Of a stretch of DNA of 64,000 bases, positions 1 to 64,000 are shown in pieces (position 1 is the first letter of the stretch; each line of letters opens with the position of its first letter). Position numbers and translations under genes: made by a program. This DNA comes from Lyngbya sp. CCAP 1446/10 (GTDB taxonomy: Bacteria; Cyanobacteriota; Cyanobacteriia; Cyanobacteriales; Microcoleaceae). Below the pieces are notes generated by a model. It was not told the DNA's origin, searched no databases, and saw nothing but the letters and a program-made list of their open reading frames with translations. Location of the stretch: contig NZ_JAIGNI010000156.1 in the NCBI RefSeq assembly GCF_026130175.1, positions 1-64,000 on the forward strand. The letters run 5' to 3'.

Positions 1-197
1 AGACTGATGATGTTGGAGCATTAAAGCAGTAATTTCGTCTGAGTAATACATAAATTAAGTTAGAATTAATGATTCAAATCAACAAATCATGGGCGACATA
101 AGAAGAACCAAGTAGGTATAATATTTGACATCAATACCGAAACATGAACCTATTCATATTCACTCATTTATTTATTATACACCGCTGAGGTTATTAA
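1..197. other. Left-edge stretch, no gene recognised
   Basis: AT-rich sequence with no open frame long enough to support. A stop codon (TAA at 195-197) closes the cas4 reading frame on its left, so this is where the 5' half of cas4 has been lost. Whatever replaced it shows no recognisable transposase, terminal repeat or RNA gene within the window. Confidence 0.4.
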
Positions 198-578
198 ATT
201 TTCATTCCTAAGTCGGATTTGATTGAATCGGAGAATGGTGAATTGTATCCGGTTGAATACAAGCGCGGCAAGAAAGGGGAATGGGATAATGATGAGTTGC
301 AAGTGTGCGCGCAAGCTTTGTGTTTGGAAGAGATGACGGGGAAAAGTATTGCGACTGGATATGTGTATTACGCGCAGTCGCACCAGCGGCAAAAGGTGGA
401 GATTTGTGAGGGTTTGAGACAGGAGGCGATCGCAACTATTGAAAAAGTCGCTACTCTTTGGCGATCGGGAAATATCCCGTTACCAGTTTACAGCGCTCGG
501 TGTTCGGGATGTAGTCTTTCTTCCCAATGTATGCCCCAAGCTGCTACCAAAGTCAACCGCTATCAAGAAGCAAGTTAA
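198..578 (+). pseudogene. cas4: CRISPR-associated exonuclease Cas4, 5'-truncated remnant
   Basis: The frame opens right after a stop at 195-197 and could be translated from a TTG at 219 (119 aa). It carries the C-terminal half of Cas4: the PVEYKRGK nuclease motif, a DNDELQVCAQALCLEEM segment (QxxxY-like motif) and the cysteine cluster CSGCSLSSQC that holds the 4Fe-4S cluster. The N-terminal half, with the first cluster cysteine and the first catalytic acidic residue, is absent; family members are about 190-200 aa. Cas4 normally trims prespacers and helps choose those with a correct PAM and orientation, together with Cas1-Cas2. The gene sits 22 bp before cas1, so it belongs to the same operon. 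Without its N-terminus it is unlikely to be an active nuclease (inference). Confidence 0.8.
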
Positions 579-600
579 CCTGCAAATAGGAGAATTCACA

Positions 601-1605
601 ATGGGAACTGTTTACATTACGCCAGAAGATGCTTTTATCGGCAAATTAGACGAACGCCTTACCGTTAAAGCTGACAAAAAAACTCTCATCGACGTGCCAT
701 TAATTAGAATTGACGGTGTTGTTGTATTGGGACGCGCTACGGTTTCTCCGGCTGTTGTTGTGGAATTGTTGGAACGTCACATACCCTTAAGCTTTCTGAC
801 GGCAAACGGACGCTATTTAGGGAGGCTGGAACCGGAAATGACTAAGAATATCTTTGTGCGAAAAGCTCAGTGGAAAGCTGCCGGTGAATCGGAACAAGCG
901 GTGCATTTAGTCAGGGGGTTTGTACGGGGAAAGCTCAAGAATTACCGGACTACGTTGTTAGAGTGCCAGCGCAAATATTCTCAACCAGATTTTGAAAAAC
1001 CGATCGCACAATTGAAAGAAGTAATTGCATCGGTTGATAAAACTTCAAATATTAATTCGCTGCGAGGATTAGAGGGGGCGGGTAGTGCGACTTATTTTGG
1101 CTGCTTCAACCGGCTGATTCGGGTGCCGGAATTTAGCTTTGAAGTTCGCCGCCGCCGTCCGCCTACCGATCCGGTAAATTCTCTGTTGAGTTTGGGATAT
1201 TCTCTGTTGCGACACGATGTTCAAAGTGCGGTGAATATTATCGGGTTCGATCCGTATTTGGGATATTTGCATTTTGAGCGCTACGGGCGTCCTTCTTTAG
1301 CGCTGGACTTGATGGAAGAATTTAGACCTTTGGTAGTTGATGCTGTGGTGTTAGCAGCGATCAATTTGCAGAAAGTTTCTCCAAGTGATTTTACGGCTGA
1401 ACCTTTGAGTGGCGCGGTTTCTTTGACAAAAGAAGGGTTGCACAATTTTTTGCGGCTTTACGAGCAAAAGAAACAGTCAAAGTTCAAGCATCCAGTTATG
1501 GGAAAGCTGTGCACCTATCAAGAAGCTTTTGAAATTCAAGGGCGGCTGATGGCTAAGTATTTGATGGGTGAAGTTGATAAGTATCCACCTTTGTTTTTGA
1601 AATAG
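601..1605 (+). CDS. cas1: CRISPR-associated integrase Cas1 (I-D type)
   Basis: Metal-dependent integrase that, as a complex with Cas2, inserts new spacers at the leader end of the array. The ATG at 601 is chosen because AGGAGA lies 7-12 bases upstream; the frame is open further upstream but that part overlaps cas4. The 334-aa product has the normal family length. Expected active-site residues are visible: Glu158 in RGLEGAGS, His224 in GYLHFERYG and Glu239 in LALDLMEEFRP. The gene lies between the cas4 remnant and cas2 (15-bp gap), all on the plus strand and pointing into the array. The assignment to I-D rests on resemblance to other cyanobacterial cas4-cas1-cas2 sets and on the repeat ending in ATTGAAAC; no effector genes are in the window to prove it. 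Confidence 0.95.
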   Translation: MGTVYITPEDAFIGKLDERLTVKADKKTLIDVPLIRIDGVVVLGRATVSPAVVVELLERHIPLSFLTANGRYLGRLEPEMTKNIFVRKAQWKAAGESEQAVHLVRGFVRGKLKNYRTTLLECQRKYSQPDFEKPIAQLKEVIASVDKTSNINSLRGLEGAGSATYFGCFNRLIRVPEFSFEVRRRRPPTDPVNSLLSLGYSLLRHDVQSAVNIIGFDPYLGYLHFERYGRPSLALDLMEEFRPLVVDAVVLAAINLQKVSPSDFTAEPLSGAVSLTKEGLHNFLRLYEQKKQSKFKHPVMGKLCTYQEAFEIQGRLMAKYLMGEVDKYPPLFLK

Positions 1606-1620
1606 GGAGACAATCAAGTT

Positions 1621-1893
1621 ATGTTTGTTCTGGTTTGCTACGATATATCTGAGGACAACCGCCGCACTAAGATTCACAAGATTCTCAAGTCTTATGGGGA
1701 ATGGAAGCAGTATTCGGTGTTTCATTGCGATGTGACGGATACTCAGTATGCCCGGATGCGCCAACGTCTGGGCCGGGTGATTAAGTCTGATGAGGATAGT
1801 ATTCTGTTTCATTTTTTGTGCGCTTGCTGTCAGGGCAAGATTGAGCGGATTGGCGGCCGGGCACCGCTGGATACTACGATCTTTATGGTGTGA
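1621..1893 (+). CDS. cas2: CRISPR-associated protein Cas2
   Basis: A 90-aa protein of the usual Cas2 length. It starts with a hydrophobic beta strand and the conserved acidic site MFVLVCYDIS, followed by DNRRTKIHKILKSYG and the C-terminal strand LDTTIFMV. Cas2 forms the central dimer that bridges two Cas1 dimers during spacer integration. An AGGGAG ribosome-binding site lies about 9 bases before the ATG, and the gene follows cas1 by 15 bp, so the two are surely co-transcribed. It ends 254 bp before the first repeat; the space between is the leader. Confidence 0.95.
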   Translation: MFVLVCYDISEDNRRTKIHKILKSYGEWKQYSVFHCDVTDTQYARMRQRLGRVIKSDEDSILFHFLCACCQGKIERIGGRAPLDTTIFMV

Positions 1894-2147
1894 TTTTGCG
1901 TCTGGCTATGGGTGTTGAAAGGAGGGGGTGAATTTTAATGGCTGAGAGCTTTACTAGGAATGGGTTTGCGGTGGTTTGTACCTCATGCGGGTCAGACGCA
2001 AATGCTGAAAACTTTACTGGGAGAGAGTTTGAGGTCTATTTGAATTTTGCCCCCTTGACAGGGCGATCGGTGAAATAGTATATTAATTTCATTCAGACGC
2101 AACTGAACCTTGAAAACCTTATAGTGCAAGCCTCCCAGACACCGGCG
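1894..2147 (+). promoter_or_regulatory. CRISPR leader with array promoter
   Basis: Non-coding stretch between cas2 and the first repeat. A strong sigma70-type promoter is visible: TTGACA at 2055-2060, an 18-bp spacer and TATATT at 2079-2084, which would start transcription about 55 bases before repeat 1. Two imperfect direct repeats of about 35 bp (1938-1974 and 2001-2035) share CTTTACT and GAGAG/GAGT blocks. CAGACGCAA occurs at 1993 and 2094, and the complementary TTTGCGTCTG at 1895-1904. The position next to cas2 and the handle orientation of the repeats make this the leader-proximal end. The repeats may be anchoring sites for the integration complex (inference). Confidence 0.8.
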
Positions 2148-5100
2148 GCCGCAATCAAACTAAAACCCTATTAGGGATTGAAACCCCGCAGAGCTTCAGC
2201 CTTACCAAGGCATTGACCCCAAGCCGCAATCAAACTAAAACCCTATTAGGGATTGAAACTGGACTGACGCACCTACCATACGCGACATCCTCATGCCGCA
2301 ATCAAACTAAAACCCTATTAGGGATTGAAACTGACGAGACTGATAAGTTCTTTGCGCGACTATAGCCGCAATCAAACTAAAACCCTATTAGGGATTGAAA
2401 CATCCGGCGCGTGCTTGTGGATGCCCGCTTGGTAGTAGTCAAGCCGCAATCAAACTAAAACCCTATTAGGGATTGAAACTCTTTCGGCAGAATCGGGATT
2501 ATGGTAATCATCGCGAGCCGCAATCAAACTAAAACCCTATTAGGGATTGAAACTTCGGTCGGAACGTTCCCGACAGTTCCCGATGATTTCCCGGGCCGCA
2601 ATCAAACTAAAACCCTATTAGGGATTGAAACAGATCTTTGATAAAATCCTCCACGCCCGAAAAAGCCGCAATCAAACTAAAACCCTATTAGGGATTGAAA
2701 CTTCAGATCTTTGATTCAATTTTTGAAAGTGAGGTACATAAGGCCGCAATCAAACTAAAACCCTATTAGGGATTGAAACCCTGTCATCGTCAGGACTGCC
2801 ATCAACCTCTGAGCCGCAATCAAACTAAAACCCTATTAGGGATTGAAACTCTACTCGCAATTGCTACTTCTTGCAGCTTGCCTTAGAGCCGCAATCAAAC
2901 TAAAACCCTATTAGGGATTGAAACCACTTGGAATTGGGGAATTACTCCCACATTCCCAAATCGAAAGCCGCAATCAAACTAAAACCCTATTAGGGATTGA
3001 AACCTGTTGAGAAAAGCAATGCCCCGATGGCAGCGCACAACCGCCGCAATCAAACTAAAACCCTATTAGGGATTGAAACCCGAGAATGCACACTGACAGC
3101 CTTTGGATTGATGCCAGAGCCGCAATCAAACTAAAACCCTATTAGGGATTGAAACGAACCCCGGGGAATACGATCGAAATTTGGCTAAAGCCGCAATCAA
3201 ACTAAAACCCTATTAGGGATTGAAACTCATAAATGGGCCACCGACTAATTATGATGACAGGCGCCGCAATCAAACTAAAACCCTATTAGGGATTGAAACA
3301 AAACAAATTCCGGTGACTGTAAATCTCAAAAGCCGCAATCAAACTAAAACCCTATTAGGGATTGAAACTAAAATTTTTGCGAGATATTTTCAGACAATAA
3401 GCCATCGCCGCAATCAAACTAAAACCCTATTAGGGATTGAAACAACATCCTCTTGAATTCCCACTTTTGAGCAAACGCCGCAATCAAACTAAAACCCTAT
3501 TAGGGATTGAAACTACCAACTAGGCAAGGAAATTAGGGGAAATCCCTAGCCAAGCCGCAATCAAACTAAAACCCTATTAGGGATTGAAACGAGATTTCGG
3601 CTGTATTTTCTGCTAAGAATTTAGGCCGCAATCAAACTAAAACCCTATTAGGGATTGAAACAAGATAAGTGATAATCAGTGGGAAGCCTCGCTTTGGCCG
3701 CAATCAAACTAAAACCCTATTAGGGATTGAAACCTCCGGGCTTTTAACTCATTTAGCACCAGAGGGAGAACGCCGCAATCAAACTAAAACCCTATTAGGG
3801 ATTGAAACCTAATTGGATGGCTCTCTGCTGGGCGCATGACGCAATTCGTGCCGCAATCAAACTAAAACCCTATTAGGGATTGAAACGAATTTGAAACCAT
3901 CGGATGCTGGAATTGTGCAGGGCCGCAATCAAACTAAAACCCTATTAGGGATTGAAACCTATCGCGCGGGTGAGGGCTATGCTTGTACGGCAAGCCAAGC
4001 CGCAATCAAACTAAAACCCTATTAGGGATTGAAACACGGTGACCCAGGTGCTTTCGTGGGTTAATGGCAATTTGGCCGCAATCAAACTAAAACCCTATTA
4101 GGGATTGAAACCTATGCTCCAATCATACCGACCCATCTTGACGACTGTACCCGGCCGCAATCAAACTAAAACCCTATTAGGGATTGAAACAGCAAGGGTA
4201 AGTATCCCCTGCCGCTCGCCTTTCGCCGCAATCAAACTAAAACCCTATTAGGGATTGAAACATTATTAAGTAGTAGGTGAACACGCACTTTCCGAGCCGC
4301 AATCAAACTAAAACCCTATTAGGGATTGAAACTCAAGCATTCTGGCTACAAGCTAGCAATTAAGGGCCGCAATCAAACTAAAACCCTATTAGGGATTGAA
4401 ACGTGAATTAACGGTTGGGGAAGTCGTGGTTAGTGGGCCGCAATCAAACTAAAACCCTATTAGGGATTGAAACCCTGATGACATTAGACCCATTGGAGGA
4501 ATCGACACAGCCGCAATCAAACTAAAACCCTATTAGGGATTGAAACATTTACGGTAATATCGCGCTCAAAACGTCACTGTTGGGCCGCAATCAAACTAAA
4601 ACCCTATTAGGGATTGAAACGTAGTCTGACATAGCGCAGGCTGAATGGTGGCCCCGCCGCAATCAAACTAAAACCCTATTAGGGATTGAAACATGGTGCT
4701 TAGTAGACCGAAATCAGCGGCTCGTGCAGCCGCAATCAAACTAAAACCCTATTAGGGATTGAAACAATTTATTGTTACTTTAAGTAAAACCTGCTGAATA
4801 GCCGCAATCAAACTAAAACCCTATTAGGGATTGAAACGCTGAACCCTAAACCGGGTAGCACCCTAAACCTCAGCCGCAATCAAACTAAAACCCTATTAGG
4901 GATTGAAACACGGCTAAAAGTAGTACAAGCCTCTATCACACCTATAGCCGCAATCAAACTAAAACCCTATTAGGGATTGAAACCTGAGGGTGAATATAGA
5001 ATCTGCCAATATTCAGGCCGCAATCAAACTAAAACCCTATTAGGGATTGAAACCCACTGCCGAAAAGGGAAATCCCATCGCCCGACCGGGCCCAAGCCGC

Positions 5101-7168
5101 AATCAAACTAAAACCCTATTAGGGATTGAAACAATATTTTGTTGTACTTTTCGCGCAAATTCTTGCGCCGCAATCAAACTAAAACCCTATTAGGGATTGA
5201 AACTGCTATAATAGAATTTTATAGGAATAATTATGGCGCCGCAATCAAACTAAAACCCTATTAGGGATTGAAACAAAGCCTTTGTGCGATTCGTGTATTG
5301 TAAATGCGATGCCGCAATCAAACTAAAACCCTATTAGGGATTGAAACACATTAAAGAGGCTGAAATACTCCTTAAAAACATCAGCCGCAATCAAACTAAA
5401 ACCCTATTAGGGATTGAAACCCATCCATAAATAGCCAGCGCCAAAGCATCAGCAGCCGCAATCAAACTAAAACCCTATTAGGGATTGAAACTGCAAAGTG
5501 CGATCGCTAAAATTGCCATCTTGCCAGGGCCTGGCCGCAATCAAACTAAAACCCTATTAGGGATTGAAACGTATAAGTTACGGCTGGAGATGGATCTTTA
5601 ACACAAGGCCGCAATCAAACTAAAACCCTATTAGGGATTGAAACCAACACCTCGCAGAACCCAGCGGACAGCTTAAGCCGCAATCAAACTAAAACCCTAT
5701 TAGGGATTGAAACTTTAAGCTGTTGCATGGCAAAAAAGATATAGATAACTAAAGCCGCAATCAAACTAAAACCCTATTAGGGATTGAAACCCAATAAGTG
5801 ATCGAACTTCCGCACTAGATAACAACCATGCCGCAATCAAACTAAAACCCTATTAGGGATTGAAACTCGAAATTTAAAGATGGGCCTTCGCCCGGCACGG
5901 CTCTGCCGCAATCAAACTAAAACCCTATTAGGGATTGAAACGTGGATTAATGGCAATTTGCGCAGATATATGGGTCGCGCCGCAATCAAACTAAAACCCT
6001 ATTAGGGATTGAAACTATTACGGCAATCGCTTGATCGATGATTGCAAAAGCCGCAATCAAACTAAAACCCTATTAGGGATTGAAACAAATGCCGACGGTT
6101 GAATTCGAGAGTCAGATCGGGCCGCAATCAAACTAAAACCCTATTAGGGATTGAAACCATCGCATGGGTTATGCTGATGTTCGCAAGAAAGCCGCAATCA
6201 AACTAAAACCCTATTAGGGATTGAAACCTGATTATTTTCAATCATCTCCGCGTTTGTTAGAGCCGCAATCAAACTAAAACCCTATTAGGGATTGAAACTC
6301 ATAATTGGCAAGGTGTTACACCCTCGAAAATGGCGCCGCAATCAAACTAAAACCCTATTAGGGATTGAAACATGCTGATATTCGTAGCAGCCAATTTAAA
6401 TATTTGCCGCAATCAAACTAAAACCCTATTAGGGATTGAAACAAGGTCGGTTCCGGGGTTCCGCGCTGGCAAATACGCACCAGCCGCAATCAAACTAAAA
6501 CCCTATTAGGGATTGAAACGAGCATTGGCAGCTAAAAAAAGAAGCGCTGCGACCTCAAGCCGCAATCAAACTAAAACCCTATTAGGGATTGAAACGTCAC
6601 CCCTAATGAAAGGAAGTACAATGTCCGCGCCGCAATCAAACTAAAACCCTATTAGGGATTGAAACCATATAAAGGCCGCTACTCCACCGACAGTTCTCGG
6701 CCGCAATCAAACTAAAACCCTATTAGGGATTGAAACAATTCTGGCAGCACCCCCTCTGAAATCTGTGAATTCTAGCCGCAATCAAACTAAAACCCTATTA
6801 GGGATTGAAACATACAGCGATGCCCTTTGCGCAGACGCTCGACTCACGCCGCAATCAAACTAAAACCCTATTAGGGATTGAAACTTGCGGGCCCGAAGCC
6901 GCCTGCAAGACATCAGCGCCGCAATCAAACTAAAACCCTATTAGGGATTGAAACCTGCTGCTGGCGGGGAGAACTTTGACCGATTGGGAGCCGCAATCAA
7001 ACTAAAACCCTATTAGGGATTGAAACGCCGCCAATTGTAGATATGATGGGGGAGGTGCAGGCCGCAATCAAACTAAAACCCTATTAGGGATTGAAACAAC
7101 AAAAAAGCCCCTTTTTACAGGGGCCGGGAAGGCCGCAATCAAACTAAAACCCTATTAGGGATTGAAAC
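2148..7168 (+). CRISPR. CRISPR array: 69 repeats of 37 bp, 68 spacers
   Basis: I counted 69 direct repeats by position. The repeat begins GCCGCAATCAAACTAAAACC and ends CTATTAGGGATTGAAAC, 37 bp in all; copies at both ends look identical. Spacers are 32-42 bp. The terminal ATTGAAAC is the typical 8-nt 5' handle of processed crRNAs and shows that the plus strand is the crRNA strand, in agreement with the leader promoter on the left. CCCTATTAGGG inside the repeat is a short palindrome suited to a Cas6-recognised hairpin. The final repeat (7132-7168) shows no decay. A short open frame crossing 3220-3456 is an artefact of the repeats. Confidence 0.99.
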
Positions 7169-7447
7169 TTGTCCATAGCTAATACCAATTTCACAAAATT
7201 TTGCTACAATTATTTATACTACACAAATTATCTTTCCTAAACATAACCCCCCACCTGATACTCCACCTTGCCGTTTCCCTACAGATGAAATCCTCTAATT
7301 TCGGTAGTAGCAATACTTTTCATCCTTGGTATTAGTTAGGGATTTTTTGAGCGAGCGACGCATCCTGTGACTATTAATAATCAGCAATTGGTAATTAGCA
7401 ATCAGTAACCATAAATTACTAATTACCAATTACCCATTACCAATTCC
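7169..7447. repeat. Spacer with AATTACCAATTACC-type short tandem repeats
   Basis: No gene. The right part (about 7378-7446) consists of imperfect iterations of a 7-8 base unit (variants of AATTACC and its complement GGTAATT), a heptanucleotide STRR as is common in filamentous cyanobacteria. It lies just after the stop codon of the minus-strand ftn2 gene and so forms its 3' flank. A very similar array occurs at 63385-63442. Confidence 0.7.
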
Positions 7448-9772
7448 TTACTTCATCACTTGCCAATCCATAATCCGCCACTGTCCATCTTGGCGGATTA
7501 AGTCGTAGCGGATACGTAGGTTTTCGTTGCGGGAAGTAACTAGCTGATCGCGATCGAACACTTCGGCCTTTTCGCTTACCTGCGCTTCTACTTCTGCCCG
7601 ATCGGGATTTGTCGGATTTGTCTTAACTCCTTTAACTTCTAGCTTGTGTACATAACGCTGGTGGGCGTTATTTTTCTGTTGAGCTTCGGCCATCAATTGC
7701 CAGCGAGACAAAGCCGGTTCCGTGAGAACTTGCTTTAATTCTTCCACAGCGTGGTTTGGGCCTAAAGCCGCTGCTTTCGCTGACAGCCAGCTTTGAACTA
7801 TTTGTCCCGCTGCTTCGTCAGTGATTTCTCCCGATACTGGGGCGGGGGCGCTGGGTTCTGGGGCCGCAGTTAAGGCGGGGATTTCTATGGGCGGTGCTTC
7901 CAGGCTGACGGAGGGTTGTTCTCCTTGCAGGGATGGGCCTGAGAGGGCTTGCATCGCGTTAGCCAACAGACTGAGTATTAACCACAGCATTAAGAGACTC
8001 AGGACGATTGCGATTACAAGCAGGGCCAGCTTGTTTGGTGGCATGGACTTGACTTGGGCGGAAATTTGGGCTGCTATGGTGCGCGCCCGATCGGCAAAAC
8101 TGCCTGTTAACCCCTGACCGATCCCTCCGCTGCGTCGGCTTGAACTGTGGCTCCGGCGCGGTTTGGAGGTCGAGGCTGCGGGGCGTCCCGCCGTAGTTGT
8201 CGGGAGAGAGACGGCCGCCACTGCCCCGATTCCTGCCACCGTTGCCTGGTATTTCGGCGCTGAATCTGCGCTGGAGGTGTCTGCCGGTACGGGGGTCAAG
8301 CTGACACTACTGGCTACCTGTTTGGCTGCGGGCGGCTGTGTCGCCGCGGGCGGGCGATCGCCAGTTGGTTGCAGTCGTCCCTGGGGTTTGCCCGATCGGG
8401 GCTGCACCACAACCCATTCGTTGGCCGTTTCTGCATCCGAAGGCAAAGCTTCTAAATAAGCTTGGACTTTCGGGTCAGCAAAATAATCTTTCAAAGAGAC
8501 TGACTGGTTTGCCAAGTCGCGGAAGTGAGGAAACACTTCTTCTTGCAGCCAGTGTTCGGCGTACAAGCACAGTCCCGGCAACAAATCGGGAGAATCTTGG
8601 GAATGCTCGCGAATGAAGGCGAGGGGTTCTTTTTCCGAACTGAGTTCGAGAGCTCTGCTGGCTTCTTCTGTTTGGCCCAGCAGCAAGGAACACACGGCTT
8701 TTTCGAGGTGAACGTCTTGGCGGCGGCCGAGCTGCATCAGCATCAGCTTGGCGCGGCGGATCATCGCGGGCTGTCTGGCCGCAAATCCTTGGGCTAACAG
8801 GGTGTAGACCGAGAGGTAAGTGGCGACTGCGGAGGGGCGGCCGGCTTCAGCTTCAAATAGGGTCTGCTGCTCGCTACTGGTTAGGTGTTTGCGTAGTTGC
8901 TGGACGAAGCGGAGGAAGTCTTCTATTCCTAAACCGGAGCGATCGTCCCCCGATCCATCGATACCGCCCCGTTCTTCGAGCATTTCTCGCAGGATTTGCA
9001 GTCCTTGGCGGCGCTCGGAGACTTTTTCTTCGGGGAGCGATAGTAATTCTAAAATGTTGTACGGACGGAGTTTGTATATATCGGTTTGCATTTCACCCCT
9101 CACGCTTGGAAATAAGCTTTCGCGCAGCAGCAGTTCTTGACCTGCGTCTAGTGATTTGGCGGCATTTTGGTATTGACCTTGTTGCCACTGTTCCCGGCCG
9201 AGTTCTAGGCAGGCCAGGGCTACGGTTAAAACTATGTCGGGCCGCACGAGCTGCGGGTCGCCGAAGCGGGCTTCGTCGATCGCGATGCTGCCATTGTTGA
9301 GATACGGGCGCCCCAGCTTCTGTACGAGTTCGTATTCCCCCAGTTCTTGCAGTACGAGCAGGGCTCCTACGAATTGGTTGTCATCGATTTCAATACTTGG
9401 AGTGTGGGGGTCGGGAGCAGCGTCTAAGGCTTTAGACTCTGCCGCAACGGTTTCTCCTGCATCTTGCAGGAATGTGGCTTGCCCAGATGAGGTTTTCAAC
9501 CTCTGCTTGGCTGCAATTGCTGCTTCCGACTCTCGATCGTATGTTTTGGCTAAAAAATTGGCATCATAAGCTTTGCGCCCGTCTGAGTCTGACAGAACGG
9601 CGCAGGCTTCATCGATCAATTGTTTGCGGGCGACGATCGCAACTTCGGAATACTCCCGGCGCGGAAGTTGTAAAGTGCGATCGCGGTGAGCCTGCTGCAA
9701 CTGTTCGGCAGTAGCTTGAATCGGTAGACCCAAAATCCGGTAGTAATCTAGTGGAATTAACACAGCGTCCAC
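7448..9772 (-). CDS. ftn2: Cell division protein Ftn2/ZipN (ARC6 homologue)
   Basis: Cyanobacterial divisome organiser that tethers FtsZ to the inner membrane and recruits other division proteins; ancestor of plant ARC6. The 774-aa product begins with a J-domain-like segment (PLDYYRILGLPIQATAEQL, then RREYSE), continues with a long helical region, a low-complexity Pro/Thr/Ser-rich linker (about 450-560), one transmembrane helix rich in Leu/Ile/Val (about 600-622) and a C-terminal DUF4101/ARC6-IMS-like domain ending in NLRIRYDLIRQDGQWRI. The start is a GTG at 9772; the DYYRILG motif directly after it supports it. No operon partner is visible: the next gene to the right is on the other strand. 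Confidence 0.9.
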   Translation of the reverse strand: MDAVLIPLDYYRILGLPIQATAEQLQQAHRDRTLQLPRREYSEVAIVARKQLIDEACAVLSDSDGRKAYDANFLAKTYDRESEAAIAAKQRLKTSSGQATFLQDAGETVAAESKALDAAPDPHTPSIEIDDNQFVGALLVLQELGEYELVQKLGRPYLNNGSIAIDEARFGDPQLVRPDIVLTVALACLELGREQWQQGQYQNAAKSLDAGQELLLRESLFPSVRGEMQTDIYKLRPYNILELLSLPEEKVSERRQGLQILREMLEERGGIDGSGDDRSGLGIEDFLRFVQQLRKHLTSSEQQTLFEAEAGRPSAVATYLSVYTLLAQGFAARQPAMIRRAKLMLMQLGRRQDVHLEKAVCSLLLGQTEEASRALELSSEKEPLAFIREHSQDSPDLLPGLCLYAEHWLQEEVFPHFRDLANQSVSLKDYFADPKVQAYLEALPSDAETANEWVVVQPRSGKPQGRLQPTGDRPPAATQPPAAKQVASSVSLTPVPADTSSADSAPKYQATVAGIGAVAAVSLPTTTAGRPAASTSKPRRSHSSSRRSGGIGQGLTGSFADRARTIAAQISAQVKSMPPNKLALLVIAIVLSLLMLWLILSLLANAMQALSGPSLQGEQPSVSLEAPPIEIPALTAAPEPSAPAPVSGEITDEAAGQIVQSWLSAKAAALGPNHAVEELKQVLTEPALSRWQLMAEAQQKNNAHQRYVHKLEVKGVKTNPTNPDRAEVEAQVSEKAEVFDRDQLVTSRNENLRIRYDLIRQDGQWRIMDWQVMK

Positions 9773-10187
9773 TTCCCCAAAGCGCTAGCAACTGAATTAG
9801 CCTATCTTAGGTGATGCTCTCACATCAAATTAAAAAAATATGATTTTGATCTGAGCTTCTGAGTCCTGTTAAGGATATCGAGAACTTCCTTCAAGGTACT
9901 CCGACTGTTTCCCTCTAGGGCGTTTTAGAGTGAGGTTGGCATCCCGCCCCACTTTGAACAAGACCGATCTTAAGTTTTAGACACAACCGCAGTGGGTCGA
10001 TGTGGCAGTTGGCTCTCCCAATTTTGGCAAATTTCCCATACTAAGCTCATTTTAACAATCCTTGTAACTGCTGCGCTTGAAAATGGGCGACCATTTTCTG
10101 CTGCGGTTGTGTCCAATCTCGGTTTACAGTGATTTGAGTATGGTTCGATTTAAGCTGTCTAGTTCGCCGATCGGGTATTAATTTTTT
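9773..10187. repeat. pdhA upstream region with a 134-bp inverted-repeat element
   Basis: No gene in this 415-bp divergent region between ftn2 and pdhA. It contains GACACAACCGCAG at 9980-9992 and its exact complement CTGCGGTTGTGTC at 10101-10113, so a 134-bp segment is bounded by perfect 13-bp inverted repeats. This is the shape of a MITE, but no target duplication is evident. The right arm lies 74 bp before the pdhA start and could affect its expression (inference). Confidence 0.55.
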
Positions 10188-11222
10188 ATGGCTGAGGAAC
10201 GGGTTTTACCAGTTTTTGACGCACAGAGCGTAACTATTTCTCGCGATGAGGGCTTGATGCTCTACGAGGATATGGTTTTGGGGCGTTTTTTTGAAGACAA
10301 GTGCGCTGAGATGTACTACCGGGGCAAAATGTTTGGTTTTGTCCACTTGTACAACGGCCAGGAAGCTGTCTCGACTGGCGTGATTCGATCGATGCGCCGG
10401 GATAGTACGGATTATGTCAGCAGCACCTACCGCGATCACGTTCACGCTTTAAGCGCGGGCGTACCGGCGCGGGAAGTGATGGCGGAGTTGTTCGGGAAGG
10501 AAACCGGTTGCTCGAAGGGCCGCGGCGGTTCGATGCATATGTTTTCGGCAGAACATCGGCTGTTGGGAGGTTATGCTTTTGTGGCTGAGGGGATTCCTGT
10601 AGCTACGGGGGCGGCTTTTCAATCGAAGTATCGGCGCGAAGCTTTGGGCGATGAGAGTTCCGATGGCGTAACAGCTTGTTTTTTTGGCGATGGTGCTGCA
10701 AATAACGGGCAGTTTTTCGAGTGTTTGAATATGGCTGCTTTGTGGAAGTTGCCGATTCTTTATGTTGTGGAAAACAACAAATGGGCGATCGGCATGGCCC
10801 ACGAGCGAGCTACTTCTGACCCCTTGATTTACAAAAAAGCTCATGCTTTTGGCATGGCTGGATTCGAGGTTGACGGGATGGATGTTTTGGCCGTGCGGGA
10901 AGTCGCCAAGGAAGCCATAGCACGGGCGCGGGCTGGCGAAGGCCCGACGCTCATCGAGGCCTTGACTTATCGCTTTCGGGGTCATTCTTTAGCCGATCCT
11001 GATGAGTTGCGCTCTAAGGAAGAGAAGGAATATTGGTTCCCCCGCGATCCGATTAAGAAGTTGGCTGCTGATTTGATCGATCGAACTTTGGCTACTGCTG
11101 AGGAATTAAAGGCGATCGACAAAAAGATCGAAGCTGTAATTGATGATGCGGTAGAGTTTGCGGAGAACAGCCCCGAACCCGATCCGAGCGAATTGTATCG
11201 CTATATCTATGCTGAAGATTAG
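10188..11222 (+). CDS. pdhA: Pyruvate dehydrogenase E1 component, alpha subunit
   Basis: Thiamine-diphosphate-dependent subunit of pyruvate dehydrogenase, which with PdhB decarboxylates pyruvate for transfer of the acetyl group to lipoyl-E2. The 344-aa protein has normal length. It shows the TPP-binding stretch [17 protein letters not shown] ending in ENNKWAIG, the conserved [16 protein letters not shown] entry segment and the phosphorylation-loop-like [15 protein letters not shown]. pdhB is not adjacent, which is usual in cyanobacteria. There is no clear Shine-Dalgarno sequence before the ATG. A heptamer repeat array begins 6 bp after its stop codon. Confidence 0.95.
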
Positions 11223-11227
11223 TCATT

Positions 11228-11313
11228 CAGTTGACAGTTGACAGTTGACAGTTGACAGTTGACAGTTGACAGTTGACAGTTAACAGTTGACAGTTAACAG
11301 TTGACAGTTGACA
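11228..11313. repeat. GTTGACA heptanucleotide tandem repeat, about 12 units
   Basis: Near-perfect tandem iteration of CAGTTGA/GTTGACA directly behind pdhA, with a few GTTAACA variants. The same heptamer recurs at 34206-34238, 37141-37178 (opposite strand), 48590-48630 and 59322-59360. The unit contains TTGACA, the consensus -35 hexamer. The rest of the gap up to 11552 contains no gene that I can support. Confidence 0.9.
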
Positions 11314-11552
11314 AAAGAAGGAATAGGATTGGAGTAATGAATAGTCTTCGTTTAATTTCCCCCTAAAAGGGAGAGACTTTAAACCAATTCTTTCTGGTAA
11401 TCTTTAGAGATATTTTGCGTGCGGTTGCAGCCTACAGGTTAAAACCTGTGGCTGCACTAATGTGCAAGATATAATTGAAGGTATACTTTCTATACGCAAA
11501 GAGAGGCGGTATGATAAATATCGATCGCAATCTAAGTCAAATAACCAAAAAT

Positions 11553-11963
11553 ATGGGTGCAGTTCGAGTCAAAGTCAAGCTAACCAATGCCATTGATGAA
11601 GGCTTGGTTAATCGAGGATTGCTCAACCCAAATCTTCTGCGCGTTTACGAAGCAGAAGCAGTGATAAATACTGGCGTAGTACGCACAGCAATTCCCGTAG
11701 AAGTTTGTGAACACCTAGGTTTAAGAATTCGGAGTCAGGAAATAGCAAAGTATGCTGATGGCCGACAAGAAATAGTAGAATTGAATGGGCCTGTGATTGT
11801 GGAAATCGAAGGGCGCGAGACGATTGAGGCGGCAATGGTTTTAGGCGATATCGTGCTAATCGGTCAAACTGTGTTAGAAACTTTAGATTTGCTAGTAGAT
11901 TGCAAGAATCAGCGTTTAGTTCCCAATCCCGAAAATCCCGAAAGACCTGTTTTGAGAGTTTAA
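11553..11963 (+). CDS. Clan AA retropepsin-like aspartic protease homologue, catalytic Asp replaced by Asn
   Basis: Small single-domain homologue of cyanobacterial retropepsin-like proteins. The ATG at 11553 is preferred over an upstream start at 11475 because homologues begin with a MGxVxVKVKL-like strand; this gives 136 aa. The active-site turn reads VINTGVVRTAIP where the family has VDTGA followed by IP, so the nucleophile-activating Asp is Asn (codon AAT) and Ala is Val. The rest of the fold is well kept: YADGRQEIVELNGPVIVEIEGRE, then MVLGDIVLIGQTVLETLDL and DCKNQRLVPNP. The family is often found near toxin-antitoxin or restriction genes, but none is adjacent here. Probably inactive as a protease (inference). 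Confidence 0.8.
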   Translation: MGAVRVKVKLTNAIDEGLVNRGLLNPNLLRVYEAEAVINTGVVRTAIPVEVCEHLGLRIRSQEIAKYADGRQEIVELNGPVIVEIEGRETIEAAMVLGDIVLIGQTVLETLDLLVDCKNQRLVPNPENPERPVLRV

Positions 11964-11977
11964 GCAATCTCAAAACT

Positions 11978-13075
11978 TTAAACTATTTTCGGCACAGGCC
12001 GCAACCTTCCCGCGACTTCTACACTCGGCCAACTGGGATCGAAAGTCAAATTTTCCAAAGTTCCATCGCTACCAATTACAAACGTATCCTCAATTTTTGC
12101 TCCCGACAAACTCGGATTCCAAGCCACAGCCATATTTACTGCTAAAATCTCTGAAGTAGCCGGATTCGCCACAATTTCCCGCGCTAAATATCCGGTAGTT
12201 CCGCCTTGATGGTGTTCGCGAATTGCTTGAGGATATCCGTGCTGTTCGTAAGCTGTTTTTAGGGTATCATAAACCGCATTCAGCGATACTCCCTGGCGAC
12301 AAGAATCTAAGGCGGCTGCTTCAATTTCTCGGACTTGTCGGTGTAACTCTGAATGCTGTTTTTCCAAAGAACCAAAACAGACAAATCGGGTTAAATTTGC
12401 ATACAAACCGTTTCCCCTAGCGCAGAATACTAACATGGCTTGCTTCCCGATTTGTTCGGCGGTAGCGGTGGCGTGGCGGTATAGCGGTAAACGTCTTTCT
12501 CCAGCCACTAATGTCAGGGCTGGATGCAAACCTCTCGCCCACAAAGCCTCTGCACCGGCACCCGCTAATTGATATTCTGTCCATTCCGGTTTGGCGGCTG
12601 AAAGTACCTCTGTCATCGCTTCGCTGGCTAAACGCCCGACTCGCCGATATCGCTCTAATTCGCTTGACATCATTGTCTGTTTGCGAGACTGTAAAGATGC
12701 GATTATTGGTGTTTCTTGGGAATTTGGTCGATCGCTCATCACGTTACCGCCCGCAGTAATTTCTTTGACAAAAGCTTCGCGCTGTGCAACATCCGCCCAA
12801 GGATAGATGTGCATTTGAAAGTTGGCTGGAACTTCTTCATCTTGCAAGCGCTGGGCTTCGATTTCATCTGTCAGCACAAAAGCATTTTCGGCGGTAATTA
12901 ATATTTCTGCAACTCCGGTTTCTGCGGTAAGCAATACTGTATGGGAACCGCCGGCGGTAGCCCAAGCAAACCAATCAGTGCCACGCAACCGCAGGGCGAT
13001 CGCTCCTGTTTCGGTTAAGGCTTTGCGGATGAATTCGAGTTTGCTGTCAACTTCTGGGTTTAATGAGTTTATCAT
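11978..13075 (-). CDS. M24 (pita-bread) peptidase homologue with altered metal site
   Basis: A 365-aa member of the Xaa-Pro aminopeptidase/creatinase superfamily with N-terminal creatinase-like and C-terminal pita-bread domains (from about residue 135). The His region EHHQGGTTGY and the last Glu (KIEDTF) are recognisable. The segment that should supply two Asp ligands reads CARGNGLYANLTRF, and the first Glu of the usual EP motif is Asn (AWNPS). Several metal ligands are therefore missing and the enzyme may use one metal, none, or do something other than peptidase chemistry. It converges with the retropepsin gene (14-bp gap). Confidence 0.75.
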   Translation of the reverse strand: MINSLNPEVDSKLEFIRKALTETGAIALRLRGTDWFAWATAGGSHTVLLTAETGVAEILITAENAFVLTDEIEAQRLQDEEVPANFQMHIYPWADVAQREAFVKEITAGGNVMSDRPNSQETPIIASLQSRKQTMMSSELERYRRVGRLASEAMTEVLSAAKPEWTEYQLAGAGAEALWARGLHPALTLVAGERRLPLYRHATATAEQIGKQAMLVFCARGNGLYANLTRFVCFGSLEKQHSELHRQVREIEAAALDSCRQGVSLNAVYDTLKTAYEQHGYPQAIREHHQGGTTGYLAREIVANPATSEILAVNMAVAWNPSLSGAKIEDTFVIGSDGTLENLTFDPSWPSVEVAGRLRPVPKIV

Positions 13076-13129
13076 AAAGCAATTGATATCGAGTTAATTC
13101 TTCAATTCTTCAATCTTTCAATCCAAAAT

Positions 13130-14215
13130 CTAAAATAGATTGACCGTTACTGCTTGCAATTCTTTAGCCTTTTCTTCCGGTAAAGCATCGTTAGCAAACA
13201 TTCCGGCTGCTAGTTCGGTTCCTGCTAAGTATTTTAGCCGATCGCTCGATCGATATGGCGGATAAAACTCAGCGTGCAGATGCGCCTCCGGGTGAGGCTT
13301 TCCGTCTGTGGGCGCTTGAAACCAAGCCATCAAATAAGGGAATTGGCGCTGCCACAAACCGTCATATTTAAGCGCGACTGTTTTTAAGGCCTTGGCAAGT
13401 GCTTGACGCTGTTTTTCGGTAAGATCGATAAATGTAGCAGTTGGTGCGATCGGGGCAATCCACACTTCGTAAGGATAGCGGGCGCAAGCGGGCACAAAGG
13501 CGATCGCCTCTTCGTCTAAATAAAGAATTCGCTGTTTGTCAGCAATCTCTTTTTGAATCAAATCTTGCAGCAAACCGCTACTATTTTTTTGATAGTAAAC
13601 CGACTGACATTCTAACATCCGCGCCGGCACTGGCGGCACGAACGGATAAGCGTAAATTTGACCGTGGGGATGGTGCAAAGTTACTCCGACTTCGACGCCG
13701 CGATTTTCAAACGGTAAGACGTATTGAATTTCGGGATTGCTGCCAATCACTGAAGTGCGATCGGCCCATACTTCTAACAGCAATTCTAAGTGACTCAACT
13801 CCAAAGAACCCAAAGAAGCTTGTGGATCTTGAGTAAATACTACCACTTCGCAAATGCCGTTAGCGGGCAGAGTTTCGACAATACTTGTAGGTGCATTATT
13901 TGCCTGCAAACTCATCGATGGAAAGCGGTTGTCAAAAACTGCTACGTCGTATTTTCCCTGGGGTAATTCTGTGGGAAACTTGGGGTTAATTGTCGCAGCC
14001 AGCGGATTGTATTCCGGCGGCGGCATGAATGTTCTGCCCTGGCGGTGGCTGGCATATGCTACCCATTCCCCGCGCAAAGGATGCCAGCGAAAATGTGGGT
14101 TTGCTTGTACGGGCTCGTTGCTGGGACTTACCGCCACGATGCCTTCTGGGATTGGGTAGCGGCTGTAGAGTGTGAGTGGGCGGCCGTCTGGTTTTTGCAA
14201 TATTTGGGAGTGCAT
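13130..14215 (-). CDS. galT: Galactose-1-phosphate uridylyltransferase
   Basis: Leloir-pathway enzyme exchanging galactose-1-P with UDP-glucose. The catalytic HPH triad lies in HHPHGQIYAYP, and DNRFPS and the later HAEFYPPYRS are typical of the GalT/HIT superfamily. The ATG at 14215 (361 aa) matches the normal family start (MHSQILQKPDGR); the open frame continues 56 codons further upstream without homology. It may serve galactose supply for the UDP-galactopyranose route seen at the right end of the window (inference). Confidence 0.9.
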   Translation of the reverse strand: MHSQILQKPDGRPLTLYSRYPIPEGIVAVSPSNEPVQANPHFRWHPLRGEWVAYASHRQGRTFMPPPEYNPLAATINPKFPTELPQGKYDVAVFDNRFPSMSLQANNAPTSIVETLPANGICEVVVFTQDPQASLGSLELSHLELLLEVWADRTSVIGSNPEIQYVLPFENRGVEVGVTLHHPHGQIYAYPFVPPVPARMLECQSVYYQKNSSGLLQDLIQKEIADKQRILYLDEEAIAFVPACARYPYEVWIAPIAPTATFIDLTEKQRQALAKALKTVALKYDGLWQRQFPYLMAWFQAPTDGKPHPEAHLHAEFYPPYRSSDRLKYLAGTELAAGMFANDALPEEKAKELQAVTVNLF

Positions 14216-14345
14216 TTTTTTCGGCGGGCGATCTGTTTTGAGAGATTTTATAATTCTAACTTCCTGTGTCGAAAACCCGCCCCTATCTAAAGTCGCAAAG
14301 TGCATGAGAAAGCGATCAACGCCTGGTTTTGGCACAGATGAAAGT

Positions 14346-15068
14346 CTAGGTAGAAAATAGTAGTGAAAGAGCAAAACTTCCAATAAATGTCAAACTAGAC
14401 CAGTTGGTATCCTGAGTTTGATGCGCTTCAGGAATAATTTCTTCGACGATCGCAGTTATCAGAGTCCCCGTTGTAAATGCCAGCACAACTAGCTTAGGAA
14501 GCTCAGATTGTCCGCGCAATCCCCAATAACCGAGAGTTGCACCCAGCCAAACCGGGATCAGAAAGGCAGCCAGCAACAAAAATCGCTGTCCGCGCGGCAT
14601 ATTTTGACTTCTAAACTCTGCATTGGTCACAAATCCTTCTGGAATGTGAGCAACGACTCTCGCCGATGCCAGCGTTATTCCTAAATGTTCCGAAATTGTC
14701 AGACTGGTTCCAATCATTAATCCATCGCCAAACAAATCGATCGCAATACTGAGAAATATCACCCAACCAACCGTATTGTGATCGATGCCCTGTAGGCGAT
14801 TCTTGCTCAAGTTGAGAAGTTGATTAACCCATACAAAAAAAGCTCCTCCAACAAACAGTGCCAGAATAGTTGCCCAGACTGGTTTAGCTGAAATAACTCT
14901 GGGCAGCAGTTCGGTGGAGGCGATCGCCAGTAGCACGCCAGCAGCAGAGTGCAATGCCAGTCCTAATGTTTTTTTTGATAACGGTAATGCTTCGGCAAGC
15001 ATAGCACCGATGAAGTTACTAAGAACAGGTAAGGCTGACAGTATGAGAGCAAAAATAAATGCTTGCAT
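14346..15068 (-). CDS. ZIP-family divalent metal transporter
   Basis: Integral membrane protein of 240 aa with about eight hydrophobic helices. The ZIP transport-site motifs are present: HIPEGF in the fourth helix (variant of HNxPEG) and EEIIPEAH in the fifth. ZIP proteins import Zn2+, Fe2+ or Mn2+. It lies only 11 bp behind the ferrochelatase-like gene on the same strand, which points to a shared transcript and a link between metal uptake and a chelatase. Substrate not determinable from sequence. Confidence 0.85.
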   Translation of the reverse strand: MQAFIFALILSALPVLSNFIGAMLAEALPLSKKTLGLALHSAAGVLLAIASTELLPRVISAKPVWATILALFVGGAFFVWVNQLLNLSKNRLQGIDHNTVGWVIFLSIAIDLFGDGLMIGTSLTISEHLGITLASARVVAHIPEGFVTNAEFRSQNMPRGQRFLLLAAFLIPVWLGATLGYWGLRGQSELPKLVVLAFTTGTLITAIVEEIIPEAHQTQDTNWSSLTFIGSFALSLLFST

Positions 15069-15079
15069 GACTTGTCAAC

Positions 15080-16177
15080 CTATCTAGAACTGTGAGTATC
15101 AACCGTGAGTGGCTGTGCGGCCAACATGGCTTCAATCTGAGGATTTGCCCATGCTGCTGCAATCTTTAAAAAATCAGGATCGTCATTGACGCAATCTAGC
15201 CGCACATAAGTTACAGTTGGATACTTACTGCGTAAAGATTGAATGGCATCCTCCACATCAAGAATGGTTTCATAATTCTCAGTTGCCCAACCGAGTGGTT
15301 TAAATACAATCGCTTGGGCACCTGCTTTAATCAAGCTTTGTGCAGCTTGTTTTATGTCGGGTTGTGACCAATTAATGAACGGCATATCATGATTAATCCA
15401 GCCAATCGAAATTAACGGATATCGCTGTTGCAATTGCGATCGCACAGCATCACAAAGTGCTTGTCCATCAATCACACCAGTCAACAGTCCTTTGGCTCGC
15501 TCTGGTCCACCATGAACGGTGAGTATAATGCCAATTCGAGACTCAAAAAAGCGATCGGCAAAAAGTTCAGTCAGCGTTTCCTCAAGTTGATGCACTATCA
15601 AATCAACATAAGCAGGTTCAGTTGCAAACGATGGAATGTAACGAACTGATTTAAATGGAGAGTATTGAGGATTATTCTCAGGTGCGTTTGCTGCAATAAC
15701 TTCATTGACTTGTTCGATCGCAATTGCTCCCGTAAAGGCAGAAGCGACAACCAGCAAAGGATAGATCAATAAATTCCCAAAGCCCTGCTGAATCAGGTCT
15801 GCGACAACCTGCTGCACAAAAGGTTGACAAAAATAAAATCCCTTGAAAACTTGCACGCGATCGCCCCATCGGTCTTGCAACTGTGTTTCAATGCCGAGGC
15901 GCTGTTTTTCAAATATCTCATTTTCCGGTGACATGAACTGATGATGCTTGACCCCAAAATTGTACAAATCTTGAAGCGCCAGAAACTTGCCAGCCAAGGG
16001 GTACAGCCAATCTGGGATTGGCACAAACTGAGCCGCGATGTACTTAGTTGCAGCTTGATTGTAGCGACTCAGATCGCGGTAAGATTGCACTTCACCATAA
16101 CCTGCCAGCAACACTGCAACGCGATTTTCACTTTGAGCGGCGGCGGAATCTGTCGATTGAAATTGATGATTAATCAT
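15080..16177 (-). CDS. Ferrochelatase-like protein
   Basis: About 365 aa starting at the ATG at 16177 (a longer frame to 16243 lacks homology). It follows the ferrochelatase fold: N-terminal VLLAGYGEVQSYRDL (cf. LLxxxGxP), a central FKGFYFCQPFVQQVV with YPLLVVASAFTG, and the His region ILTVHGGPERAKG (family: FSAHGxP). It differs enough from HemH that it is probably not the main haem enzyme. Its operon-like position upstream of a ZIP transporter suggests metal insertion into a tetrapyrrole or a metallochaperone role (inference). Confidence 0.7.
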   Translation of the reverse strand: MINHQFQSTDSAAAQSENRVAVLLAGYGEVQSYRDLSRYNQAATKYIAAQFVPIPDWLYPLAGKFLALQDLYNFGVKHHQFMSPENEIFEKQRLGIETQLQDRWGDRVQVFKGFYFCQPFVQQVVADLIQQGFGNLLIYPLLVVASAFTGAIAIEQVNEVIAANAPENNPQYSPFKSVRYIPSFATEPAYVDLIVHQLEETLTELFADRFFESRIGIILTVHGGPERAKGLLTGVIDGQALCDAVRSQLQQRYPLISIGWINHDMPFINWSQPDIKQAAQSLIKAGAQAIVFKPLGWATENYETILDVEDAIQSLRSKYPTVTYVRLDCVNDDPDFLKIAAAWANPQIEAMLAAQPLTVDTHSSR

Positions 16178-16412
16178 TGGATTATTGGGTTGAATGTTAA
16201 ATATTTCAAAAGCGGTTTTGTTGCAAAAAATATTGCAGAACAAAGACTAGATCGGCATCAAATTTGATTAATGGTTATGGACGAATCAAGAACAAAGAAA
16301 CCAGTTTTTTTACTGAATCTGCGGGTTGCAAAGAAGTATTTTTGTGAAAAAACCCGGTTTTTTACCACCCATGCGTAAGTCATGAAGATGACAGAACCAA
16401 TATTTTCTCAAG
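16178..16412. other. Short spacer with a degenerate repeat
   Basis: No gene. 16300-16380 has remnants of an interspersed element: AAACCAG and AAACCCGG blocks followed by ATGCGTAAGTCA, which resembles the inner and terminal sequence of the intact copy at 30434-30540. Confidence 0.4.
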
Positions 16413-16709
16413 TCAAGACTCCAATGCTTTTAGCCTGGCCCGAAGTTGGGCGATTTCCTGCGCCATATCTACAACCATTACCGCCCCTACGAGATTTAGT
16501 CCTAAATCTTGGCGCAACCGTTGGATTTGACCAATGCGCGCAATTTCCCGCGCGTGTAGCATTGAGCCGATCGGCTCAATCAACCCCACTTGCACAAATT
16601 GCTCAATTATCATCGTTGAAGTTTCCGTCACCAAAGCTGCATATTCAAACGTATACAGCCGATCGCCATTTTCGGAAACAACCATAGTGGACAAGCTAAA
16701 TTCCGTCAT
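16413..16709 (-). CDS. cbpM: Chaperone modulator CbpM-like protein (MerR-type HTH)
   Basis: A 98-aa protein with the CbpM pattern: a helix-turn-helix core of MerR type (FVQVGLIEPIG, then IARIGQIQRLRQDLGLNLVGA) followed by a leucine-rich helix. CbpM binds the J domain of CbpA and inhibits its co-chaperone activity. Its ATG overlaps the cbpA stop codon by 4 bases (ATGA), so translation is coupled. This is the normal cbpA-cbpM arrangement. Confidence 0.85.
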   Translation of the reverse strand: MTEFSLSTMVVSENGDRLYTFEYAALVTETSTMIIEQFVQVGLIEPIGSMLHAREIARIGQIQRLRQDLGLNLVGAVMVVDMAQEIAQLRARLKALES

Positions 16710-17689
16710 AGTCTCACCTCTTCTATTGCAGAACGCGGGTTAAAATTGCTACTCGCCTTAATTTTTTCATAACACTCCTGCTCGATTTCACTCAACTCCT
16801 TCGGAGACACGATCAGAAGTTTCACAATTAGATCGGTGCGATCGCCTTTCGGTAATATCCAACCCTTGCCGCGCAGTCGCAGCGATTGCCCGGAATTTAC
16901 CCCTTTCGGCACAGTCATCATCACACCCCCATCTGGCGTTGGCACTTGCATTTGAGTACCTAAAACAGCTTCATCTGGGCGAATAGGAACCTCGCAAGTT
17001 AAGTTATCACCTGAAAACTTAAAAAAGGGATGGGGAAATAGTTCGATTGTCAGATACAAATCGCCTCGCTGTTGAGAAAAAGGGCTGACGCGACCTTTTC
17101 CTTTCAGCCGAATCCGACTGCCTAATTTAGCACCTGCGGGAATGCGAACGTTAAGGGTTTCATTGTCCAACTGCAAGCGTTTCTGCACGCCGTGAAAGGC
17201 TTCTGAAAGCGAAAGGGCGATCGCCGCTTCAGTATCAGGTGCAGGTGCTTGAGTGCGAAATCCCGCAAAATCATCAGCCTGATTCGAGGTGCCCGAATGA
17301 GTTTGTCGCGATCGAGTTTGGCCACCGCGACCCAGCAAATCCTTGAGAAAATCATCAAAATTGCTGTATTGATCGAAATTGGTGGACGGATCGAAATCAA
17401 ATCCCCCGGTATTCGTGCTACTTCCTCTAGGAGGAGCGCCGCCAGCCCCTGCTTGCTTCCAGTGCTGCCCAAATTGGTCATACTTGCTGCGCGTTTCAGG
17501 ATTTGATAAAACCTCGTTGGCTTCATTCAAATCTTTGAACTTATCCTCAGCTTCTGGATTGCCGGGATTCACATCTGGATGATGTTTGCGGGCAAGTTTG
17601 CGATATGCTCGCTTGATTTCTTCAGGAGTTGCAGTTTTGCTAACTCCCAGAATGGTGTAGTAATCTTTGAAGTCGGTTGCAGTTGGCAT
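16706..17689 (-). CDS. cbpA: Curved DNA-binding protein CbpA, DnaJ-like co-chaperone
   Basis: A class B J-protein of 327 aa: J domain at about 8-73 with the HPD motif in KHHPDVNPG, a Gly/Ser-rich linker, and two beta-barrel substrate-binding domains (LNVRIPAGAKLGSRIRLKGKG; LRLRGKGWILPKG). No zinc finger. CbpA stimulates DnaK ATPase; dnaK lies 2 kb away on the same strand. A GAAGGAA heptamer array begins 11 bp upstream of the ATG, where a Shine-Dalgarno site would be expected; on the mRNA strand it is pyrimidine-rich and cannot serve as one. Confidence 0.92.
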   Translation of the reverse strand: MPTATDFKDYYTILGVSKTATPEEIKRAYRKLARKHHPDVNPGNPEAEDKFKDLNEANEVLSNPETRSKYDQFGQHWKQAGAGGAPPRGSSTNTGGFDFDPSTNFDQYSNFDDFLKDLLGRGGQTRSRQTHSGTSNQADDFAGFRTQAPAPDTEAAIALSLSEAFHGVQKRLQLDNETLNVRIPAGAKLGSRIRLKGKGRVSPFSQQRGDLYLTIELFPHPFFKFSGDNLTCEVPIRPDEAVLGTQMQVPTPDGGVMMTVPKGVNSGQSLRLRGKGWILPKGDRTDLIVKLLIVSPKELSEIEQECYEKIKASSNFNPRSAIEEVRL

Positions 17690-17700
17690 GATTTAAGTAG

Positions 17701-17739
17701 AAGGAAGAAGGAAGAAGGAAGAAGGAAGAAGGAAGAAGA
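17701..17739. repeat. GAAGGAA heptanucleotide tandem repeat in the cbpA 5' flank
   Basis: Five to six perfect units of the heptamer AGAAGGA immediately upstream of the minus-strand cbpA start. The strand asymmetry (all purine on plus, all pyrimidine on minus) is complete. The same heptamer occurs at 61523-61570. Confidence 0.9.
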
Positions 17740-17813
17740 CATACACAGCGACATTTTGAGCGATCCGTATTTGACGTTTAATTAGGTGAATTTATTTGAC
17801 ATTCAAAATCCGA

Positions 17814-18113
17814 TTATTCTGCACTGGGAACATCGTTTGTCAGTGATAAATCTCCTTCTTCACTGAGTTGTTGAAAGTCTTCATTTGTGGTAAACCGCTT
17901 TGCCTCTGTTGGATCTGTGGCTGGATTGCCAGCAAAATTGGTCGCTGCTGAGCGATCGATCGCAGAAGGATCGATTTCGGCTCCTGCCTCGGCTTCGGCG
18001 GCCAACAGTGCATTACCTCCAGCATAATGATTTTTTCCGGCGATCGTTTGTAGAGCTTCGGCGGCGGCTTGATTGGGAACTGCTGCTTGAGCTATCATTG
18101 ATTCGTCATTCAT
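17814..18113 (-). CDS. Hypothetical 99-aa Ala/Glu-rich acidic protein
   Basis: Not recognised. The product is rich in Ala, Glu and Asn, lacks Cys, Trp and membrane segments, and looks largely disordered. An AGAGG ribosome-binding site lies about 10 bases before the ATG at 18113. It sits between cbpA and a group of small membrane or envelope proteins on the same strand, so a stress role is possible but unproven. Confidence 0.55.
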   Translation of the reverse strand: MNDESMIAQAAVPNQAAAEALQTIAGKNHYAGGNALLAAEAEAGAEIDPSAIDRSAATNFAGNPATDPTEAKRFTTNEDFQQLSEEGDLSLTNDVPSAE

Positions 18114-18197
18114 GATGGGAACCTCTTGAGTTGTGGTTTAGTTTGCTTATTTTAAACTAGAAAATCAGCAGGATTTGTGATTAATTGGCTTCCTTTA

Positions 18198-18272
18198 TTA
18201 TAACTGATTAAAAACGATCGGCAACAATGCTACTGGAATCAAAATTTGCGCGATGGCAATTGTCGTATCCAT
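18198..18272 (-). CDS. Possible 24-aa single-span membrane peptide
   Basis: A short frame with ATG at 18272 and TAA at 18198-18200. The peptide starts MDTTIAIAQILIPVAL and ends LPIVFNQL, i.e. a nearly continuous hydrophobic helix with one Pro kink and almost no charge. AGGAG lies about 11 bases upstream of the ATG. Size and composition are like those of the small photosystem or cytochrome b6f subunits, but I do not recognise a family. It could also be a toxin-like or chance peptide. Confidence 0.35.
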   Translation of the reverse strand: MDTTIAIAQILIPVALLPIVFNQL

Positions 18273-18370
18273 AGATTGGACGCTCCTCATGTATGTTAAT
18301 TGCGATCGGTCAAAACATCCCGAATCGTTATAGCAACATTTCTAAGATTAGACTGACCAAGTTTTTTCCC

Positions 18371-18706
18371 TCAACTCAACAATCTAATCACGAGAAGCAG
18401 AAGTGCAACTGCAAGCAAGCCACCATAGAATATGAACATCCGATCGCCAAACCACTTTGGCAAAAAGAAAATGTCGGTTGTTTGACCGTGATAAGATTCC
18501 AAGCTTTCAGCGTAAGTCGTCAGGGGACAAGTCCAATTGTTGGCGATGAGAACGATGACTTCGATCGCGAATAAAGCAACGGCAATCCATGTGAGAATTG
18601 AGATTTTGTCAGCAGTAACCTCATATAATATAACTGCCATGATTACATTGAAGAATATGAAGATTGCGGAATGAACGAATCTGATGAAGGCGATAGAGTT
18701 CAGCAT
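18371..18706 (-). CDS. Small multi-pass membrane protein (DUF2784-like)
   Basis: A 111-aa protein with four hydrophobic segments (about 8-28, 35-56, 58-78 and 90-110). Between helices 2 and 3 it has NNWTCPLTTYAESL, reminiscent of the CPLT motif of DUF2784-type proteins. GGAG is present upstream of the ATG at 18706. Function unknown. Confidence 0.65.
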   Translation of the reverse strand: MLNSIAFIRFVHSAIFIFFNVIMAVILYEVTADKISILTWIAVALFAIEVIVLIANNWTCPLTTYAESLESYHGQTTDIFFLPKWFGDRMFIFYGGLLAVALLLLVIRLLS

Positions 18707-18752
18707 AAAATATTTGACTCCATGAGATTTTACCTACTCAGCCGATCGCACA

Positions 18753-19412
18753 TCATTTATCTCTGTTTATTTTCCCAATCCCTTCAGCCTGGCTGTTGAC
18801 GATTTTCGGGCTACCATAGTAATTGATTTCCCCTACACCAGATGTCTTTGCATCCAGTTTCCCCGTCACATATATATCAACATTACCTACTCCAGTCGAA
18901 TTTACCTTCGCGTTTACAGTATGTAAATTCTTCGCGTCTAAACTTCCGACACCCGATAATGTAATATCTGCTTCCTTTGTTTCACCAGATGCACTGAAAT
19001 CCCCGACACCATTCACCACTATCTCCAATCGGTCGTTCTTTACATTTGATAGATTAGCTTTACCTACTCCATCGAAGACAAACTTTTTAAGATCGGGAGT
19101 GGATATAATAATTTGTAGTTTTTGCTGAGGATTGTATCCTTTAGTGGGTCGGATGTACAAAGTACCATTTTTAACTTTAGTAGTAATTAATGGGATGATG
19201 TTATCATCGCCACTAATTTCGAGACTCTCCTGCCCTTGAGAACGCACTTGGATCGAACCAACATAGTTCGCGTCTAGAGAATCGAAGGAAGCAAGCGATC
19301 TTTTCTCGGTCTTAACATTACCACTTCCTTTGACGTTGGAGGTGTTACTAATGAGATTGCATCCCGCCAAGCCGATAACTAATCCAATGCTGAGCAGTGT
19401 CAATATTTTCAT
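18753..19412 (-). CDS. DUF2807 (head GIN domain) lipoprotein
   Basis: 219 aa with a lipoprotein signal peptide (MKILTLLSIGLVIGLAGC; lipobox LAGC, Cys18 as lipidation site). The mature part is a repetitive beta-helix-like DUF2807 domain with recurrent GVG turns (FDGVGKANLS, VNGVGDFSAS, LSGVGSLDAK, STGVGNVDI, TSGVGEINYYG). The family is found in the envelope of many bacteria; its role is not defined. Confidence 0.85.
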   Translation of the reverse strand: MKILTLLSIGLVIGLAGCNLISNTSNVKGSGNVKTEKRSLASFDSLDANYVGSIQVRSQGQESLEISGDDNIIPLITTKVKNGTLYIRPTKGYNPQQKLQIIISTPDLKKFVFDGVGKANLSNVKNDRLEIVVNGVGDFSASGETKEADITLSGVGSLDAKNLHTVNAKVNSTGVGNVDIYVTGKLDAKTSGVGEINYYGSPKIVNSQAEGIGKINRDK

Positions 19413-19536
19413 GGGGTCTTTCTTTCACTCAAAACATAGGTCATCAGGAACAAGATAAGCGCCATGAAATAGTTCAGAAGTCCCTAGGCATAATTATTTG
19501 GACGCTAGGTTTTGTCCTCATGTTTACTTTGCTCAT

Positions 19537-19663
19537 TAGACAAGATTGTAAAAATACCTAGGACGGGCTCTCCGGCCCATCCCACAAAAATTATTTTTTG
19601 TTGTGGGATAGGTGTTCTGCCTGCCCAAAAACTTGATTAAAAGGATTTTTGCAATCTTGTCTA
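19537..19663. repeat. 127-bp inverted-repeat element behind dnaK, likely terminator
   Basis: Bounded by TAGACAAGATTG (19537-19548) and its exact complement CAATCTTGTCTA (19652-19663), with an inner stem ATCCCACAA/TTGTGGGAT (19579-19609). It ends one base from the dnaK stop codon, so its inner hairpin can end dnaK transcripts. A related element at 29256-29468 is split by MITE copy B. Confidence 0.7.
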
Positions 19664-19664
19664 T

Positions 19665-21551
19665 TTAGACAAAATCAGCATCAATCACATCTTCCTCGCT
19701 GTTTCCCGACGGTGGATTGGCGGGATTAGGATTGCTCGCATCCGCACCAGCTTTGGCGTAAACGGCGCTACCGATTTGCATCAGGGCTTGTTTGAGATCC
19801 GTTGTGAGCGATCGCATTTGATCGTAGTTTTCTTGACTAATTGCCGATCGCAAATCTCCAATCAATGAGTGCGCCCGCTCCTTATCCGCATCAGAAACTT
19901 GACCGTCCAAATCTTCCAGTTGTTTTTCCGATTGATAAACCAGCGAATCTGCATTGTTTTTGGTATCAATCTGCTCGCGCCGTTTTCGATCTTCCTCAGC
20001 ATGAGTTTCCCCATCGCGCACCATGCGTTCCACATCGGCTTGATTCAGAGTAGAAGCACCAGAAATCGTAATTGATTGTGCTTTGCCAGTGGCGCGATCT
20101 TTCGCAGTTACTGATAGTAAACCATTGGCATCTAGATCGAACGTCACATCAATTTGTGGCACGCCGCGCGGGGCCGGAGGAATACCATCAAACCGGAACG
20201 TTCCCAAACTTTTGTTATCGTTGACTAATTCTCGTTCTCCCTGCAAAACATGAATCTCGACATTTGTTTGGCCATCCGCAGCCGTCGAAAAAGTCTCCGA
20301 TTTCTTGACAGGAATTGTGGTATTGCGGGGAATAATTTTTGTCATTACCCCGCCCATAGTTTCTACGCCCAAAGAAAGCGGTGTGACATCGAGCAGCAGA
20401 ACATCTTTTACTTCTCCAGCCAGCACCCCGGCTTGAATTGCTGCCCCAATAGCCACCACTTCATCGGGGTTAACGCCCTGATTTGGATCTTTATTTGTGA
20501 TCCGTCGGACAAGTTGCTGCACGGCTGGAATTCGCGTAGAACCGCCGACTAGCACAACTTCATCGAGATTTTCACTGCTGAGATTGGCATCCTTCAAGGC
20601 CTGCTCAACTGGGATACGGCAGCGATCGAGCAAATCTGAACACAGTTTATCAAAATCTGCCCTAGTTAAGGTGATATCCAGGTGCTTGGGCCCATCATTG
20701 GTTGCCGTAATGAACGGCAGATTAATCGTCGTTTGAGTCGCATTAGAGAGTTCGATTTTGGCTTTTTCTGCCGCTTCGGTTAATCGTTGGAGGGCTTGCT
20801 TATCATTGCGTAAATCAATGCCTTCGTTACGCTGAAATTCGTCAGCAATGCGATCGACAATCTTTTTATCGAAGTCATCGCCGCCTAAGTGAGTATCCCC
20901 ACTGGTAGATTTGACTTCAAACACACATTCTCCCACTTCTAGAATCGAAACATCGAAGGTACCGCCCCCTAAATCGAACACTAAAATCGTTTCATTGCCC
21001 TTTTTGTTCAAACCATAGGCAAGCGCTGCTGCCGTCGGTTCATTAATAATGCGGAGTACCTCTAACCCAGCAATTTTGCCTGCATCTTTGGTTGCTTGAC
21101 GTTGCGAATCATTGAAGTAAGCAGGCACTGTAATTACTGCTTGCGTCACCCGTTCTCCCAAGTATTTGCTAGCATCATCCGTAAGTTTTTGCAAGACTTG
21201 AGCAGCAATTTCTTCAGGCGCGAACTGTTTTTTTAGCGCCGGACAATCCAGCTTGACATTTCCATTATTATCGCGGATGACTTTGTAAGAAACTTCGCTC
21301 GCTTCGTGAGTGATTTCATCGTATTTGCGTCCGATAAATCGTTTCACGGAGTAGAACGTATTCTCTGTATTCATTACCGCCTGTCTGCGGGCAATTTGAC
21401 CAACCAGGCGATCGCCCGTTTTGGTATACGCAACTACAGAAGGCGTGATGCGTTGTCCTTCGGCATTGGCAATCACGATCGGTTTTCCACCTTCGATAAC
21501 TGCAATACAAGAGTTAGTCGTACCTAAATCAATTCCAACAACTTTTGCCAT
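19665..21551 (-). CDS. dnaK: Molecular chaperone DnaK (Hsp70)
   Basis: A complete 628-aa Hsp70. The N-terminal ATPase domain shows DLGTTNSC and [10 protein letters not shown]; the linker [16 protein letters not shown] precedes the substrate-binding domain, and the C-terminus ends in an acidic [10 protein letters not shown] tail. AGGAA lies upstream of the ATG. Cyanobacteria carry several dnaK genes. This one is near cbpA-cbpM and the small envelope proteins, so it may serve that stress group rather than be the essential copy (inference). Confidence 0.97.
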
Positions 21552-21787
21552 GATTTTAAATTCCTAAATTAGATTTTGATGTGAGCTATTCTGCATTTGG
21601 ATATAATGCTATTACTCAAAACTTATGCAACATTAGTTGTAGGGTGTATCGTTCAGAGAAAATCCCTAGATTCGAGCGACAATCTCACAGCGACGCACCT
21701 CATACCATTTTTACAAAATTTTGCTACAAAAGAAGTATTCGGTTTGTTTACACGGGCCCCGTAAGCCTGAAAGAATTGAACTGAAAA
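21552..21787. other. dnaK upstream region with interspersed-repeat remnants
   Basis: No gene. GGTGTATCG at about 21642 and GACGCACC at about 21692 are remains of the GGTGCGTCG/CGACGCACC inverted repeat seen intact at 54622-54678, followed by TTTACAAAATTTTGCTACAAAA, wording also found near 7190 and 51320. No heat-shock CIRCE operator was seen in front of dnaK. Confidence 0.4.
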
Positions 21788-22276
21788 TCAAGTAGATTTT
21801 TCTGGATATTGGGTCATTTTCACTAGGTAAAATACGGAAATAAAACCTAGCAAGCCAGGGGCACTAAGCCATACCCAGAAACCAGCTAACAGTTTGTGCA
21901 ATACCAATACAGAGAAAAGATTACTACCATTAGGTAAATTAAACCAAAATGCTGATAGTGTTCCGCCAAAGCCTATAGCGATCGCAGTTAAGGAAGTAAT
22001 TGCTGAGAACTTATATTGCTGTCGAACAAAAAATATGCAAGATAACCAATAAACGGGATTAGCTAACCAACCCAAGGCTGGAATTTGCAGGAACAGCAAT
22101 CCTAATATTCCCCAACCAGTAACTTCAAGCCCATTCATTTCATAAAAACTCCCATAATCTTTTAGGTGCTCTATTGATATTTCTCTAGGAACTATCTCAA
22201 AAAGTAGACAAGGCAAGGTAAGTGCTATTCCGTATAGAAAGAGTGACAATCCCAAAGCAATAATTCTATACTTCAT
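21788..22276 (-). CDS. Hypothetical multi-pass membrane protein
   Basis: 162 aa with about five hydrophobic segments (first at 5-25, next at about 52-80 around GWGILGLLFLQIPALGWLAN, then three in the C-terminal half). No recognised family motif. GGAG is about 13 bases upstream of the ATG. It lies 27 bp behind the MDR oxidoreductase gene on the same strand and may be co-transcribed with it. Confidence 0.6.
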   Translation of the reverse strand: MKYRIIALGLSLFLYGIALTLPCLLFEIVPREISIEHLKDYGSFYEMNGLEVTGWGILGLLFLQIPALGWLANPVYWLSCIFFVRQQYKFSAITSLTAIAIGFGGTLSAFWFNLPNGSNLFSVLVLHKLLAGFWVWLSAPGLLGFISVFYLVKMTQYPEKST

Positions 22277-22303
22277 GAGCTATGCTTGTCTCCAATTGAT
22301 GTT

Positions 22304-23326
22304 TTATTTCTTTGTTGGATCGTCACTAACCTGAACGATTAACTTGCCAAAGTTTTCTCCTTGCAGTAAACCAATAAAGGCGTGGGGTGCATTTCCCAAC
22401 CCTTTTACAACGTCTTCTTTGTACTTCAGTTTGCCTGCCTGCAACCACTGAGACATATCATTGATAAACTCTTCGTGACGCTGCTGGTAATCGCCAACCA
22501 GAAACCCTTTAATCAACGCACGTTTAACGAGTAGCGGCATCAGATTAGGGCCGGGAGGTGGAGTTTCGGCATTGTACTGGGAGATTAAACCTACTAAAGG
22601 AATTCTGGCTCCCAGATTAATTTGTTGCAAAACTGCTTCAAGAATTGGGCCCGCCGTATGATCGACGTAGATATCAATTCCATGTGGGCAAGCAGCTTTT
22701 AATGCTGAATTCAGGTCTTGAGTTTTGCGGTTAATGCAGGCATCAAATCCTAATTCATTGACAACATAATCGCATTTTTCATCACTGCCAACGATGCCTA
22801 CTGCCCGACAATCTTTGATTTTGGCAATTTGACCGACAACTGCACCAACGGCACCAGAAGCAGCAGAAACCACGATTGTTTCGCCGGCTTTGGGTTTGCC
22901 AATATCTAGCAGTGCAAAATAGGCTGTCATTCCAGGCATTCCGGTAATGCCTAATGCGTAAGAGATTGGTACTTGACTGGGGTCGAGTTTTCTCAAAGTT
23001 TCGGCTTTGGCGATCGCATAATCTTGCCAACCGCCATATCCCAGCACGAAGTCTCCTGCTGAAAATTTGGGATGGTTTGATTTCACCACTTGGCTGACAG
23101 TGCTCCCCACCATGACTTCGCCTAACTTTGCCGGACTTGCATAGGACTCGCGATCGCTCATTCGTCCTCGCATATACGGATCGAGAGACAAGTAAATGGT
23201 GCTGCTGAGTATTTCTCCCTCTCGCAGTTCTGGAATTGCTGTTTCAACTAAAGCAAAATTACTTTCTTTGGGTTCTCCCGTCGGGTAACTTTTGAGCAGA
23301 ATTTGTTGGTTCATTGATTTAGACAT
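22304..23326 (-). CDS. NADP-dependent oxidoreductase, MDR superfamily (CurA/2-alkenal reductase type)
   Basis: 340-aa zinc-free medium-chain reductase. Typical features: SLDPYMRGRMSD in the catalytic domain, MVGSTVSQVVKSNHPKFSAGD, and the nucleotide-binding GMTAYFALLDIGKPKAGETIVVSAASGAVG. These enzymes reduce alpha,beta-unsaturated aldehydes and ketones with NADPH and are used in detoxification of reactive carbonyls. AAGGAG precedes the ATG at 23326. The DUF6544 gene starts upstream and ends 11 bp before it. Confidence 0.9.
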   Translation of the reverse strand: MSKSMNQQILLKSYPTGEPKESNFALVETAIPELREGEILSSTIYLSLDPYMRGRMSDRESYASPAKLGEVMVGSTVSQVVKSNHPKFSAGDFVLGYGGWQDYAIAKAETLRKLDPSQVPISYALGITGMPGMTAYFALLDIGKPKAGETIVVSAASGAVGAVVGQIAKIKDCRAVGIVGSDEKCDYVVNELGFDACINRKTQDLNSALKAACPHGIDIYVDHTAGPILEAVLQQINLGARIPLVGLISQYNAETPPPGPNLMPLLVKRALIKGFLVGDYQQRHEEFINDMSQWLQAGKLKYKEDVVKGLGNAPHAFIGLLQGENFGKLIVQVSDDPTKK

Positions 23327-23337
23327 AAATGACTCCT

Positions 23338-24105
23338 TTATTGATAGATTGCTTTATCGATCGCACATCGGAAGAATTCGCCTTCAGACTCAAAGCGATC
23401 GCTCCCCAAAAACCAGCCTACCCGAAGACGAGTCGGGATTGTGTAGCCGTCAAAGGTACTGCTTTGCTCGACAATTCCCCCAAAATCTACGTAGTGAAAC
23501 GCTTCACCTTCGGGATTGCCCCAGCGATCGATTTTGGCTTGCTCCAACATTCCCCGATCGCTAACTGTCAGGGTGAGTTTTGCAGGTTCGCCGAGGGCTT
23601 TGAAGTTTGCCTGTACCTGTGAAGCGTTCAACTCTGTCCAAGAGATGTCGGGATTGCAGAGAATGGAAGGCAGCAACATCGACTCTACTTGAACTCGGCC
23701 GACACTAGAGCGGGTTATATCAGCACCAGATGCCTGCACCACTGGAAACAGCCCCAGGATTTTCCACTGCGACTCGCCAACACCATCCACGATGCGATCG
23801 CCTCCCCAAATCGGCAACCCCTTCGCCCAAGTCGTCGCCCGCCAGATCATCCCCCGATGACCGTAGATAACTTCTTCTCCCTTGAAGGGATGCCATTTTT
23901 GATCGAGTTTGATTTCGCCGTGCATCCACAATCGAACGGCGGATGCGAGGGGTGTGCCGGGGGCGATCGCATTCTCCAAATAGCGACGGGCTAGATTGGG
24001 AAGATTGATTAATGATTCAGGATTGAACGGGCGATCGCTCTTCGGTGCTGATTCCCACAAATCATCAATCGAAATCGGTTTAGTTTGAGTTTGAGTTTTA
24101 ATCAT
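23338..24105 (-). CDS. DUF6544-family protein
   Basis: A 255-aa protein of the family I know as DUF6544: LPNLARRYLENAIAPGTPLA, then VRLWMHGEIKL, WHPFKGEEVIYGHRGMIW and ADITRSSVGRVQVESMLLP. The ATG at 24105 with GGAG ten bases upstream is preferred to a TTG four codons earlier. Function unknown. The first part of this gene (to the HIP1 site in APKSDRP) is duplicated at 29790-29854. Confidence 0.75.
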   Translation of the reverse strand: MIKTQTQTKPISIDDLWESAPKSDRPFNPESLINLPNLARRYLENAIAPGTPLASAVRLWMHGEIKLDQKWHPFKGEEVIYGHRGMIWRATTWAKGLPIWGGDRIVDGVGESQWKILGLFPVVQASGADITRSSVGRVQVESMLLPSILCNPDISWTELNASQVQANFKALGEPAKLTLTVSDRGMLEQAKIDRWGNPEGEAFHYVDFGGIVEQSSTFDGYTIPTRLRVGWFLGSDRFESEGEFFRCAIDKAIYQ

Positions 24106-24605
24106 AGTGTTCTCCAATTTGGGCGATCGGTATCGATCGCATTTCTAAGTGTTTTAGTGCCAGCCCTCTCTGGATCTGCCCAAGGCGAAAGCATCATTAG
24201 CACTAGACCGATGGACATCAATCTCCCCTGATATTAGGTTGTAGTCAGCGAGGATTCGTTCCCACGAATACCCGAAAATCAGTCGTCGATCGCACTATGA
24301 ATGACTTTGATAAATGTGATTGAGAATAGATGTTCAATCTGGTTCATGTTCATGCAACGATTACTCGATCGAGCGATCGCCTCAGCGATCTGGGAGTTTC
24401 AGGGCCATAGCCGAAACGCAGAACCAGATCTGGCCTGCGATCGCCCATACCAAGATAAGTCGCGAACTGTGGACGCAATGCCGAAACCTCGATCGGCTGA
24501 TTCAACAGTGCATTTTTGAGACCTAGCGCCGTAGCTTGTAGGGCAAAACGTTCAATACCTGATTAACGAATTGATTACATACCCCAAAAGCTAGCTGCGA
24601 CCATT
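24106..24605. other. 500-bp gap without a supported gene
   Basis: Rich in GATCG/HIP1-like sites. Plus-strand frames at 24301-24526 have no ribosome-binding site and a composition that follows the HIP1 sites, so I do not call them. No hairpin terminator of note. Confidence 0.4.
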
Positions 24606-25148
24606 CTACTCTCTTGAATCAAAGAGTGTTAGCCACTCTTGCACAAAAGATGGTGGAACTGATAGATGAATAGTTTCACCGTCGATCGCTGACAAAATCA
24701 ACATTAGGGGAATTTCCACCTGCAACTGCGATAACAAGGGCTGAATGTCATACTGCCCCACATTAGGTTCTGGAGCAGATAAATCGGTAAAGATATAGCT
24801 GGAGGTATCATCAGCAGTCAATATTTTACCTAGTGAATTTGTCAACGATAAAGGTTTACTGCGATCTATTGCTACCACACCTGGAAAACCAACTAACCGC
24901 AAGTCAAAGCTGGCTTTGCCATTAGGAGTAACACGTTTAAATGCGATTACCTGCCAGTTATTTCCATGCTGATCTTGGAGGGTTTGCCTAGATTGGTAAA
25001 CCATTTGTCCTGGTGCTTCTTGGAGTTGTGTAATTGCTGCGGCTGCATGGAGATTAGTAAATGTTCCTAACCCCAAAAATACAATCGAAACCAAGGTTAC
25101 CAGCAATAAAAACTGGGGAAATATCTTTCTAACAAAATATCCGAGCAT
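24606..25148 (-). CDS. DUF3122 protein, copy 1
   Basis: 180 aa with an N-terminal hydrophobic signal/anchor (about 9-33), then the DUF3122 pattern: EAPGQMVYQSRQTLQDQHGNNWQVIAFKR is followed by VGFPGVVAIDRSKPLSLT, NVGQYDIQPLLSQLQ and VPPSFVQEW. The family is almost confined to cyanobacteria and is predicted periplasmic; role unknown. GAGGAA precedes the ATG. Two paralogues lie at 38714 and 51547; copy 3 (51547) is the closest by eye. It follows the HicA-like/eRF1-like gene by 12 bp. Confidence 0.85.
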   Translation of the reverse strand: MLGYFVRKIFPQFLLLVTLVSIVFLGLGTFTNLHAAAAITQLQEAPGQMVYQSRQTLQDQHGNNWQVIAFKRVTPNGKASFDLRLVGFPGVVAIDRSKPLSLTNSLGKILTADDTSSYIFTDLSAPEPNVGQYDIQPLLSQLQVEIPLMLILSAIDGETIHLSVPPSFVQEWLTLFDSRE

Positions 25149-25160
25149 AAAAATTCCTCA

Positions 25161-25835
25161 TCAGTTTGCCGCATAGAACGATCGCGCCTGTGCGAGCAAC
25201 TGATCTTCAGTCATGTGTTGTTCATTAACGACGATCGCACCGATCACTCGCCCAGCGATATCCGGGTGATGTTTTTTCAGTTCGGCCAGCAGATAGTCCA
25301 TCGCGCTGCTTGCTCCAGTCGAGCTACCAAAAATCAGAATCTTTTCTGCACCGCTCAGTGTCTTTGCTACCGCTTCGTAGAAGGGTTTGAGTTCCGGCTT
25401 GCGCTGACCGCTGGAATTCTCTTCCACGTAGCGCAGGTTGCGATGTGAGCCGTCTGGATCGTAAGGCCTGATCACCTGCGGCACTGAGCCGTGCATTTCG
25501 GTCTTATATATGCGAGCTTCGCGGTGATCTATAACGACTAGCAGGTGCCCAACCTCGACGACTGGCACCTCTACGGGTACAGCCGATCGCTCCAGGAAGT
25601 GCCGAATCTGCATCAATTCCTCGATGTCGGATAAATCTTTGTGCTTCGGGGGGTGCACCGTCAGCGTCTCGCCATTCCGCGTAAATCTCAGATTGCCGTT
25701 GTGCTCCTCTTCCACGTCGGCGATCGCGCTGAGCATTGAGCGCACATCGTGCCATTGAAGGTTTCGGGCGATCGGGTGTGCAAAGACGGCGTTATAAGTG
25801 GTTTCATGAACCTTGGACATCTGCATAGTTTCCAT
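25161..25835 (-). CDS. Protein with HicA-like N-terminus and eRF1-like C-terminus
   Basis: 224 aa from the ATG at 25835, preceded by a strong AGGAGG site. Residues about 15-65 (FAHPIARNLQWHDVRSML, EEHNGNLRFTRNGETLTVHPP) resemble the dsRBD-like fold of HicA toxins. The C-terminal half (VGHLLVVIDHREARIYKTE, then EKILIFGSSTGASSAMDYLLAELKKHHP) resembles the bacterial eRF1/host-factor-like domain. Together this suggests a ribosome- or RNA-related stress protein (inference). Parts of the gene are duplicated at 27180-27263 and 32855-32990. Confidence 0.6.
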   Translation of the reverse strand: METMQMSKVHETTYNAVFAHPIARNLQWHDVRSMLSAIADVEEEHNGNLRFTRNGETLTVHPPKHKDLSDIEELMQIRHFLERSAVPVEVPVVEVGHLLVVIDHREARIYKTEMHGSVPQVIRPYDPDGSHRNLRYVEENSSGQRKPELKPFYEAVAKTLSGAEKILIFGSSTGASSAMDYLLAELKKHHPDIAGRVIGAIVVNEQHMTEDQLLAQARSFYAAN

Positions 25836-26049
25836 CAATTCCTCCTTTTGCCAAGCTTGGCCAGTTGCGATCGAGTTGCCTCAATCGCCTTAATTAAACT
25901 CTTCGGCTTCGCATCTAATTTCGCTGTGACAGCAAGCCATTGGCGAATCAAAACCCAACCATTGATTTAAGGAATGAACCCTGTTTTAGAAGGTTTGTCC
26001 CTTGGTTGCACTCAAATTCTGTACAAAAAATCATGCAATTGCGATCGAT

Positions 26050-26586
26050 TTAAACAGCAATTAATTCATCATGATTGGCATTTTGCACAATTTGCTGTGC
26101 TCGATTGAATTCCAGATCCGTACCTGAAGCAATCACCATAAACTTCCCTGCTTTGACTTCTGTCTCGTACTTCAGGGCTTGCTCCTTGGGAATTCCCAAT
26201 CCGACGAGAGCACCCGCGAGTCCCCCAACAACGGCAGCACCAGCACCCCCAATAATCATCCCTTCGAGCCAACCTGCCAGCACTCCCACAATTGGCCCAG
26301 CGACAATCACCTGACCCATTCCAGGAATAAATAGTAATCCGGCACCGGTGAGGATGCCAAACAGTCCGCCCATAAAACTGCCCCAGTAGGCTCCTTCGCC
26401 CGCTCCGGCCTTTGTGGTATCTTTCCAACTTAGAAATCCGCGTACATGATCTGTAGTTTGATAGTCTTTAGCAATGATTGAAATCTTCTGCATATCGAAG
26501 CCTGCTTTTTGCAGTACCAATACCGCTTTTTCTGCTTCAACATGGGTCGGGAAAACATGAACTATTTCGTGCTTGTCTGACATCAT
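26050..26586 (-). CDS. General stress protein 17M-like, glycine-zipper membrane protein
   Basis: 178 aa: an N-terminal ferredoxin-like 17M domain (HVFPTHVEAEKAVLVLQKAGFDMQKISIIAKDY), a central Gly/Ala-rich pair of membrane helices (about 65-130: GGLFGILTGAGLL, GGAGAAVVGGLAGALVGLGI) and a C-terminal KAGKFMVIASG segment. This family responds to general stress in Bacillus and occurs widely in cyanobacteria. AAGGA precedes the ATG. A decayed MITE copy lies upstream at about 26766-26855. Confidence 0.8.
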   Translation of the reverse strand: MMSDKHEIVHVFPTHVEAEKAVLVLQKAGFDMQKISIIAKDYQTTDHVRGFLSWKDTTKAGAGEGAYWGSFMGGLFGILTGAGLLFIPGMGQVIVAGPIVGVLAGWLEGMIIGGAGAAVVGGLAGALVGLGIPKEQALKYETEVKAGKFMVIASGTDLEFNRAQQIVQNANHDELIAV

Positions 26587-27128
26587 GATTTTGTATCCTT
26601 GAATAGTATTAGACTATGACTAAATGCTTGCCAAATTAAATCCCCAAAATTTCTATTCACAGGCATAAACAATCCGCTCGAATCCTTGAGTTGCAAATAT
26701 GGTCAGCCATTTAAGTAATGTCTTGCCAAAAATGTTAATTCAAGCCTAAAACATTTGTATCACTTACTTATAACTTAGTCTCAATTTCATCACATCAGCC
26801 TTAAGAAATAGACTTAAAAAACACTCCAATTTCTCCTTTTTTTAAGGAATTACAGGGAATAACCGAGACCAAGCGTCAAACAATATACTGGTATTATATT
26901 TGATGTTTAATTGACAGGGATTTCAACATTTCGGTCAACGATCAATACCTGATTGCGAATTCAGGATCTCGCAGTTCATTGAAAGCATTCTCTGCCTCTG
27001 GATGGCTAGAGAAGATTTTCAGAGATTGTTTACTGCTTATGCAATTACGGTAACAGGCTGTTGGGTGATTTCATGTATTAATTGTATTAATTGATTGATT
27101 ACGTGATAAAACTTACAGATAATAAGAT
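26587..27128. other. Non-coding region with decayed MITE and degenerate coding traces
   Basis: No intact gene. About 26766-26855 aligns by eye with the MITE core (ATAAC, TTAAGAAATAGACTTAAAA, CTCCTTTTTTTAAGG) and with 48412-48505 and 52711-52790. Minus-strand frames at 26946-27115 encode fragments such as FYHVINQLIQLIHEITQQ and IFSSHPEAENAFNELRDPEF separated by a frameshift; similar NQLIQFIQKTTQQ wording occurs at about 54540. These look like relics of small genes. Confidence 0.4.
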
Positions 27129-27263
27129 TTACAGCAGATTCCAGGTAAGCAGAGATAGAGGACACGGCAGTGCCGTTTCCCTACAGACAAGGTTTCGGGT
27201 GGCTGGGTGTAGAAAGATGGCTCTGTAAATGGTTTGATGAGTCTTGGATATCTGGACATCCAT
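27129..27263 (-). pseudogene. N-terminal fragment of the HicA-like/eRF1-like gene
   Basis: A 44-codon frame from ATG 27263 whose first 25 residues (ISKTHQTIYRAIFLHPATRNL) match the start of the gene at 25835 (MSKVHETTYNAVFAHPIARNL). After ARNL the match stops at a GTAGGGAAACGGCACTGCCG repeat sequence. It is an old, truncated duplicate. Confidence 0.6.
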
Positions 27264-27362
27264 TAATTTCTCCTGCTGATTATTGACAACCTCATCTACA
27301 ACTTTGATTGACTACCACTTGAGTTACTGAATGAATTGATCGATCGCAATAATCGTCACTTC

Positions 27363-28028
27363 TCAGATTTCCCAGCGAGAGATCACGGCGGGAATTGCAG
27401 TTCCTAACTCAACGTTCACAATCTCCGCTTCAGATAGATTTGACCGGGGCTTAATGATGGCACGGAGTGAGTTGCCATGCGCTGCAATCAACACATTCTC
27501 TCCGGCAATGAAGTGCGGTAAAATGCGATCGCGAAAAAATGGTACAGTACGCTTGACTGTATCTGCCAAACTTTCGCCGCCCGGTGGAGCCACAGCATAG
27601 GATCGCCGCCAGAGTTGCACCTGCAATGAGCCAAATTTGGCGGCGGTTTCAGCTTTGTTCAACCCTTGCAGTTCGCCATAGTAACGTTCATCTAGCATAG
27701 CTGTGGGATAAACTGGCAGCGACCGTTCGCGATCGCCCTTGTATTGATCCTAACCATGCCAGTCTCGATCGTCTGCCCCATGCTTGATAATCGGAATTCT
27801 GCCGTCGCAAATATCATCTACTTCTGTCAAGATCGCGATCGCAGTTTCGAGCGATCGAAACAACATACTGGTAAAACAAACTCTGACTCGATAATCCTTC
27901 AGTTTGCACGAGGCGATCGTTGCTTCTGCTCGTCCCTGTTCGCCCAAAGGAACATCAACCCATCCCGTAAATTTATTCTCCGCATTCCAAAGGCTCTGTC
28001 CGTGACGGATCAAAATTAATTTAGCCAT
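27363..28028 (-). pseudogene. gpmA: 2,3-bisphosphoglycerate-dependent phosphoglycerate mutase, interrupted by an amber codon
   Basis: The glycolytic mutase (3-PG to 2-PG). Both halves are in one frame: LILIRHGQSLWNAENKFTGW with the phospho-acceptor His, and LDERYYGELQGLNKAET then VLIAAHGNSLRAIIK. They are separated by one TAG at 27750-27752 where homologues have Trp (HGW followed by D-Y-G-D). Apart from this stop the sequence reads as a normal 221-residue protein. This is either a fresh nonsense mutation, a sequencing error or a read-through site. MITE copy A lies 14 bp upstream of the ATG. Confidence 0.85.
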
Positions 28029-28042
28029 TGTGTTTTTTACCT

Positions 28043-28180
28043 CAATACGCTTGGGTTAACGCTGTTTATTGCCCGGAGATCCCCCTAAATCCCCCTTAGG
28101 TCGGGGGACTTTGAGCAGACTCTTGTCCCCCCCTTTTTTAAGGGGGGCTAGGGGGGATCTGGCTTAACTAAACCGTATTG
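28043..28180. mobile_element. MITE copy A (138 bp)
   Basis: Starts CAATACGC and ends AACCGTATTG, with a C-rich/G-rich near-palindromic core (CCCCCTAAATCCCCCTTA, then CCCTTTTTTAAGGGGGGCTA). It is flanked by TTTTTTACCT (28033-28042) and TGTTTTACCT (28181-28190), a 10-bp target duplication with one mismatch. It lies directly upstream of the gpm start. Confidence 0.8.
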
Positions 28181-28224
28181 TGTTTTACCTTGGCAGATCG
28201 GAAGTCCATATAGAGATGATTTCA

Positions 28225-29214
28225 CTAGAGTTCCAGCGTGTCAAAAATGTCACGTAAAATCTGGGCGGAATGAATAAGCTGTTGTTGCTCCGTGTCGTTG
28301 AGGGTAAGATTGAGCGTCTTAACGACACCTTTTTCATTCACAACAGAGGGCAGGCTGAGACAAACATCGCGAAGGCCGTAGAAGTCATTCACCAGTGAAC
28401 TAACCGTCAGGATGCGTTCTTGTCCGTGCAGGATAGCTTTAACAATTTCAGTCGTCGCCAGTCCAATAGCGTAGGAAGTAGAGCCTTTGCGTTTGAGGAT
28501 TTCGTAGCCAGCGTTTTTAACGCGATCGAAAATCTCCTGTAGTGCAGCGTTGTCAAGTGCTGGGTTATCTTCTCGGTCATAAAGAGACATTCCGGCAACA
28601 TTTACCTTGCTCCAGACGGGGACTTCACTGTCGCCATGTTCGCCAATGATGTAAGCATGAACGCTGCGCGGATCGATGCCCATTTTCTGTGCTAGCATGG
28701 TACGAAAACGGGCAGAGTCGAGTACCGTTCCAGAGCCAATTACCCTGGCCGCCGGAAAACCGGAGAGCTTTAGCGTCACGTAAGTCATAATGTCCACCGG
28801 ATTGCTGACAATCAGCAGGGTGGCATTGGGGCAGTGTTTGACGACATCTGGGATGAGGTTCTTAAAAATGGCAACATTGCGGACAACCAAATCCAGGCGG
28901 GTCTCTCCCGGCTTCTGACTGGCTCCTGCGGTAATAATTACCATGTCTGCATTCTGTCCGACATCGGCAACGTTGCCCGCTTTAATATCGACAGGTTCGA
29001 CAAAAGGAACGCCGTGCATCAGATCCATGACTTCTCCCTGAAGCCGCTCTGTCTGAATATCTTGCAGAATCAATTCATCAAAACAGTTTTGGATCATCAT
29101 GGAATAAGCACAGGCCATTCCTACCTGTCCGGCACCAATAATCACACCTTTGCGCGGACGGATGCTGACTTTAGTTTCAGCACTGGGATTGGGTATAAAA
29201 AGGGTTTCAAACAT
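28225..29214 (-). CDS. ldh: L-lactate dehydrogenase
   Basis: NAD-dependent reduction of pyruvate to lactate. 329 aa from the ATG at 29214 (the open frame runs further into repeat DNA, without homology). Features: Rossmann motif [17 protein letters not shown], the substrate-loop segment [18 protein letters not shown], the [11 protein letters not shown] strand and the catalytic His in [13 protein letters not shown]. It lies between a gpm gene and pyruvate-kinase debris, so it once belonged to a lower-glycolysis cluster (inference). In cyanobacteria LDH serves dark fermentation; many strains lack it. Confidence 0.95.
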
Positions 29215-29255
29215 ATTTATTTGGTTGCTGTAAAAGTTTTTAATCGATCGCCCAC

Positions 29256-29468
29256 TAGACAAGATTGCAAAAGTCCTTTTAATCGAATACGGTTCACTTA
29301 ACACTATTTATGCCCCGGAGATCCCCCTAAATCCCCCTTAAGAAGGGGGACTTTGAGAGCTTTCTTGTCCCCCCCTTTTTAAGGGGGGTTAGGGGGGATC
29401 GGTCTTAAGTGAACCGTATTGCCTTTTAATCAACTTGTGGAACGGGCATCTTGCCCGTTCCACAAGTT
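29256..29468. repeat. Inverted-repeat element split by MITE copy B
   Basis: Starts TAGACAAGATTG (29256-29267) like the dnaK-flanking element and continues AAAAGTCCTTTTAATC. After the MITE it resumes with CCTTTTAATCAACTTGTGG. It ends in a strong hairpin, CTTGTGGAACGGGCA (29434-29448) with TGCCCGTTCCACAAG (29452-29466). Confidence 0.7.
29285..29421. mobile_element. MITE copy B (137 bp) with perfect 10-bp target duplication
   Basis: Ends AATACGGTTCACTTAA and TTAAGTGAACCGTATT are perfect 16-bp terminal inverted repeats. Both flanks carry CCTTTTAATC (29275-29284 and 29422-29431). The core matches copy A. It lies about 70 bp upstream of the ldh ATG, core orientation as in copies A and C. Confidence 0.88.
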
Positions 29469-29474
29469 GAGTTA

Positions 29475-29522
29475 TCGATCGCGATATTAATCGTCACTTC
29501 TCAGATTTCCGAGCGAGATATC
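29475..29522 (-). pseudogene. Duplicate of the gpm 3' end
   Basis: About 45 bp (ATCGTCACTTCTCAGATTTC then AGCGAGA-ATCAC) repeat the sequence at 27340-27385, i.e. the last codons (ISRWEI-stop) and 3' flank of the phosphoglycerate mutase gene. The fragment abuts the ABC ATPase remnant. Confidence 0.65.
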
Positions 29523-29803
29523 ACCGCTGTACGATAGCAGCATTGGCTATCAAATGATTATCCACAGGCTGCACTCCTGCATTCGCAGTCAGGGCGATCG
29601 TTCCATCCACTATATAAATCGTTCGCTTCGTCTGCGCCGCTACACTCGCATCATGGGTGACAACTACGATCGTCGTACCCTGTTGATTTAATTCCGTCAG
29701 CAGATCCATAATCTCCTGAGAAGTTTTAGAATCTAATGCGCCCGTCGGCTCATCTGCTAACACCAATGGTGGATGATTTACTAATGCACGGGCGATCGCT
29801 CTT
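29521..29803 (-). pseudogene. ABC transporter ATPase C-terminal fragment (MacB/LolD-like)
   Basis: Encodes [20 protein letters not shown] followed by [20 protein letters not shown] and [12 protein letters not shown]: Walker B, D-loop and switch His of a MacB/LolD-type ATPase, with the usual C-terminal end. The Walker A half is missing. At its 5' side the sequence changes within GCGATCGC to DUF6544 coding sequence in a different frame. No permease is present. Confidence 0.75.
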
Positions 29804-29854
29804 CGGTGCTGATTCCCACAAATCGTCTAGAGAAATTTCTTGGATTTTAGTCAT
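29790..29854 (-). pseudogene. DUF6544 N-terminal fragment joined at a HIP1 site
   Basis: From ATG 29854 the frame encodes [20 protein letters not shown] and RP, matching [15 protein letters not shown] of the gene at 24105. The match runs through GCTCTTCGGTGCTGATTCCC on the plus strand and ends at the GCGATCGC octamer, after which ABC ATPase sequence begins out of frame. Confidence 0.75.
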
Positions 29855-29904
29855 GTTTTGAAAGGTTTGACACTCCCAATGCTCTCAGGGTATGGGATTT
29901 TGGT

Positions 29905-30425
29905 TCAGCGATCGACCTTAACCTGTGCTAATTTCTCGACACAAGCCAAAAGTTTTTGGTTAAAAGAAATACCACGAGAAGGCGCTCTATCTTTTACCAA
30001 ACTCTCTAATACTTGAGTTGCCCAAATAACAGGAACATGAACCGCTTCACAAAGCCAAAGAATTTCTTCTTGGATCTCTGTTAAACGCTGATATCCAATT
30101 TCAACGGCTAAGTCGCCTCTAGCTATCGTCACACCAAACCCTTGCTTACCCGATGTATGAATGATTAATTGTGGTAAATTATGAACTGCGATCGCGGTTT
30201 CAATCTTAGCCATGTTCGCAGGTCTAGATAATCTTCCCTTAGAGCGATTTTCCAATTCTTGTTGGGGTAACTCGATCTTGGCAGGTTGTTGCACAAAAGA
30301 GTAGCCAATAATATCTGCATGAGTAGCGACCCATCATCGATACATACAGGGGTGTTAACTTCCAATAAATCGAGAATTTCGGGAACTGTACAACAGGCTG
30401 ACACGGACTTTGGCAGATACAAGAA
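29905..30425 (-). pseudogene. Pyruvate-kinase-like gene remnant
   Basis: Pieces of the long pyruvate-kinase-family protein in two frames: VPEILDLLEVNTPVCIDDG, then after a gap HADIIGYSFVQQPAKIELPQ, and IARGDLAVEIGYQRLTEIQE with VPVIWATQVLESLVK. The order is right, but about 60 residues are missing between the first and second piece and the C-terminus is cut short. Clearly non-functional. Confidence 0.75.
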
Positions 30426-30433
30426 TCATTTAA

Positions 30434-30540
30434 TACAGGACTTACGCAGAAACCGGGTTTCTGAACGAAAAATCTAGATTTTAGCCGCAAAATCTGGGTC
30501 AGAAACCCGGTTTATTGGGCATGAATGCGTAAGTCCTGTA
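30434..30540. mobile_element. 107-bp MITE with TACAGGACTTACGCA ends
   Basis: Perfect 15-bp terminal inverted repeats (TACAGGACTTACGCA at 30434-30448; TGCGTAAGTCCTGTA at 30526-30540) and an inner AAACCGGGTTTCTG/CAGAAACCCGGTTT stem. The TA ends suit an IS630/Tc1-type target, but this is inference. A degenerate relative is at 16300-16380. Confidence 0.75.
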
Positions 30541-30568
30541 ATAGTTCTGAAGTAGATTAGGCAGCTTC

Positions 30569-30700
30569 TCACTTTTGATCATCTGACATATCTCTATCAA
30601 TTTTCTTTATTTCTCGAAAATCTAAATAGAGCCGAAGACAGGTTGTAAGCATTTCAACGACGGCTGTTGCAAAGGCTAAAATCGCGACGTATTCGAGCAT
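30569..30700 (-). CDS. Small 43-aa membrane protein
   Basis: ATG at 30700 preceded by GGAGAG at 5-6 bases distance, TGA at 30569-30571. The peptide starts MLEYVAILAFATAVVEMLTT and ends in a charged tail (LDFREIKKIDRDMSDDQ), i.e. one N-terminal membrane helix with an amphipathic cytoplasmic tail. It lies 91 bp downstream of the 450-aa gene on the same strand. No family recognised. The good ribosome-binding site and charge distribution argue for a real gene. Confidence 0.5.
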   Translation of the reverse strand: MLEYVAILAFATAVVEMLTTCLRLYLDFREIKKIDRDMSDDQK

Positions 30701-30791
30701 TGGTCTCTCCAGATTGCTTTATAGACTACCTGAAGTGTATTCTCTAGTCAGCGTGGTGGGAATGGAAAAAAACGTCCGACTTTTTCCACCC

Positions 30792-32144
30792 CTATGACAT
30801 ACGGATAGAGCCGATATATCCCGTCTTGCTCATAATTTTAATCAGATCAGCCTGATATTCATCATATGAACCAGGAAAAGTTTGACTGAGCAAATCCTCA
30901 GCCATTTGGTTATATCGCTTTATGACTGGGCTTTTTACTGAATCAAGGGAAACTATATCTGTTTTCGGAGGTTTTTGAACTATTACTTTCTGAGATGACT
31001 CATCACGAGGCCATTGCCTAAGTGCATCTCTCACTCTCTGCTTCTCTACTGGTCCTTGTTGGAGAGACCAAGGACAATTTTTATTCCAGATTTCTTTTAA
31101 TCCACTATTTAACCAGTCCAATATGTCTTTTTCTTTCATCTTCACTGATTTAAGTATTTGATAAGCACTGGAAAAACCCAATGAGTTTATGTTTTTGGAA
31201 TCAATGTCAATGATTTCATCAGATGCTTGACACAAATTTACAAGGCAATCATAGTTCAAATCCATTGCAATCAAATGATAACTCCAGCCATACTTATGCA
31301 TTTGATAAGAGTTATAGGGAAGAGAGAATCTGGCTTGATTCAAATCAGTTCCTTGCTTTTCCCTCAACCTAGTACGGAGAGTATCTATCTTTGCCCATGC
31401 CGACCGCAACTCTTCTGCTGATGCCTCATCTCCAATTATCAAGGCAAGTTCCATTCTTCCTGATTTTTGTCTCAGGAATCGAGCAAATAAATTATCTGAG
31501 ATAGGAAATCGCTCAGGAGCTTTTACGATTTCCTTTTCCTTTATATTTTTCTCTTTCTGAAATTGTCGATGTAATAGATGATAGAGAGACTTTAATGCAA
31601 TTTGTATAGTCAATGACTGAGCAATTTCATTTAGCTCTGATGTACTCCCACCCTTTGCCGTATGAGAACCGACAAGAGGATCTGGCAGACATTCACAAGC
31701 TCTAACTTCTATATAATCAATAATTGCCTCTGGAAACCTTTCTTCTTCAAGTATGTAAACTGAATAAACAAATCCCTGATCTACTTTTGCAAGCTCGGAA
31801 CATTTGATTAGGATGCCGATGGATTCAGGCAGTGGATTCGGACAGTTTTCAAGCTCAATAAAGAAATCATTTTTTAGGGGAAACTTTTCTAAGGCAATCA
31901 ATAATTTCTTAACATCTATCAAGTCCATAAAGCTACTATATGATTCCCAGCTAAAATCTGACAGCAATAATATTGCCGCGTAGAGCTCTCCTATTGGCAT
32001 ACTCAATTGGAGATTCTTCAGAACAAATGACTCTACTTCTTCTTGGTTCGGAATGGAATTGTTTTCAGATATTTCTGAAAAGAGCTTAATACGTAGTCTT
32101 CCTAGTAAGCTTTTTTTAAGATGCTGAATAATTTTTTGGTTCAT
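30792..32144 (-). CDS. Hypothetical 450-aa protein, no recognised family
   Basis: Predicted mostly alpha-helical and soluble, without membrane segments, signal peptide or known catalytic motifs. Recurrent short acidic/Leu-rich helices occur in the first 200 residues; a Lys/Glu-rich linker lies at about 195-205 and a basic Pro-containing stretch at about 395-410. Local base composition is more AT-rich and HIP1-poor than the surrounding DNA (no GCGATCGC seen in the gene), in contrast to neighbours. This suggests recent arrival. It lies between broken genes and an IS remnant, as cargo or defence genes often do (inference). Confidence 0.6.
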   Translation of the reverse strand: MNQKIIQHLKKSLLGRLRIKLFSEISENNSIPNQEEVESFVLKNLQLSMPIGELYAAILLLSDFSWESYSSFMDLIDVKKLLIALEKFPLKNDFFIELENCPNPLPESIGILIKCSELAKVDQGFVYSVYILEEERFPEAIIDYIEVRACECLPDPLVGSHTAKGGSTSELNEIAQSLTIQIALKSLYHLLHRQFQKEKNIKEKEIVKAPERFPISDNLFARFLRQKSGRMELALIIGDEASAEELRSAWAKIDTLRTRLREKQGTDLNQARFSLPYNSYQMHKYGWSYHLIAMDLNYDCLVNLCQASDEIIDIDSKNINSLGFSSAYQILKSVKMKEKDILDWLNSGLKEIWNKNCPWSLQQGPVEKQRVRDALRQWPRDESSQKVIVQKPPKTDIVSLDSVKSPVIKRYNQMAEDLLSQTFPGSYDEYQADLIKIMSKTGYIGSIRMS

Positions 32145-32578
32145 ACAATAATACGATCAAGAATTTTCTTTTCACTTGCAATAACTTTACTCTGCTAATT
32201 CATTGTGTGGTGTCTGGGGGGATTCCTGCAAATACTAAACATGAGTTAAATTATTAGGCTTCAAAGCTTTAGAAGTCCCAACAGAAGATGGGGAAATATC
32301 CATATTTCAAATCAGATGTTACCTGTAACTGCCAGTTCACTTTGAAAATTATGCGGCATAACTAATGATTAGAGAGAAAGTTTCCACTTAATGCGATATC
32401 CACCGCAAAAAAGAGCAACAACGACCCGTGAAAATGCTCAAGCTGATAGCGATAGCGTAACAACGACAATCCTTTGACGGGGTGACAACACGGTCAAAAG
32501 CCTTGTCTGTAGCGCTCTGTGACAATTTAAGGTAAAAAAAGATGGGTCACTTTTGTGAACCAACCCCATTTATTAAAT

Positions 32579-32716
32579 ATGTTACCTCAATTTTACCAAA
32601 TTCAGCTCCAAAAGCAACTAAAGAATACTGAATATCTGACTCTGAAGATTTTGGTATATGTGTTGCAGGCAGATTGTCGTACAATGTCAATGAGATCGCC
32701 TCATCTCTCAGACTAA
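32579..32716 (+). pseudogene. IS4-family transposase, N-terminal fragment
   Basis: A 45-codon frame beginning MLPQFYQIQLQKQLKNTEYL, which is the characteristic start of a cyanobacterial IS4-type transposase, followed by TLKILVYVLQ. After that the homology is lost and a stop follows. No terminal inverted repeats could be paired. It marks a former insertion site near several duplicated gene pieces. Confidence 0.5.
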
Positions 32717-32854
32717 TCTTGGCTGAAGGCAGCTAGCGATCGCTTTAACTGCCGCATCAACTCTATTCTCATTCTGAATGTTTTCGCCCAATATTTTAGC
32801 TTGCTGTTGGACTTATTTTGTCAAAGCGTAGGCGATCGCGATGACTGCCACATC

Positions 32855-32990
32855 GTTTGTTCAAATCAGATAAATTTTTGTGCTTCGGGGGGTGAACCGT
32901 CAGCGTCTCGCCATTCCGCGTAAATCTCAGATTGCCGTTGTGCTCCTCTTCCACGTGGGCGATCGCGCTGAGCGTCGATCGCAACTTTAA
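32855..32990 (-). pseudogene. Internal fragment of the HicA-like/eRF1-like gene
   Basis: Encodes LSAIAHVEEEHNGNLRFTRN and GETLTVHPPKHKNLSD, nearly identical also at DNA level to 25630-25745 of the intact gene. The similarity starts near TTCAAATCAGATAAAT and ends just past a GCGATCGCGCTGAGC sequence. The flanks are unrelated. A recent partial duplicate. Confidence 0.75.
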
Positions 32991-33155
32991 TGGCATTGAT
33001 GGGTAACTTCAAGCGTTCAGCGATCGTCAATTGCACCTTGCGATCGCCTCAACAATAGAAAGTGTGATGATGTCAAAGACATCACAGACTTTCCAGCATT
33101 ATTAACAATCGTTTCGGGCTAAACGCTTCACCTCATTTTATGAAAGGATTTCCAC

Positions 33156-33827
33156 TTAATTCAGCAGCTCGTATTCTCCGCCACGTTCTAATGCACGGCG
33201 GTATGCGGGACGCCCGTGAATGCGATCGAGAAAGCCCATCAGTTTCGGTCGGCTGCTGTCCAACCCTACCTGTGCAGCCGCCGCCTCCAATGGAAAGCTC
33301 ATCTGAATATCGGCTGCGGTGAACTCACTACCAACAAACCATAAGCTTTTCTCAAGTTCTGCTTCTACATAACCCAGATGCAGTGCGATTTGAGGATCAA
33401 TGAACGATTTATTGACGCGAGCCACAATTGACCGCGCGATCGGTCGAGCGAAAAACGGCATCGGACTTGTTTCGATTTGGTTAAAGATTAGCTTCAACAC
33501 TAGCGGGGGCATCGCAGAGCCCTCAGCATAATGCAGCCAGTAGATGTATCGCAACCGTTCCGGCGTGCCAAGCTCTGGAGCGAGTCGTCCGCCACCGTAA
33601 CGGTCAACTAAGTATTCGACGATCGCACCGGATTCAGCCAGAGTCAGCGCACCATCGGTAATCACCGGAGACTTTCCCAGTGGATGCACTGCACGCAGCG
33701 ACGCGGGAGCCAGCATTGTTTTCGGATCGCGCTCGTAGCGCTTGACTTCATACTCTAGGTCGAGTTCCTCTAGCAGCCAGAGCACTCGCTGGGAGCGAGA
33801 GTTGTTCAAGTGGTGGACAGTAATCAT
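33156..33827 (-). CDS. Glutathione S-transferase family protein
   Basis: 223 aa with a thioredoxin-like N-terminal domain (HHLNNSRSQRVLWLLEELDL, then HPLGKSPVITDGALTLAESG for glutathione binding) and an all-helical C-terminal domain (FTAADIQMSFPLEAA, GRPAYRRAL). The Ser in NNSRSQR is at the place of the catalytic Ser/Tyr. GSTs conjugate or reduce electrophiles with glutathione. It stands alone between gene fragments. Confidence 0.9.
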   Translation of the reverse strand: MITVHHLNNSRSQRVLWLLEELDLEYEVKRYERDPKTMLAPASLRAVHPLGKSPVITDGALTLAESGAIVEYLVDRYGGGRLAPELGTPERLRYIYWLHYAEGSAMPPLVLKLIFNQIETSPMPFFARPIARSIVARVNKSFIDPQIALHLGYVEAELEKSLWFVGSEFTAADIQMSFPLEAAAAQVGLDSSRPKLMGFLDRIHGRPAYRRALERGGEYELLN

Positions 33828-33876
33828 GTTTTTCTTCTCAGCTTACCAAAAAATTGATGCGGTGAATTGTGAATGG

Positions 33877-34146
33877 TCAAGAGTGGATGTGTTGATAGAA
33901 AACTCGTTTAACAGTTTCTGCACAGAGGATGTAAAGTCCGACAATTGCTGCCAGCACTAACAGGAATTCGAGCGGCAAAGATTGGAATCCCAGTAAACTT
34001 GCAAGCGGAGTATAGGGAAGAAATAGTGCGATCATGACGATCGCGATCGTTGACATCAACAAATACTTTCCCGGCTTGCTCGCGAGAATCGATTGCCGCG
34101 TCCGAATCACCAGCACAATCATGGATGCAGAAATCACCGATTCCAT
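33877..34146 (-). pseudogene. C-terminal fragment of an MgtA-type P-ATPase
   Basis: Encodes the last about 85 residues (MESVISASMIVLVIRTRQSI through LLGFQSLPLEFLL and VKRVFYQH) of the full-length ATPase at 48785-51301, with few differences at DNA level. The similarity begins around 33887 and ends abruptly at TTCCATA (34146). It has only the last membrane helices and no catalytic part. Confidence 0.85.
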
Positions 34147-34205
34147 AGATTAAAAAACTGATCGTTGCAGTCCACTGAATCCACATCTGACTCACCTGTA
34201 TTTTT

Positions 34206-34312
34206 AACAGTTGACAGTTGACAGTTGACAGTTGACAGCGAAGTTTTTAGGCAGGGGCTTAAATCCCCTGCCTAAAAACAATCCACCTAAAGGTGGGGGC
34301 TTAAATCCCCTG
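34206..34312. repeat. GTTGACA heptamers plus two-hairpin repeat
   Basis: Four to five GTTGACA units (34206-34238) are followed by a perfect stem GTTTTTAGGCAGGGG (34243-34257) with CCCCTGCCTAAAAAC (34265-34279), and then CACCTAAAGGTGGGGGCTTA with a second short stem. A nearly identical copy is at 48590-48710; each copy lies near MgtA-type coding DNA, but on different sides of it. Confidence 0.8.
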
Positions 34313-34408
34313 TGCTTTGATGCTTGTGAAAATAGCTGTATAGATCAACTGGGTATTGTTTGGTTTCTACCGCCTCTGCCAGTGAATTTAGCAGTCGATT
34401 TCGCAGGC

Positions 34409-36907
34409 TCAAGCGGTTCTGATAGAATTTGTTTGGCTCGATCTCCGTGGCATTAAAAGCCGATACGCGAGCAGTTTCACACAGTCATTCAGGATAAACC
34501 ACGCCAGCGCATAGCCCCAAACGAAAAGTGCCCAACCCCAGCCAAGGGGTGTCATAAATACACCATAAACCGCGATTACCGTCGCTATAGCTTGCGTCCC
34601 GAATACTGCCATCAATAAAATGCGTGCAGGACGAATCGACCAAAATGGGCCGCGTGTGCGCGTGAGGAAGATCGTCAGATGTCCCGCTACAGATAGCTTC
34701 AAATACATCAAGGTTTGAATGTGATCGCGATCGAGATGAAAGACACGCTCCCCAAGATAAAACAAGCCGAACGCGGAGATAACCCCGATCACACCCAGCA
34801 CTGTAGAAATCCCTAACACCAAGCGCATATCCCAAGCTTCAGGCTGATTGCGGTACTGCACATTGTCATAGGCGATCGACAAAATAGCACCATCATTAAG
34901 CAATGCCAGAATCACGATCATCACTGCGGTGACTGGGTAAAAGTTAAACACCAAAATCGCCAGGGTCATCAGCAACAATACACGTAGCGTCTCAGCGATG
35001 CGATAGATGGCGTAGCTGTTCATCCGTTGGAAAATGCGGCGACTCTCTTTGATCGCATCAATAATCACTGACAGTCCGGGCGTTGTCAGCACAATCGAAG
35101 CCGCTGCACGCGCCGCGTCTGTTGCACCCGAAACAGCGATGCCGCAATCAGCCTTCTTCAATGCAGGGGCATCATTGACTCCATCCCCCGTCATGCCCAC
35201 AATGTGATTCTGTTTTTGCAGCACATCGACAATGTGGAACTTATGTTCGGGGAACACCTGGGCGAAACCATCCGCTTGTTCGATCGACTGCATGACTGCC
35301 GCAGTTTCTTGCTGCTTTGAATCGCCTAGACTACTCGCATCGAGAATGTTTGTGCCTAGCCCCAACTTCTTAGCGGTTTCTTGGGCGATCGCAATGGCAT
35401 CGCCTGTCACCATCTTGATTTTGATGCCCATCTTGACTGCGCTGGCGATCGTTGATTCAGCATCGTCCCAAGGCGGATCAAACAGCGGTAACACCCCCAT
35501 AAATTGCCATTGATCATCATTCTCCGATCGCGCCACACCTAATGAGCGAAAGCCGCGTTTTGCAAAGTCGTTGACCGCCTTATCAACATCAGGCTTCACC
35601 TGGTCAGCATTCTTTGACAGTGCTAGAATCACCTGTGGCGCGCCTTTCGTCACTTTGAACGTTTTGCCATCCTTGTCTTTTACGGTCGCCTCAGTGCGCT
35701 TGTGAACCGGGTCGAAGGGGGTGAAGTGAACAGTCTTGTAAGTCTTTAATGAATCCTGATCTTTGAGTCCGTCTAGAACAGCGAGATCGATCGTGTCGTT
35801 ATTGTCTGCACTTGATGCCAGTGCGCCATTAAAAATCACTTGATCGGCGGGGATATTGTTGACGCTGAATGGATCGCCCAAAGTCAGCTTGTTCTGGGTC
35901 AGAGTGCCAGTTTTATCCGCGCATAAAACGTCCACACCAGCCAATTCCTCGATCGCCACCAACCGACTAACGATCGCTTTTTTCTGAGAAAGTTTCCGTG
36001 CACCAACTGCCATCGTCACGGATAACACCGTTGGCATCGCCACAGGAATCGAGGCAACAGTCAGCACCAAAGCAAACTGTAACGTTTCGAGGATAGGGTC
36101 ATGACGGAACAGCGCAACAGTAATAATCAACGTCACCAATACAAGCGCGAGGACGATCAGGTAGTTGCCAATCTTGAGCACTGCCTTTTGAAAATGGCTG
36201 TCTGTATGAGCTTCCTGCACCAGTTGCGCCGTCTTGCCGAAATAGGTTTTGCTACCTGTGGCATAAACCAGCGCGTTACTCTCACCCCGACGCACGATCG
36301 AGCCAGAAAATACCGCGTCTCCAGAGTTGCGTGTAGCGGGTAGGGATTCGCCCGTCAGTGTGGACTGATCGATCGACATTGAATCGCCATCCAGCAAGCG
36401 GGCATCGGCTGGCACAATGTTACCCAAGCGAAGCCGAATGACATCGCCCGGAACCAGTTCGCGCGCTGGTAATGTCACCCATTGCCCATCACGTTTCGCC
36501 TGAGTCTGAGTCGCAAGTTTAGCCTTCAAAGCCGCGATCGCATTGCCCGCCTGACGTTCCTCCCAGAAACCGACCACCGCATTGGTCAACAGTAAAAAGA
36601 GAATGATGAAAAAATCTGGCCAGTGTCGCACCACGGCTGACAAAATCACTGCCACTTCGATCATCCACGGAATCGGGCCCCAAAAATAGCTGAGGAATTT
36701 CAAGAGTGGGTTAGTCTTCTTTTCCTCAATCTCATTCGGCCCATTTTCAGTCAAGCGCTTTTTTGCCTCGGCTTTCTGGAGACCATCGGGTGACGACTTT
36801 AATCTTTTCTGCACTTCTGGTAGTGGCAGAGTTTTCAAATCGTCTTTGGCATCGGGCTGCGATTTGGGATCTTTGGGCGCTTTAGGAGCTTTGGTACTGG
36901 GTTTCAT
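34409..36907 (-). CDS. Plasma-membrane proton-efflux P-type ATPase (P3A)
   Basis: 832-aa H+-ATPase of the yeast/plant PMA type. Landmarks: TGES (185-188), phosphorylation site DKTGT with Asp331, KGAPQVIL in the nucleotide domain and GDGVNDAPALKKAD at the hinge. About ten membrane helices; the N-terminal 40 residues are basic and Pro-rich. Such pumps expel H+ using ATP. In cyanobacteria they are uncommon and may compensate acidification in darkness or fermentation (inference). AAGGAA precedes the ATG. GST and PPK2 genes flank it on the same strand. Confidence 0.93.
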   Translation of the reverse strand: MKPSTKAPKAPKDPKSQPDAKDDLKTLPLPEVQKRLKSSPDGLQKAEAKKRLTENGPNEIEEKKTNPLLKFLSYFWGPIPWMIEVAVILSAVVRHWPDFFIILFLLLTNAVVGFWEERQAGNAIAALKAKLATQTQAKRDGQWVTLPARELVPGDVIRLRLGNIVPADARLLDGDSMSIDQSTLTGESLPATRNSGDAVFSGSIVRRGESNALVYATGSKTYFGKTAQLVQEAHTDSHFQKAVLKIGNYLIVLALVLVTLIITVALFRHDPILETLQFALVLTVASIPVAMPTVLSVTMAVGARKLSQKKAIVSRLVAIEELAGVDVLCADKTGTLTQNKLTLGDPFSVNNIPADQVIFNGALASSADNNDTIDLAVLDGLKDQDSLKTYKTVHFTPFDPVHKRTEATVKDKDGKTFKVTKGAPQVILALSKNADQVKPDVDKAVNDFAKRGFRSLGVARSENDDQWQFMGVLPLFDPPWDDAESTIASAVKMGIKIKMVTGDAIAIAQETAKKLGLGTNILDASSLGDSKQQETAAVMQSIEQADGFAQVFPEHKFHIVDVLQKQNHIVGMTGDGVNDAPALKKADCGIAVSGATDAARAAASIVLTTPGLSVIIDAIKESRRIFQRMNSYAIYRIAETLRVLLLMTLAILVFNFYPVTAVMIVILALLNDGAILSIAYDNVQYRNQPEAWDMRLVLGISTVLGVIGVISAFGLFYLGERVFHLDRDHIQTLMYLKLSVAGHLTIFLTRTRGPFWSIRPARILLMAVFGTQAIATVIAVYGVFMTPLGWGWALFVWGYALAWFILNDCVKLLAYRLLMPRRSSQTNSIRTA

Positions 36908-37212
36908 GATGTATATTCCTTATTGTTTTTACCAGAAAAAATTGGTTTAAAGCCTTTCCCTTAAAGGCGAGAAATTAAAATCAGACTATTCATTAGACCT
37001 CTTGTAGAAATCTTCGAGTCATAGAGCAACCGCAGATATCGGGCAGATGCAACACCGATTGACGCAGATTGTTTCAGGGTATTTTCGGATTTTTGCAAGA
37101 GGTATATTACTCCAATCCTCTTCCTTCTAGGTAGAAGTAGCTGTCAACTGTCAACTGTCAACTGTCAACTGTTAACTGAATATCGTGAGTTGTAGTGAAA
37201 GGATTGCCGTCT
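36908..37212. repeat. Spacer with an inverted-repeat element and heptamers
   Basis: No gene. ACCTCTTGTAGAAATC (about 36997-37012) pairs imperfectly with GATTTTTGCAAGAGGT (37088-37103), bounding a MITE-like stretch of about 110 bp. It is followed by TGTCAAC heptamers at 37141-37178, the opposite-strand form of GTTGACA. Confidence 0.6.
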
Positions 37213-38145
37213 TCAGCTTTCGCTCTCAAGCATTACCTTCGCTTGCAAAAGTTCCTGGTGTTGTGCCTCACTGACCTTGGGATAGTGAAGATTGAGTTCC
37301 TTTAATTGGGAATAAATGATTCCTGCTACAGCAAGGCGCGTAAACCATTTATGATCGGCTGAGATGATGTGCCAGGGTGCCCACGCTGTGCTGGTGTGAT
37401 TGAACATATCTTCGTAAACAGTCATGTAGTCATCCCAAAAAGCACGCTCTTTAGCATCATTGGTGGAGAATTTCCAATTTTTCTCAGGGCGATCGATTCG
37501 TTCTAAAAAGCGTTTCTTTTGTTCTTTTTTGGAGACATTCAGGAAAAATTTCAAGATTACTGTCCCGTTCTTGACGAGATAGTTCTCAAAGTTGTTGATT
37601 TCCTCAAAACGCTGCTTCCAAAGGTGTTTGTCGATTAGGCTAGGCGGGAGTTGCCGTTGCTCTATGATTTCTGGATGGACTCGTGTTACTAAAATTTCCT
37701 CGTAATAAGAGCGGTTAAAAATGCCAATTTTTCCTCGTTCTGGTAGCGCCTTAGAACATCGCCATAGATAGTCATGATCCAACTCTTCTGTAGACGGAGC
37801 TTTGAAGCTATGCACTTGACATCCCTGGGGATTGATGCCGGACATGACGTGCTTAATAGTGCTATCTTTTCCCGCCGCATCCATCGCTTGAAAAATAATC
37901 AGCAACGAGTAAGTATTTTGGGCATAAAGCATATCTTGGTAATGTTTTAAAGCCTCAATCACTTCCCGCAAGTCACTTTTAGAGTCCGACTTTTTCAGAT
38001 AATGGGCTTTATAATCTGGGTCGTAGTCTTTGGCAAGGGAAATTTTCTGCCCTGGCGGCACAATCAAGGGACGCATAAATTCGGCATGACTTTTGCTGGA
38101 AAATAGTTTCAATCCTGAATCAGGTTTGCTGTGGCGATCGCTCAT
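37213..38145 (-). CDS. ppk2: Polyphosphate kinase 2 family protein
   Basis: 310 aa, with a P-loop-kinase-like core: Walker A variant FQAMDAAGKDSTIKHVMSG, lid segment and Walker B-like GIFNRSYYEEILVTRVHPE, then KFFLNVSKKEQKKRFLER. PPK2 enzymes transfer phosphate between polyphosphate and nucleotides (AMP, ADP or GDP depending on class); the class cannot be fixed here. In the island it may make ATP or ADP from polyphosphate when photosynthesis stops (inference). GGGAG precedes the ATG. Confidence 0.92.
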   Translation of the reverse strand: MSDRHSKPDSGLKLFSSKSHAEFMRPLIVPPGQKISLAKDYDPDYKAHYLKKSDSKSDLREVIEALKHYQDMLYAQNTYSLLIIFQAMDAAGKDSTIKHVMSGINPQGCQVHSFKAPSTEELDHDYLWRCSKALPERGKIGIFNRSYYEEILVTRVHPEIIEQRQLPPSLIDKHLWKQRFEEINNFENYLVKNGTVILKFFLNVSKKEQKKRFLERIDRPEKNWKFSTNDAKERAFWDDYMTVYEDMFNHTSTAWAPWHIISADHKWFTRLAVAGIIYSQLKELNLHYPKVSEAQHQELLQAKVMLESES

Positions 38146-38302
38146 TATTTTCTTGCTCCCTGGAGATTGAATGATGTGCTTGGTCTTACCTTGAAATAGA
38201 TGACTGCGCCGATGACTTTAACAGAAGTGTTTGAGCAGTTCGTCATCGAAATTTCGCTAACGGTGATGAATAGTAATGAGTTTGGTGATGTGCGGCATCA
38301 GC

Positions 38303-38506
38303 CTAAATAAGAAATCCCAGCTTTCTACCGTTTTCGCGAGCAATATGAAGTAACTCAATCTGTTGTTGATGGTTCAGACCCATCCATCCACTCGCATGAA
38401 TAATGATGTTGGAATGTATCTCAATGACTTTAGCTCTGATATGAGTAAAACGCTGTACGCCAAGAACTCGCCGGATTAAAGAAACAATGGGTGCAAACAT
38501 GAACAA
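38303..38506 (-). CDS. Hypothetical 67-aa protein
   Basis: Not recognised. It has a hydrophobic/basic N-terminus (MFMFAPIVSLIRRVLG), a beta-like VIEIHSNIIIHASG and a C-terminal helix QQQIELLHIARENGRKLGFL. AAGGA lies about 11 bases before the ATG at 38506. It stands between PPK2 and DUF3122 copy 2 on the same strand. Confidence 0.5.
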   Translation of the reverse strand: MFMFAPIVSLIRRVLGVQRFTHIRAKVIEIHSNIIIHASGWMGLNHQQQIELLHIARENGRKLGFLI

Positions 38507-38530
38507 TTATCCTTTTGATTTTTGAATGAT

Positions 38531-38572
38531 TAAGCTGTTATGTATTTGAAATTTTAGGGGCATAACAGCTTA
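38531..38572. terminator. Stem-loop behind DUF3122 copy 2
   Basis: Perfect 12-bp inverted repeat TAAGCTGTTATG (38531-38542) and CATAACAGCTTA (38561-38572) with an 18-base loop. No T-run follows, so it is a weak terminator candidate. Confidence 0.4.
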
Positions 38573-38713
38573 TTGGAAGCGAATCCCAAAGACTGAATAA
38601 CTTGAAAGGGCAGAGGCTCTACAGCCCCACGCCGACCTTAATTGATTGATGTTCCAGCGGGGCATATCTTGATTTAACTGTTTGCTGTCGATCGCCTGAT
38701 GTAAAGCGTTTAC

Positions 38714-39247
38714 TCAAGGGCTGGTAAGGGTTTGCCATTCCTGAATTGCAGCAGCGGGAACCGATAATCGGACGGCTTTCCCGTCGAGGGTTGGGACTGT
38801 CAATTGCAAGGGAATTTCTGCCTGCAACTGCGATAGGGCAAGCTTAATGTCATATTCCCCAACATTCGCTGGAGTGGCTGTGTCCTGAGAAATGTTGCTA
38901 GAAATATCCTTAGCAGTCAGTGTTTGTCCCAGGGATGTGGTTAGGGTGAGCGGTTGAGTGCGATCGAGCTCCGCCCCACCGGGAAAACTGATGAGTCGCA
39001 GGGAGACGATCGCACTTCCTTCGGGATGGACGCGCTTAAATGCGATCGCCTGCCACGTTTTTCCAGCTTGATCTTGCAGGCTTTGCCGAGATTGGTAGAG
39101 CATCTGGCCTGGATATTCTTCGATTTGCGTCACAACAGCAAAAGCGGGTAAGGAATTTCCCACCAGCAGTAAGCCGCAAATGCAAACGGTTAGCAGCCAG
39201 CGCCAAGGGGAGATTTTAAATCGATTAAAGCTGATTAAGTTGATCAT
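38714..39247 (-). CDS. DUF3122 protein, copy 2
   Basis: 177 aa from the ATG at 39247, preceded by GAGG. It has a signal/anchor helix (about 15-35) and the DUF3122 pattern EEYPGQMLYQSRQSLQDQAG, ISFPGGAELDRTQPLTLT, NVGEYDIKLALSQLQ, AAIQEWQTL. It is more diverged than copies 1 and 3. It follows a periplasmic rhodanese gene by 77 bp, as copy 3 does. Confidence 0.85.
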   Translation of the reverse strand: MINLISFNRFKISPWRWLLTVCICGLLLVGNSLPAFAVVTQIEEYPGQMLYQSRQSLQDQAGKTWQAIAFKRVHPEGSAIVSLRLISFPGGAELDRTQPLTLTTSLGQTLTAKDISSNISQDTATPANVGEYDIKLALSQLQAEIPLQLTVPTLDGKAVRLSVPAAAIQEWQTLTSP

Positions 39248-39324
39248 AAAAGTCCTCATGAGTTTCAAGTTTTTGGTAGTTTCAGTGTAAACAATTGGAG
39301 GTTTAATCCAATTGTTTTTGTGAA

Positions 39325-39852
39325 TTAATTGGAGGCAATACGCTCTCCCGAAGCCTTCCAGCCTGCAAAGCTAGGGGGAAATCCCTGTACATTCTCATAG
39401 CCCAACAGGTGTAGAGTCATGACTCCCATTGCCGAGCGATAGCCCGTTGAACAGTACAACACCACCGGGCGATCGCGCGGGATTTCATTCAAGTTTTGAG
39501 CCAGTGTGCGAAGCGGAATATTGATCGCGTTAGGGATATGTCCCGACTTATACTCAGAGGGTTCTCGCACATCTACCAACACAGTTTGAGGATTTTTTAA
39601 TCGGGTTTTCAATCCTGCAACATTGGCGATCGTGAAATAGCCTGATGGAATTGAAGTGAGAAAGCGATCGACCTCCGATTCCAGATTCACAGCGACTTCA
39701 GAGATTGCTGGACTCTCTTGAGCAATCACGCCAGTTTCGGCCAAAGACCCCGCCAGAACTGAGTTTTGACCAAGGGTAAATAAAACACAAATACCTAGTA
39801 AAAATCCCCAAAATATTGTCTGAATTGATTTCTTGCAGCTTATTAAAAACAT
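39325..39852 (-). CDS. Exported rhodanese-like protein, copy 1
   Basis: 175 aa: signal peptide (FWGFLLGICVLFTLGQNSVLAG), then a single rhodanese domain with DVREPSEYKSGHIPNAINIP and the active-site loop CSTGYRSAMG (persulfide Cys). Such proteins move sulfane sulfur or act on thiols. Export and linkage to DUF3122 suggest a periplasmic redox or sulfur role (inference). A broken duplicate is at 48053-48382, and a diverged intact paralogue at 52179. Confidence 0.88.
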   Translation of the reverse strand: MFLISCKKSIQTIFWGFLLGICVLFTLGQNSVLAGSLAETGVIAQESPAISEVAVNLESEVDRFLTSIPSGYFTIANVAGLKTRLKNPQTVLVDVREPSEYKSGHIPNAINIPLRTLAQNLNEIPRDRPVVLYCSTGYRSAMGVMTLHLLGYENVQGFPPSFAGWKASGERIASN

Positions 39853-39923
39853 TCTCTGACCCCATCTTTAAGAACTTGATGAGCGTTCATTGCGCTTCGT
39901 CAACCATTTCTTGCAGCGTTTTG

Positions 39924-42899
39924 TCATACTTTTAACGCTCTATGATCTAATTTGGTTTGCAGTTCGGTCAGGTGAACCCCGATCAGGTTGGGTAGAACGA
40001 GATTGGCAGCACCAACACGACTGGGAGAACCGATGCCGATCGACCCCATACCAGCAGCGATCGCAGCGGCAACACCAACCGGGGCATCTTCCACCACCAC
40101 ACAGTGAGCTGGAGCAAGTCCTAACTGAGTTGCGGCGTACAGAAAAATGTCAGGGGCTGGCTTAGGACGATCGACGCTGTAGCCATCTGCGATCGCATCG
40201 ACGTGCTCGGCAATCCCCAACTTTTCAATCACAGCTTTGGCATTCTTGCTGGCAGATCCGATCGCAATTTTCATACCCGCTTGCCTCAGTTCGTCCAAAA
40301 GCGCGATCGCTCCTGGCAAAAGATTCTGCGGTGTGATGCTTTGAATCGATGCCACATAGTAGCGATTTTTGCGCTCCATCATTTCCTGGATCTGGGCTTC
40401 AGAGTACGGGCGATCGCCCACAATCAGCATCAAAGATTTGCGTCTAGCGACACCTCGCAGTGCCTCATTTGCCTTTCGGTTAAAGGGCAGATGCTCTTCG
40501 TCAGCCAGTTTCTGCCAAGCACGATAATGAAATTCAGCCGTGTCTGTGAGAACCCCGTCAAGGTCGAAAATGAACCCCTGAATGTCAGTCGCGTGATCGT
40601 CAGATCCATAAGCCTGCGACGGCACTAGATCGAAGCAGTGCCAAGTGCCGCGCCAGTTCAGCTTGAATTTGAGACGAGTCCAGGTGGGAGGGAGGTGCGG
40701 AGTGGCAACGGGGCCACTGTCTTTCAGTTGAATGCCGCCAAAGCCAAACACCACAGCTTGCCAGACTCCGCCTGCGGAAGCCCCATGAATACCATCTATG
40801 GTATTGCCGCGATTATCATCAAGATCGACCATCGCAGCCTGCATCAAATGCTTGTAGGCATCTTCTACCTCACCTAGATTGGCGGCGAGGCTCGCGTGAA
40901 TGGCGGGTGTCAGGGACGATCCGTAGGTGCTGTCTGTGCGGGGCGCGTAGTAGTCCCAGTTTTTTTGCAGCACATTACAATAATCCGGGAGAGCTTGCGT
41001 GTCTCGCATCAAGTAGAGGAGCATCAACACATCGGGTTGCTTGAGTACCTGCCGCTGATTTGTGGCGTCAATACCGAGAATTGCTTGCATCGAGCGATCG
41101 CGGGGCTCATACTTGCTTAAATCGATATCTTGAAGCTTGAAAAACCCCTCAAACTGCTCGATTAGACCTGTTTTAACATCGTGAGGAATATACAGCTTGT
41201 CAATCATTGTCTGCCACAGCCGCCGCTGCTCTGCGGTGAGTTGCAGTTCTTGTGCCAGTGCAGTTGCCCGATCTGGAAACGTCTGTTGTAGCCAGTCGTA
41301 GACAGCTACAGCCTTTTCGAGATGCCACTGCACCATCCGATTGGTGAAGGCATTGTTATTGACTCGCTCATGGTATTCATCCGCTCCAATCACCCCGCAC
41401 AGTTCATACCGTTCCTGCTCGGCGTGCCACTCCAGCCGGCTCATCCAGAACAGCGCCGTGTCGAGGATGATTTCAGCGCCATAGTCGCGCAGCCAGTTAT
41501 CGTCGCCCGTTGCCTGCCAGTAGTGCCAGACAGCTAATGCAATGTCAGCACTCAGATGAATTTCGCGATCGCGACACCAGATGCGGACTACTTCTGCATA
41601 GGGGTCGGTCGATATCGACGTTTGGGGCGTTACCTCATCGCCAGTGGTGGCACTTTCCCAGGCAAACATTGCGCCCTTGTAGCCACTATGGGCGGCTTTG
41701 CGACGTGCGCCCTCCAGGGTGTGATAGCGATAGGTGAGCAAGTTGCGGGCGATCGCAGGTTGCGTAAAAGTAAAAAAGGGCAGGATGAAAATTTCGGTAT
41801 CCCAAAAAATATGCCCTCGGTAGCCAAACCCAGACAGCGTTTTAGCCGGAACGCTGACTCGATCGTTGTGAGAGGAGGCGCTGATCAGGAGTTGAAATAT
41901 GTTGTAGCGCACTGCCAACTGAGCCGTGCGATCGCCCTCGATCTCAATATCGCTGTGTTCCCAAACGGCATCCCACGCCCGCCGATGAGCATCAAGGAGC
42001 ACCCTGTATGCTGGCAGATTCGCCAGTTTGTCCTGGGCTGCTTGCAGTGGGATCTCAACATCCTGGGACGTAAACACTGTCGCGACCTTTTCAATGCTGA
42101 TAGTCTGTCCCGCGATCGCACTGAAGACGCTCAATACGGTAGAGTCACCGCGAGCATTTGTCACCTGAAAAGAGGCATCAGCGCCAATCACCGCCAGTTT
42201 GAACGCCATACTGAGATCAATGTGAGAACTGCGGGTGCGTACCTGTAGCCAAACGCCCTGCCCTGTCCCTTTTTCGATCTGTCCCGAATCGATCTGCTCC
42301 CAGTGGTTAAAGCCTTGGGTGTCAGGATAACCATTGAGGCTGGACTGTACCTCGATCGTGCCGCTAAAGTCGATCGGTGTGATTTGACAGCACAGTCCTA
42401 GTACGTGGTGATCGTCTAGGCTGGCAAAGCGCTCAAACTTTAAATCCAATGTCTTGCCAGTGGGACTCCGCCAGCGCACTGAGCGGCTCAAAAGCCCATG
42501 ATGTAAGTCAAGCTGCCGTTCGTAATGAAGGATTTCGCCGCGATCGAGCCGAAACCGTTCTCCGTCAAGAGCGATCGTCAAAGATAGCCAGTCAGGACAG
42601 TTTGCCAACTCGGTATAGATCACGGGCACATCGTCATAAACCCCATGAATTAAGGTGGCTGGCAACGCCTCTGGGTATCCTTCCTCAAAACTGCCCCGCG
42701 TCCCTAAACAACCGTTGCCGATCGTAAAGACGGTTTCTCTAGCACACAACTGCTCTGGATCAAATTGAGCTTCACGCAGCGTCCAATCTGTGTAAATCAA
42801 ATCACGAGAGTCTTCTAGAATTTTCATGTTTGTTAGGGAGTGAGGTTGGCTGAACATGGGGGCAACGATCCCGAAATGGCGCAGGGGGTTTGGTTTCAT
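39924..42899 (-). CDS. GH65 disaccharide phosphorylase fused to beta-phosphoglucomutase
   Basis: 991-aa bifunctional protein. Residues about 25-760 are a GH65 inverting phosphorylase: general acid Glu508 in GVIGADEYHERVNNNAFTN, and a phosphate-site HGASAGG at 705-711. From about 772 a HAD hydrolase/beta-PGM domain follows: FDLDGVLTDT with Asp779 and Asp781, GSASKNAKAV and KPAPDIFL with VVVEDAPVG. The protein can thus split maltose, trehalose or a related alpha-disaccharide with phosphate and convert the beta-glucose-1-P to glucose-6-P. The start overlaps the aldolase stop by 4 bases. Substrate not assignable by eye. Confidence 0.92.
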   Translation of the reverse strand: MKPNPLRHFGIVAPMFSQPHSLTNMKILEDSRDLIYTDWTLREAQFDPEQLCARETVFTIGNGCLGTRGSFEEGYPEALPATLIHGVYDDVPVIYTELANCPDWLSLTIALDGERFRLDRGEILHYERQLDLHHGLLSRSVRWRSPTGKTLDLKFERFASLDDHHVLGLCCQITPIDFSGTIEVQSSLNGYPDTQGFNHWEQIDSGQIEKGTGQGVWLQVRTRSSHIDLSMAFKLAVIGADASFQVTNARGDSTVLSVFSAIAGQTISIEKVATVFTSQDVEIPLQAAQDKLANLPAYRVLLDAHRRAWDAVWEHSDIEIEGDRTAQLAVRYNIFQLLISASSHNDRVSVPAKTLSGFGYRGHIFWDTEIFILPFFTFTQPAIARNLLTYRYHTLEGARRKAAHSGYKGAMFAWESATTGDEVTPQTSISTDPYAEVVRIWCRDREIHLSADIALAVWHYWQATGDDNWLRDYGAEIILDTALFWMSRLEWHAEQERYELCGVIGADEYHERVNNNAFTNRMVQWHLEKAVAVYDWLQQTFPDRATALAQELQLTAEQRRLWQTMIDKLYIPHDVKTGLIEQFEGFFKLQDIDLSKYEPRDRSMQAILGIDATNQRQVLKQPDVLMLLYLMRDTQALPDYCNVLQKNWDYYAPRTDSTYGSSLTPAIHASLAANLGEVEDAYKHLMQAAMVDLDDNRGNTIDGIHGASAGGVWQAVVFGFGGIQLKDSGPVATPHLPPTWTRLKFKLNWRGTWHCFDLVPSQAYGSDDHATDIQGFIFDLDGVLTDTAEFHYRAWQKLADEEHLPFNRKANEALRGVARRKSLMLIVGDRPYSEAQIQEMMERKNRYYVASIQSITPQNLLPGAIALLDELRQAGMKIAIGSASKNAKAVIEKLGIAEHVDAIADGYSVDRPKPAPDIFLYAATQLGLAPAHCVVVEDAPVGVAAAIAAGMGSIGIGSPSRVGAANLVLPNLIGVHLTELQTKLDHRALKV

Positions 42900-43924
42900 G
42901 CTGCCGTCCTTTCCATCGCTGCCTTGTATTCGCCCTGACGCGCCGCCCCATTACACTTGGCTCGATGCAGCAGTGCCTGTTGTGCCGCCAACACGTTGGA
43001 CTCCTTGCCGTGCCAAAGTTCCAACGCGGGCTGCTGGATGGCGCGGGCATAGGAAAACGTCAATGCCCAAGGCGATCGCGCTTTGAATCTCAGATTCATG
43101 GCATTCAAACGAGCCGATGCCTGTTCAGCGGATTGACCGCCCGACAGGAATGCAATCCCCGGAACAGCAGCGGGAACCGATCGCAACAAACACTGCACCG
43201 TAGCATCAGCAACCTCCTCCACCGATGCTTGCTGGGGACAGGTCAATCCCGGCAGTACCATGTTGGGTTTGAGGATCATGCCCTCTAGCATCACCCGTTG
43301 TGTATAAAGCTGTTGGAAGACCGTTTGCAGGACTTTCGCCGTCACTTCGCCGCATTGCGATCGGGTATGATCACCCGCCATCAATACCTCTGGCTCGACA
43401 ATGGGAACCAGTCCAGCTTCCTGGCACAACGCCGCATAGCGAGCTAAGGCCTGGGCGTTTGCTTCGATGCAGCCTTGGCTGGGAATGTCCGTGCCGATCG
43501 TAATCACCGCCCGCCACTTAGCAAAACGAGCGCCCATAAGAGCATATTCCTGGAGGCGATCGCGCAAGCCATCCAGACCCTCGGTAATGGTTTCGCCCGG
43601 ATGACCTGCCATATCCTTAGCTCCAATATCCACTTTGATACCAGGAATGATTCCCGCTTCGGTGATGACTTGCACAAAGGGCGTACCATCTTTTTTTTGC
43701 TGGCGGATCGTTTCGTCGTAGAGGATCGCGCCACTGATGAACTCGCCGAGACCGGGCGTGGTGATCAGCAACTCTCGATAGGCGCGTCGGTATTCCTCTG
43801 TTTGCGGAATCCCCAGTTTGGCAAAGCGTTTGTTGCAGGTGGGATTGCTCTCATCCATTGCTAGCAGTCCCTTGTCATTGGCGACTAGCATTTTGGCAGT
43901 GTCTATAAGCTTTTGGTAATTCAT
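42896..43924 (-). CDS. Fructose-bisphosphate aldolase, class I
   Basis: 342 aa from the ATG at 43924, preceded by GGAGATGG. Class I (Schiff-base) aldolase: GLLAMDESNPTCNKRFAKLG, SGAILYDETI, and the active Lys in GMILKPNMVLPG; SGGQSAEQA binds phosphate. Cleaves fructose-1,6-bisphosphate to triose phosphates without metal. Cyanobacteria mostly use class II, so this is a second, auxiliary aldolase. Translationally coupled to the GH65-HAD gene through ATGA. Confidence 0.93.
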   Translation of the reverse strand: MNYQKLIDTAKMLVANDKGLLAMDESNPTCNKRFAKLGIPQTEEYRRAYRELLITTPGLGEFISGAILYDETIRQQKKDGTPFVQVITEAGIIPGIKVDIGAKDMAGHPGETITEGLDGLRDRLQEYALMGARFAKWRAVITIGTDIPSQGCIEANAQALARYAALCQEAGLVPIVEPEVLMAGDHTRSQCGEVTAKVLQTVFQQLYTQRVMLEGMILKPNMVLPGLTCPQQASVEEVADATVQCLLRSVPAAVPGIAFLSGGQSAEQASARLNAMNLRFKARSPWALTFSYARAIQQPALELWHGKESNVLAAQQALLHRAKCNGAARQGEYKAAMERTAA

Positions 43925-44346
43925 TGCTCCATCTCCAGTTGCGGATTTCCCGTCGCGATGCTTCACCCAACCACTGCCGCGCTTCAGCGGTGTCGGTGCG
44001 ATCGAAGTAGTGGATCGTCGCTTTTGAGTTGCTAAGGAATGAAAATTTAATAACTTAAGCGATTGACTCGTTTTACTCGTTACCAGGCTCTGCCTGGTAA
44101 TGCAGATCCGGAGGCTCTGCCTCTCTTGGACTTGCCGCTTATGGAAACAGAGGAGTGTGGCAGAGGTTTAATTTATGGCGTTGCTGAATTGGGAGATGAA
44201 ATCTGTAGGGGCAATCCCCCCGTGGTTGCCCCCACCGCCGATGGGGTAAGCACGGGGGCTTTACCCCTACTAACCCATCATACTTTCATTCAGCAACGCC
44301 CGTTCCTAACAATAGCTACCTATGATTGTTTAAAGGTTTGTCCGCT
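43925..44346. mobile_element. 422-bp gap with palindromes and a 124-bp MITE
   Basis: No supported gene. TTACCAGGC/GCCTGGTAA forms a hairpin near 44080. From 44177 to 44300 a 124-bp segment is bounded by perfect 13-bp inverted repeats GGCGTTGCTGAAT and ATTCAGCAACGCC, with an inner GGGGCAATCCCCCCGTGG/CACGGGGGCTTTACCCC near-palindrome. The ends resemble those of IS5/IS4-type insertion sequences (inference). A plus-strand frame across it is an artefact. Confidence 0.7.
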
Positions 44347-45123
44347 TCAACGGAGGAACTCCTTAGCTGTCGATTCCCAGTAGCCTGGGCGATTGTAATG
44401 CTGATGCAGTCTGGTCTCGTAATCCCGCGATAGCAGCGACTCCTCTGTATATGCCGGTGCTTGCTTGATGGTTTCGCGGGGAAGGTTGACAAAGACTTTT
44501 GACTCGCCCCAACTCACGCGATCGATCCATTGCGGTGCCAACAGAATCTTTTGTCCGGGCCACCAATTGCGTGTATCGACGATGAGATACCTAATCGTCC
44601 ACGTCTCCTCATCAATGATGAAATCTTCAATGTGACCCAGTTCCCCGTCTGCGGCTTGAATGTGATAACCAGTCACCTCATGGGTACTACGCAAATGAGG
44701 ATCCCACCCTTTCTCTTCTGGGGTGGTTTCGGCCTGTTTTTCAGGGTTAGGCTCCAGGTAGGGGTAGGGATACGATCCCCACATATAGGAATAGGAACCG
44801 CTCCAATACATCGGCCATCCATAATATCCGTAGTAGTCCGTCTCAAATTGTTGGGAGACTGGCTTGTCGCTGCTCAAGGAAGGACTGCTCTCAATCTGCT
44901 TTTTGGTCAAATTGATGGTGATGTGATGCTGTTCTTTCACCCGTGCCGCCAGCGCATAAGGAGAGATCAGTACCTGCCTGCCCGTCAGCCAGTTTCCTGT
45001 GTCAGCGACTAAATAGCGAATTGTCCAGTAATGGTCATCAAAGTAGAACTCTTTAACCTTCCCGATTTCATCATGGAGGTTTGCCAATTTGTAACCTTCT
45101 AGAGTCTTAGCTTTACTCAGCAT
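44347..45123 (-). CDS. PRC-barrel protein with two domains
   Basis: 258 aa from the ATG at 45123, preceded by AAGGAGAA. Two PRC-barrel repeats (about 6-80: GKVKEFYFDDHYWTIRYLVA; and about 150-225: GHIEDFIIDEETWTIRYLIV) are separated by a Tyr/Trp/Pro-rich linker (YYGYYGWPMYWSG). PRC-barrel proteins bind RNA or partner proteins. This twin-PRC type is seen in stress operons. It lies upstream of the aldolase gene across the MITE. Confidence 0.88.
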   Translation of the reverse strand: MLSKAKTLEGYKLANLHDEIGKVKEFYFDDHYWTIRYLVADTGNWLTGRQVLISPYALAARVKEQHHITINLTKKQIESSPSLSSDKPVSQQFETDYYGYYGWPMYWSGSYSYMWGSYPYPYLEPNPEKQAETTPEEKGWDPHLRSTHEVTGYHIQAADGELGHIEDFIIDEETWTIRYLIVDTRNWWPGQKILLAPQWIDRVSWGESKVFVNLPRETIKQAPAYTEESLLSRDYETRLHQHYNRPGYWESTAKEFLR

Positions 45124-45143
45124 AGAAACCTTCTCCTTAATAA

Positions 45144-45487
45144 TCAATTTTTGCTTAGAGGACGATAGTCAGGGCAATAAGCGTGATTGCTCAGTGAGAA
45201 CACCAGCGGGGTTTACGGATCGCGCGTAAATAGTGGTTATTTGTAAAGAAATGACAGTTCCTACAGGGAAGTGTATGGAAGTAGTTGAACGTTATATTTT
45301 TTGCTCTGACCACTTTCCAAGTTTTTGCCAGCATCAGAATGGAAATGACCAGAACTATCAGGGAGCCGAAGCGAATGACAGATAATCTGTCTCCAGATAT
45401 AATCACTCTCTCCTGGTTTGTTAGAACTGGTTTGGTTGCGATCGGGGTAACAGAAGTCTGTTTTACTTCCAGGTCATACTTGTTCAT
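45144..45487 (-). pseudogene. Membrane-anchored Cys-motif protein, frameshifted 3' end
   Basis: From ATG 45487 the frame gives NKYDLEVKQTSVTPIATKPV, a membrane helix (GSLIVLVISILMLAKTW) and the motif PCRNCHFFTNNHYL, as in a common cyanobacterial family. That family continues with a second Cys-containing part of the type CAVHP, LTE and CPDY. Here the frame runs off into IRKPRWCSH (stop at 45191), but the lost part is still legible in the other frames: SVNPAGVLTEQ, then YCPDYRPLSKN with a stop at 45144. Two small indels have therefore broken the end. An upstream ATG at 45538 is also open. Confidence 0.65.
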
Positions 45488-45579
45488 GGCTCGATTCAAC
45501 TCCACATAGAGGATGCAGAATCGAACCGCCGTTTTCATGGTTTGAATTGAATGGGCATTTGAGACTCCTTTGCATCATT

Positions 45580-48006
45580 TCAATTAGGTACAGGCGTTTT
45601 TTCGATCAGCAATTTCCCTTTCTGCGTTGCACCCGCACTCCATTTCCAGTCACGGATTTCCGGCAGATCCTGGCCATGTTGGTTAATGTACAGCTTGTGC
45701 TCAATCAGCTTGTCCTGCATCATCTGCTTCAGGTAAGACCCCTTCGCGCCTAAATGTGGCAGACGATCGATCGCGTCTTGCACGAGATGGAAGCGATCGA
45801 GGTCATTTTGCACCCGCATATCAAAAGCAGTCGTGATCGTGCCCTCTTCCTTGTAGCCCCGGACGTGGAGGTTGCGATTGGTGCGGCGGTAGGTTAGTCG
45901 GTGTACCAGCCAGGGGTAGCCATGAAAGCCAAAGATGATGTGTTTGTCTGTTGTAAAAAGCGAGTCGTAGTCCGCTTCGCTCAGTCCGTGGGGGTGTTCG
46001 CTGGCAGACTGCAACTTCATCAGATCGACCACATTAACAACCCGGATTTTCAGATCGGGGAGATGTTCGCGCAGAATCGAAACCGCCGCCAAAATCTCTA
46101 GCGTCGGCGTATCGCCACAGCAAGCCATCACTACGTCCGGTTCAGAGTCCTGGTCATTGCTAGCCCATTGCCAAATCCCGATGCCTTCGGTGCAATGGAT
46201 AACCGCTTCGTCCATCGTCAGCCATTGCGGCAGGGCGTGTTTACCAGCTACCACCACATTCACGTAATGACGACTCCGCAAGCAGTGATCGAAGACTGAC
46301 AGCAAACAGTTGCCATCGGCTGGCAGATACACCCGGACGATATCGGCTTTCTTGTTGATTACATGGTCGATAAAACCGGGGTCTTGGTGCGTGAAGCCGT
46401 TGTGATCCTGTTGCCAGACATGGGAGGCGAGTAGATAGTTGAGCGATGCGATCGGTCGTCTCCAGGGAAGTTCCGCCGTGACCTTCAGCCATTTGGCGTG
46501 CTGGCTAAACATTGAATCCACAATGCGAATGAAAGCTTCATAGCTATTGAATAGCCCGTGTCGTCCAGTCAGCAGATAGCCTTCTAACCAACCCTCGCAC
46601 TGATGCTCACTCAGCATTGAGTCCAGCACCCGTCCATCGGGCGCGAGAAACTCATCATTGCGTTCTTCTCGTGCGTCCCACTGTCGATTCGTAACTTCAA
46701 ACACTGCACCTAAAAGATTCGAGAGCGTTTCATCGGGCCCGAAGATCCGAAAATTCCGCTGTTCCTGATTCAGCTTGGCTACATCTCGCAAGAACTTGCC
46801 GAGCACGAGCGTATCCTGACCGTCAACAGCACCGGGCGTAGGCACTGTCACCGCGTAGTTGCGGAAGTCTGGCAGATGCAGGTCACGCAGCAGCAAACCA
46901 CCGTTGGCGTGAGGATTTGCGCCCATTCGTCGATCGCCCTGCGGAGCTAATTCTGCCAATTCCGGCAGCAGGCGTCCGGTTTCATCGAACAGTTCTTCTG
47001 CTTTGTAGCTTTTCATCCAGCTTTCTAGCAGTTGGACATGATCGGGATGCTCGGAATTCACCAGTAATGGCACTTGATGCGATCGCGATGTGCCCTCGAT
47101 TTGCAAGCCATCGACCACTTTCGGTCCCGTCCAACCCTTGGGAGACTTGAGGACGATCACCGGCCAGCGCGGTCGAGTTGCGTTGTTCTGGTTTCGCGCA
47201 TTGCTTTGATTTTGCCGGATGTCTGCGATCGCGCGATCCAACGTGCTAGCCATCAGTTCGTGCATCTTTTCAGGATCATCGCCTTCCACAAAGTAAGGTG
47301 TCCAGCCGCAGCCTCGGAGAAATTGCTCCAATTCTTCAGGCTCAATGCGAGCGAGGACGGTGGGGTTGTTAATCTTGTAGCCATTCAAGTGCAGAATCGG
47401 CAGCACGGCACCGTCAGTAATTGGGTTGAGCAACTTGTTGGATTGCCAAGCGGTCGCCAGAGGCCCCGTCTCCGCTTCACCATCGCCAATGACGCAGGCA
47501 ACAATTAGACCGGGATTATCGAAGGCTGCTCCGAAGGCATGGCTGAGGGAATACCCCAGTTCACCGCCTTCGTGAATTGACCCTGGCGTTGTGGGTGCTA
47601 CATGGCTGGAAATCCCGCCAGGAAACGAGAATTGTTGGAACAGTTTTTTCAGACCCGCTTCATCCTGGGTAATGTTCGGATAAATCTCGCTCCAGGTGCC
47701 TTCGAGGTAAACATTGCCTACGATCGCAGGGCCACCGTGACCGGGCCCGGCAATGTAGAACATATCCAAGTCATACTTCTTAATCACCCGATTCAAATGC
47801 ACATAGATGAAGTTCTGCCCCGGTGTTGTACCCCAATGTCCGACGACTAGCGGTTTGACGTGGGAAAGTTTCAGCGGCTCCTTTAGCAGCGGGTTGTCGT
47901 AGAGGTAGATCTGTCCAACAGACAAATAGTTTGCGGCACGCCAGTAAGCATCAATGTTATGAAGTAATGTCGGGGAAAGTGTGCGGGAAAGCATTTTGAG
48001 TGTCAT
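45580..48006 (-). CDS. xfp: Phosphoketolase (xylulose-5-P/fructose-6-P)
   Basis: Thiamine-diphosphate enzyme cleaving xylulose-5-P or fructose-6-P with phosphate to acetyl-phosphate. Full length (808 aa): [60 protein letters not shown] motif [18 protein letters not shown] and C-terminal [16 protein letters not shown]. It allows carbon to bypass lower glycolysis, yielding acetyl-P for acetate and ATP. No acetate kinase is adjacent. It sits between the Mg2+ ATPase and the PRC-barrel gene in the same orientation. Confidence 0.96.
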
Positions 48007-48052
48007 GGTTTAAAGGTTCTTATGTGAACCGAGATTGAGGATACGGACAATG

Positions 48053-48382
48053 GAGCGCGTTAGGGATATGTCCCGACTTATATTCAGAGGGTTCTCGCAC
48101 ATCTACCAATACGGTTTGAGGATTTTTTAATCGGATTTTCAATCTTGCAACATTGGCGATCGTGAAATAGCCTGGTGGAAGCGACGTGAGAAAGCGATCG
48201 ACCTCCGATTCCAGATTCACAGCGACTTCAGAGATTGCTGGACTCTCTTGAGCAATCACGCCAGTTTTGGCGAAAGGCACTGCCAAAACTGAGTTTTGCC
48301 CCAGGGTAAATAAAACACAAAGACTTAGTAAAAATCCCCAAAATATTGTCTAAATTTATTTCTTGCAGCTTATTAAAGACAT
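48053..48382 (-). pseudogene. Rhodanese gene duplicate, truncated and with stops
   Basis: Near-identical to the first 110 codons of the rhodanese at 39325-39852. The ATG is kept at 48382, but the signal-peptide region has TAA in codon 9. The similarity ends at GCGTTAGGGATATG just before the active-site half, so the Cys loop is missing. Adjacent to xfp. Confidence 0.85.
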
Positions 48383-48411
48383 TAGGTAATAAATACCTTA
48401 CTGGTTGTTAT

Positions 48412-48710
48412 ATCTCTCTTTTATAACTGAGTCCCAATCCCCTCGTATCCTCCTAAAGAAGTGGACTTTAAAAATACTCAAATCCCTCCATTTTTAAGGG
48501 AAATTAGAGAAAATTATCGAGGGGAATCCTCCAACAGTATACTGTTACTATCTTTCAGGTTTAGTTGACATAAATTGTGTCTCAGCAGTCAGTTAACAGT
48601 TGACAGTTGACAGTTGACGGTTGACAGTTAAGTGCGAAGTTTTTAGGCAGGGGCTTAAATCCCCTGCCTAAAAACAATCCACCTAAAGGTGGGGGCTTAA
48701 ATCCCCTGTG
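48412..48710. repeat. Decayed MITE, heptamers and two-hairpin repeat
   Basis: 48412-48505 resembles the MITE core (TATAACTGAGTCCCAATCCC, CTAAAGAAGTGGACTTTAAA, CATTTTTAAGGGAAATTAG). 48590-48630 is a GTTGACA array. 48639-48653 and 48661-48675 form the perfect stem GTTTTTAGGCAGGGG/CCCCTGCCTAAAAAC, followed by CACCTAAAGGTGGGGGC, as at 34206-34312. No gene here. Confidence 0.65.
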
Positions 48711-48784
48711 ATGCAGGTTAATCTGTGTTGATATGCCTTTTATATGCGATCGATCTATCAATCAAAAAAATATGCAATCCAAGT

Positions 48785-51301
48785 CTATTGTACGTGTTGA
48801 TAGAAAACTCGTTTCACAGTTTCTGCACTGAGGATGTAAAGTCCGACAATTGCCGCCAGCACCAACAGGAATTCGAGCGGCAAGGATTGGAATCCCAGTA
48901 AACTTGCAAGCGGAGTATAGGGAAGAAATAGTGCGATCATGACGATCGCGATCGTTGACATCAACAAATACTTTCCCGGCTTGCTCGTGAGAATCGATTG
49001 CCGCGTCCGAATTACCAGCACAATAATGGATGCAGAAATCACAGATTCCATAAACCAACCAGTTCGGAATTGCGCGGGGTTGGCGTGCAGCAGAAATATC
49101 AATGCTCCAAACGTCAGATAATCAAAGACTGAACTGAGTAAACCAAACACCAACATAAATTTGCGGATAAACTTGATATCCATGCGCCGGGGTTTGTTTA
49201 CCAATTCCTTGTCTACGCGATCGGTGGCGATCGTCATTTCGGGAAAATCAGTCAATAGATTTGTGAGTAAAATCTGACTGGGCAGTAGCGGCAAAAACGG
49301 TAAAAACAGAGAAATACCTGCCATGCTGAACATATTGCCGAAATTAGCGCTCGTTGCCATAAACACGTATTTCAGCGTATTAGCAAACGTTACCCGTCCT
49401 TCCTTCACACCCTCAACCAAAACATTTAAATCTTTTTCCATCAGCACAATGTCGGCTGCTTCCTTCGCCACATCAACCGCACTCTCAACGGAAATTCCCA
49501 CATCCGCAGCATGAAGCGCCGAGGCATCGTTAATGCCGTCTCCTAAATAGCCAACCACATTCCCCGCTTTTTTCAGCGCGATGATAATCCGCTCTTTTTG
49601 ATTCGGCTCAACTTCAGCAAAAACATTGGTTTCTCCAACACGATGAAGTAGCGCTTCATCACTGAGTTTTTGCAGTTGGGAACCAGTCAAAACCTTTGGT
49701 TCGGGTAGTCCTACCTGTTGAATAATACTGATCGCTACAGCCCGACTATCGCCCGTAATCATCTTCGGGGTGATTCCCAGGGCTACCAAATCTTTGAGGG
49801 TGTCAGCAATGCCTGGTTTCGGCGGATCGAACAGCGCCAGATAGCCCATAAATGTCATGTTCGTTTCATCGTCTTTGCTGAAGGAATCGGTTTCAAAATT
49901 GCGGTAAGCAACTCCCAATACTCGAAATCCCTTGCTGCCCAATTCTTCAGCGCGTTGTTGAATCTTGTCCTGTTGTGGCGCAATGTCGATCGCAATTCCG
50001 TCACCAGTCTCTACCGTTGAGCAGACATCCAGAATCGTCTTAAGCGCTCCTTTGGTGACAATTAGATGGGTATTCTGTTGTTTAAACAGGATGCTTAAGC
50101 GTTTGCGGTTGAAATCGTAGGGCACTTCATCGAGCTTTTGATAGCCTGAGATGTCGAATGTCTTGTGTTGGCGGATGGCTTGGTCGATCGGATTGACATA
50201 GCCAGATTCAGATGCAGCATTCAAATAAGCATAGAGCAAAACCCGATCGCTCTCCTTGCCATCCACATCAACCGCCGAGTGAATTTTCACCTCCCCTTCC
50301 GTCAGCGTACCCGTCTTATCCGTACAAAACACGTTCATACTGCCAAAATTCTCGATCGCAGCCAACCGCTTTACAATCACCTGCTTGTTAGCCATTTGCT
50401 TAGCGCCGCGAGACAAATTGAGGCTGACAATGGCGGGCAGAAGTTGAGGAGTCAGGCCAACCGCCAGCGCTAGGGAAAATAGAAATGATTCCAAAACCGG
50501 GCGTTTCAGGTAAACATTGGCGGCAAAGATTAGGACAACCAGAATCAGCGTCACCTCCATCAGAAAGTAACCAAACTTGCTGAGTCCCTGTTCAAATTCG
50601 GTTTCCGGCGGCCTAAGTTTCAATCGTTCCGATACCTTACCAAACTCAGTTTCCTTTCCGGTATGCACCACCACTGCTTTGCCAGTACCGCTAATAACAT
50701 TAGTTCCCATATAAAGGATGTTAGTGCGCTTACCCAAATCGGTTTCAGCGGGCAAAACGCCGCTGAGTTTGTCAGCCGGGTAAGTTTCTCCAGTCAGCGC
50801 CGCTTCATTCACCGACAAATCTTTCGACTCTAAAATCAGGCAGTCACCGGGAATACTATCGCCAGCGTTAAGCAACACAATGTCACCCGGAACCACGTCC
50901 TCATTGGGAATTTCTTGAGATTTACCGTCACGCACAACCGTTGCTTTCACTTGCACCAAAGCCAGGAGTTTCTCAACAGCATTTGTCGCTCCCCGTTCTT
51001 GCCAAAATCCTAGTAAGCCACTAATTAGGACGATCGCCAAAATAATGATCGCATCTGCCGCATCTTTCAGAAATATCGACAGCACAGCGGCAAAAATCAG
51101 AATCAAAATAATCGGACTTTTGAACTGGTTGAGCAACAGCGTCAGTGAGTTCGATTGCTGTTTCTGTTTCAGGCTGTTCGCGCCGTATTCGCTCAGGTGT
51201 TGTTTAGCATCCTGGCTGCTTAAACCTGCGGTTGTAGACTTCACCTGAGCCAGCACCCGATCGGCAGGTAAGCTCCAAAACATCGAAAGTTGTGAATTCA
51301 T
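48785..51301 (-). CDS. mgtA: Magnesium-importing P-type ATPase (P3B, MgtA-like)
   Basis: 838-aa transporter: TGET (170-173), phosphorylation site FCTDKTGTLTEG with Asp328, KGALKTILDVCS, and the hinge LGDGINDASALHAADVGIS, where the Ser of NDASALHAAD is typical for MgtA/MgtB. About ten membrane helices. MgtA imports Mg2+. The last 85 residues are duplicated at 33877-34146. The upstream neighbours are DUF3122 copy 3 and rhodanese copy 2. Confidence 0.93.
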   Translation of the reverse strand: MNSQLSMFWSLPADRVLAQVKSTTAGLSSQDAKQHLSEYGANSLKQKQQSNSLTLLLNQFKSPIILILIFAAVLSIFLKDAADAIIILAIVLISGLLGFWQERGATNAVEKLLALVQVKATVVRDGKSQEIPNEDVVPGDIVLLNAGDSIPGDCLILESKDLSVNEAALTGETYPADKLSGVLPAETDLGKRTNILYMGTNVISGTGKAVVVHTGKETEFGKVSERLKLRPPETEFEQGLSKFGYFLMEVTLILVVLIFAANVYLKRPVLESFLFSLALAVGLTPQLLPAIVSLNLSRGAKQMANKQVIVKRLAAIENFGSMNVFCTDKTGTLTEGEVKIHSAVDVDGKESDRVLLYAYLNAASESGYVNPIDQAIRQHKTFDISGYQKLDEVPYDFNRKRLSILFKQQNTHLIVTKGALKTILDVCSTVETGDGIAIDIAPQQDKIQQRAEELGSKGFRVLGVAYRNFETDSFSKDDETNMTFMGYLALFDPPKPGIADTLKDLVALGITPKMITGDSRAVAISIIQQVGLPEPKVLTGSQLQKLSDEALLHRVGETNVFAEVEPNQKERIIIALKKAGNVVGYLGDGINDASALHAADVGISVESAVDVAKEAADIVLMEKDLNVLVEGVKEGRVTFANTLKYVFMATSANFGNMFSMAGISLFLPFLPLLPSQILLTNLLTDFPEMTIATDRVDKELVNKPRRMDIKFIRKFMLVFGLLSSVFDYLTFGALIFLLHANPAQFRTGWFMESVISASIIVLVIRTRQSILTSKPGKYLLMSTIAIVMIALFLPYTPLASLLGFQSLPLEFLLVLAAIVGLYILSAETVKRVFYQHVQ

Positions 51302-51389
51302 TATTTGTTATTTAATATGATTTATACAAATTCTTGCTACAAAAAAAGTGTTGGGCGAAGTGAAACCGAGGGCTGTATCTGGACGCTCG

Positions 51390-51419
51390 CACTGTAAAAA
51401 AAAGTATTTTTTTACAGTG
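51390..51419. terminator. Perfect 13-bp hairpin upstream of mgtA
   Basis: CACTGTAAAAAAA (51390-51402), loop AGTA, TTTTTTTACAGTG (51407-51419). It lies between DUF3122 copy 3 and mgtA, both minus strand, and can act as terminator or attenuator between them. The surrounding 51302-51546 also has GACGCACC repeat remnants and no gene. Confidence 0.6.
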
Positions 51420-51546
51420 AGATGCTCCCTATCTGGGCCCTGTTGATCAGGTGCGGATCTGTGAGATTGTTTGTGAAACTTAGGGATTGTCAACGGCGAC
51501 GCACCCTACGGCTACTTCAACTTTGCCAGCAACTTATCAACCGAAC

Positions 51547-52089
51547 CTAATTTCCTGAAGAAAAAATGGTTTGCCACTCTTGCAGAAAAAGTGGTGGAAC
51601 TGATAGATTAATCGCTTCACCGTCCATCGCTGATAGCGTCAACTTTAGGGGGTTTTCTGGCTGTAACTCCGGTAACAACGGCTGAATATCATACTGACCT
51701 ACATTAGATTCGGGAGCAGACAAATCAGTAAAAATAAGGCTGGAGGTATCATTAGCACTCAGTGTTTTACCCATTGAATTAGTCAACAATAAGGGTTTAC
51801 TACGGTCAATTTTTGCCACACCTGGGAAACCTACTAAACGCAGTTCAAAAGTCATTTGGCCATTAGGAGAAATCCTTTTAAAAGCGATCGCCTGCCAGCT
51901 ATTGCCATGCTGATCTTTGAGGTTCTGCCGAGATTGGTAAACCATTTGGCTTGGTGCTTCCTCCAGTTCTGTAATTTCTGCAAGTGCCTGGGCATTAGTA
52001 AATATTCCCAACCCCAGAACTACAGTTAAAACCAAGGCTCCCAGTAATAGTAACTGGGAAATTATTTTTCCAACAAAACGTCCGAACAT
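51547..52089 (-). CDS. DUF3122 protein, copy 3
   Basis: 180 aa, closest to copy 1 at 24606 (shared LGIFTN, EEAPSQMVYQSRQNLKDQHG, DTSSLIFTDLSAPE, NVGQYDIQPLLPELQ). N-terminal hydrophobic anchor at about 10-32. GAGGG precedes the ATG. It follows rhodanese copy 2 by 89 bp, repeating the rhodanese-DUF3122 order of copy 2. Confidence 0.85.
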   Translation of the reverse strand: MFGRFVGKIISQLLLLGALVLTVVLGLGIFTNAQALAEITELEEAPSQMVYQSRQNLKDQHGNSWQAIAFKRISPNGQMTFELRLVGFPGVAKIDRSKPLLLTNSMGKTLSANDTSSLIFTDLSAPESNVGQYDIQPLLPELQPENPLKLTLSAMDGEAINLSVPPLFLQEWQTIFSSGN

Positions 52090-52178
52090 AAATATTGCCC
52101 TCTTTGAAAAACTGAGTGAATCGTCTTTTTCCTAGCTAGTTATGCTGGATTAGGTTGAGTATCATAAATACTTACATC

Positions 52179-52643
52179 CTACTTTTCTAAAGGTTCTCCT
52201 GCCGCTTTCCAACCTTGAATACTAGGAGGAAAACCCCTCACGTTAGCATATCCTAACATTTGCAAAGTCATAACTCCCATTGCGCTTCTATAACCAGTTG
52301 TGCAATAGAGAATTACAGGGTGATTTCTGGGAATTTTATCAAGATTTGCCATTAAAGTTTCCAAGGGTATATTAATAGCGCTTGAAATGTGACCGGAGGT
52401 ATATTCAGAAGGTTGTCTGACATCAATTAATGAAGCATGATCATTTTTGACAATACTTTTGAGAGCTTCTGTATTTTTAATCGTGTAATAATCGCGAGGA
52501 AGAGAAGTCAAAAAATTATCGATGGTTTCTGACAATTGAGCTTGGGGCATTGAACTAGCCGCTATGACTGGCATTGGTGCGATCGCCAAAAAACAAATAC
52601 ATGATAGCGTTCCCACCAATAATGTTAAAAGAAATTTCCTCAT
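52179..52643 (-). CDS. Exported rhodanese-like protein, copy 2
   Basis: 154 aa: signal peptide (LLTLLVGTLSCICFLAIAPM; cleavage near VIAAS), rhodanese domain with DVRQPSEYTSGHISSAINIP and active loop CTTGYRSAMG. It shares the sequence FLTSLPRDYYTIKNTEAL with the other copy, so the domain is preceded by a conserved extension. AAGGAG is 11 bases before the ATG. A decayed MITE core (52711-52790) lies upstream. Confidence 0.88.
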   Translation of the reverse strand: MRKFLLTLLVGTLSCICFLAIAPMPVIAASSMPQAQLSETIDNFLTSLPRDYYTIKNTEALKSIVKNDHASLIDVRQPSEYTSGHISSAINIPLETLMANLDKIPRNHPVILYCTTGYRSAMGVMTLQMLGYANVRGFPPSIQGWKAAGEPLEK

Positions 52644-52710
52644 ATTCTTTTTTTTCTCCTTGATCTCACTAATATTTTTTAACTTAAACCTAAAAACCTT
52701 TGTTATGTCT

Positions 52711-52800
52711 TGTTTATAACCGAATCTATATCCTATCGCATCCCTCTTAAGAAGAGGATTTTAAGAATATCCTATCCCTTCCTTCTTAAGCAGGGCTGTT
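52711..52800. repeat. Decayed MITE core upstream of rhodanese copy 2
   Basis: TTATAACCGAATCTATATCC, CCCTCTTAAGAAGAGGATTT and TTCTTAAGCAGGG follow the same order and spacing as 48412-48505 and 26766-26855, and match the inner TTAAGAAGGGGGACTTT region of MITE copies A-C. The terminal AATACGG sequences are not recognisable. Confidence 0.5.
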
Positions 52801-52851
52801 TCGTTTGGGTTATTTCCTAAATAAATTGAACGGATTGATTAATCAGGAGCG

Positions 52852-53304
52852 CTAATGACTGCTTGGTCCATCAGTCGTGCGTCCGGTCATCTCGCCGTGA
52901 GAAATGCGGTAGATTGCTATTACCTCTGCACGTCCCCAAGAGTCGATCCAAGTTCGATTGATCGCAGGCGAAAGTGTGGGATTTTGCCCTTTGACTAATT
53001 CCATCGCTAGATCGATGTCTTGCTGCTCGGTTAGGCGATCGGCTCTGCCACTCACAATCACGCTGCGCCAATGCAGCGGATCGTGAATTTCTTCTACCTG
53101 TAAGCAGACTTCTGGATTCACGTTTATGTCATGAGTCTTCATACCTTCGGTTGTAAACAGGTAGATATCAGAATCTTTGAAATAATAGTGCATTGGCATC
53201 ACGTAGGGTTTTCCTTCGTGTATGTAGCCAAGATGACCGTATCCTACTTGTTGTAGAAACTCCTGAATTTCTTTTTGTCCCATTTCATCAATATCTAACA
53301 TCAT
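52852..53304 (-). CDS. Pyridoxamine 5'-phosphate oxidase-family (FMN-binding split barrel) protein
   Basis: 150 aa from ATG 53304 (AAAAGGAGAATA upstream; a GTG further up is less likely). Split-barrel pattern: LQQVGYGHLGYIHEGKPYVM, MHYYFKDSDIYLFTTEGMK and VEEIHDPLHWRSVIVSGRAD. Members bind FMN or F420 and reduce small molecules, or act as sensors of nitro or haem compounds. True PdxH activity is unlikely given the small size. Common in stress islands of anaerobically challenged bacteria. Confidence 0.8.
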   Translation of the reverse strand: MMLDIDEMGQKEIQEFLQQVGYGHLGYIHEGKPYVMPMHYYFKDSDIYLFTTEGMKTHDINVNPEVCLQVEEIHDPLHWRSVIVSGRADRLTEQQDIDLAMELVKGQNPTLSPAINRTWIDSWGRAEVIAIYRISHGEMTGRTTDGPSSH

Positions 53305-53420
53305 TATTCTCCTTTTCACGATTTACTCAATTGATTTTATTATACCAGATTACCTAAATTTTTGATTGATAGATCAACCACAGATATAAGGCAGATTCAC
53401 GGAGATGAAGGCAGACAATT

Positions 53421-53777
53421 TCAAGAAGAATGATTGGAGTCACCAACCTGTTCAGAGAGTGTTAATAAAAAGGCGAGGTTTGTCACTGCTTTAATAGCAT
53501 GGCGTGCGGTAGCAGGTACAAAAACAAACACTCCCGATTGAAGGACAATTTCTGTGCCTTCCAGCGTCAGCACGCCTTGTCCTTCAATCACATTCACTGT
53601 GGCATTGCGACTCGAAGAATGTTCTGCGATGTGCATTCCCACCGCGATCGACATCAGGGAATATCGGCAGTTTCTATCTTCTAGCAGAATCTTGCTCTTG
53701 ACTTGAGTCTGGGAATACTCAATGACATCCGCCCAATGAATTGTGGTATTTTTCGATGAGATTATGGTTGCAGTCAT
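53421..53777 (-). CDS. Single-domain cupin protein
   Basis: 118 aa from the ATG at 53777. One cupin barrel: GMHIAEHSSSRNATVNVIEG corresponds to motif 1 (with two His and a Glu as possible metal ligands), and LQSGVFVFVPATARHAIKAV to motif 2. The longer open frame to 53918 overlaps the next gene and lacks homology. Such small cupins often sense or store metal or sequester small ligands. Function unknown. Confidence 0.75.
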   Translation of the reverse strand: MTATIISSKNTTIHWADVIEYSQTQVKSKILLEDRNCRYSLMSIAVGMHIAEHSSSRNATVNVIEGQGVLTLEGTEIVLQSGVFVFVPATARHAIKAVTNLAFLLTLSEQVGDSNHSS

Positions 53778-53850
53778 GGGATAGGCTCTTGATTGTAGAG
53801 AGGTGATTAAGGTGAAGCACAAGGACACTCGTGGATTGAGTATCTGTAAT

Positions 53851-54438
53851 TCACGGAAAGACAATTTTGGCGATCGGCGGATGTCCCAGGAAAAGGTTGG
53901 CCGCCGATCGCAACACACTTTCGGAATAGATAATCTTTTGGATTTCTAGACTTGGTGCACGTTTGGCGGTGGCATTGTAAGTCGCGATTTCGCCTTCCAG
54001 ACTAAAATCGCTATCAGTGCGGTAGTGGTCATCGTCGTGCACTGCCTGGAAGATGAAGTTATAGATGGGATTAATACCCAGGGTTGTGTCGTAATTTTCG
54101 GCAGATACCCACAGATGATTTTGCTGGATATCGGCAAACATCTCTGCGGGACTGTTGTAACGCTCATACCATGAGAATTCTATATTTAGCGGGGTATTCT
54201 GAAACTCACTCCACAGCCAATCGCACAATTGGGCGATCGTTGTATCAGAAATTTCAGCCGGGGCGCTTTCTAGGTAGAGTTTGGCGAGGACTTCGACTCT
54301 AGATGCCGTGGCGATCGCTTGAGTGTTGCCATCTTTAGTACGCGCGGCGTAGCTATCCCGTAGGGAATCGCCCACTCCTTCTTGAACTTTACCTTCAATA
54401 TTTTTGGCGGTTGCCTTGGCTCGATTTTTTAAGCTCAT
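53851..54438 (-). CDS. CsbD-like N-terminus fused to an unrecognised domain
   Basis: 195 aa from the second of two adjacent ATGs. Residues 1-26 (KNRAKATAKNIEGKVQEGVG) match the start of CsbD stress proteins. They are followed by DSLRDSYAAR, encoded by a TAGCTATCCCGTAGGGAA sequence that looks like an interspersed repeat. From about 45 on comes another domain (RVEVLAKLYLESAPAEISDT, NIEFSWYERYNSPAEMF, NFIFQAVHDDDHYRTDSDFS, LEGEI), mainly helical with a His/Asp cluster that may bind metal. The domain is not recognised. Adjacent to the cupin gene. Confidence 0.6.
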   Translation of the reverse strand: MSLKNRAKATAKNIEGKVQEGVGDSLRDSYAARTKDGNTQAIATASRVEVLAKLYLESAPAEISDTTIAQLCDWLWSEFQNTPLNIEFSWYERYNSPAEMFADIQQNHLWVSAENYDTTLGINPIYNFIFQAVHDDDHYRTDSDFSLEGEIATYNATAKRAPSLEIQKIIYSESVLRSAANLFLGHPPIAKIVFP

Positions 54439-54441
54439 CAT

Positions 54442-54788
54442 CTGCGTTATTAAATGTTAAGACTGCTTGCCGGATCCGAATTAAAAACTCTGGTATTTAC
54501 TCTGATTCTGACAAGCTGTTGGGTTGTTTTTTGAATAAATTGAATGAGTTGATTCACTACGTAACAAACGTAAGAAAAAACATTTTGGTAAAAGTCAGAT
54601 TTTCTAAATGAGTAGCCGTACGGTGCGTCGAAGAAAGAAAATCCCAAAGAAAAATCGAGAATCTCACAGCGACGCACCGGACAAAATAGTTGAGTAAACA
54701 CACCCAAAAATTCTGTCATAGCAAAATTTTTAGAAATGGTATGACACTCCGAAATATCTGCTCCCAGTTTCACTATCAGCAGTAAACT
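54442..54788. repeat. Gap with GGTGCGTCG inverted repeat
   Basis: No supported gene. GGTGCGTCG (54622-54630) pairs with CGACGCACC (54670-54678), and TGTCATA (54714-54720) with TATGACA (54740-54746). The first stem is a common cyanobacterial interspersed repeat; remnants occur at 21640-21695 and 51430-51510. Minus-strand open frames here mostly follow the repeats. Confidence 0.55.
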
Positions 54789-55115
54789 CTAAGCGCTTTG
54801 TTGCTGAAAAATATGACTCAATCGATCGGCATTTTCTCTCAAAATGTGCAGAATGCCCCCTCGAATCACCGTTTCTCGGTACATTCGCTCAGCTAAAGCA
54901 GAACGATGTGGAGCGCTGATTTTTCTCGTCGGTGCTGGTTCTCCGGCGATCGCGTAATGGTTGGGAATTTGGCCCAGAACATGAGCAATCAGCTTTTGCC
55001 GAAATTCATGAATCGCAAAAGCTGACTGATAGGGATGTTCTGGGTAGTCATCTAAGACTTCGCCAATTTCTCGCAGTACCGTCGGCAATGTTAAATTGAT
55101 TAGCTCGAATGACAT
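54789..55115 (-). CDS. Small ComFB-like protein (tentative)
   Basis: 108 aa from ATG 55115 with GAGG upstream. The N-terminal half (INLTLPTVLREIGEVLDDYP, then FRQKLIAHVLGQIPNHYA) resembles cyanobacterial ComFB-like proteins, which end a helix with LxRLPxxY. The C-terminal part is a charged helix (ERMYRETVIRGGILHILREN). ComFB proteins of cyanobacteria bind c-di-GMP; whether this divergent member does cannot be said. The next gene upstream, a zinc ribbon, may be co-transcribed (54-bp gap). Confidence 0.5.
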   Translation of the reverse strand: MSFELINLTLPTVLREIGEVLDDYPEHPYQSAFAIHEFRQKLIAHVLGQIPNHYAIAGEPAPTRKISAPHRSALAERMYRETVIRGGILHILRENADRLSHIFQQQSA

Positions 55116-55169
55116 TTTTACCTCTAATTTATGATTGCCGAGTCCGAAAACCATCCTTGTCGGCGTTGA

Positions 55170-55376
55170 TTAAGCGGGCATATCTGTATGACAACAGCCA
55201 CAACGCCAGTAAATCCTTCCCGATCGCATATGTCGGACTAAAACAGTAGAACAGCACAGACAAGTATGACGGCTGCTCATGCAGCCGTCGATCGCTGGTG
55301 TGTCTAAAACCTGCTGGGTGCGATCGGGTTTTAAGTTCCTTGACAATGGGATTGCATTAGTCAATAAAGTGTTCAT
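55170..55376 (-). CDS. Small zinc-ribbon protein
   Basis: 68 aa. C-terminal half has two knuckles, CLCCSTVLVRHMRSG and IYWRCGCCHTDMP, spaced as a zinc ribbon of the type often seen in short cyanobacterial proteins. N-terminal half is without features. AGGAT/ATGAG precedes the ATG. MITE copy C lies about 60 bp upstream. Confidence 0.65.
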   Translation of the reverse strand: MNTLLTNAIPLSRNLKPDRTQQVLDTPAIDGCMSSRHTCLCCSTVLVRHMRSGRIYWRCGCCHTDMPA

Positions 55377-55435
55377 CTCATATCCTGAGTCGATCGAGTT
55401 AACGTGCCGTTTTTTTCCACAAAGCTTTTACAGAT

Positions 55436-55609
55436 CAATACGCTTGGGTTAGCGCTGTTGATTGCCCGGAGATCCCCCTAAATCCCCCTTAAGAAGGGGG
55501 ACTTTGAGAACTTTCTTGTCCTCCCCTTTTTAAGGGGGACTTTGAGAACTTTCTTGTCCCCCCTTTTTAAGGGGGGCTAGGGGGGAGCAGTCCTAAGTGA
55601 ACCGTATTG
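55436..55609. mobile_element. MITE copy C (174 bp) with internal duplication
   Basis: Starts CAATACGCTTGGGTTA (as copy A) and ends TAAGTGAACCGTATTG (as copy B). The inner block GACTTTGAGAACTTTCTTGT with its C-tract occurs twice in tandem (about 37 bp), which explains the greater length. No flanking target duplication is visible. Core orientation equals copies A and B. Confidence 0.82.
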
Positions 55610-55741
55610 AGCTAAGAGTGAGTTATCTTATAAAAATTATAGGCACTTGACGTTTCAAGTCGAGTATTAACAGATGTTTGATTTGTATTAATTGAGTGAA
55701 TACTTGATAATTCTTTACATAAATATGTATCAATTCAGAAT
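55610..55741. other. Short AT-rich spacer
   Basis: No gene. It contains a small stem CTTGACGTTTCAAG and lies behind the NACHT gene stop; it may hold its transcript end. Confidence 0.3.
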
Positions 55742-58057
55742 TTATTGCCATTCCCTAGCTTCCAGTTCCTGCTGAGGCAGCAATAAAGTCGCTTCGATTT
55801 CCTGTCGGATGGCGGCTGTCACTTCACAATTGCTGTGCAGACAATCGAGCAGAAGTTGATTGGCATTGTAGTAGGATTGCAGCACTTGCTGTTGAGCTGG
55901 ACTAAACTCCCAAGTATGGTTAATATTGCGGTAATGGGCGATCGTCTCCCTCAACTCTTCCATCCAAGCAGAATAGTGTTTCTGCCACCAGTCATCAAGC
56001 CATTCTCGGTTTTGACTCGCAGATGGCAATTCGTCTCTCAATTGTTGCAAAGACTTATAAAATCCAGCATCCAGAACCGTCACCAGAATATTGTTGAGCG
56101 CCTCACTGCAAGCATTGGCACAAGCAAAATCCTGACTTTGATTAACCGCACATTCCAGCAGCAAATTATCTAAGGCCGCATCTAAAAACATCCCTTGATC
56201 CAGGGTGCACGCTAACGCAAAGTGAGCCGCTGTATGAGGGCTTTGGGCAAGCGCCAAGTAAAACGCTCGTGAAGTGGCAACTTTGGGTTCTTTGGGAATC
56301 ATCTGCGATTTTTGACTGGCCCACAGCAAAAATTCTTGCAGATAAGGGTCTTGAGCCACTAATACATCAATCTGCTGTTTCATCAACTGCACCAGCGAAT
56401 CTGCACTCCGCAACATCGCAGTTGTTAACAAGAAAACTTCGCGCCAGTGCGGGTCAGTTATGTGACTCACCAACCCGGACAGCGCTTGCTCTAATCCTCC
56501 CAGATTGTGACTGGCAACAATTTTTCGAGCCGTGAAGTATTCTTGAAATGCTAAATAGGAAAACGAAAAAATTCCTCGCGCTCGTTCTGTAAGTAACCCA
56601 TGTTGAGCCTCGATTGATTTAAGTATGGCTTCGCTTTCGAGTTGGAGTTCCTCTGGTTCTAATAATGTCGCACCTGGCAAATTCCGCAAATAATCCCCAA
56701 TGTATTGTTCGATGATCCGTTGCTCAAAAAAATACTGTCCGTCTTCAAAGGTGACTGCCGCCAACTGACTCAGCAACCTGAGTTTTTGAGGTAATAAAAA
56801 CCCTCGGTACACGTCATCGCGTTCGACTCCTTTAGCTTCATCCCATTTCCCCAGCAGCAAATCCAGTCCTTGCTTGTAAAACTCCGTGCGTTTAGTCGGA
56901 AATTTGTCTTGACCGTGAAACACCCAGCAAGCAAGATGCAGAAACAGTGGCGTGACTACCAGTTGGCGAAACTGCCAGTTTTCCGACAAGTCCAATTTCC
57001 GCATAAACTGCATAGACTGTGCTTTCCCAGATTGAGAGTTGTTTTTGGCAAATTCTACAAACCACTTTTCCGCGAAGGTGGTGATTTGAGCCTCGGTTAA
57101 GGGGGCAATTTCCACATCGGTAAAGCCTTGCAGTTGCAGTTTTTGGGCGGCGGTGCGGCAGGTGCCGACGAACTGGTTTTTGTGATATTTTTCTGAGAAT
57201 TTGCGCATCTCTTTCAGAACTACTGTAATGTCCTGGTTGAGCACTTCATCCATGCCATCTAGCAACAGCAAAACTCTACCGGCTTTGAGTAAAGTTTCAA
57301 TTACAGACGGATTGGGAATACCTGATGTGAGAAATGCCTGATGAATGTAATTTAGGATGCTAAACTTGCCATCATCTCTGGATTCTTCGGCAAAATCTCT
57401 CAGGGCGATGAAAACTGGCACTTGATGGGCGGCAAATTTGCCCCGGTTGCACAGAATGGCAAGATGTTTCAAAAAGGTGGTTTTGCCGACTCCTGGTTTA
57501 CCTAATACTCTGAGTTTGGAGTAGGTTTCGACGGCTTGCATTCCTGGTATTTGTTTTTGGTCAACTGCGCCTAAGCCGACGCGATCGAATTCGGCGGGCT
57601 CTAAGTTTTGCAGGTCGGCAATTTCAAAGCACTGTTGGCTGGCTATTTCTTCTAAAATGTTGACATCGACGTAGATGTCATCAATGCTGACTGGACGGCT
57701 GATGTCGAGTAATTGCAAGATACCGCATTGGTTTTGAATTGTGTCGCGATATTGCGATCGCACAACTTGCACTAAACTGTCAATATTCCCAGAGGCAGTC
57801 TCGGCGGCGTCTCCGGGTTCTGGAAATTCCGCAGCCGGATGGTCGGCAATGTCTCGCCAATCTAAATCTAGTATTGTACAAATGGCTAAAAAATTCTGGC
57901 GATCGACCCGTTGGCCTGTAAAAAATCGCCCAATTGGCTGACGAGTCTTTAAGTTGACTTCTCCGGCTAGATTGTCCTGAGTCCAGCCCTTGATGGCAAA
58001 CGCTGCTTTCGCCCGTTGAATTCCAGAAGTGGATGCTTGGAGCGATCGTTTTACCAT
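55742..58057 (-). CDS. NACHT-domain STAND NTPase with N-terminal HTH-like domain
   Basis: 771 aa. Residues about 10-70 form an XRE-like helix-turn-helix typical of cyanobacterial NACHT proteins (AFAIKGWTQDNLAGEVNLKT, FFTGQRVDRQNFLAIC). The NACHT core follows: Walker A GKPGVGKTTFLKHLA (186-193 for GKPGVGKT), Walker B RVLLLLDGMDEV (about 261-272) and GTCRTAAQKL (sensor 1). The C-terminal half is helical with EYFTARKIV and lacks WD40 or TPR repeats. STAND NTPases of this class include bNACHT antiphage proteins; defence is a reasonable but unproven role here. GAGG precedes the ATG. No partner gene nearby. Confidence 0.88.
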   Translation of the reverse strand: MVKRSLQASTSGIQRAKAAFAIKGWTQDNLAGEVNLKTRQPIGRFFTGQRVDRQNFLAICTILDLDWRDIADHPAAEFPEPGDAAETASGNIDSLVQVVRSQYRDTIQNQCGILQLLDISRPVSIDDIYVDVNILEEIASQQCFEIADLQNLEPAEFDRVGLGAVDQKQIPGMQAVETYSKLRVLGKPGVGKTTFLKHLAILCNRGKFAAHQVPVFIALRDFAEESRDDGKFSILNYIHQAFLTSGIPNPSVIETLLKAGRVLLLLDGMDEVLNQDITVVLKEMRKFSEKYHKNQFVGTCRTAAQKLQLQGFTDVEIAPLTEAQITTFAEKWFVEFAKNNSQSGKAQSMQFMRKLDLSENWQFRQLVVTPLFLHLACWVFHGQDKFPTKRTEFYKQGLDLLLGKWDEAKGVERDDVYRGFLLPQKLRLLSQLAAVTFEDGQYFFEQRIIEQYIGDYLRNLPGATLLEPEELQLESEAILKSIEAQHGLLTERARGIFSFSYLAFQEYFTARKIVASHNLGGLEQALSGLVSHITDPHWREVFLLTTAMLRSADSLVQLMKQQIDVLVAQDPYLQEFLLWASQKSQMIPKEPKVATSRAFYLALAQSPHTAAHFALACTLDQGMFLDAALDNLLLECAVNQSQDFACANACSEALNNILVTVLDAGFYKSLQQLRDELPSASQNREWLDDWWQKHYSAWMEELRETIAHYRNINHTWEFSPAQQQVLQSYYNANQLLLDCLHSNCEVTAAIRQEIEATLLLPQQELEAREWQ

Positions 58058-58145
58058 AAAATAACAACCTCATGTTAAGACTCAAAATTCAAAATTTTTT
58101 TAAGATCGAGCATTTTTATAATAATTTGTTAGTCCCAGCATATAA

Positions 58146-58162
58146 GGTGCGCAGTGCGCACC
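58146..58162. repeat. REP-like palindrome GGTGCGCAGTGCGCACC
   Basis: 8-bp arms around one central base, with TAA before and CTAC after. The reverse arrangement occurs at 62074-62090, so the two copies flank the block with both glycoside hydrolases and the STAS gene. Confidence 0.75.
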
Positions 58163-58196
58163 CTACATTAGAGTTAGAACGCCAGTCTTAAAACTG

Positions 58197-59318
58197 TTAG
58201 TTTTTTGACTTGAGCAACGGTTCAATCTGCTGTCTTTGATACTGCAATTCATCCGCCAAAGGCTGATAAATTTCTCGATCGCCCAATTCATTGCAATAAT
58301 CCCACAAACCATTGTAACAGTGCCTGTCGTCGTCCCAACCCGGATGGTTGACGATCGGATACAAACAGACTCCCTCTACCGGAACTCCTGCTTTCAGCGC
58401 CGCCGCTACCTGATTGCACACATAATTAAACCAGACAGGTCTAAAATCGTCTTCAGTGCCTGTTTCTGCTACAAATAAGGGGCGGCCGTAGCGATCGAAC
58501 ACTTCTTGCAGCATCTCGCTAAACGGGCGGTACAGCCGATCGGTGTATTTCATCGGATCTTGATTGTGAATCCACTGATTGCGATCGTAATAATTCACCC
58601 CAATAATATCGAGATATTTTTCCTGGCCGCCAAGTTCGGGGCGAAAGCGTCCCGCCAACATATCCCATGCTTGATATTGAGATAAACGATAACCTTCCGC
58701 CGCGTCTTTATCCTCCGGTTTGTCAGGATCGGCAATAATGTTAATTACCGGGTCAATCTGAACGATGCGGCTGTGGAGATTGATTTCCCAAACTGATTCT
58801 ATCCCTGCGATCGCAGCTTTGACTAACTGAATTTTGAGTTCGTCTCCCCGCCCCTCCGCAAAGGGATTGATGTACGCGACATCGCCGCCAGCCCAGGCAA
58901 TAAATGAAATTTCATTGACAGGTGTCACAAATGGTATTTGGTCGGTTTCGTCAGTCAGCACTTGCATAAAAGCGCGCACCATCTTGGCAAATCTGGACAC
59001 GAATTCGGGACTAAAAATATCAATATCATCCGGCCAGCCGTAGTGAAACAAATCCCAAATTACCTGCATTTTTGTATCGCGGGCGGCGCGAATTATTGGC
59101 AGGGCGCTGGAAAAATCGTATTGTTCCGGCGACTGTTCAATTAAGTGCCAGCGGAGGCCTTCGCGGACTGTGTAAATGCCTTGCTGTTGCAAGCGTTGGT
59201 AGTCGGCGACTGCGAATTTATCGTGGCCGGTAGCGGCTGTGACATCGAGGCGTTTTCCCGATCGCAATTTGTGTGTGGAACATTCAAAACCGCCCATGAA
59301 AAAACTTTGAAACATCAT
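58197..59318 (-). CDS. Glycoside hydrolase, GH1/clan A-like
   Basis: 373 aa TIM-barrel glycosidase. The acid/base Glu is in FVTPVNEISFIAWAGGD and the likely nucleophile Glu in PLFVAETGTEDDFRP, as in GH1 and other clan A enzymes; HYGWPDDIDIFSPEFVSRF follows the GH1 layout. It is shorter than classical GH1 enzymes (about 450 aa). Probable beta-glycosidase acting on a polysaccharide or glycoconjugate made by the neighbouring genes (inference). GTTGACA repeats begin only 4 bp before its start codon; no ribosome-binding site is visible. Confidence 0.8.
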   Translation of the reverse strand: MMFQSFFMGGFECSTHKLRSGKRLDVTAATGHDKFAVADYQRLQQQGIYTVREGLRWHLIEQSPEQYDFSSALPIIRAARDTKMQVIWDLFHYGWPDDIDIFSPEFVSRFAKMVRAFMQVLTDETDQIPFVTPVNEISFIAWAGGDVAYINPFAEGRGDELKIQLVKAAIAGIESVWEINLHSRIVQIDPVINIIADPDKPEDKDAAEGYRLSQYQAWDMLAGRFRPELGGQEKYLDIIGVNYYDRNQWIHNQDPMKYTDRLYRPFSEMLQEVFDRYGRPLFVAETGTEDDFRPVWFNYVCNQVAAALKAGVPVEGVCLYPIVNHPGWDDDRHCYNGLWDYCNELGDREIYQPLADELQYQRQQIEPLLKSKN

Positions 59319-59459
59319 TAAACAGTTGACAGTTGACAGTTGACAGTTGACAGTTGACAGCGAGGTTTTAAGGTTCGTAGTAGGGAGTTTAGTCCTTAAA
59401 TATTCCTAAAAAAGGACTTGCATTCCTCACTACAAACGAGATTTTGGTTTGTAGTGTAT
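59319..59459. repeat. GTTGACA heptamers and a hairpin between two hydrolase genes
   Basis: Five heptamer units at 59322-59360, followed by GTAGTAGGGAGTTTAGTCCTT and its approximate complement AAGGACTTGCATTCCTCACTAC (about 59378-59440), a long imperfect stem that may end the GH2 transcript. Confidence 0.65.
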
Positions 59460-61343
59460 TTAGCACTGAGTAATAGCTTGCGACAGCGAACTTTCTTCGG
59501 GAATATCCCAGCCGAGAGTTGCCGCCGCGATCGCCTCTATGGGAAATTTGGGAGTGCGATCGGCATAAAGCAAACCGTTAGCTTCTTGGAAAGTATCAGT
59601 CAACTGCGTGTAACAAAATCCGCTAAACATTTCCACCCGGTTTACCACCTGCAACAGCGCCGTATAGCGCCTTTGCAGTTCCTGCGTGTCCGACGCGCGC
59701 ACGTAGCCCCAAACCCTGTGAAAATCGGGGTTTTCGCGACCAGCGCAAGCGATACCGCCGAATTCGGTCAGCATCACCGGCTGTCCTTGGTGCGGGTGGC
59801 CGTCGAGGGTGAGGACTCGCCCTCCCGGACGCCCGCGATTGAACAAATCCGCTAACTGGACTTCGGGCCCGTAGCGCTTGGCCACAGTTTGCGGGTTGTT
59901 GTCGTAGTCGTGAATCGCCAGGATATCGGTATCTGTGCTTTCCCAGCCGTCGTTGCTAATTACCGGGCGAGTCGGATCGAGGGTTTTGGTCAGGAAATAC
60001 AGCGCTTGGACGTAGTGGCGGTGGGCTGGCGCTTCGACTAAATTGGGAACTCCCCAAGATTCGTTGAAGGGCACCCAGACTACGATACAGGGATGGCTGG
60101 AGTCGCGATCGATCACTTCCGTCCATTCCCGCGTCAGCCTGTCAACGGCTTTGCGAGTAAAGCGGTAGGCGCTGGGCATTTCTTCCCAAACTAGCAGCCC
60201 CAGCACGTCGGCCCAGTACAAAAAGCGCGGATCTTCGATTTTTTGGTGTTTGCGAACGCCGTTGAAGCCCATTGCTTTGACTAATTCGACATCGTGGCGC
60301 AAAGCTTCGTCGGAGGGGGCAGTCATCAGGGTGTCAGGCCAGTAACCTTGATCGAGCACCAGTCTCAGGTAGTAGGGGCGGCCGTTCAGCATGAAGCGAT
60401 CGCGCTGAATGCTGACAGTCCGCATCGCGGTGTAGGATTTAATTTCGTCGAGCAGTTTGCCGTCCGCCCACAACTCCACTTGTGCGTTAATTAATGTCGG
60501 TTTTTCGGGACTCCACAGCAGTTCGTTGCGGTAGTCGTCGATCCCCGGATCTGAAAGGGCGATGCGGCGGTGGATTTCGCCGTTGATGACTTCGTAGGTG
60601 TCGTTAACCAGCAGCAAACAGCCGATCGACAGTTTAACTTTAATTTGAATCCCGGATTGGCGATCGCCCGCCACAAACGCTTCAAAACCGATTTCCCAGC
60701 GTTCAAACTGCGGAGTCCAGCGGATGCGCTCGATATAAGTGTGAGGCACCAATTCTACCCAGACTGTCTGCCAAATGCCGGTCGTGCGCGGATACCAGAT
60801 GCTGTGCGGTTGCACTTGCCAATCTTGCTTGCCGCGCGGTTTTGCCAAATCTTGCGGATCGTCCTGGGCCCAGACTGTCACCCGCTGCGGGCCGATGGGG
60901 TTAAGAACTGCTGTAATGTCTGCCGAGAAAGGAGTGTGTCCGCCTTCGTGTTCGATGACAAAGTGACCGTTTACCCAGACGCGGGCGCGGTAGTCTACGG
61001 CGCCGAAGTGGAGGAGAACTCTGCTTTCTGTGTGGGGTAAGTCAAATTCGCGATCGTACCAGCAGTTGGCGTGAAAATTCGTGTCACCGATCCCGCTTTT
61101 TGCCGATTCGGGAGCAAATGGCACTTCTATAGTGTGACTCCAGTCGGTAATGTCGATCGGCTGCACACAGCGTCCCGCATCGTCGTAAGCAAACCTCCAC
61201 TGACCGTTCAGACAAATCCAGTTGCTGCGGCGCAATTGCGGGCGCGGATAACCTGTTTTGCGCCCTTGAACAGTCACCTTATTGTCTAGAGTGGAAGACT
61301 CTTCAATATCGCAATTTTCTACTTCTCTACCTAACCAACTCAT
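59460..61343 (-). CDS. Glycoside hydrolase family 2 (beta-galactosidase/glucuronidase-like)
   Basis: 627 aa from the ATG at 61343 (a GTG two codons earlier is possible). GH2 plan: N-terminal jelly roll (NWICLNGQWRFAYDD; HFGAVDYRARVWVNGHFV), Ig-like domain, TIM barrel with RKHQKIEDPRFLYWADVLGL, LVWEEMPS, acid/base Glu in VVWVPFNESWG and nucleophile Glu in VMLTEFGGIACAG. Likely acts on beta-galactosides, -glucuronides or -mannosides. It and the GH1-like gene may trim the surface polysaccharide built downstream (inference). Confidence 0.9.
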   Translation of the reverse strand: MSWLGREVENCDIEESSTLDNKVTVQGRKTGYPRPQLRRSNWICLNGQWRFAYDDAGRCVQPIDITDWSHTIEVPFAPESAKSGIGDTNFHANCWYDREFDLPHTESRVLLHFGAVDYRARVWVNGHFVIEHEGGHTPFSADITAVLNPIGPQRVTVWAQDDPQDLAKPRGKQDWQVQPHSIWYPRTTGIWQTVWVELVPHTYIERIRWTPQFERWEIGFEAFVAGDRQSGIQIKVKLSIGCLLLVNDTYEVINGEIHRRIALSDPGIDDYRNELLWSPEKPTLINAQVELWADGKLLDEIKSYTAMRTVSIQRDRFMLNGRPYYLRLVLDQGYWPDTLMTAPSDEALRHDVELVKAMGFNGVRKHQKIEDPRFLYWADVLGLLVWEEMPSAYRFTRKAVDRLTREWTEVIDRDSSHPCIVVWVPFNESWGVPNLVEAPAHRHYVQALYFLTKTLDPTRPVISNDGWESTDTDILAIHDYDNNPQTVAKRYGPEVQLADLFNRGRPGGRVLTLDGHPHQGQPVMLTEFGGIACAGRENPDFHRVWGYVRASDTQELQRRYTALLQVVNRVEMFSGFCYTQLTDTFQEANGLLYADRTPKFPIEAIAAATLGWDIPEESSLSQAITQC

Positions 61344-61488
61344 CGGCACATCTACCCAAAGTTATATTTATAGGTTAGCGACAATTCCCCCGACTTTCAC
61401 AAGTTTTTTGCTGATTAATTTGCAAAAGTTCTGCACCTTAAAACAGCCTCATCTGAAGGCTTATGCTGAAGTCATTAGTCATGAGTCA

Positions 61489-61655
61489 TTAGTCCTTAGT
61501 CCTTAGTCCTTAGTCCTTAGTCAGAAGGAAGAAGGAAGAAGGAAGAAGGAAGAAGGAAGAAGGAAGGAAGATTTTTCCCACTCTCCCCCTCTCCCACTCT
61601 CCCCCTCTCCCACTCTCCCACTCTCCAACTCTCCCCCTCTCCCCTCTCCCCTCTC
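61489..61655. repeat. Three adjoining tandem repeats: TTAGTCC, GAAGGAA and CTCTCCC
   Basis: 61489-61522 iterates TTAGTCC, 61523-61570 GAAGGAA, and 61577-61655 CTCTCCC with variations. All have a 7-base unit or near it. The second and third blocks form 130 bp of purine-rich then pyrimidine-rich DNA on one strand, which could adopt triplex or slipped structures. The remaining 61350-61488 has no gene. Confidence 0.9.
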
Positions 61656-61658
61656 CCT

Positions 61659-62014
61659 TTAGCTGGCAACACTTTGCAAACCTCCTAAAGGTTCAGTTAG
61701 GTCACTTGTGAGAGGAACTTCTTCGGGATGTGGCAAATACTGAAATATCTGTTCTAATCCCGTGAGTTCAAATAGCATTCTAACTTGTTCGCTCATAGCA
61801 GATATCAAAAGTATACAGGCGCTGTCTCTAACTAATTTCACGATCGCCACTACAGCCATTAACTCCGAATTTTTCAAGAATTTTATATTTGAGAAATCCA
61901 GCATCAGAATTTTGCCGTCGCTTTCAATTAGGCGCTTTATTTCTTTTTGAAAATAAAAAAAATTGAGATTTTTCCAAAACCTCATGAGACAAAATTATTT
62001 TCACGATCACGCTC
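61659..62014 (-). pseudogene. STAS-domain anti-anti-sigma protein with frameshift in T8
   Basis: The natural start is ATG 62014, with GAGG upstream: MSVIVKIILSHEVLEKSQ, typical for cyanobacterial STAS proteins. A run of eight T (plus strand A8, 61955-61962) then puts it out of frame. Removing one T gives FFYFQKEIKRLIESDG, then ILMLDFSNIKFLKNSELMAV and SEQVRMLFELTGLEQIF, the rest of the domain, with the phospho-Ser in KNSEL. The second part is also open from an internal ATG at 61985. Either a mutation, slippage-dependent expression or a sequencing error. Confidence 0.75.
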
Positions 62015-62073
62015 ATTTTTACCTCAATCCTTGTTTGAATTGTTAAAAAAAAATTTTGAGGGAAACCAAGTAG

Positions 62074-62090
62074 GGTGCGCACTGCGCACC
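62074..62090. repeat. REP-like palindrome GGTGCGCACTGCGCACC
   Basis: Inverse-orientation copy of 58146-58162, preceded by GTAG and followed by TTAC. Located between the STAS gene and glf. Confidence 0.75.
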
Positions 62091-62143
62091 TTACATTTTC
62101 AACTATCGCCGTAGACTTTTCCCCACAAAATCACAGCTTACAG

Positions 62144-63370
62144 CTATTTGCTAGCAGATTTGCCGTTGCCATTGACAGCAACGACTTCTAGAGAAACAGC
62201 GGCTGGGAGTTCGGCAACTGCGTTCGACGAGCTTAAATTAGAGGCAGAAGCGTTAAGATTGCCCACCATTTCAATCATCGGCTTGGCTGTAATCTGAGTA
62301 TAAGTTGTCAAAGCTTGAGCGACAACTTGATCCATGTTATAATACCTGTAAGTCGCCAGCCTCCCCACAAAAGAAACTCCCGGAGTGGCATCAGCCAAAG
62401 CCTTATATTTCTTGTATATTTCGGCATTTTCCGGACGAGGCACCGGGTAATAAGGGTCTCCCTCAGCTTGGGGATATTCGTAGACAATGCTCGTTTTGAG
62501 ATGCTCTTGTCCGGTGAGGTATTTAAACTCCGTGCAGCGAGTATATAAATGCTCGTTCGGGTAATTTACCACGGGTGCTGCTTGGTGTACGGGTACGTTC
62601 AGCGTCTCGTGCTTGAATTCTAAGGAACGGTAAGGCAGTTTGCCATAGCAATAATTGAAATAGGAATCCACAGGGCCGGTATAAATCATTTCCCCGTAAG
62701 GAATAAAACCTTCAATCTCCCGGTAGTCGGTATTCAGCATCACCTTGATGTTTGGGTGAGACAGCATCTTTTCAAACATCCGAGTGTAGCCGTGCAGGGG
62801 CATTGCTTGATAGGTATCGGTGAAATAGCGATCGTCCCTGTTAGTGCGGGTGGGTACGCGCGCAATCACTGATTTGTCAAGTTCTGACGGGTCTATTCCC
62901 CACTGTTTGCGGCTATAGTTGCGGAAGAATTTATCGTAAAGTTCGCGGCCGACTTTGCTGACAACGACATCTTCGGAAGTGCGAATATAATCTTTTGGTT
63001 CGGCTACTTTCGCGAAGAAATCTTCGACTTCAAATGATGTCAGATTCAGCCCATAAAGTTTATTTACAGTGTTGAGATTGATCGGAATTGGCAACAGTTG
63101 ACCGTCCACGCTGGCGAGGACGCGATGTTCGTAGGGCCGCCAATCGGTGAACTGCGAAAGGTACTCGAAAACAGGGCGCGAATTAGTGTGAAAAATGTGG
63201 GGGCCGTATTTGTGAACGAGGATGCCGTGGTTGTCGTAGTGGTCGTAGGCGTTGCCACCGATGTGATTGCGGGTATCAATTATCAAGACTGTTTTGCCCG
63301 CCTGAGTTGCTAGTCTTTCGGCAATGACGCTACCTGCAAATCCGGCTCCGACAATTAAATAGTCAAACAT
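62144..63370 (-). CDS. glf: UDP-galactopyranose mutase
   Basis: 408-aa flavoenzyme converting UDP-galactopyranose to UDP-galactofuranose. FAD-binding LIVGAGFAGSVIAERLA, HNRIGGNAYD-like motif (IDTRNHIGGNAYDHYDNHGI), HIFHTNSRPVFEYLSQFTDW and the C-terminal RLATYRYYNMDQVVAQAL are all typical. The last 40 residues form a Ser/Asn-rich tail beyond the usual end. GAGG precedes the ATG. With the glycosyltransferase next to it, it belongs to galactofuranose polysaccharide synthesis. Confidence 0.96.
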   Translation of the reverse strand: MFDYLIVGAGFAGSVIAERLATQAGKTVLIIDTRNHIGGNAYDHYDNHGILVHKYGPHIFHTNSRPVFEYLSQFTDWRPYEHRVLASVDGQLLPIPINLNTVNKLYGLNLTSFEVEDFFAKVAEPKDYIRTSEDVVVSKVGRELYDKFFRNYSRKQWGIDPSELDKSVIARVPTRTNRDDRYFTDTYQAMPLHGYTRMFEKMLSHPNIKVMLNTDYREIEGFIPYGEMIYTGPVDSYFNYCYGKLPYRSLEFKHETLNVPVHQAAPVVNYPNEHLYTRCTEFKYLTGQEHLKTSIVYEYPQAEGDPYYPVPRPENAEIYKKYKALADATPGVSFVGRLATYRYYNMDQVVAQALTTYTQITAKPMIEMVGNLNASASNLSSSNAVAELPAAVSLEVVAVNGNGKSASK

Positions 63371-63384
63371 TAAAGTACCTCTAT

Positions 63385-63442
63385 TGTTTGGTAATTTGTA
63401 ATCTGTAATCGGTAATTTGTAATCGGTAATTGGTAATTGGTA
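63385..63442. repeat. GGTAATTTGTAATC short tandem repeats
   Basis: Imperfect 7-base iterations (TTTGTAATCGG, GGTAATT) between glycosyltransferase and glf, related to the array at 7378-7446 on the opposite strand. Confidence 0.8.
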
Positions 63443-63476
63443 AGCTAGTATGGTTGAGTGTTAAACCTCGATATTT

Positions 63477-64000
63477 CTAACTTAAAACTTTTAGCCTGTC
63501 ATCTGCTTTTGCCTTTCTGCCTTCGATCGCACTTTCGATCAATTCCAGCATTTCACCCCAGGTATTGTCCCAAGAATTGTCTGCTAAAAAGGCATCCACT
63601 TCGCCCAGCCACTTGGCGCGAACTTCCGAACTTTCGCCCAGGATTGCTTCAGCAGCAGCAACGAATTCTTCAACATTGCTCGCAATCCGAACCAAGCCGT
63701 TTTCTCCGTAGGGCCGCACCACGTCGCGGATCGGAGTAGAAATCACCGGTTTGCCGGCAGCGAGGTATTCGGGAGTTTTCGTCGGACTAATAAATTTAGT
63801 CGATTCGTTAATCGCAAAAGGCAGCATTGCTATATCCCACCCGCCAAGATACGCTGGCAGTTCTTGATAAGATTTGCCGCCGAGATAGTGGATATTTGGG
63901 TGAGTTGGTAGAGTTGCCTGGTCGATTTTCACCACCGGGCCAATGATGACTAAATGCCAGTCCGGTCTCGCTTCCGCAATGCCGCCCAGCAGTTCGATAT
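63477..64000 (-). CDS. Glycosyltransferase family 1/4 protein, cut by the right edge
   Basis: C-terminal part of a GT-B glycosyltransferase; the frame stays open to base 64000 (ELLGGIAEARPDWHLVIIGP lies upstream). The donor-binding domain is visible: IHYLGGKSYQELPAYLGGWD, IAMLPFAINESTKFISPTK and the E-x7-E-like motif EYLAAGKPVISTPI. It is 106 bp upstream of glf on the same strand, and similar glycosyltransferase-glf pairs build galactofuranose-containing polymers. The N-terminal domain is outside the window. Confidence 0.85.
   Translation of the reverse strand, partial: IELLGGIAEARPDWHLVIIGPVVKIDQATLPTHPNIHYLGGKSYQELPAYLGGWDIAMLPFAINESTKFISPTKTPEYLAAGKPVISTPIRDVVRPYGENGLVRIASNVEEFVAAAEAILGESSEVRAKWLGEVDAFLADNSWDNTWGEMLELIESAIEGRKAKADDRLKVLS

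Follow-up and report, generated by a model that had tools for sequence, protein, structure and literature searches.

The window, by which we mean the whole 64,000-nucleotide stretch that was analysed, contains a genomic island of 43,895 bp (14300..58194, no strand assigned), which is inserted in the chromosome of a cyanobacterium that stands close to the polar Microcoleus/Tychonema group. It carries genes for a phosphoketolase (XFP), a class I fructose-bisphosphate aldolase (FBA), a fusion of GH65 phosphorylase and beta-phosphoglucomutase (GH65-bPGM), a polyphosphate kinase (PPK2) and a P3A-type proton pump. Much of this set is also clustered in other cyanobacteria and on plasmids of three other phyla. 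We lean towards reading the island as a mobile, modular cassette, which would have spread by plasmids and would gain ATP from sugar and polyphosphate and export protons.

The insertion and its gene content

On one side the island is flanked by a galT-like gene, on the other by an unknown gene of 373 aa. In the same-genus genome G273 the site is empty: on contig C75 the left flank aligns as far as window position 14299 and the right flank from 58195 onwards, and only 148 bp separate the two. The same site holds 3.2 kb between the flanks in G260 and is occupied by an island in Phorm 6 (G209), at the left side of which part of the right-hand gene is repeated over 284 bp. The signs of an integrative element with its own integrase were not found: the 40 window proteins that were scanned with Pfam (those other than short ORFs) include no recombinase, and no 11-mer is common to 14100-14799 and 57800-58399. 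At the right end of the island lies a NACHT-domain NTPase (55742..58057, minus strand; PF05729/PF22727); a plasmid of Pseudanabaena galeata has a 64% relative of it in the neighbourhood of XFP, GH65-bPGM and PPK2. The sequence-only reading had described genes in one orientation over about 25 kb. It turned out that each gene it named is an intact ORF on the minus strand, while the physical unit is larger, namely the insertion of 14,300-58,194.

The xfp gene (45580..48006, minus strand) encodes an 808-aa phosphoketolase of the island type, which is identified by its three XFP domains (PF09364/PF03894/PF09363), its subfamily score (NF003619, 1419 bits, cut-off 962) and conserved segments aligned against 8io8 and 3ahc. 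Between xfp and a PRC-barrel gene (44347..45147, minus strand; PF05239; 98% identical in Phorm 6, 85% in Phormidesmis BC1401 and 74% on a Pseudanabaena plasmid) lies a small conserved protein of 115 aa (45191..45538, minus strand), which has no match in Pfam or NCBIfam and is 96% identical in Phorm 6 and 67% in BC1401, where it adjoins the PRC gene as well. The aldolase (42896..43966, minus strand; NF033379, 526 bits, cut-off 250; LKPN at residue 232) is the only match in the genome at E<=1e-40, and it shares its last 4 nt with the start of GH65-bPGM. This 991-aa fusion (39924..42899, minus strand; PF03632/PF03636 + TIGR01990) joins an inverting phosphorylase to a bPGM part which passes the equivalog cut-off of TIGR01990 (236.6 vs 189.4 bits). 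The GH65 domains are present, with the Glu of GADEYHE that we take to be the catalytic residue, and the GH65 NCBIfam models among the matches listed all stay under their cut-offs (417.5 of 838; 281 of 800). The closest solved sequence to the GH65 part is kojibiose phosphorylase 3wiq, and the solved relatives include 4ktp/4ktr, presumably the glucosylglycerol phosphorylase of PMC3899277. Besides, the minus strand carries a rhodanese (39325..39852; PF00581), with a partial 92% copy at 48044-48343, and a DUF3122 protein (38714..39268; PF11320), with paralogues at 51547-52089 and 24606-25148.

The plasma-membrane type H+-ATPase of class P3A (34409..36907, minus strand; TIGR01647 equivalog, 1069 bits, cut-off 615.5) contains DKTGT at 331 and LND at 670, both aligned with plant AHA2 (5ksd); we assume the former to be the phosphorylation motif and the Asp of the latter to be the M6 aspartate of P3A pumps. 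PPK2 (37213..38145, minus strand; PF03976; TIGR03709, 396 bits, cut-off 247.2) misses the narrower model NF042973 (399.8 vs 450), and its closest solved relatives are 6au0 (the best, titled class III) and 6an9. The P3B Mg2+-transporting ATPase MgtA (48785..51301, minus strand; TIGR01524, 803 bits, cut-off 610.75) is 96% identical in Phorm 6, and copies of 81% identity lie close to XFP both in G090 and on a Leptolyngbya plasmid. Behind the H+-ATPase, a 95-aa ORF (33908..34195, minus strand) is an mgtA remnant, a 96% nucleotide copy of the 3' end of mgtA, and Phorm 6 has a 95% relative of it in the corresponding position. The catalytic motifs are intact.

The earlier reading had also counted lactate dehydrogenase and the chaperones as members of the set, and this part did not stand. 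LDH (28225..29304, minus strand; TIGR01771 equivalog, 387.9 bits, cut-off 303.6) has a copy of a dispersed repeat on either side, and in the four other genomes of the genus that were tested nothing closer than a 34-35% relative occurs. The extra DnaJ (16706-17689) and DnaK (19665-21551), both on the minus strand, were not found in the fetched island stretches of Phorm 6. Judged from these comparisons, LDH and the chaperones are local additions, and LDH stands outside the conserved core. A YflT stress domain protein (26050-26586, minus strand) is also present, and fragments of a broken pyruvate kinase and of ABC genes were seen within the window. A 2,3-BPG-dependent phosphoglycerate mutase (PGAM) is broken into two fragments (27363..28028, minus strand), both with NF002217 as the best match, while a relative stands between FBA and GH65-bPGM in Phorm 6, BC1401 and G246; since only this broken copy is left of a gene that is intact in relatives, the cassette of the window may be decaying. 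Gaps of 305, 380, 568 and 778 bp between genes suggest several transcription units, which may be co-regulated. No regulator is annotated in the cluster, and four consensus patterns for FNR, CRP or NtcA had no exact match in the window, which, like the long gaps, speaks against the cassette.

Conserved clustering and mixed origins of the parts

XFP, aldolase, PGAM, GH65-bPGM, PPK2 or pump occur together in Phorm 6, a Greenland Phormidesmis, G246 and others, and large parts of the set are clustered in Phorm 6, Phormidesmis BC1401, PMM_0080, G246, G212 and G090, so the clustering is kept in relatives. Among 30 genomes examined, all 5 with an FBA of at least 78% identity have XFP within 12.2 kb (0.4 kb in G246). 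For full-length P3A pumps of at least 65%, XFP lies within 20 kb in 4 of 6 genomes, the linkage missing in the other 2 being a point against the cassette; for pumps of the 52-59% type it was found in none of 5 fetched stretches. Both the window-type XFP and the P3A pump are present in 2 of 16 same-genus genomes each. Across 291 genomes of the order, the window-type XFP (77% or more; next copies 72%) occurs in 7, the pump (E<=1e-200) in 18 and both in 5 (hypergeometric p = 1e-5, with cut-offs chosen once identities were seen and p values that ignore relatedness). Among these five, G078 has a pump of only 54% on another contig. In G052, XFP and pump are on different contigs.

Outside cyanobacteria, the matches listed in 72,556 plasmid records include 11 XFPs of at least 74% identity (over at least 95% of the query) and 12 class I FBAs of at least 60%, with both in 8 records, an overlap beyond chance under the same caveats on cut-offs and relatedness; FBA lies next to XFP in 8 of these 11. 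No FBA was found in 8 fetched plasmid stretches with an XFP below 72%. The location on plasmids partly reflects the collection, because the search for XFP, FBA, PPK2 and pump outside cyanobacteria covered plasmids only, and XFP-FBA pairs may be ordinary on chromosomes. Within these plasmids, the XFPs and pumps closest to those of the window outside cyanobacteria, at about 81% and 72-77% respectively, come from Actinomycetota, Pseudomonadota and Bacteroidota; many of the hosts are polar or lichen isolates, and their neighbouring genes overlap.

The island XFP is 81% identical to a Rhodococcus plasmid copy and 70% to the second XFP of its own genome. In a quick tree, 9 cyanobacterial island-type and 10 non-cyanobacterial plasmid copies form one branch (SH-aLRT 100), apart from the second XFP of the host, and cyanobacterial unity is rejected (p-AU 5e-9). 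The match between clade and context is imperfect, because several XFPs that do lie in clusters, namely those of G227, G090, G002, Calothrix elsteri and Leptolyngbya plasmids, are in the other half of the tree and the non-island XFP of Monoglobus falls in the island half. The window pump groups with four non-cyanobacterial plasmid pumps (support 100/100), cyanobacterial unity not being rejected for the pump (AU p=0.23) or for FBA (AU p=0.31). A specifically cyanobacterial system, as the earlier reading framed it, is not supported; XFPs of the same clade and pumps grouping with that of the window are carried by plasmids of other phyla.

Other parts are of cyanobacterial kind. PPK2 falls in a cyanobacterial lineage and outside the PPK2 clade of the plasmid islands, in a tree including the copies of Caballeronia, Polymorphobacter and S. 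paeninsulae, which belong to another lineage. The pump gene has PPK2 beside it in the window as well as in Phorm 6, BC1401 and G126, and also in Caballeronia, Polymorphobacter, S. paeninsulae and Lichenicola. GH65-bPGM is of cyanobacterial kind; of the 80 loci of cyanobacterial type that were fetched, 54 have the fusion behind sucrose synthase, and it looks recruited into the island. Thus the window does not have its PPK2 and GH65-bPGM in common with the plasmid islands through descent, which counts against the cassette; on the other hand, the rebuilding of one parts list from different lineages argues for a functional unit.

The same observations bear on the possibility of an accessory-gene hot spot, in which useful unrelated genes would have been gathered by recombination involving repeats and plasmids, with no joint function. 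The duplicated rhodanese and mgtA fragments, the repeats around LDH, the broken PGAM, pyruvate kinase and ABC genes, and a gene order that differs in most relatives fetched would all fit it. We consider it unlikely, because four phyla have the same parts together with XFP, among them XFP next to FBA and the pump next to PPK2, in the latter pair with PPK2s of different lineages, and chance would not easily rebuild a set. Of the first suggestion, the single cassette for supplying ATP and removing protons is supported by the clustering of much of the parts list in other cyanobacteria and on plasmids of three other phyla.

A proposed working and its alternatives

In the cassette reading, the GH65 phosphorylase would split an alpha-glucoside with phosphate into glucose and beta-glucose-1-P, which the fused bPGM would convert to glucose-6-P without ATP cost. 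XFP is proposed to act on fructose-6-P or xylulose-5-P and would release acetyl-phosphate plus E4P or GAP, while the class I aldolase, with PGAM in relatives, would deal with the triose side. No acetate kinase was seen among the window proteins scanned, which is a point against this working; the sole one of the genome, about 3 kb from the second XFP on contig C89, could turn acetyl-P into ATP and acetate. PPK2 is proposed to recharge AMP or ADP from polyphosphate. The P3A pump is proposed to spend the resulting ATP and export the protons released with acetate or lactate, with MgtA as putative Mg2+ supply. Such fluxes would hold up ATP and cytoplasmic pH without light and oxygen; roles in fermentation and acid stress are putative.

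The core could instead conserve carbon in light or mixotrophy, with XFP and aldolase feeding acetyl-CoA and sugar-phosphate cycling and the pumps serving ion balance, no fermentation being involved. The position of LDH outside the core favours this, as does the closest solved XFP structure, 8io8, which we take to be a Synechococcus elongatus enzyme of photosynthetic metabolism. It is nevertheless distinctly improbable: related islands are found in bacteria that do not photosynthesise, namely Rhodococcus and Frondihabitans, whose islands have universal stress genes (and in Frondihabitans adhP), and Hymenobacter and Lichenicola, whose islands have acetate kinase. Least probable of all is a recovery of compatible solutes after thaw or rewetting, in which GH65-bPGM would recycle an alpha-glucoside (kojibiose, trehalose, a sucrose-derived solute or glucosylglycerol) and other genes process the sugar phosphates, for although the sucrose synthase neighbourhood and the solved GH65 relatives agree with it, other islands have glucoamylase, glycogen phosphorylase or GH130 instead, so that the sugar source looks exchangeable, and pump and PPK2 are left unexplained.

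Related systems and implications

The nearest counterparts of the cassette are the XFP-FBA plasmid islands in annotated records of Lichenicola, Polymorphobacter, Hymenobacter, Rhodococcus, Frondihabitans and Sphingomonas paeninsulae. Their XFPs are 74-81% identical to that of the window and adjoined by a class I FBA (XFP and FBA of S. paeninsulae, like FBA and pump of Frondihabitans, are two-piece matches), five of the genera have a P3A pump on one plasmid or more, and some islands have PPK2, PRC-barrel or GH65/bPGM genes; PRC-barrel genes are annotated on several proteobacterial islands and one actinobacterial plasmid island. They differ from the chromosomal island of the window in their location on plasmids, in sugar entry through glucoamylase or GH130, in PPK2s of other lineages where tested, and, in several cases, in acetate kinase, pentose-phosphate genes, slipin or Usp. 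The XFP on C89 is of the same enzyme family and likewise leads from acetyl-phosphate to acetate, but belongs to the other half of the XFP tree. The cyanobacterial pair of sucrose synthase and GH65-bPGM has the same fusion protein (about 62-73% identical), but mostly stands without XFP, PPK2 and island-type pump within the stretches fetched, and the window proteins scanned include no recognisable sucrose synthase.

A looser likeness exists to the low-oxygen-activated (lxa) locus of Burkholderia cenocepacia, which PMC6127331 and PMC9104464 describe as comprising 50 genes, including six universal stress proteins, alpha-crystallin and phosphofructokinase. There too, accessory metabolic and stress genes are clustered, and the locus is tied to survival without oxygen; it also has BON-domain genes, such as are annotated near two plasmid islands. 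Unlike lxa as described there, the 40 window proteins covered by the Pfam scan give no match to the Usp family, and the word phosphoketolase is absent from the main text of both papers.

Beyond the cassette itself, we tentatively raise a wider possibility, which we hold to be less than even: a plasmid-borne survival kit shared across phyla, in which phosphorolysis, XFP and PPK2 would fuel a plant/fungal-type proton pump and selection would act on the parts list. A photosynthetic or aerobic cell would thereby maintain pH and the proton gradient in mats and lichens that are frozen, dark or anoxic, and the parts would be swapped for unrelated versions host by host. It bears on how filamentous cyanobacteria come through polar night, ice cover and anoxic mats. 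Should the island indeed be such a common kit, controlling pH and ATP in the dark, it would name testable genes for this survival, link cyanobacteria to gene pools on plasmids of bacteria from lichens and polar soils in other phyla, and provide a bacterial setting in which a P3A proton pump is coupled to polyphosphate.

Gene content and borders of the inserted segment

The window belongs to a cyanobacterial genome of 6.75 Mb in 171 contigs. Family searches bore out the gene identities proposed in the sequence-only reading: P3A H+-ATPase (the pump), PPK2, a phosphorylase/beta-phosphoglucomutase fusion (GH65-bPGM), class I fructose-bisphosphate aldolase (FBA), phosphoketolase (XFP) and P3B Mg2+-ATPase are located at 34.4-51.3 kb. 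To their left come L-LDH (28.2-29.3 kb) and, beyond it, a YflT domain, DnaK and DnaJ. As that reading had described, all the named genes have one orientation, on the minus strand. PRC-barrel, rhodanese and DUF3122 genes are interspersed among them, and the window contains two intact copies of rhodanese and three of DUF3122. In the alignments, the functional residues of these families, DKTGT and the M6 Asp of the pump, the catalytic Glu of GH65 and LKPN of the aldolase, are intact. The window also includes a large CRISPR array (2148-7168; 37-nt repeat in consensus units, periods about 70-78), adjoined by cas1 (439-1605).

The segment carrying the named genes is an insertion. In the DNA comparison with six same-genus genomes, the backbone matches the window up to position 14,299 and resumes at 58,195, which puts the length of the island at about 43.9 kb. 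Both window flanks are 148 bp apart in G273 and 3.2 kb apart in G260, and the right-hand flank lies about 175 kb (G277) or about 33 kb (G033) away on the same contig as the left one. G219 gave no match to either island edge in this comparison, and G209, taken to be Phorm 6, contains an island that is bordered by the same two genes, left and right, as the window's. Part of the right-hand flanking gene (284 bp) is repeated on the left side of the Phorm 6 island; DnaJ and DnaK are absent from its fetched part. A classical integrase island was rejected, as no supporting element was found, and no recombinase is among the 40 window proteins scanned. Raised G+C was discarded as a marker of the insert: XFP, FBA and GH65-bPGM reach 0.53-0.55, but the whole insert has 0.462 versus 0.472 in the rest of the window.

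Within the window, the island is a patchwork. A 95-aa ORF behind the H+-ATPase (33908-34195) is a 96% nucleotide copy of the mgtA 3' end (48789-49052), and Phorm 6 has a 95% relative in the corresponding position. Further pieces are a rhodanese fragment (92%) upstream of xfp, a broken phosphoglycerate mutase (PGAM), and fragments of pyruvate kinase (29905-30294) and an ABC-transporter ATPase (29521-29766) adjoining LDH, which are remnants of lost genes.

A palindromic MITE-like repeat occurs at 28044-28187, 29250-29450 and 55426-55616. The same genome holds at least 41 more matches (E<1e-20; 40 of 209 candidates scored), and Phorm 6 has many. The LDH gene (28225-29304) has a copy at each end. 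On the basis of these framing repeats and the search in relatives, LDH, which had been counted as part of the set, was rejected as a core member. Its match in G111, which belongs to a different family of the order, shows 89% identity, and this points to a separate transfer. An LDH fragment (72%) adjoining XFP and GH65-bPGM in Calothrix elsteri (L031) was set aside, having 10% coverage at a contig end.

Clustering in cyanobacteria and on plasmids of other phyla

Clustering is conserved in other cyanobacteria: Phorm 6, Phormidesmis BC1401, G246 and others keep members of the set together. The order in Phorm 6 and BC1401 is XFP, orf115, PRC, FBA, PGAM, GH65-bPGM, PPK2 and pump, with other genes interspersed; the window and the MAG PMM_0080 are without PGAM between FBA and GH65-bPGM, which overlap by 4 nt in the window. 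G246 has XFP-FBA-PGAM-GH65-bPGM-pump within 11 kb. The three-contig genome G090 carries, within 18 kb of a 447-kb contig, GH65-bPGM, MgtA, two PNPOx genes, oleate hydratase, an XFP from the other clade of the XFP tree, PPK2 and FBA.

The genome searches scored a limited number of candidates per genome, and in them the pump and the window-type XFP were each found in 2 of the 16 same-genus genomes examined (the window's own and G209). FBA at 78% or more occurs in 5 genomes among 30 examined, with XFP within 12.2 kb in all five. For full-length pumps of at least 65%, XFP is within 20 kb in four of six genomes (G000, the window's own; G209, G246, G227), and the other two (G126, G129:C4) are without this linkage. 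Near pumps of the 52-59% type, no XFP was present in five fetched stretches (about 9 kb each side).

GH65-bPGM is widespread in cyanobacteria. Among 80 loci, a good number of them truncated, it directly follows sucrose synthase in 54, including L009, L010, L012, L013, L079, L119 and most of L016-L083, and XFP is present in 2. These loci combine sucrose cleavage with an inverting phosphorylase. A relative of oleate hydratase, which was not recognised among the window proteins scanned, recurs near XFP or GH65-bPGM in the cyanobacterial loci L011, L012, L014, L046, L124, L177, L184, L191 and L264.

A cluster restricted to cyanobacteria was ruled out by plasmid neighbours in other phyla. XFP, FBA, PPK2 and the pump were searched across phyla in a plasmid collection (72,556 records), and the plasmid location may reflect this collection. 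Outside cyanobacteria, the closest XFPs (about 81%) come from plasmids of Rhodococcus AQ5-07, Lichenicola cladoniae and Hymenobacter psoromatis, with those of Frondihabitans and Polymorphobacter plasmids next. For the pump, the closest copies (72-77%) come from plasmids of Caballeronia, Sphingomonas paeninsulae, Rhodococcus AQ5-07, Lichenicola, Acidiphilium, Frondihabitans and Polymorphobacter. The Rhodococcus plasmid contains XFP-FBA-pump-bPGM-GH65 in one run, and Polymorphobacter megasporae has pump-PPK2-PRC-pentose phosphate genes together with acetate kinase-XFP-FBA-PGAM.

The top 20 XFP plasmid records were fetched except for H37, which nearly duplicates H36 (19 records). Where XFP reaches at least 74% (11 records), FBA is in the fetched stretch of nine and adjoins XFP in eight (in two of the eight as two pieces), and the pump is in the fetched stretch of four, the Lichenicola pump being 22 kb away; where XFP is below 72% (8 records), FBA is in no fetched stretch. 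FBA of the window's kind is rare on plasmids, with any match in 24 of the 72,556 records. Beside XFP-FBA-PGAM on plasmids of lichen bacteria (L115, L118, L121) there are glucoamylase-family genes of about 2,800 aa.

Origin of the individual parts

Trees were built from the fetched loci only, and the coverage filter dropped copies that were partial or in two pieces, among them the XFP of S. paeninsulae and the pump of Frondihabitans. In the XFP tree, one branch (SH-aLRT 100) unites 9 cyanobacterial copies including the window's with 10 non-cyanobacterial plasmid copies, one of which, from Monoglobus, is without a surrounding island. The second XFP of the window's genome is in the other half with other cyanobacterial XFPs, and this half also holds clustered XFPs with pump, GH65-bPGM or FBA nearby (G227, G090, G002, Calothrix elsteri). 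Cyanobacterial unity of XFP was rejected (p-AU 5e-9) in this "quick" tree of 54 rows, the AU group having been named after identities had been seen. The window pump falls together with four pumps from non-cyanobacterial plasmids (100/100), but cyanobacterial unity was not rejected in the AU test (p=0.23), nor was it for the aldolase (p=0.31). The window PPK2 falls among cyanobacterial PPK2s, apart from those on Sphingomonas, Caballeronia and Polymorphobacter plasmids, which likewise adjoin pumps. Among relatives of GH65-bPGM with at least 62% identity, nearly all are from cyanobacteria.

Joint descent of all parts was rejected for PPK2 by its tree, and joint descent including GH65-bPGM is unlikely by the taxonomy of those relatives. 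The trees of XFP, pump and PPK2 and the relatives of GH65-bPGM indicate that XFP was exchanged between phyla, as the pump probably was, and that PPK2 was recruited locally, and so, to judge by its relatives, was GH65-bPGM.

Putative function, habitat and known systems

From the known enzyme families, phosphorolysis and bPGM would yield glucose-6-P without ATP, XFP would form acetyl-P, PPK2 would recharge nucleotides from polyphosphate and the pump would export protons. Acetate kinase has one match in the window's genome, on contig C89, some 3 kb away from the second XFP. None of the genes in the cluster was recognised as a regulator, and consensus patterns for FNR, CRP and NtcA, four in all, have no exact match in the window. 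On plasmid pPg_02 of Pseudanabaena galeata (L119), a Crp/Fnr-family gene is annotated about 4 kb behind PPK2 after XFP, a candidate regulator of this island type.

By source or country field, 7 of the 11 top XFP plasmid records are polar or lichen-associated versus 1 of 57 others (from an even sample, 60 of 239 XFP plasmid records). This excess is confounded by missing source fields and by a single strain collection, PAMC, to which 5 of the 7 belong, and collection bias is likely. BC1401 originates from Greenland (PMC5939894). PMM_0080 is a MAG from polar mats that was placed with Tychonema and Microcoleus vaginatus, its closest strain being Phorm 46, which came from a lake in the Canadian Arctic (PMC10438808). 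The pump and GH65-bPGM of PMM_0080 are 99% and 98% identical to the window's. A plasmid of Pseudanabaena galeata contains XFP, PRC, PPK2 and GH65-bPGM, together with a relative (64%) of the NACHT gene in the island. The record of this organism names a locality in Kartuzy County (Poland), and the island type is therefore not confined to the poles.

To our knowledge, the closest described analogue is the lxa locus of Burkholderia cenocepacia, which has a similar setting but a different make-up, and the island was not accepted as a member of it. Among the PMC articles searched, judged by title and the start of the abstract, no paper on this gene set was found. For the earlier proposal of a fermentation and acid-stress island, the observation stands with its gene calls, and the interpretation is supported in part and broadened. 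We read the island as a variant of the known mobile stress and metabolism islands. Our main argument that the set would work together is that one parts list has been rebuilt from different lineages.
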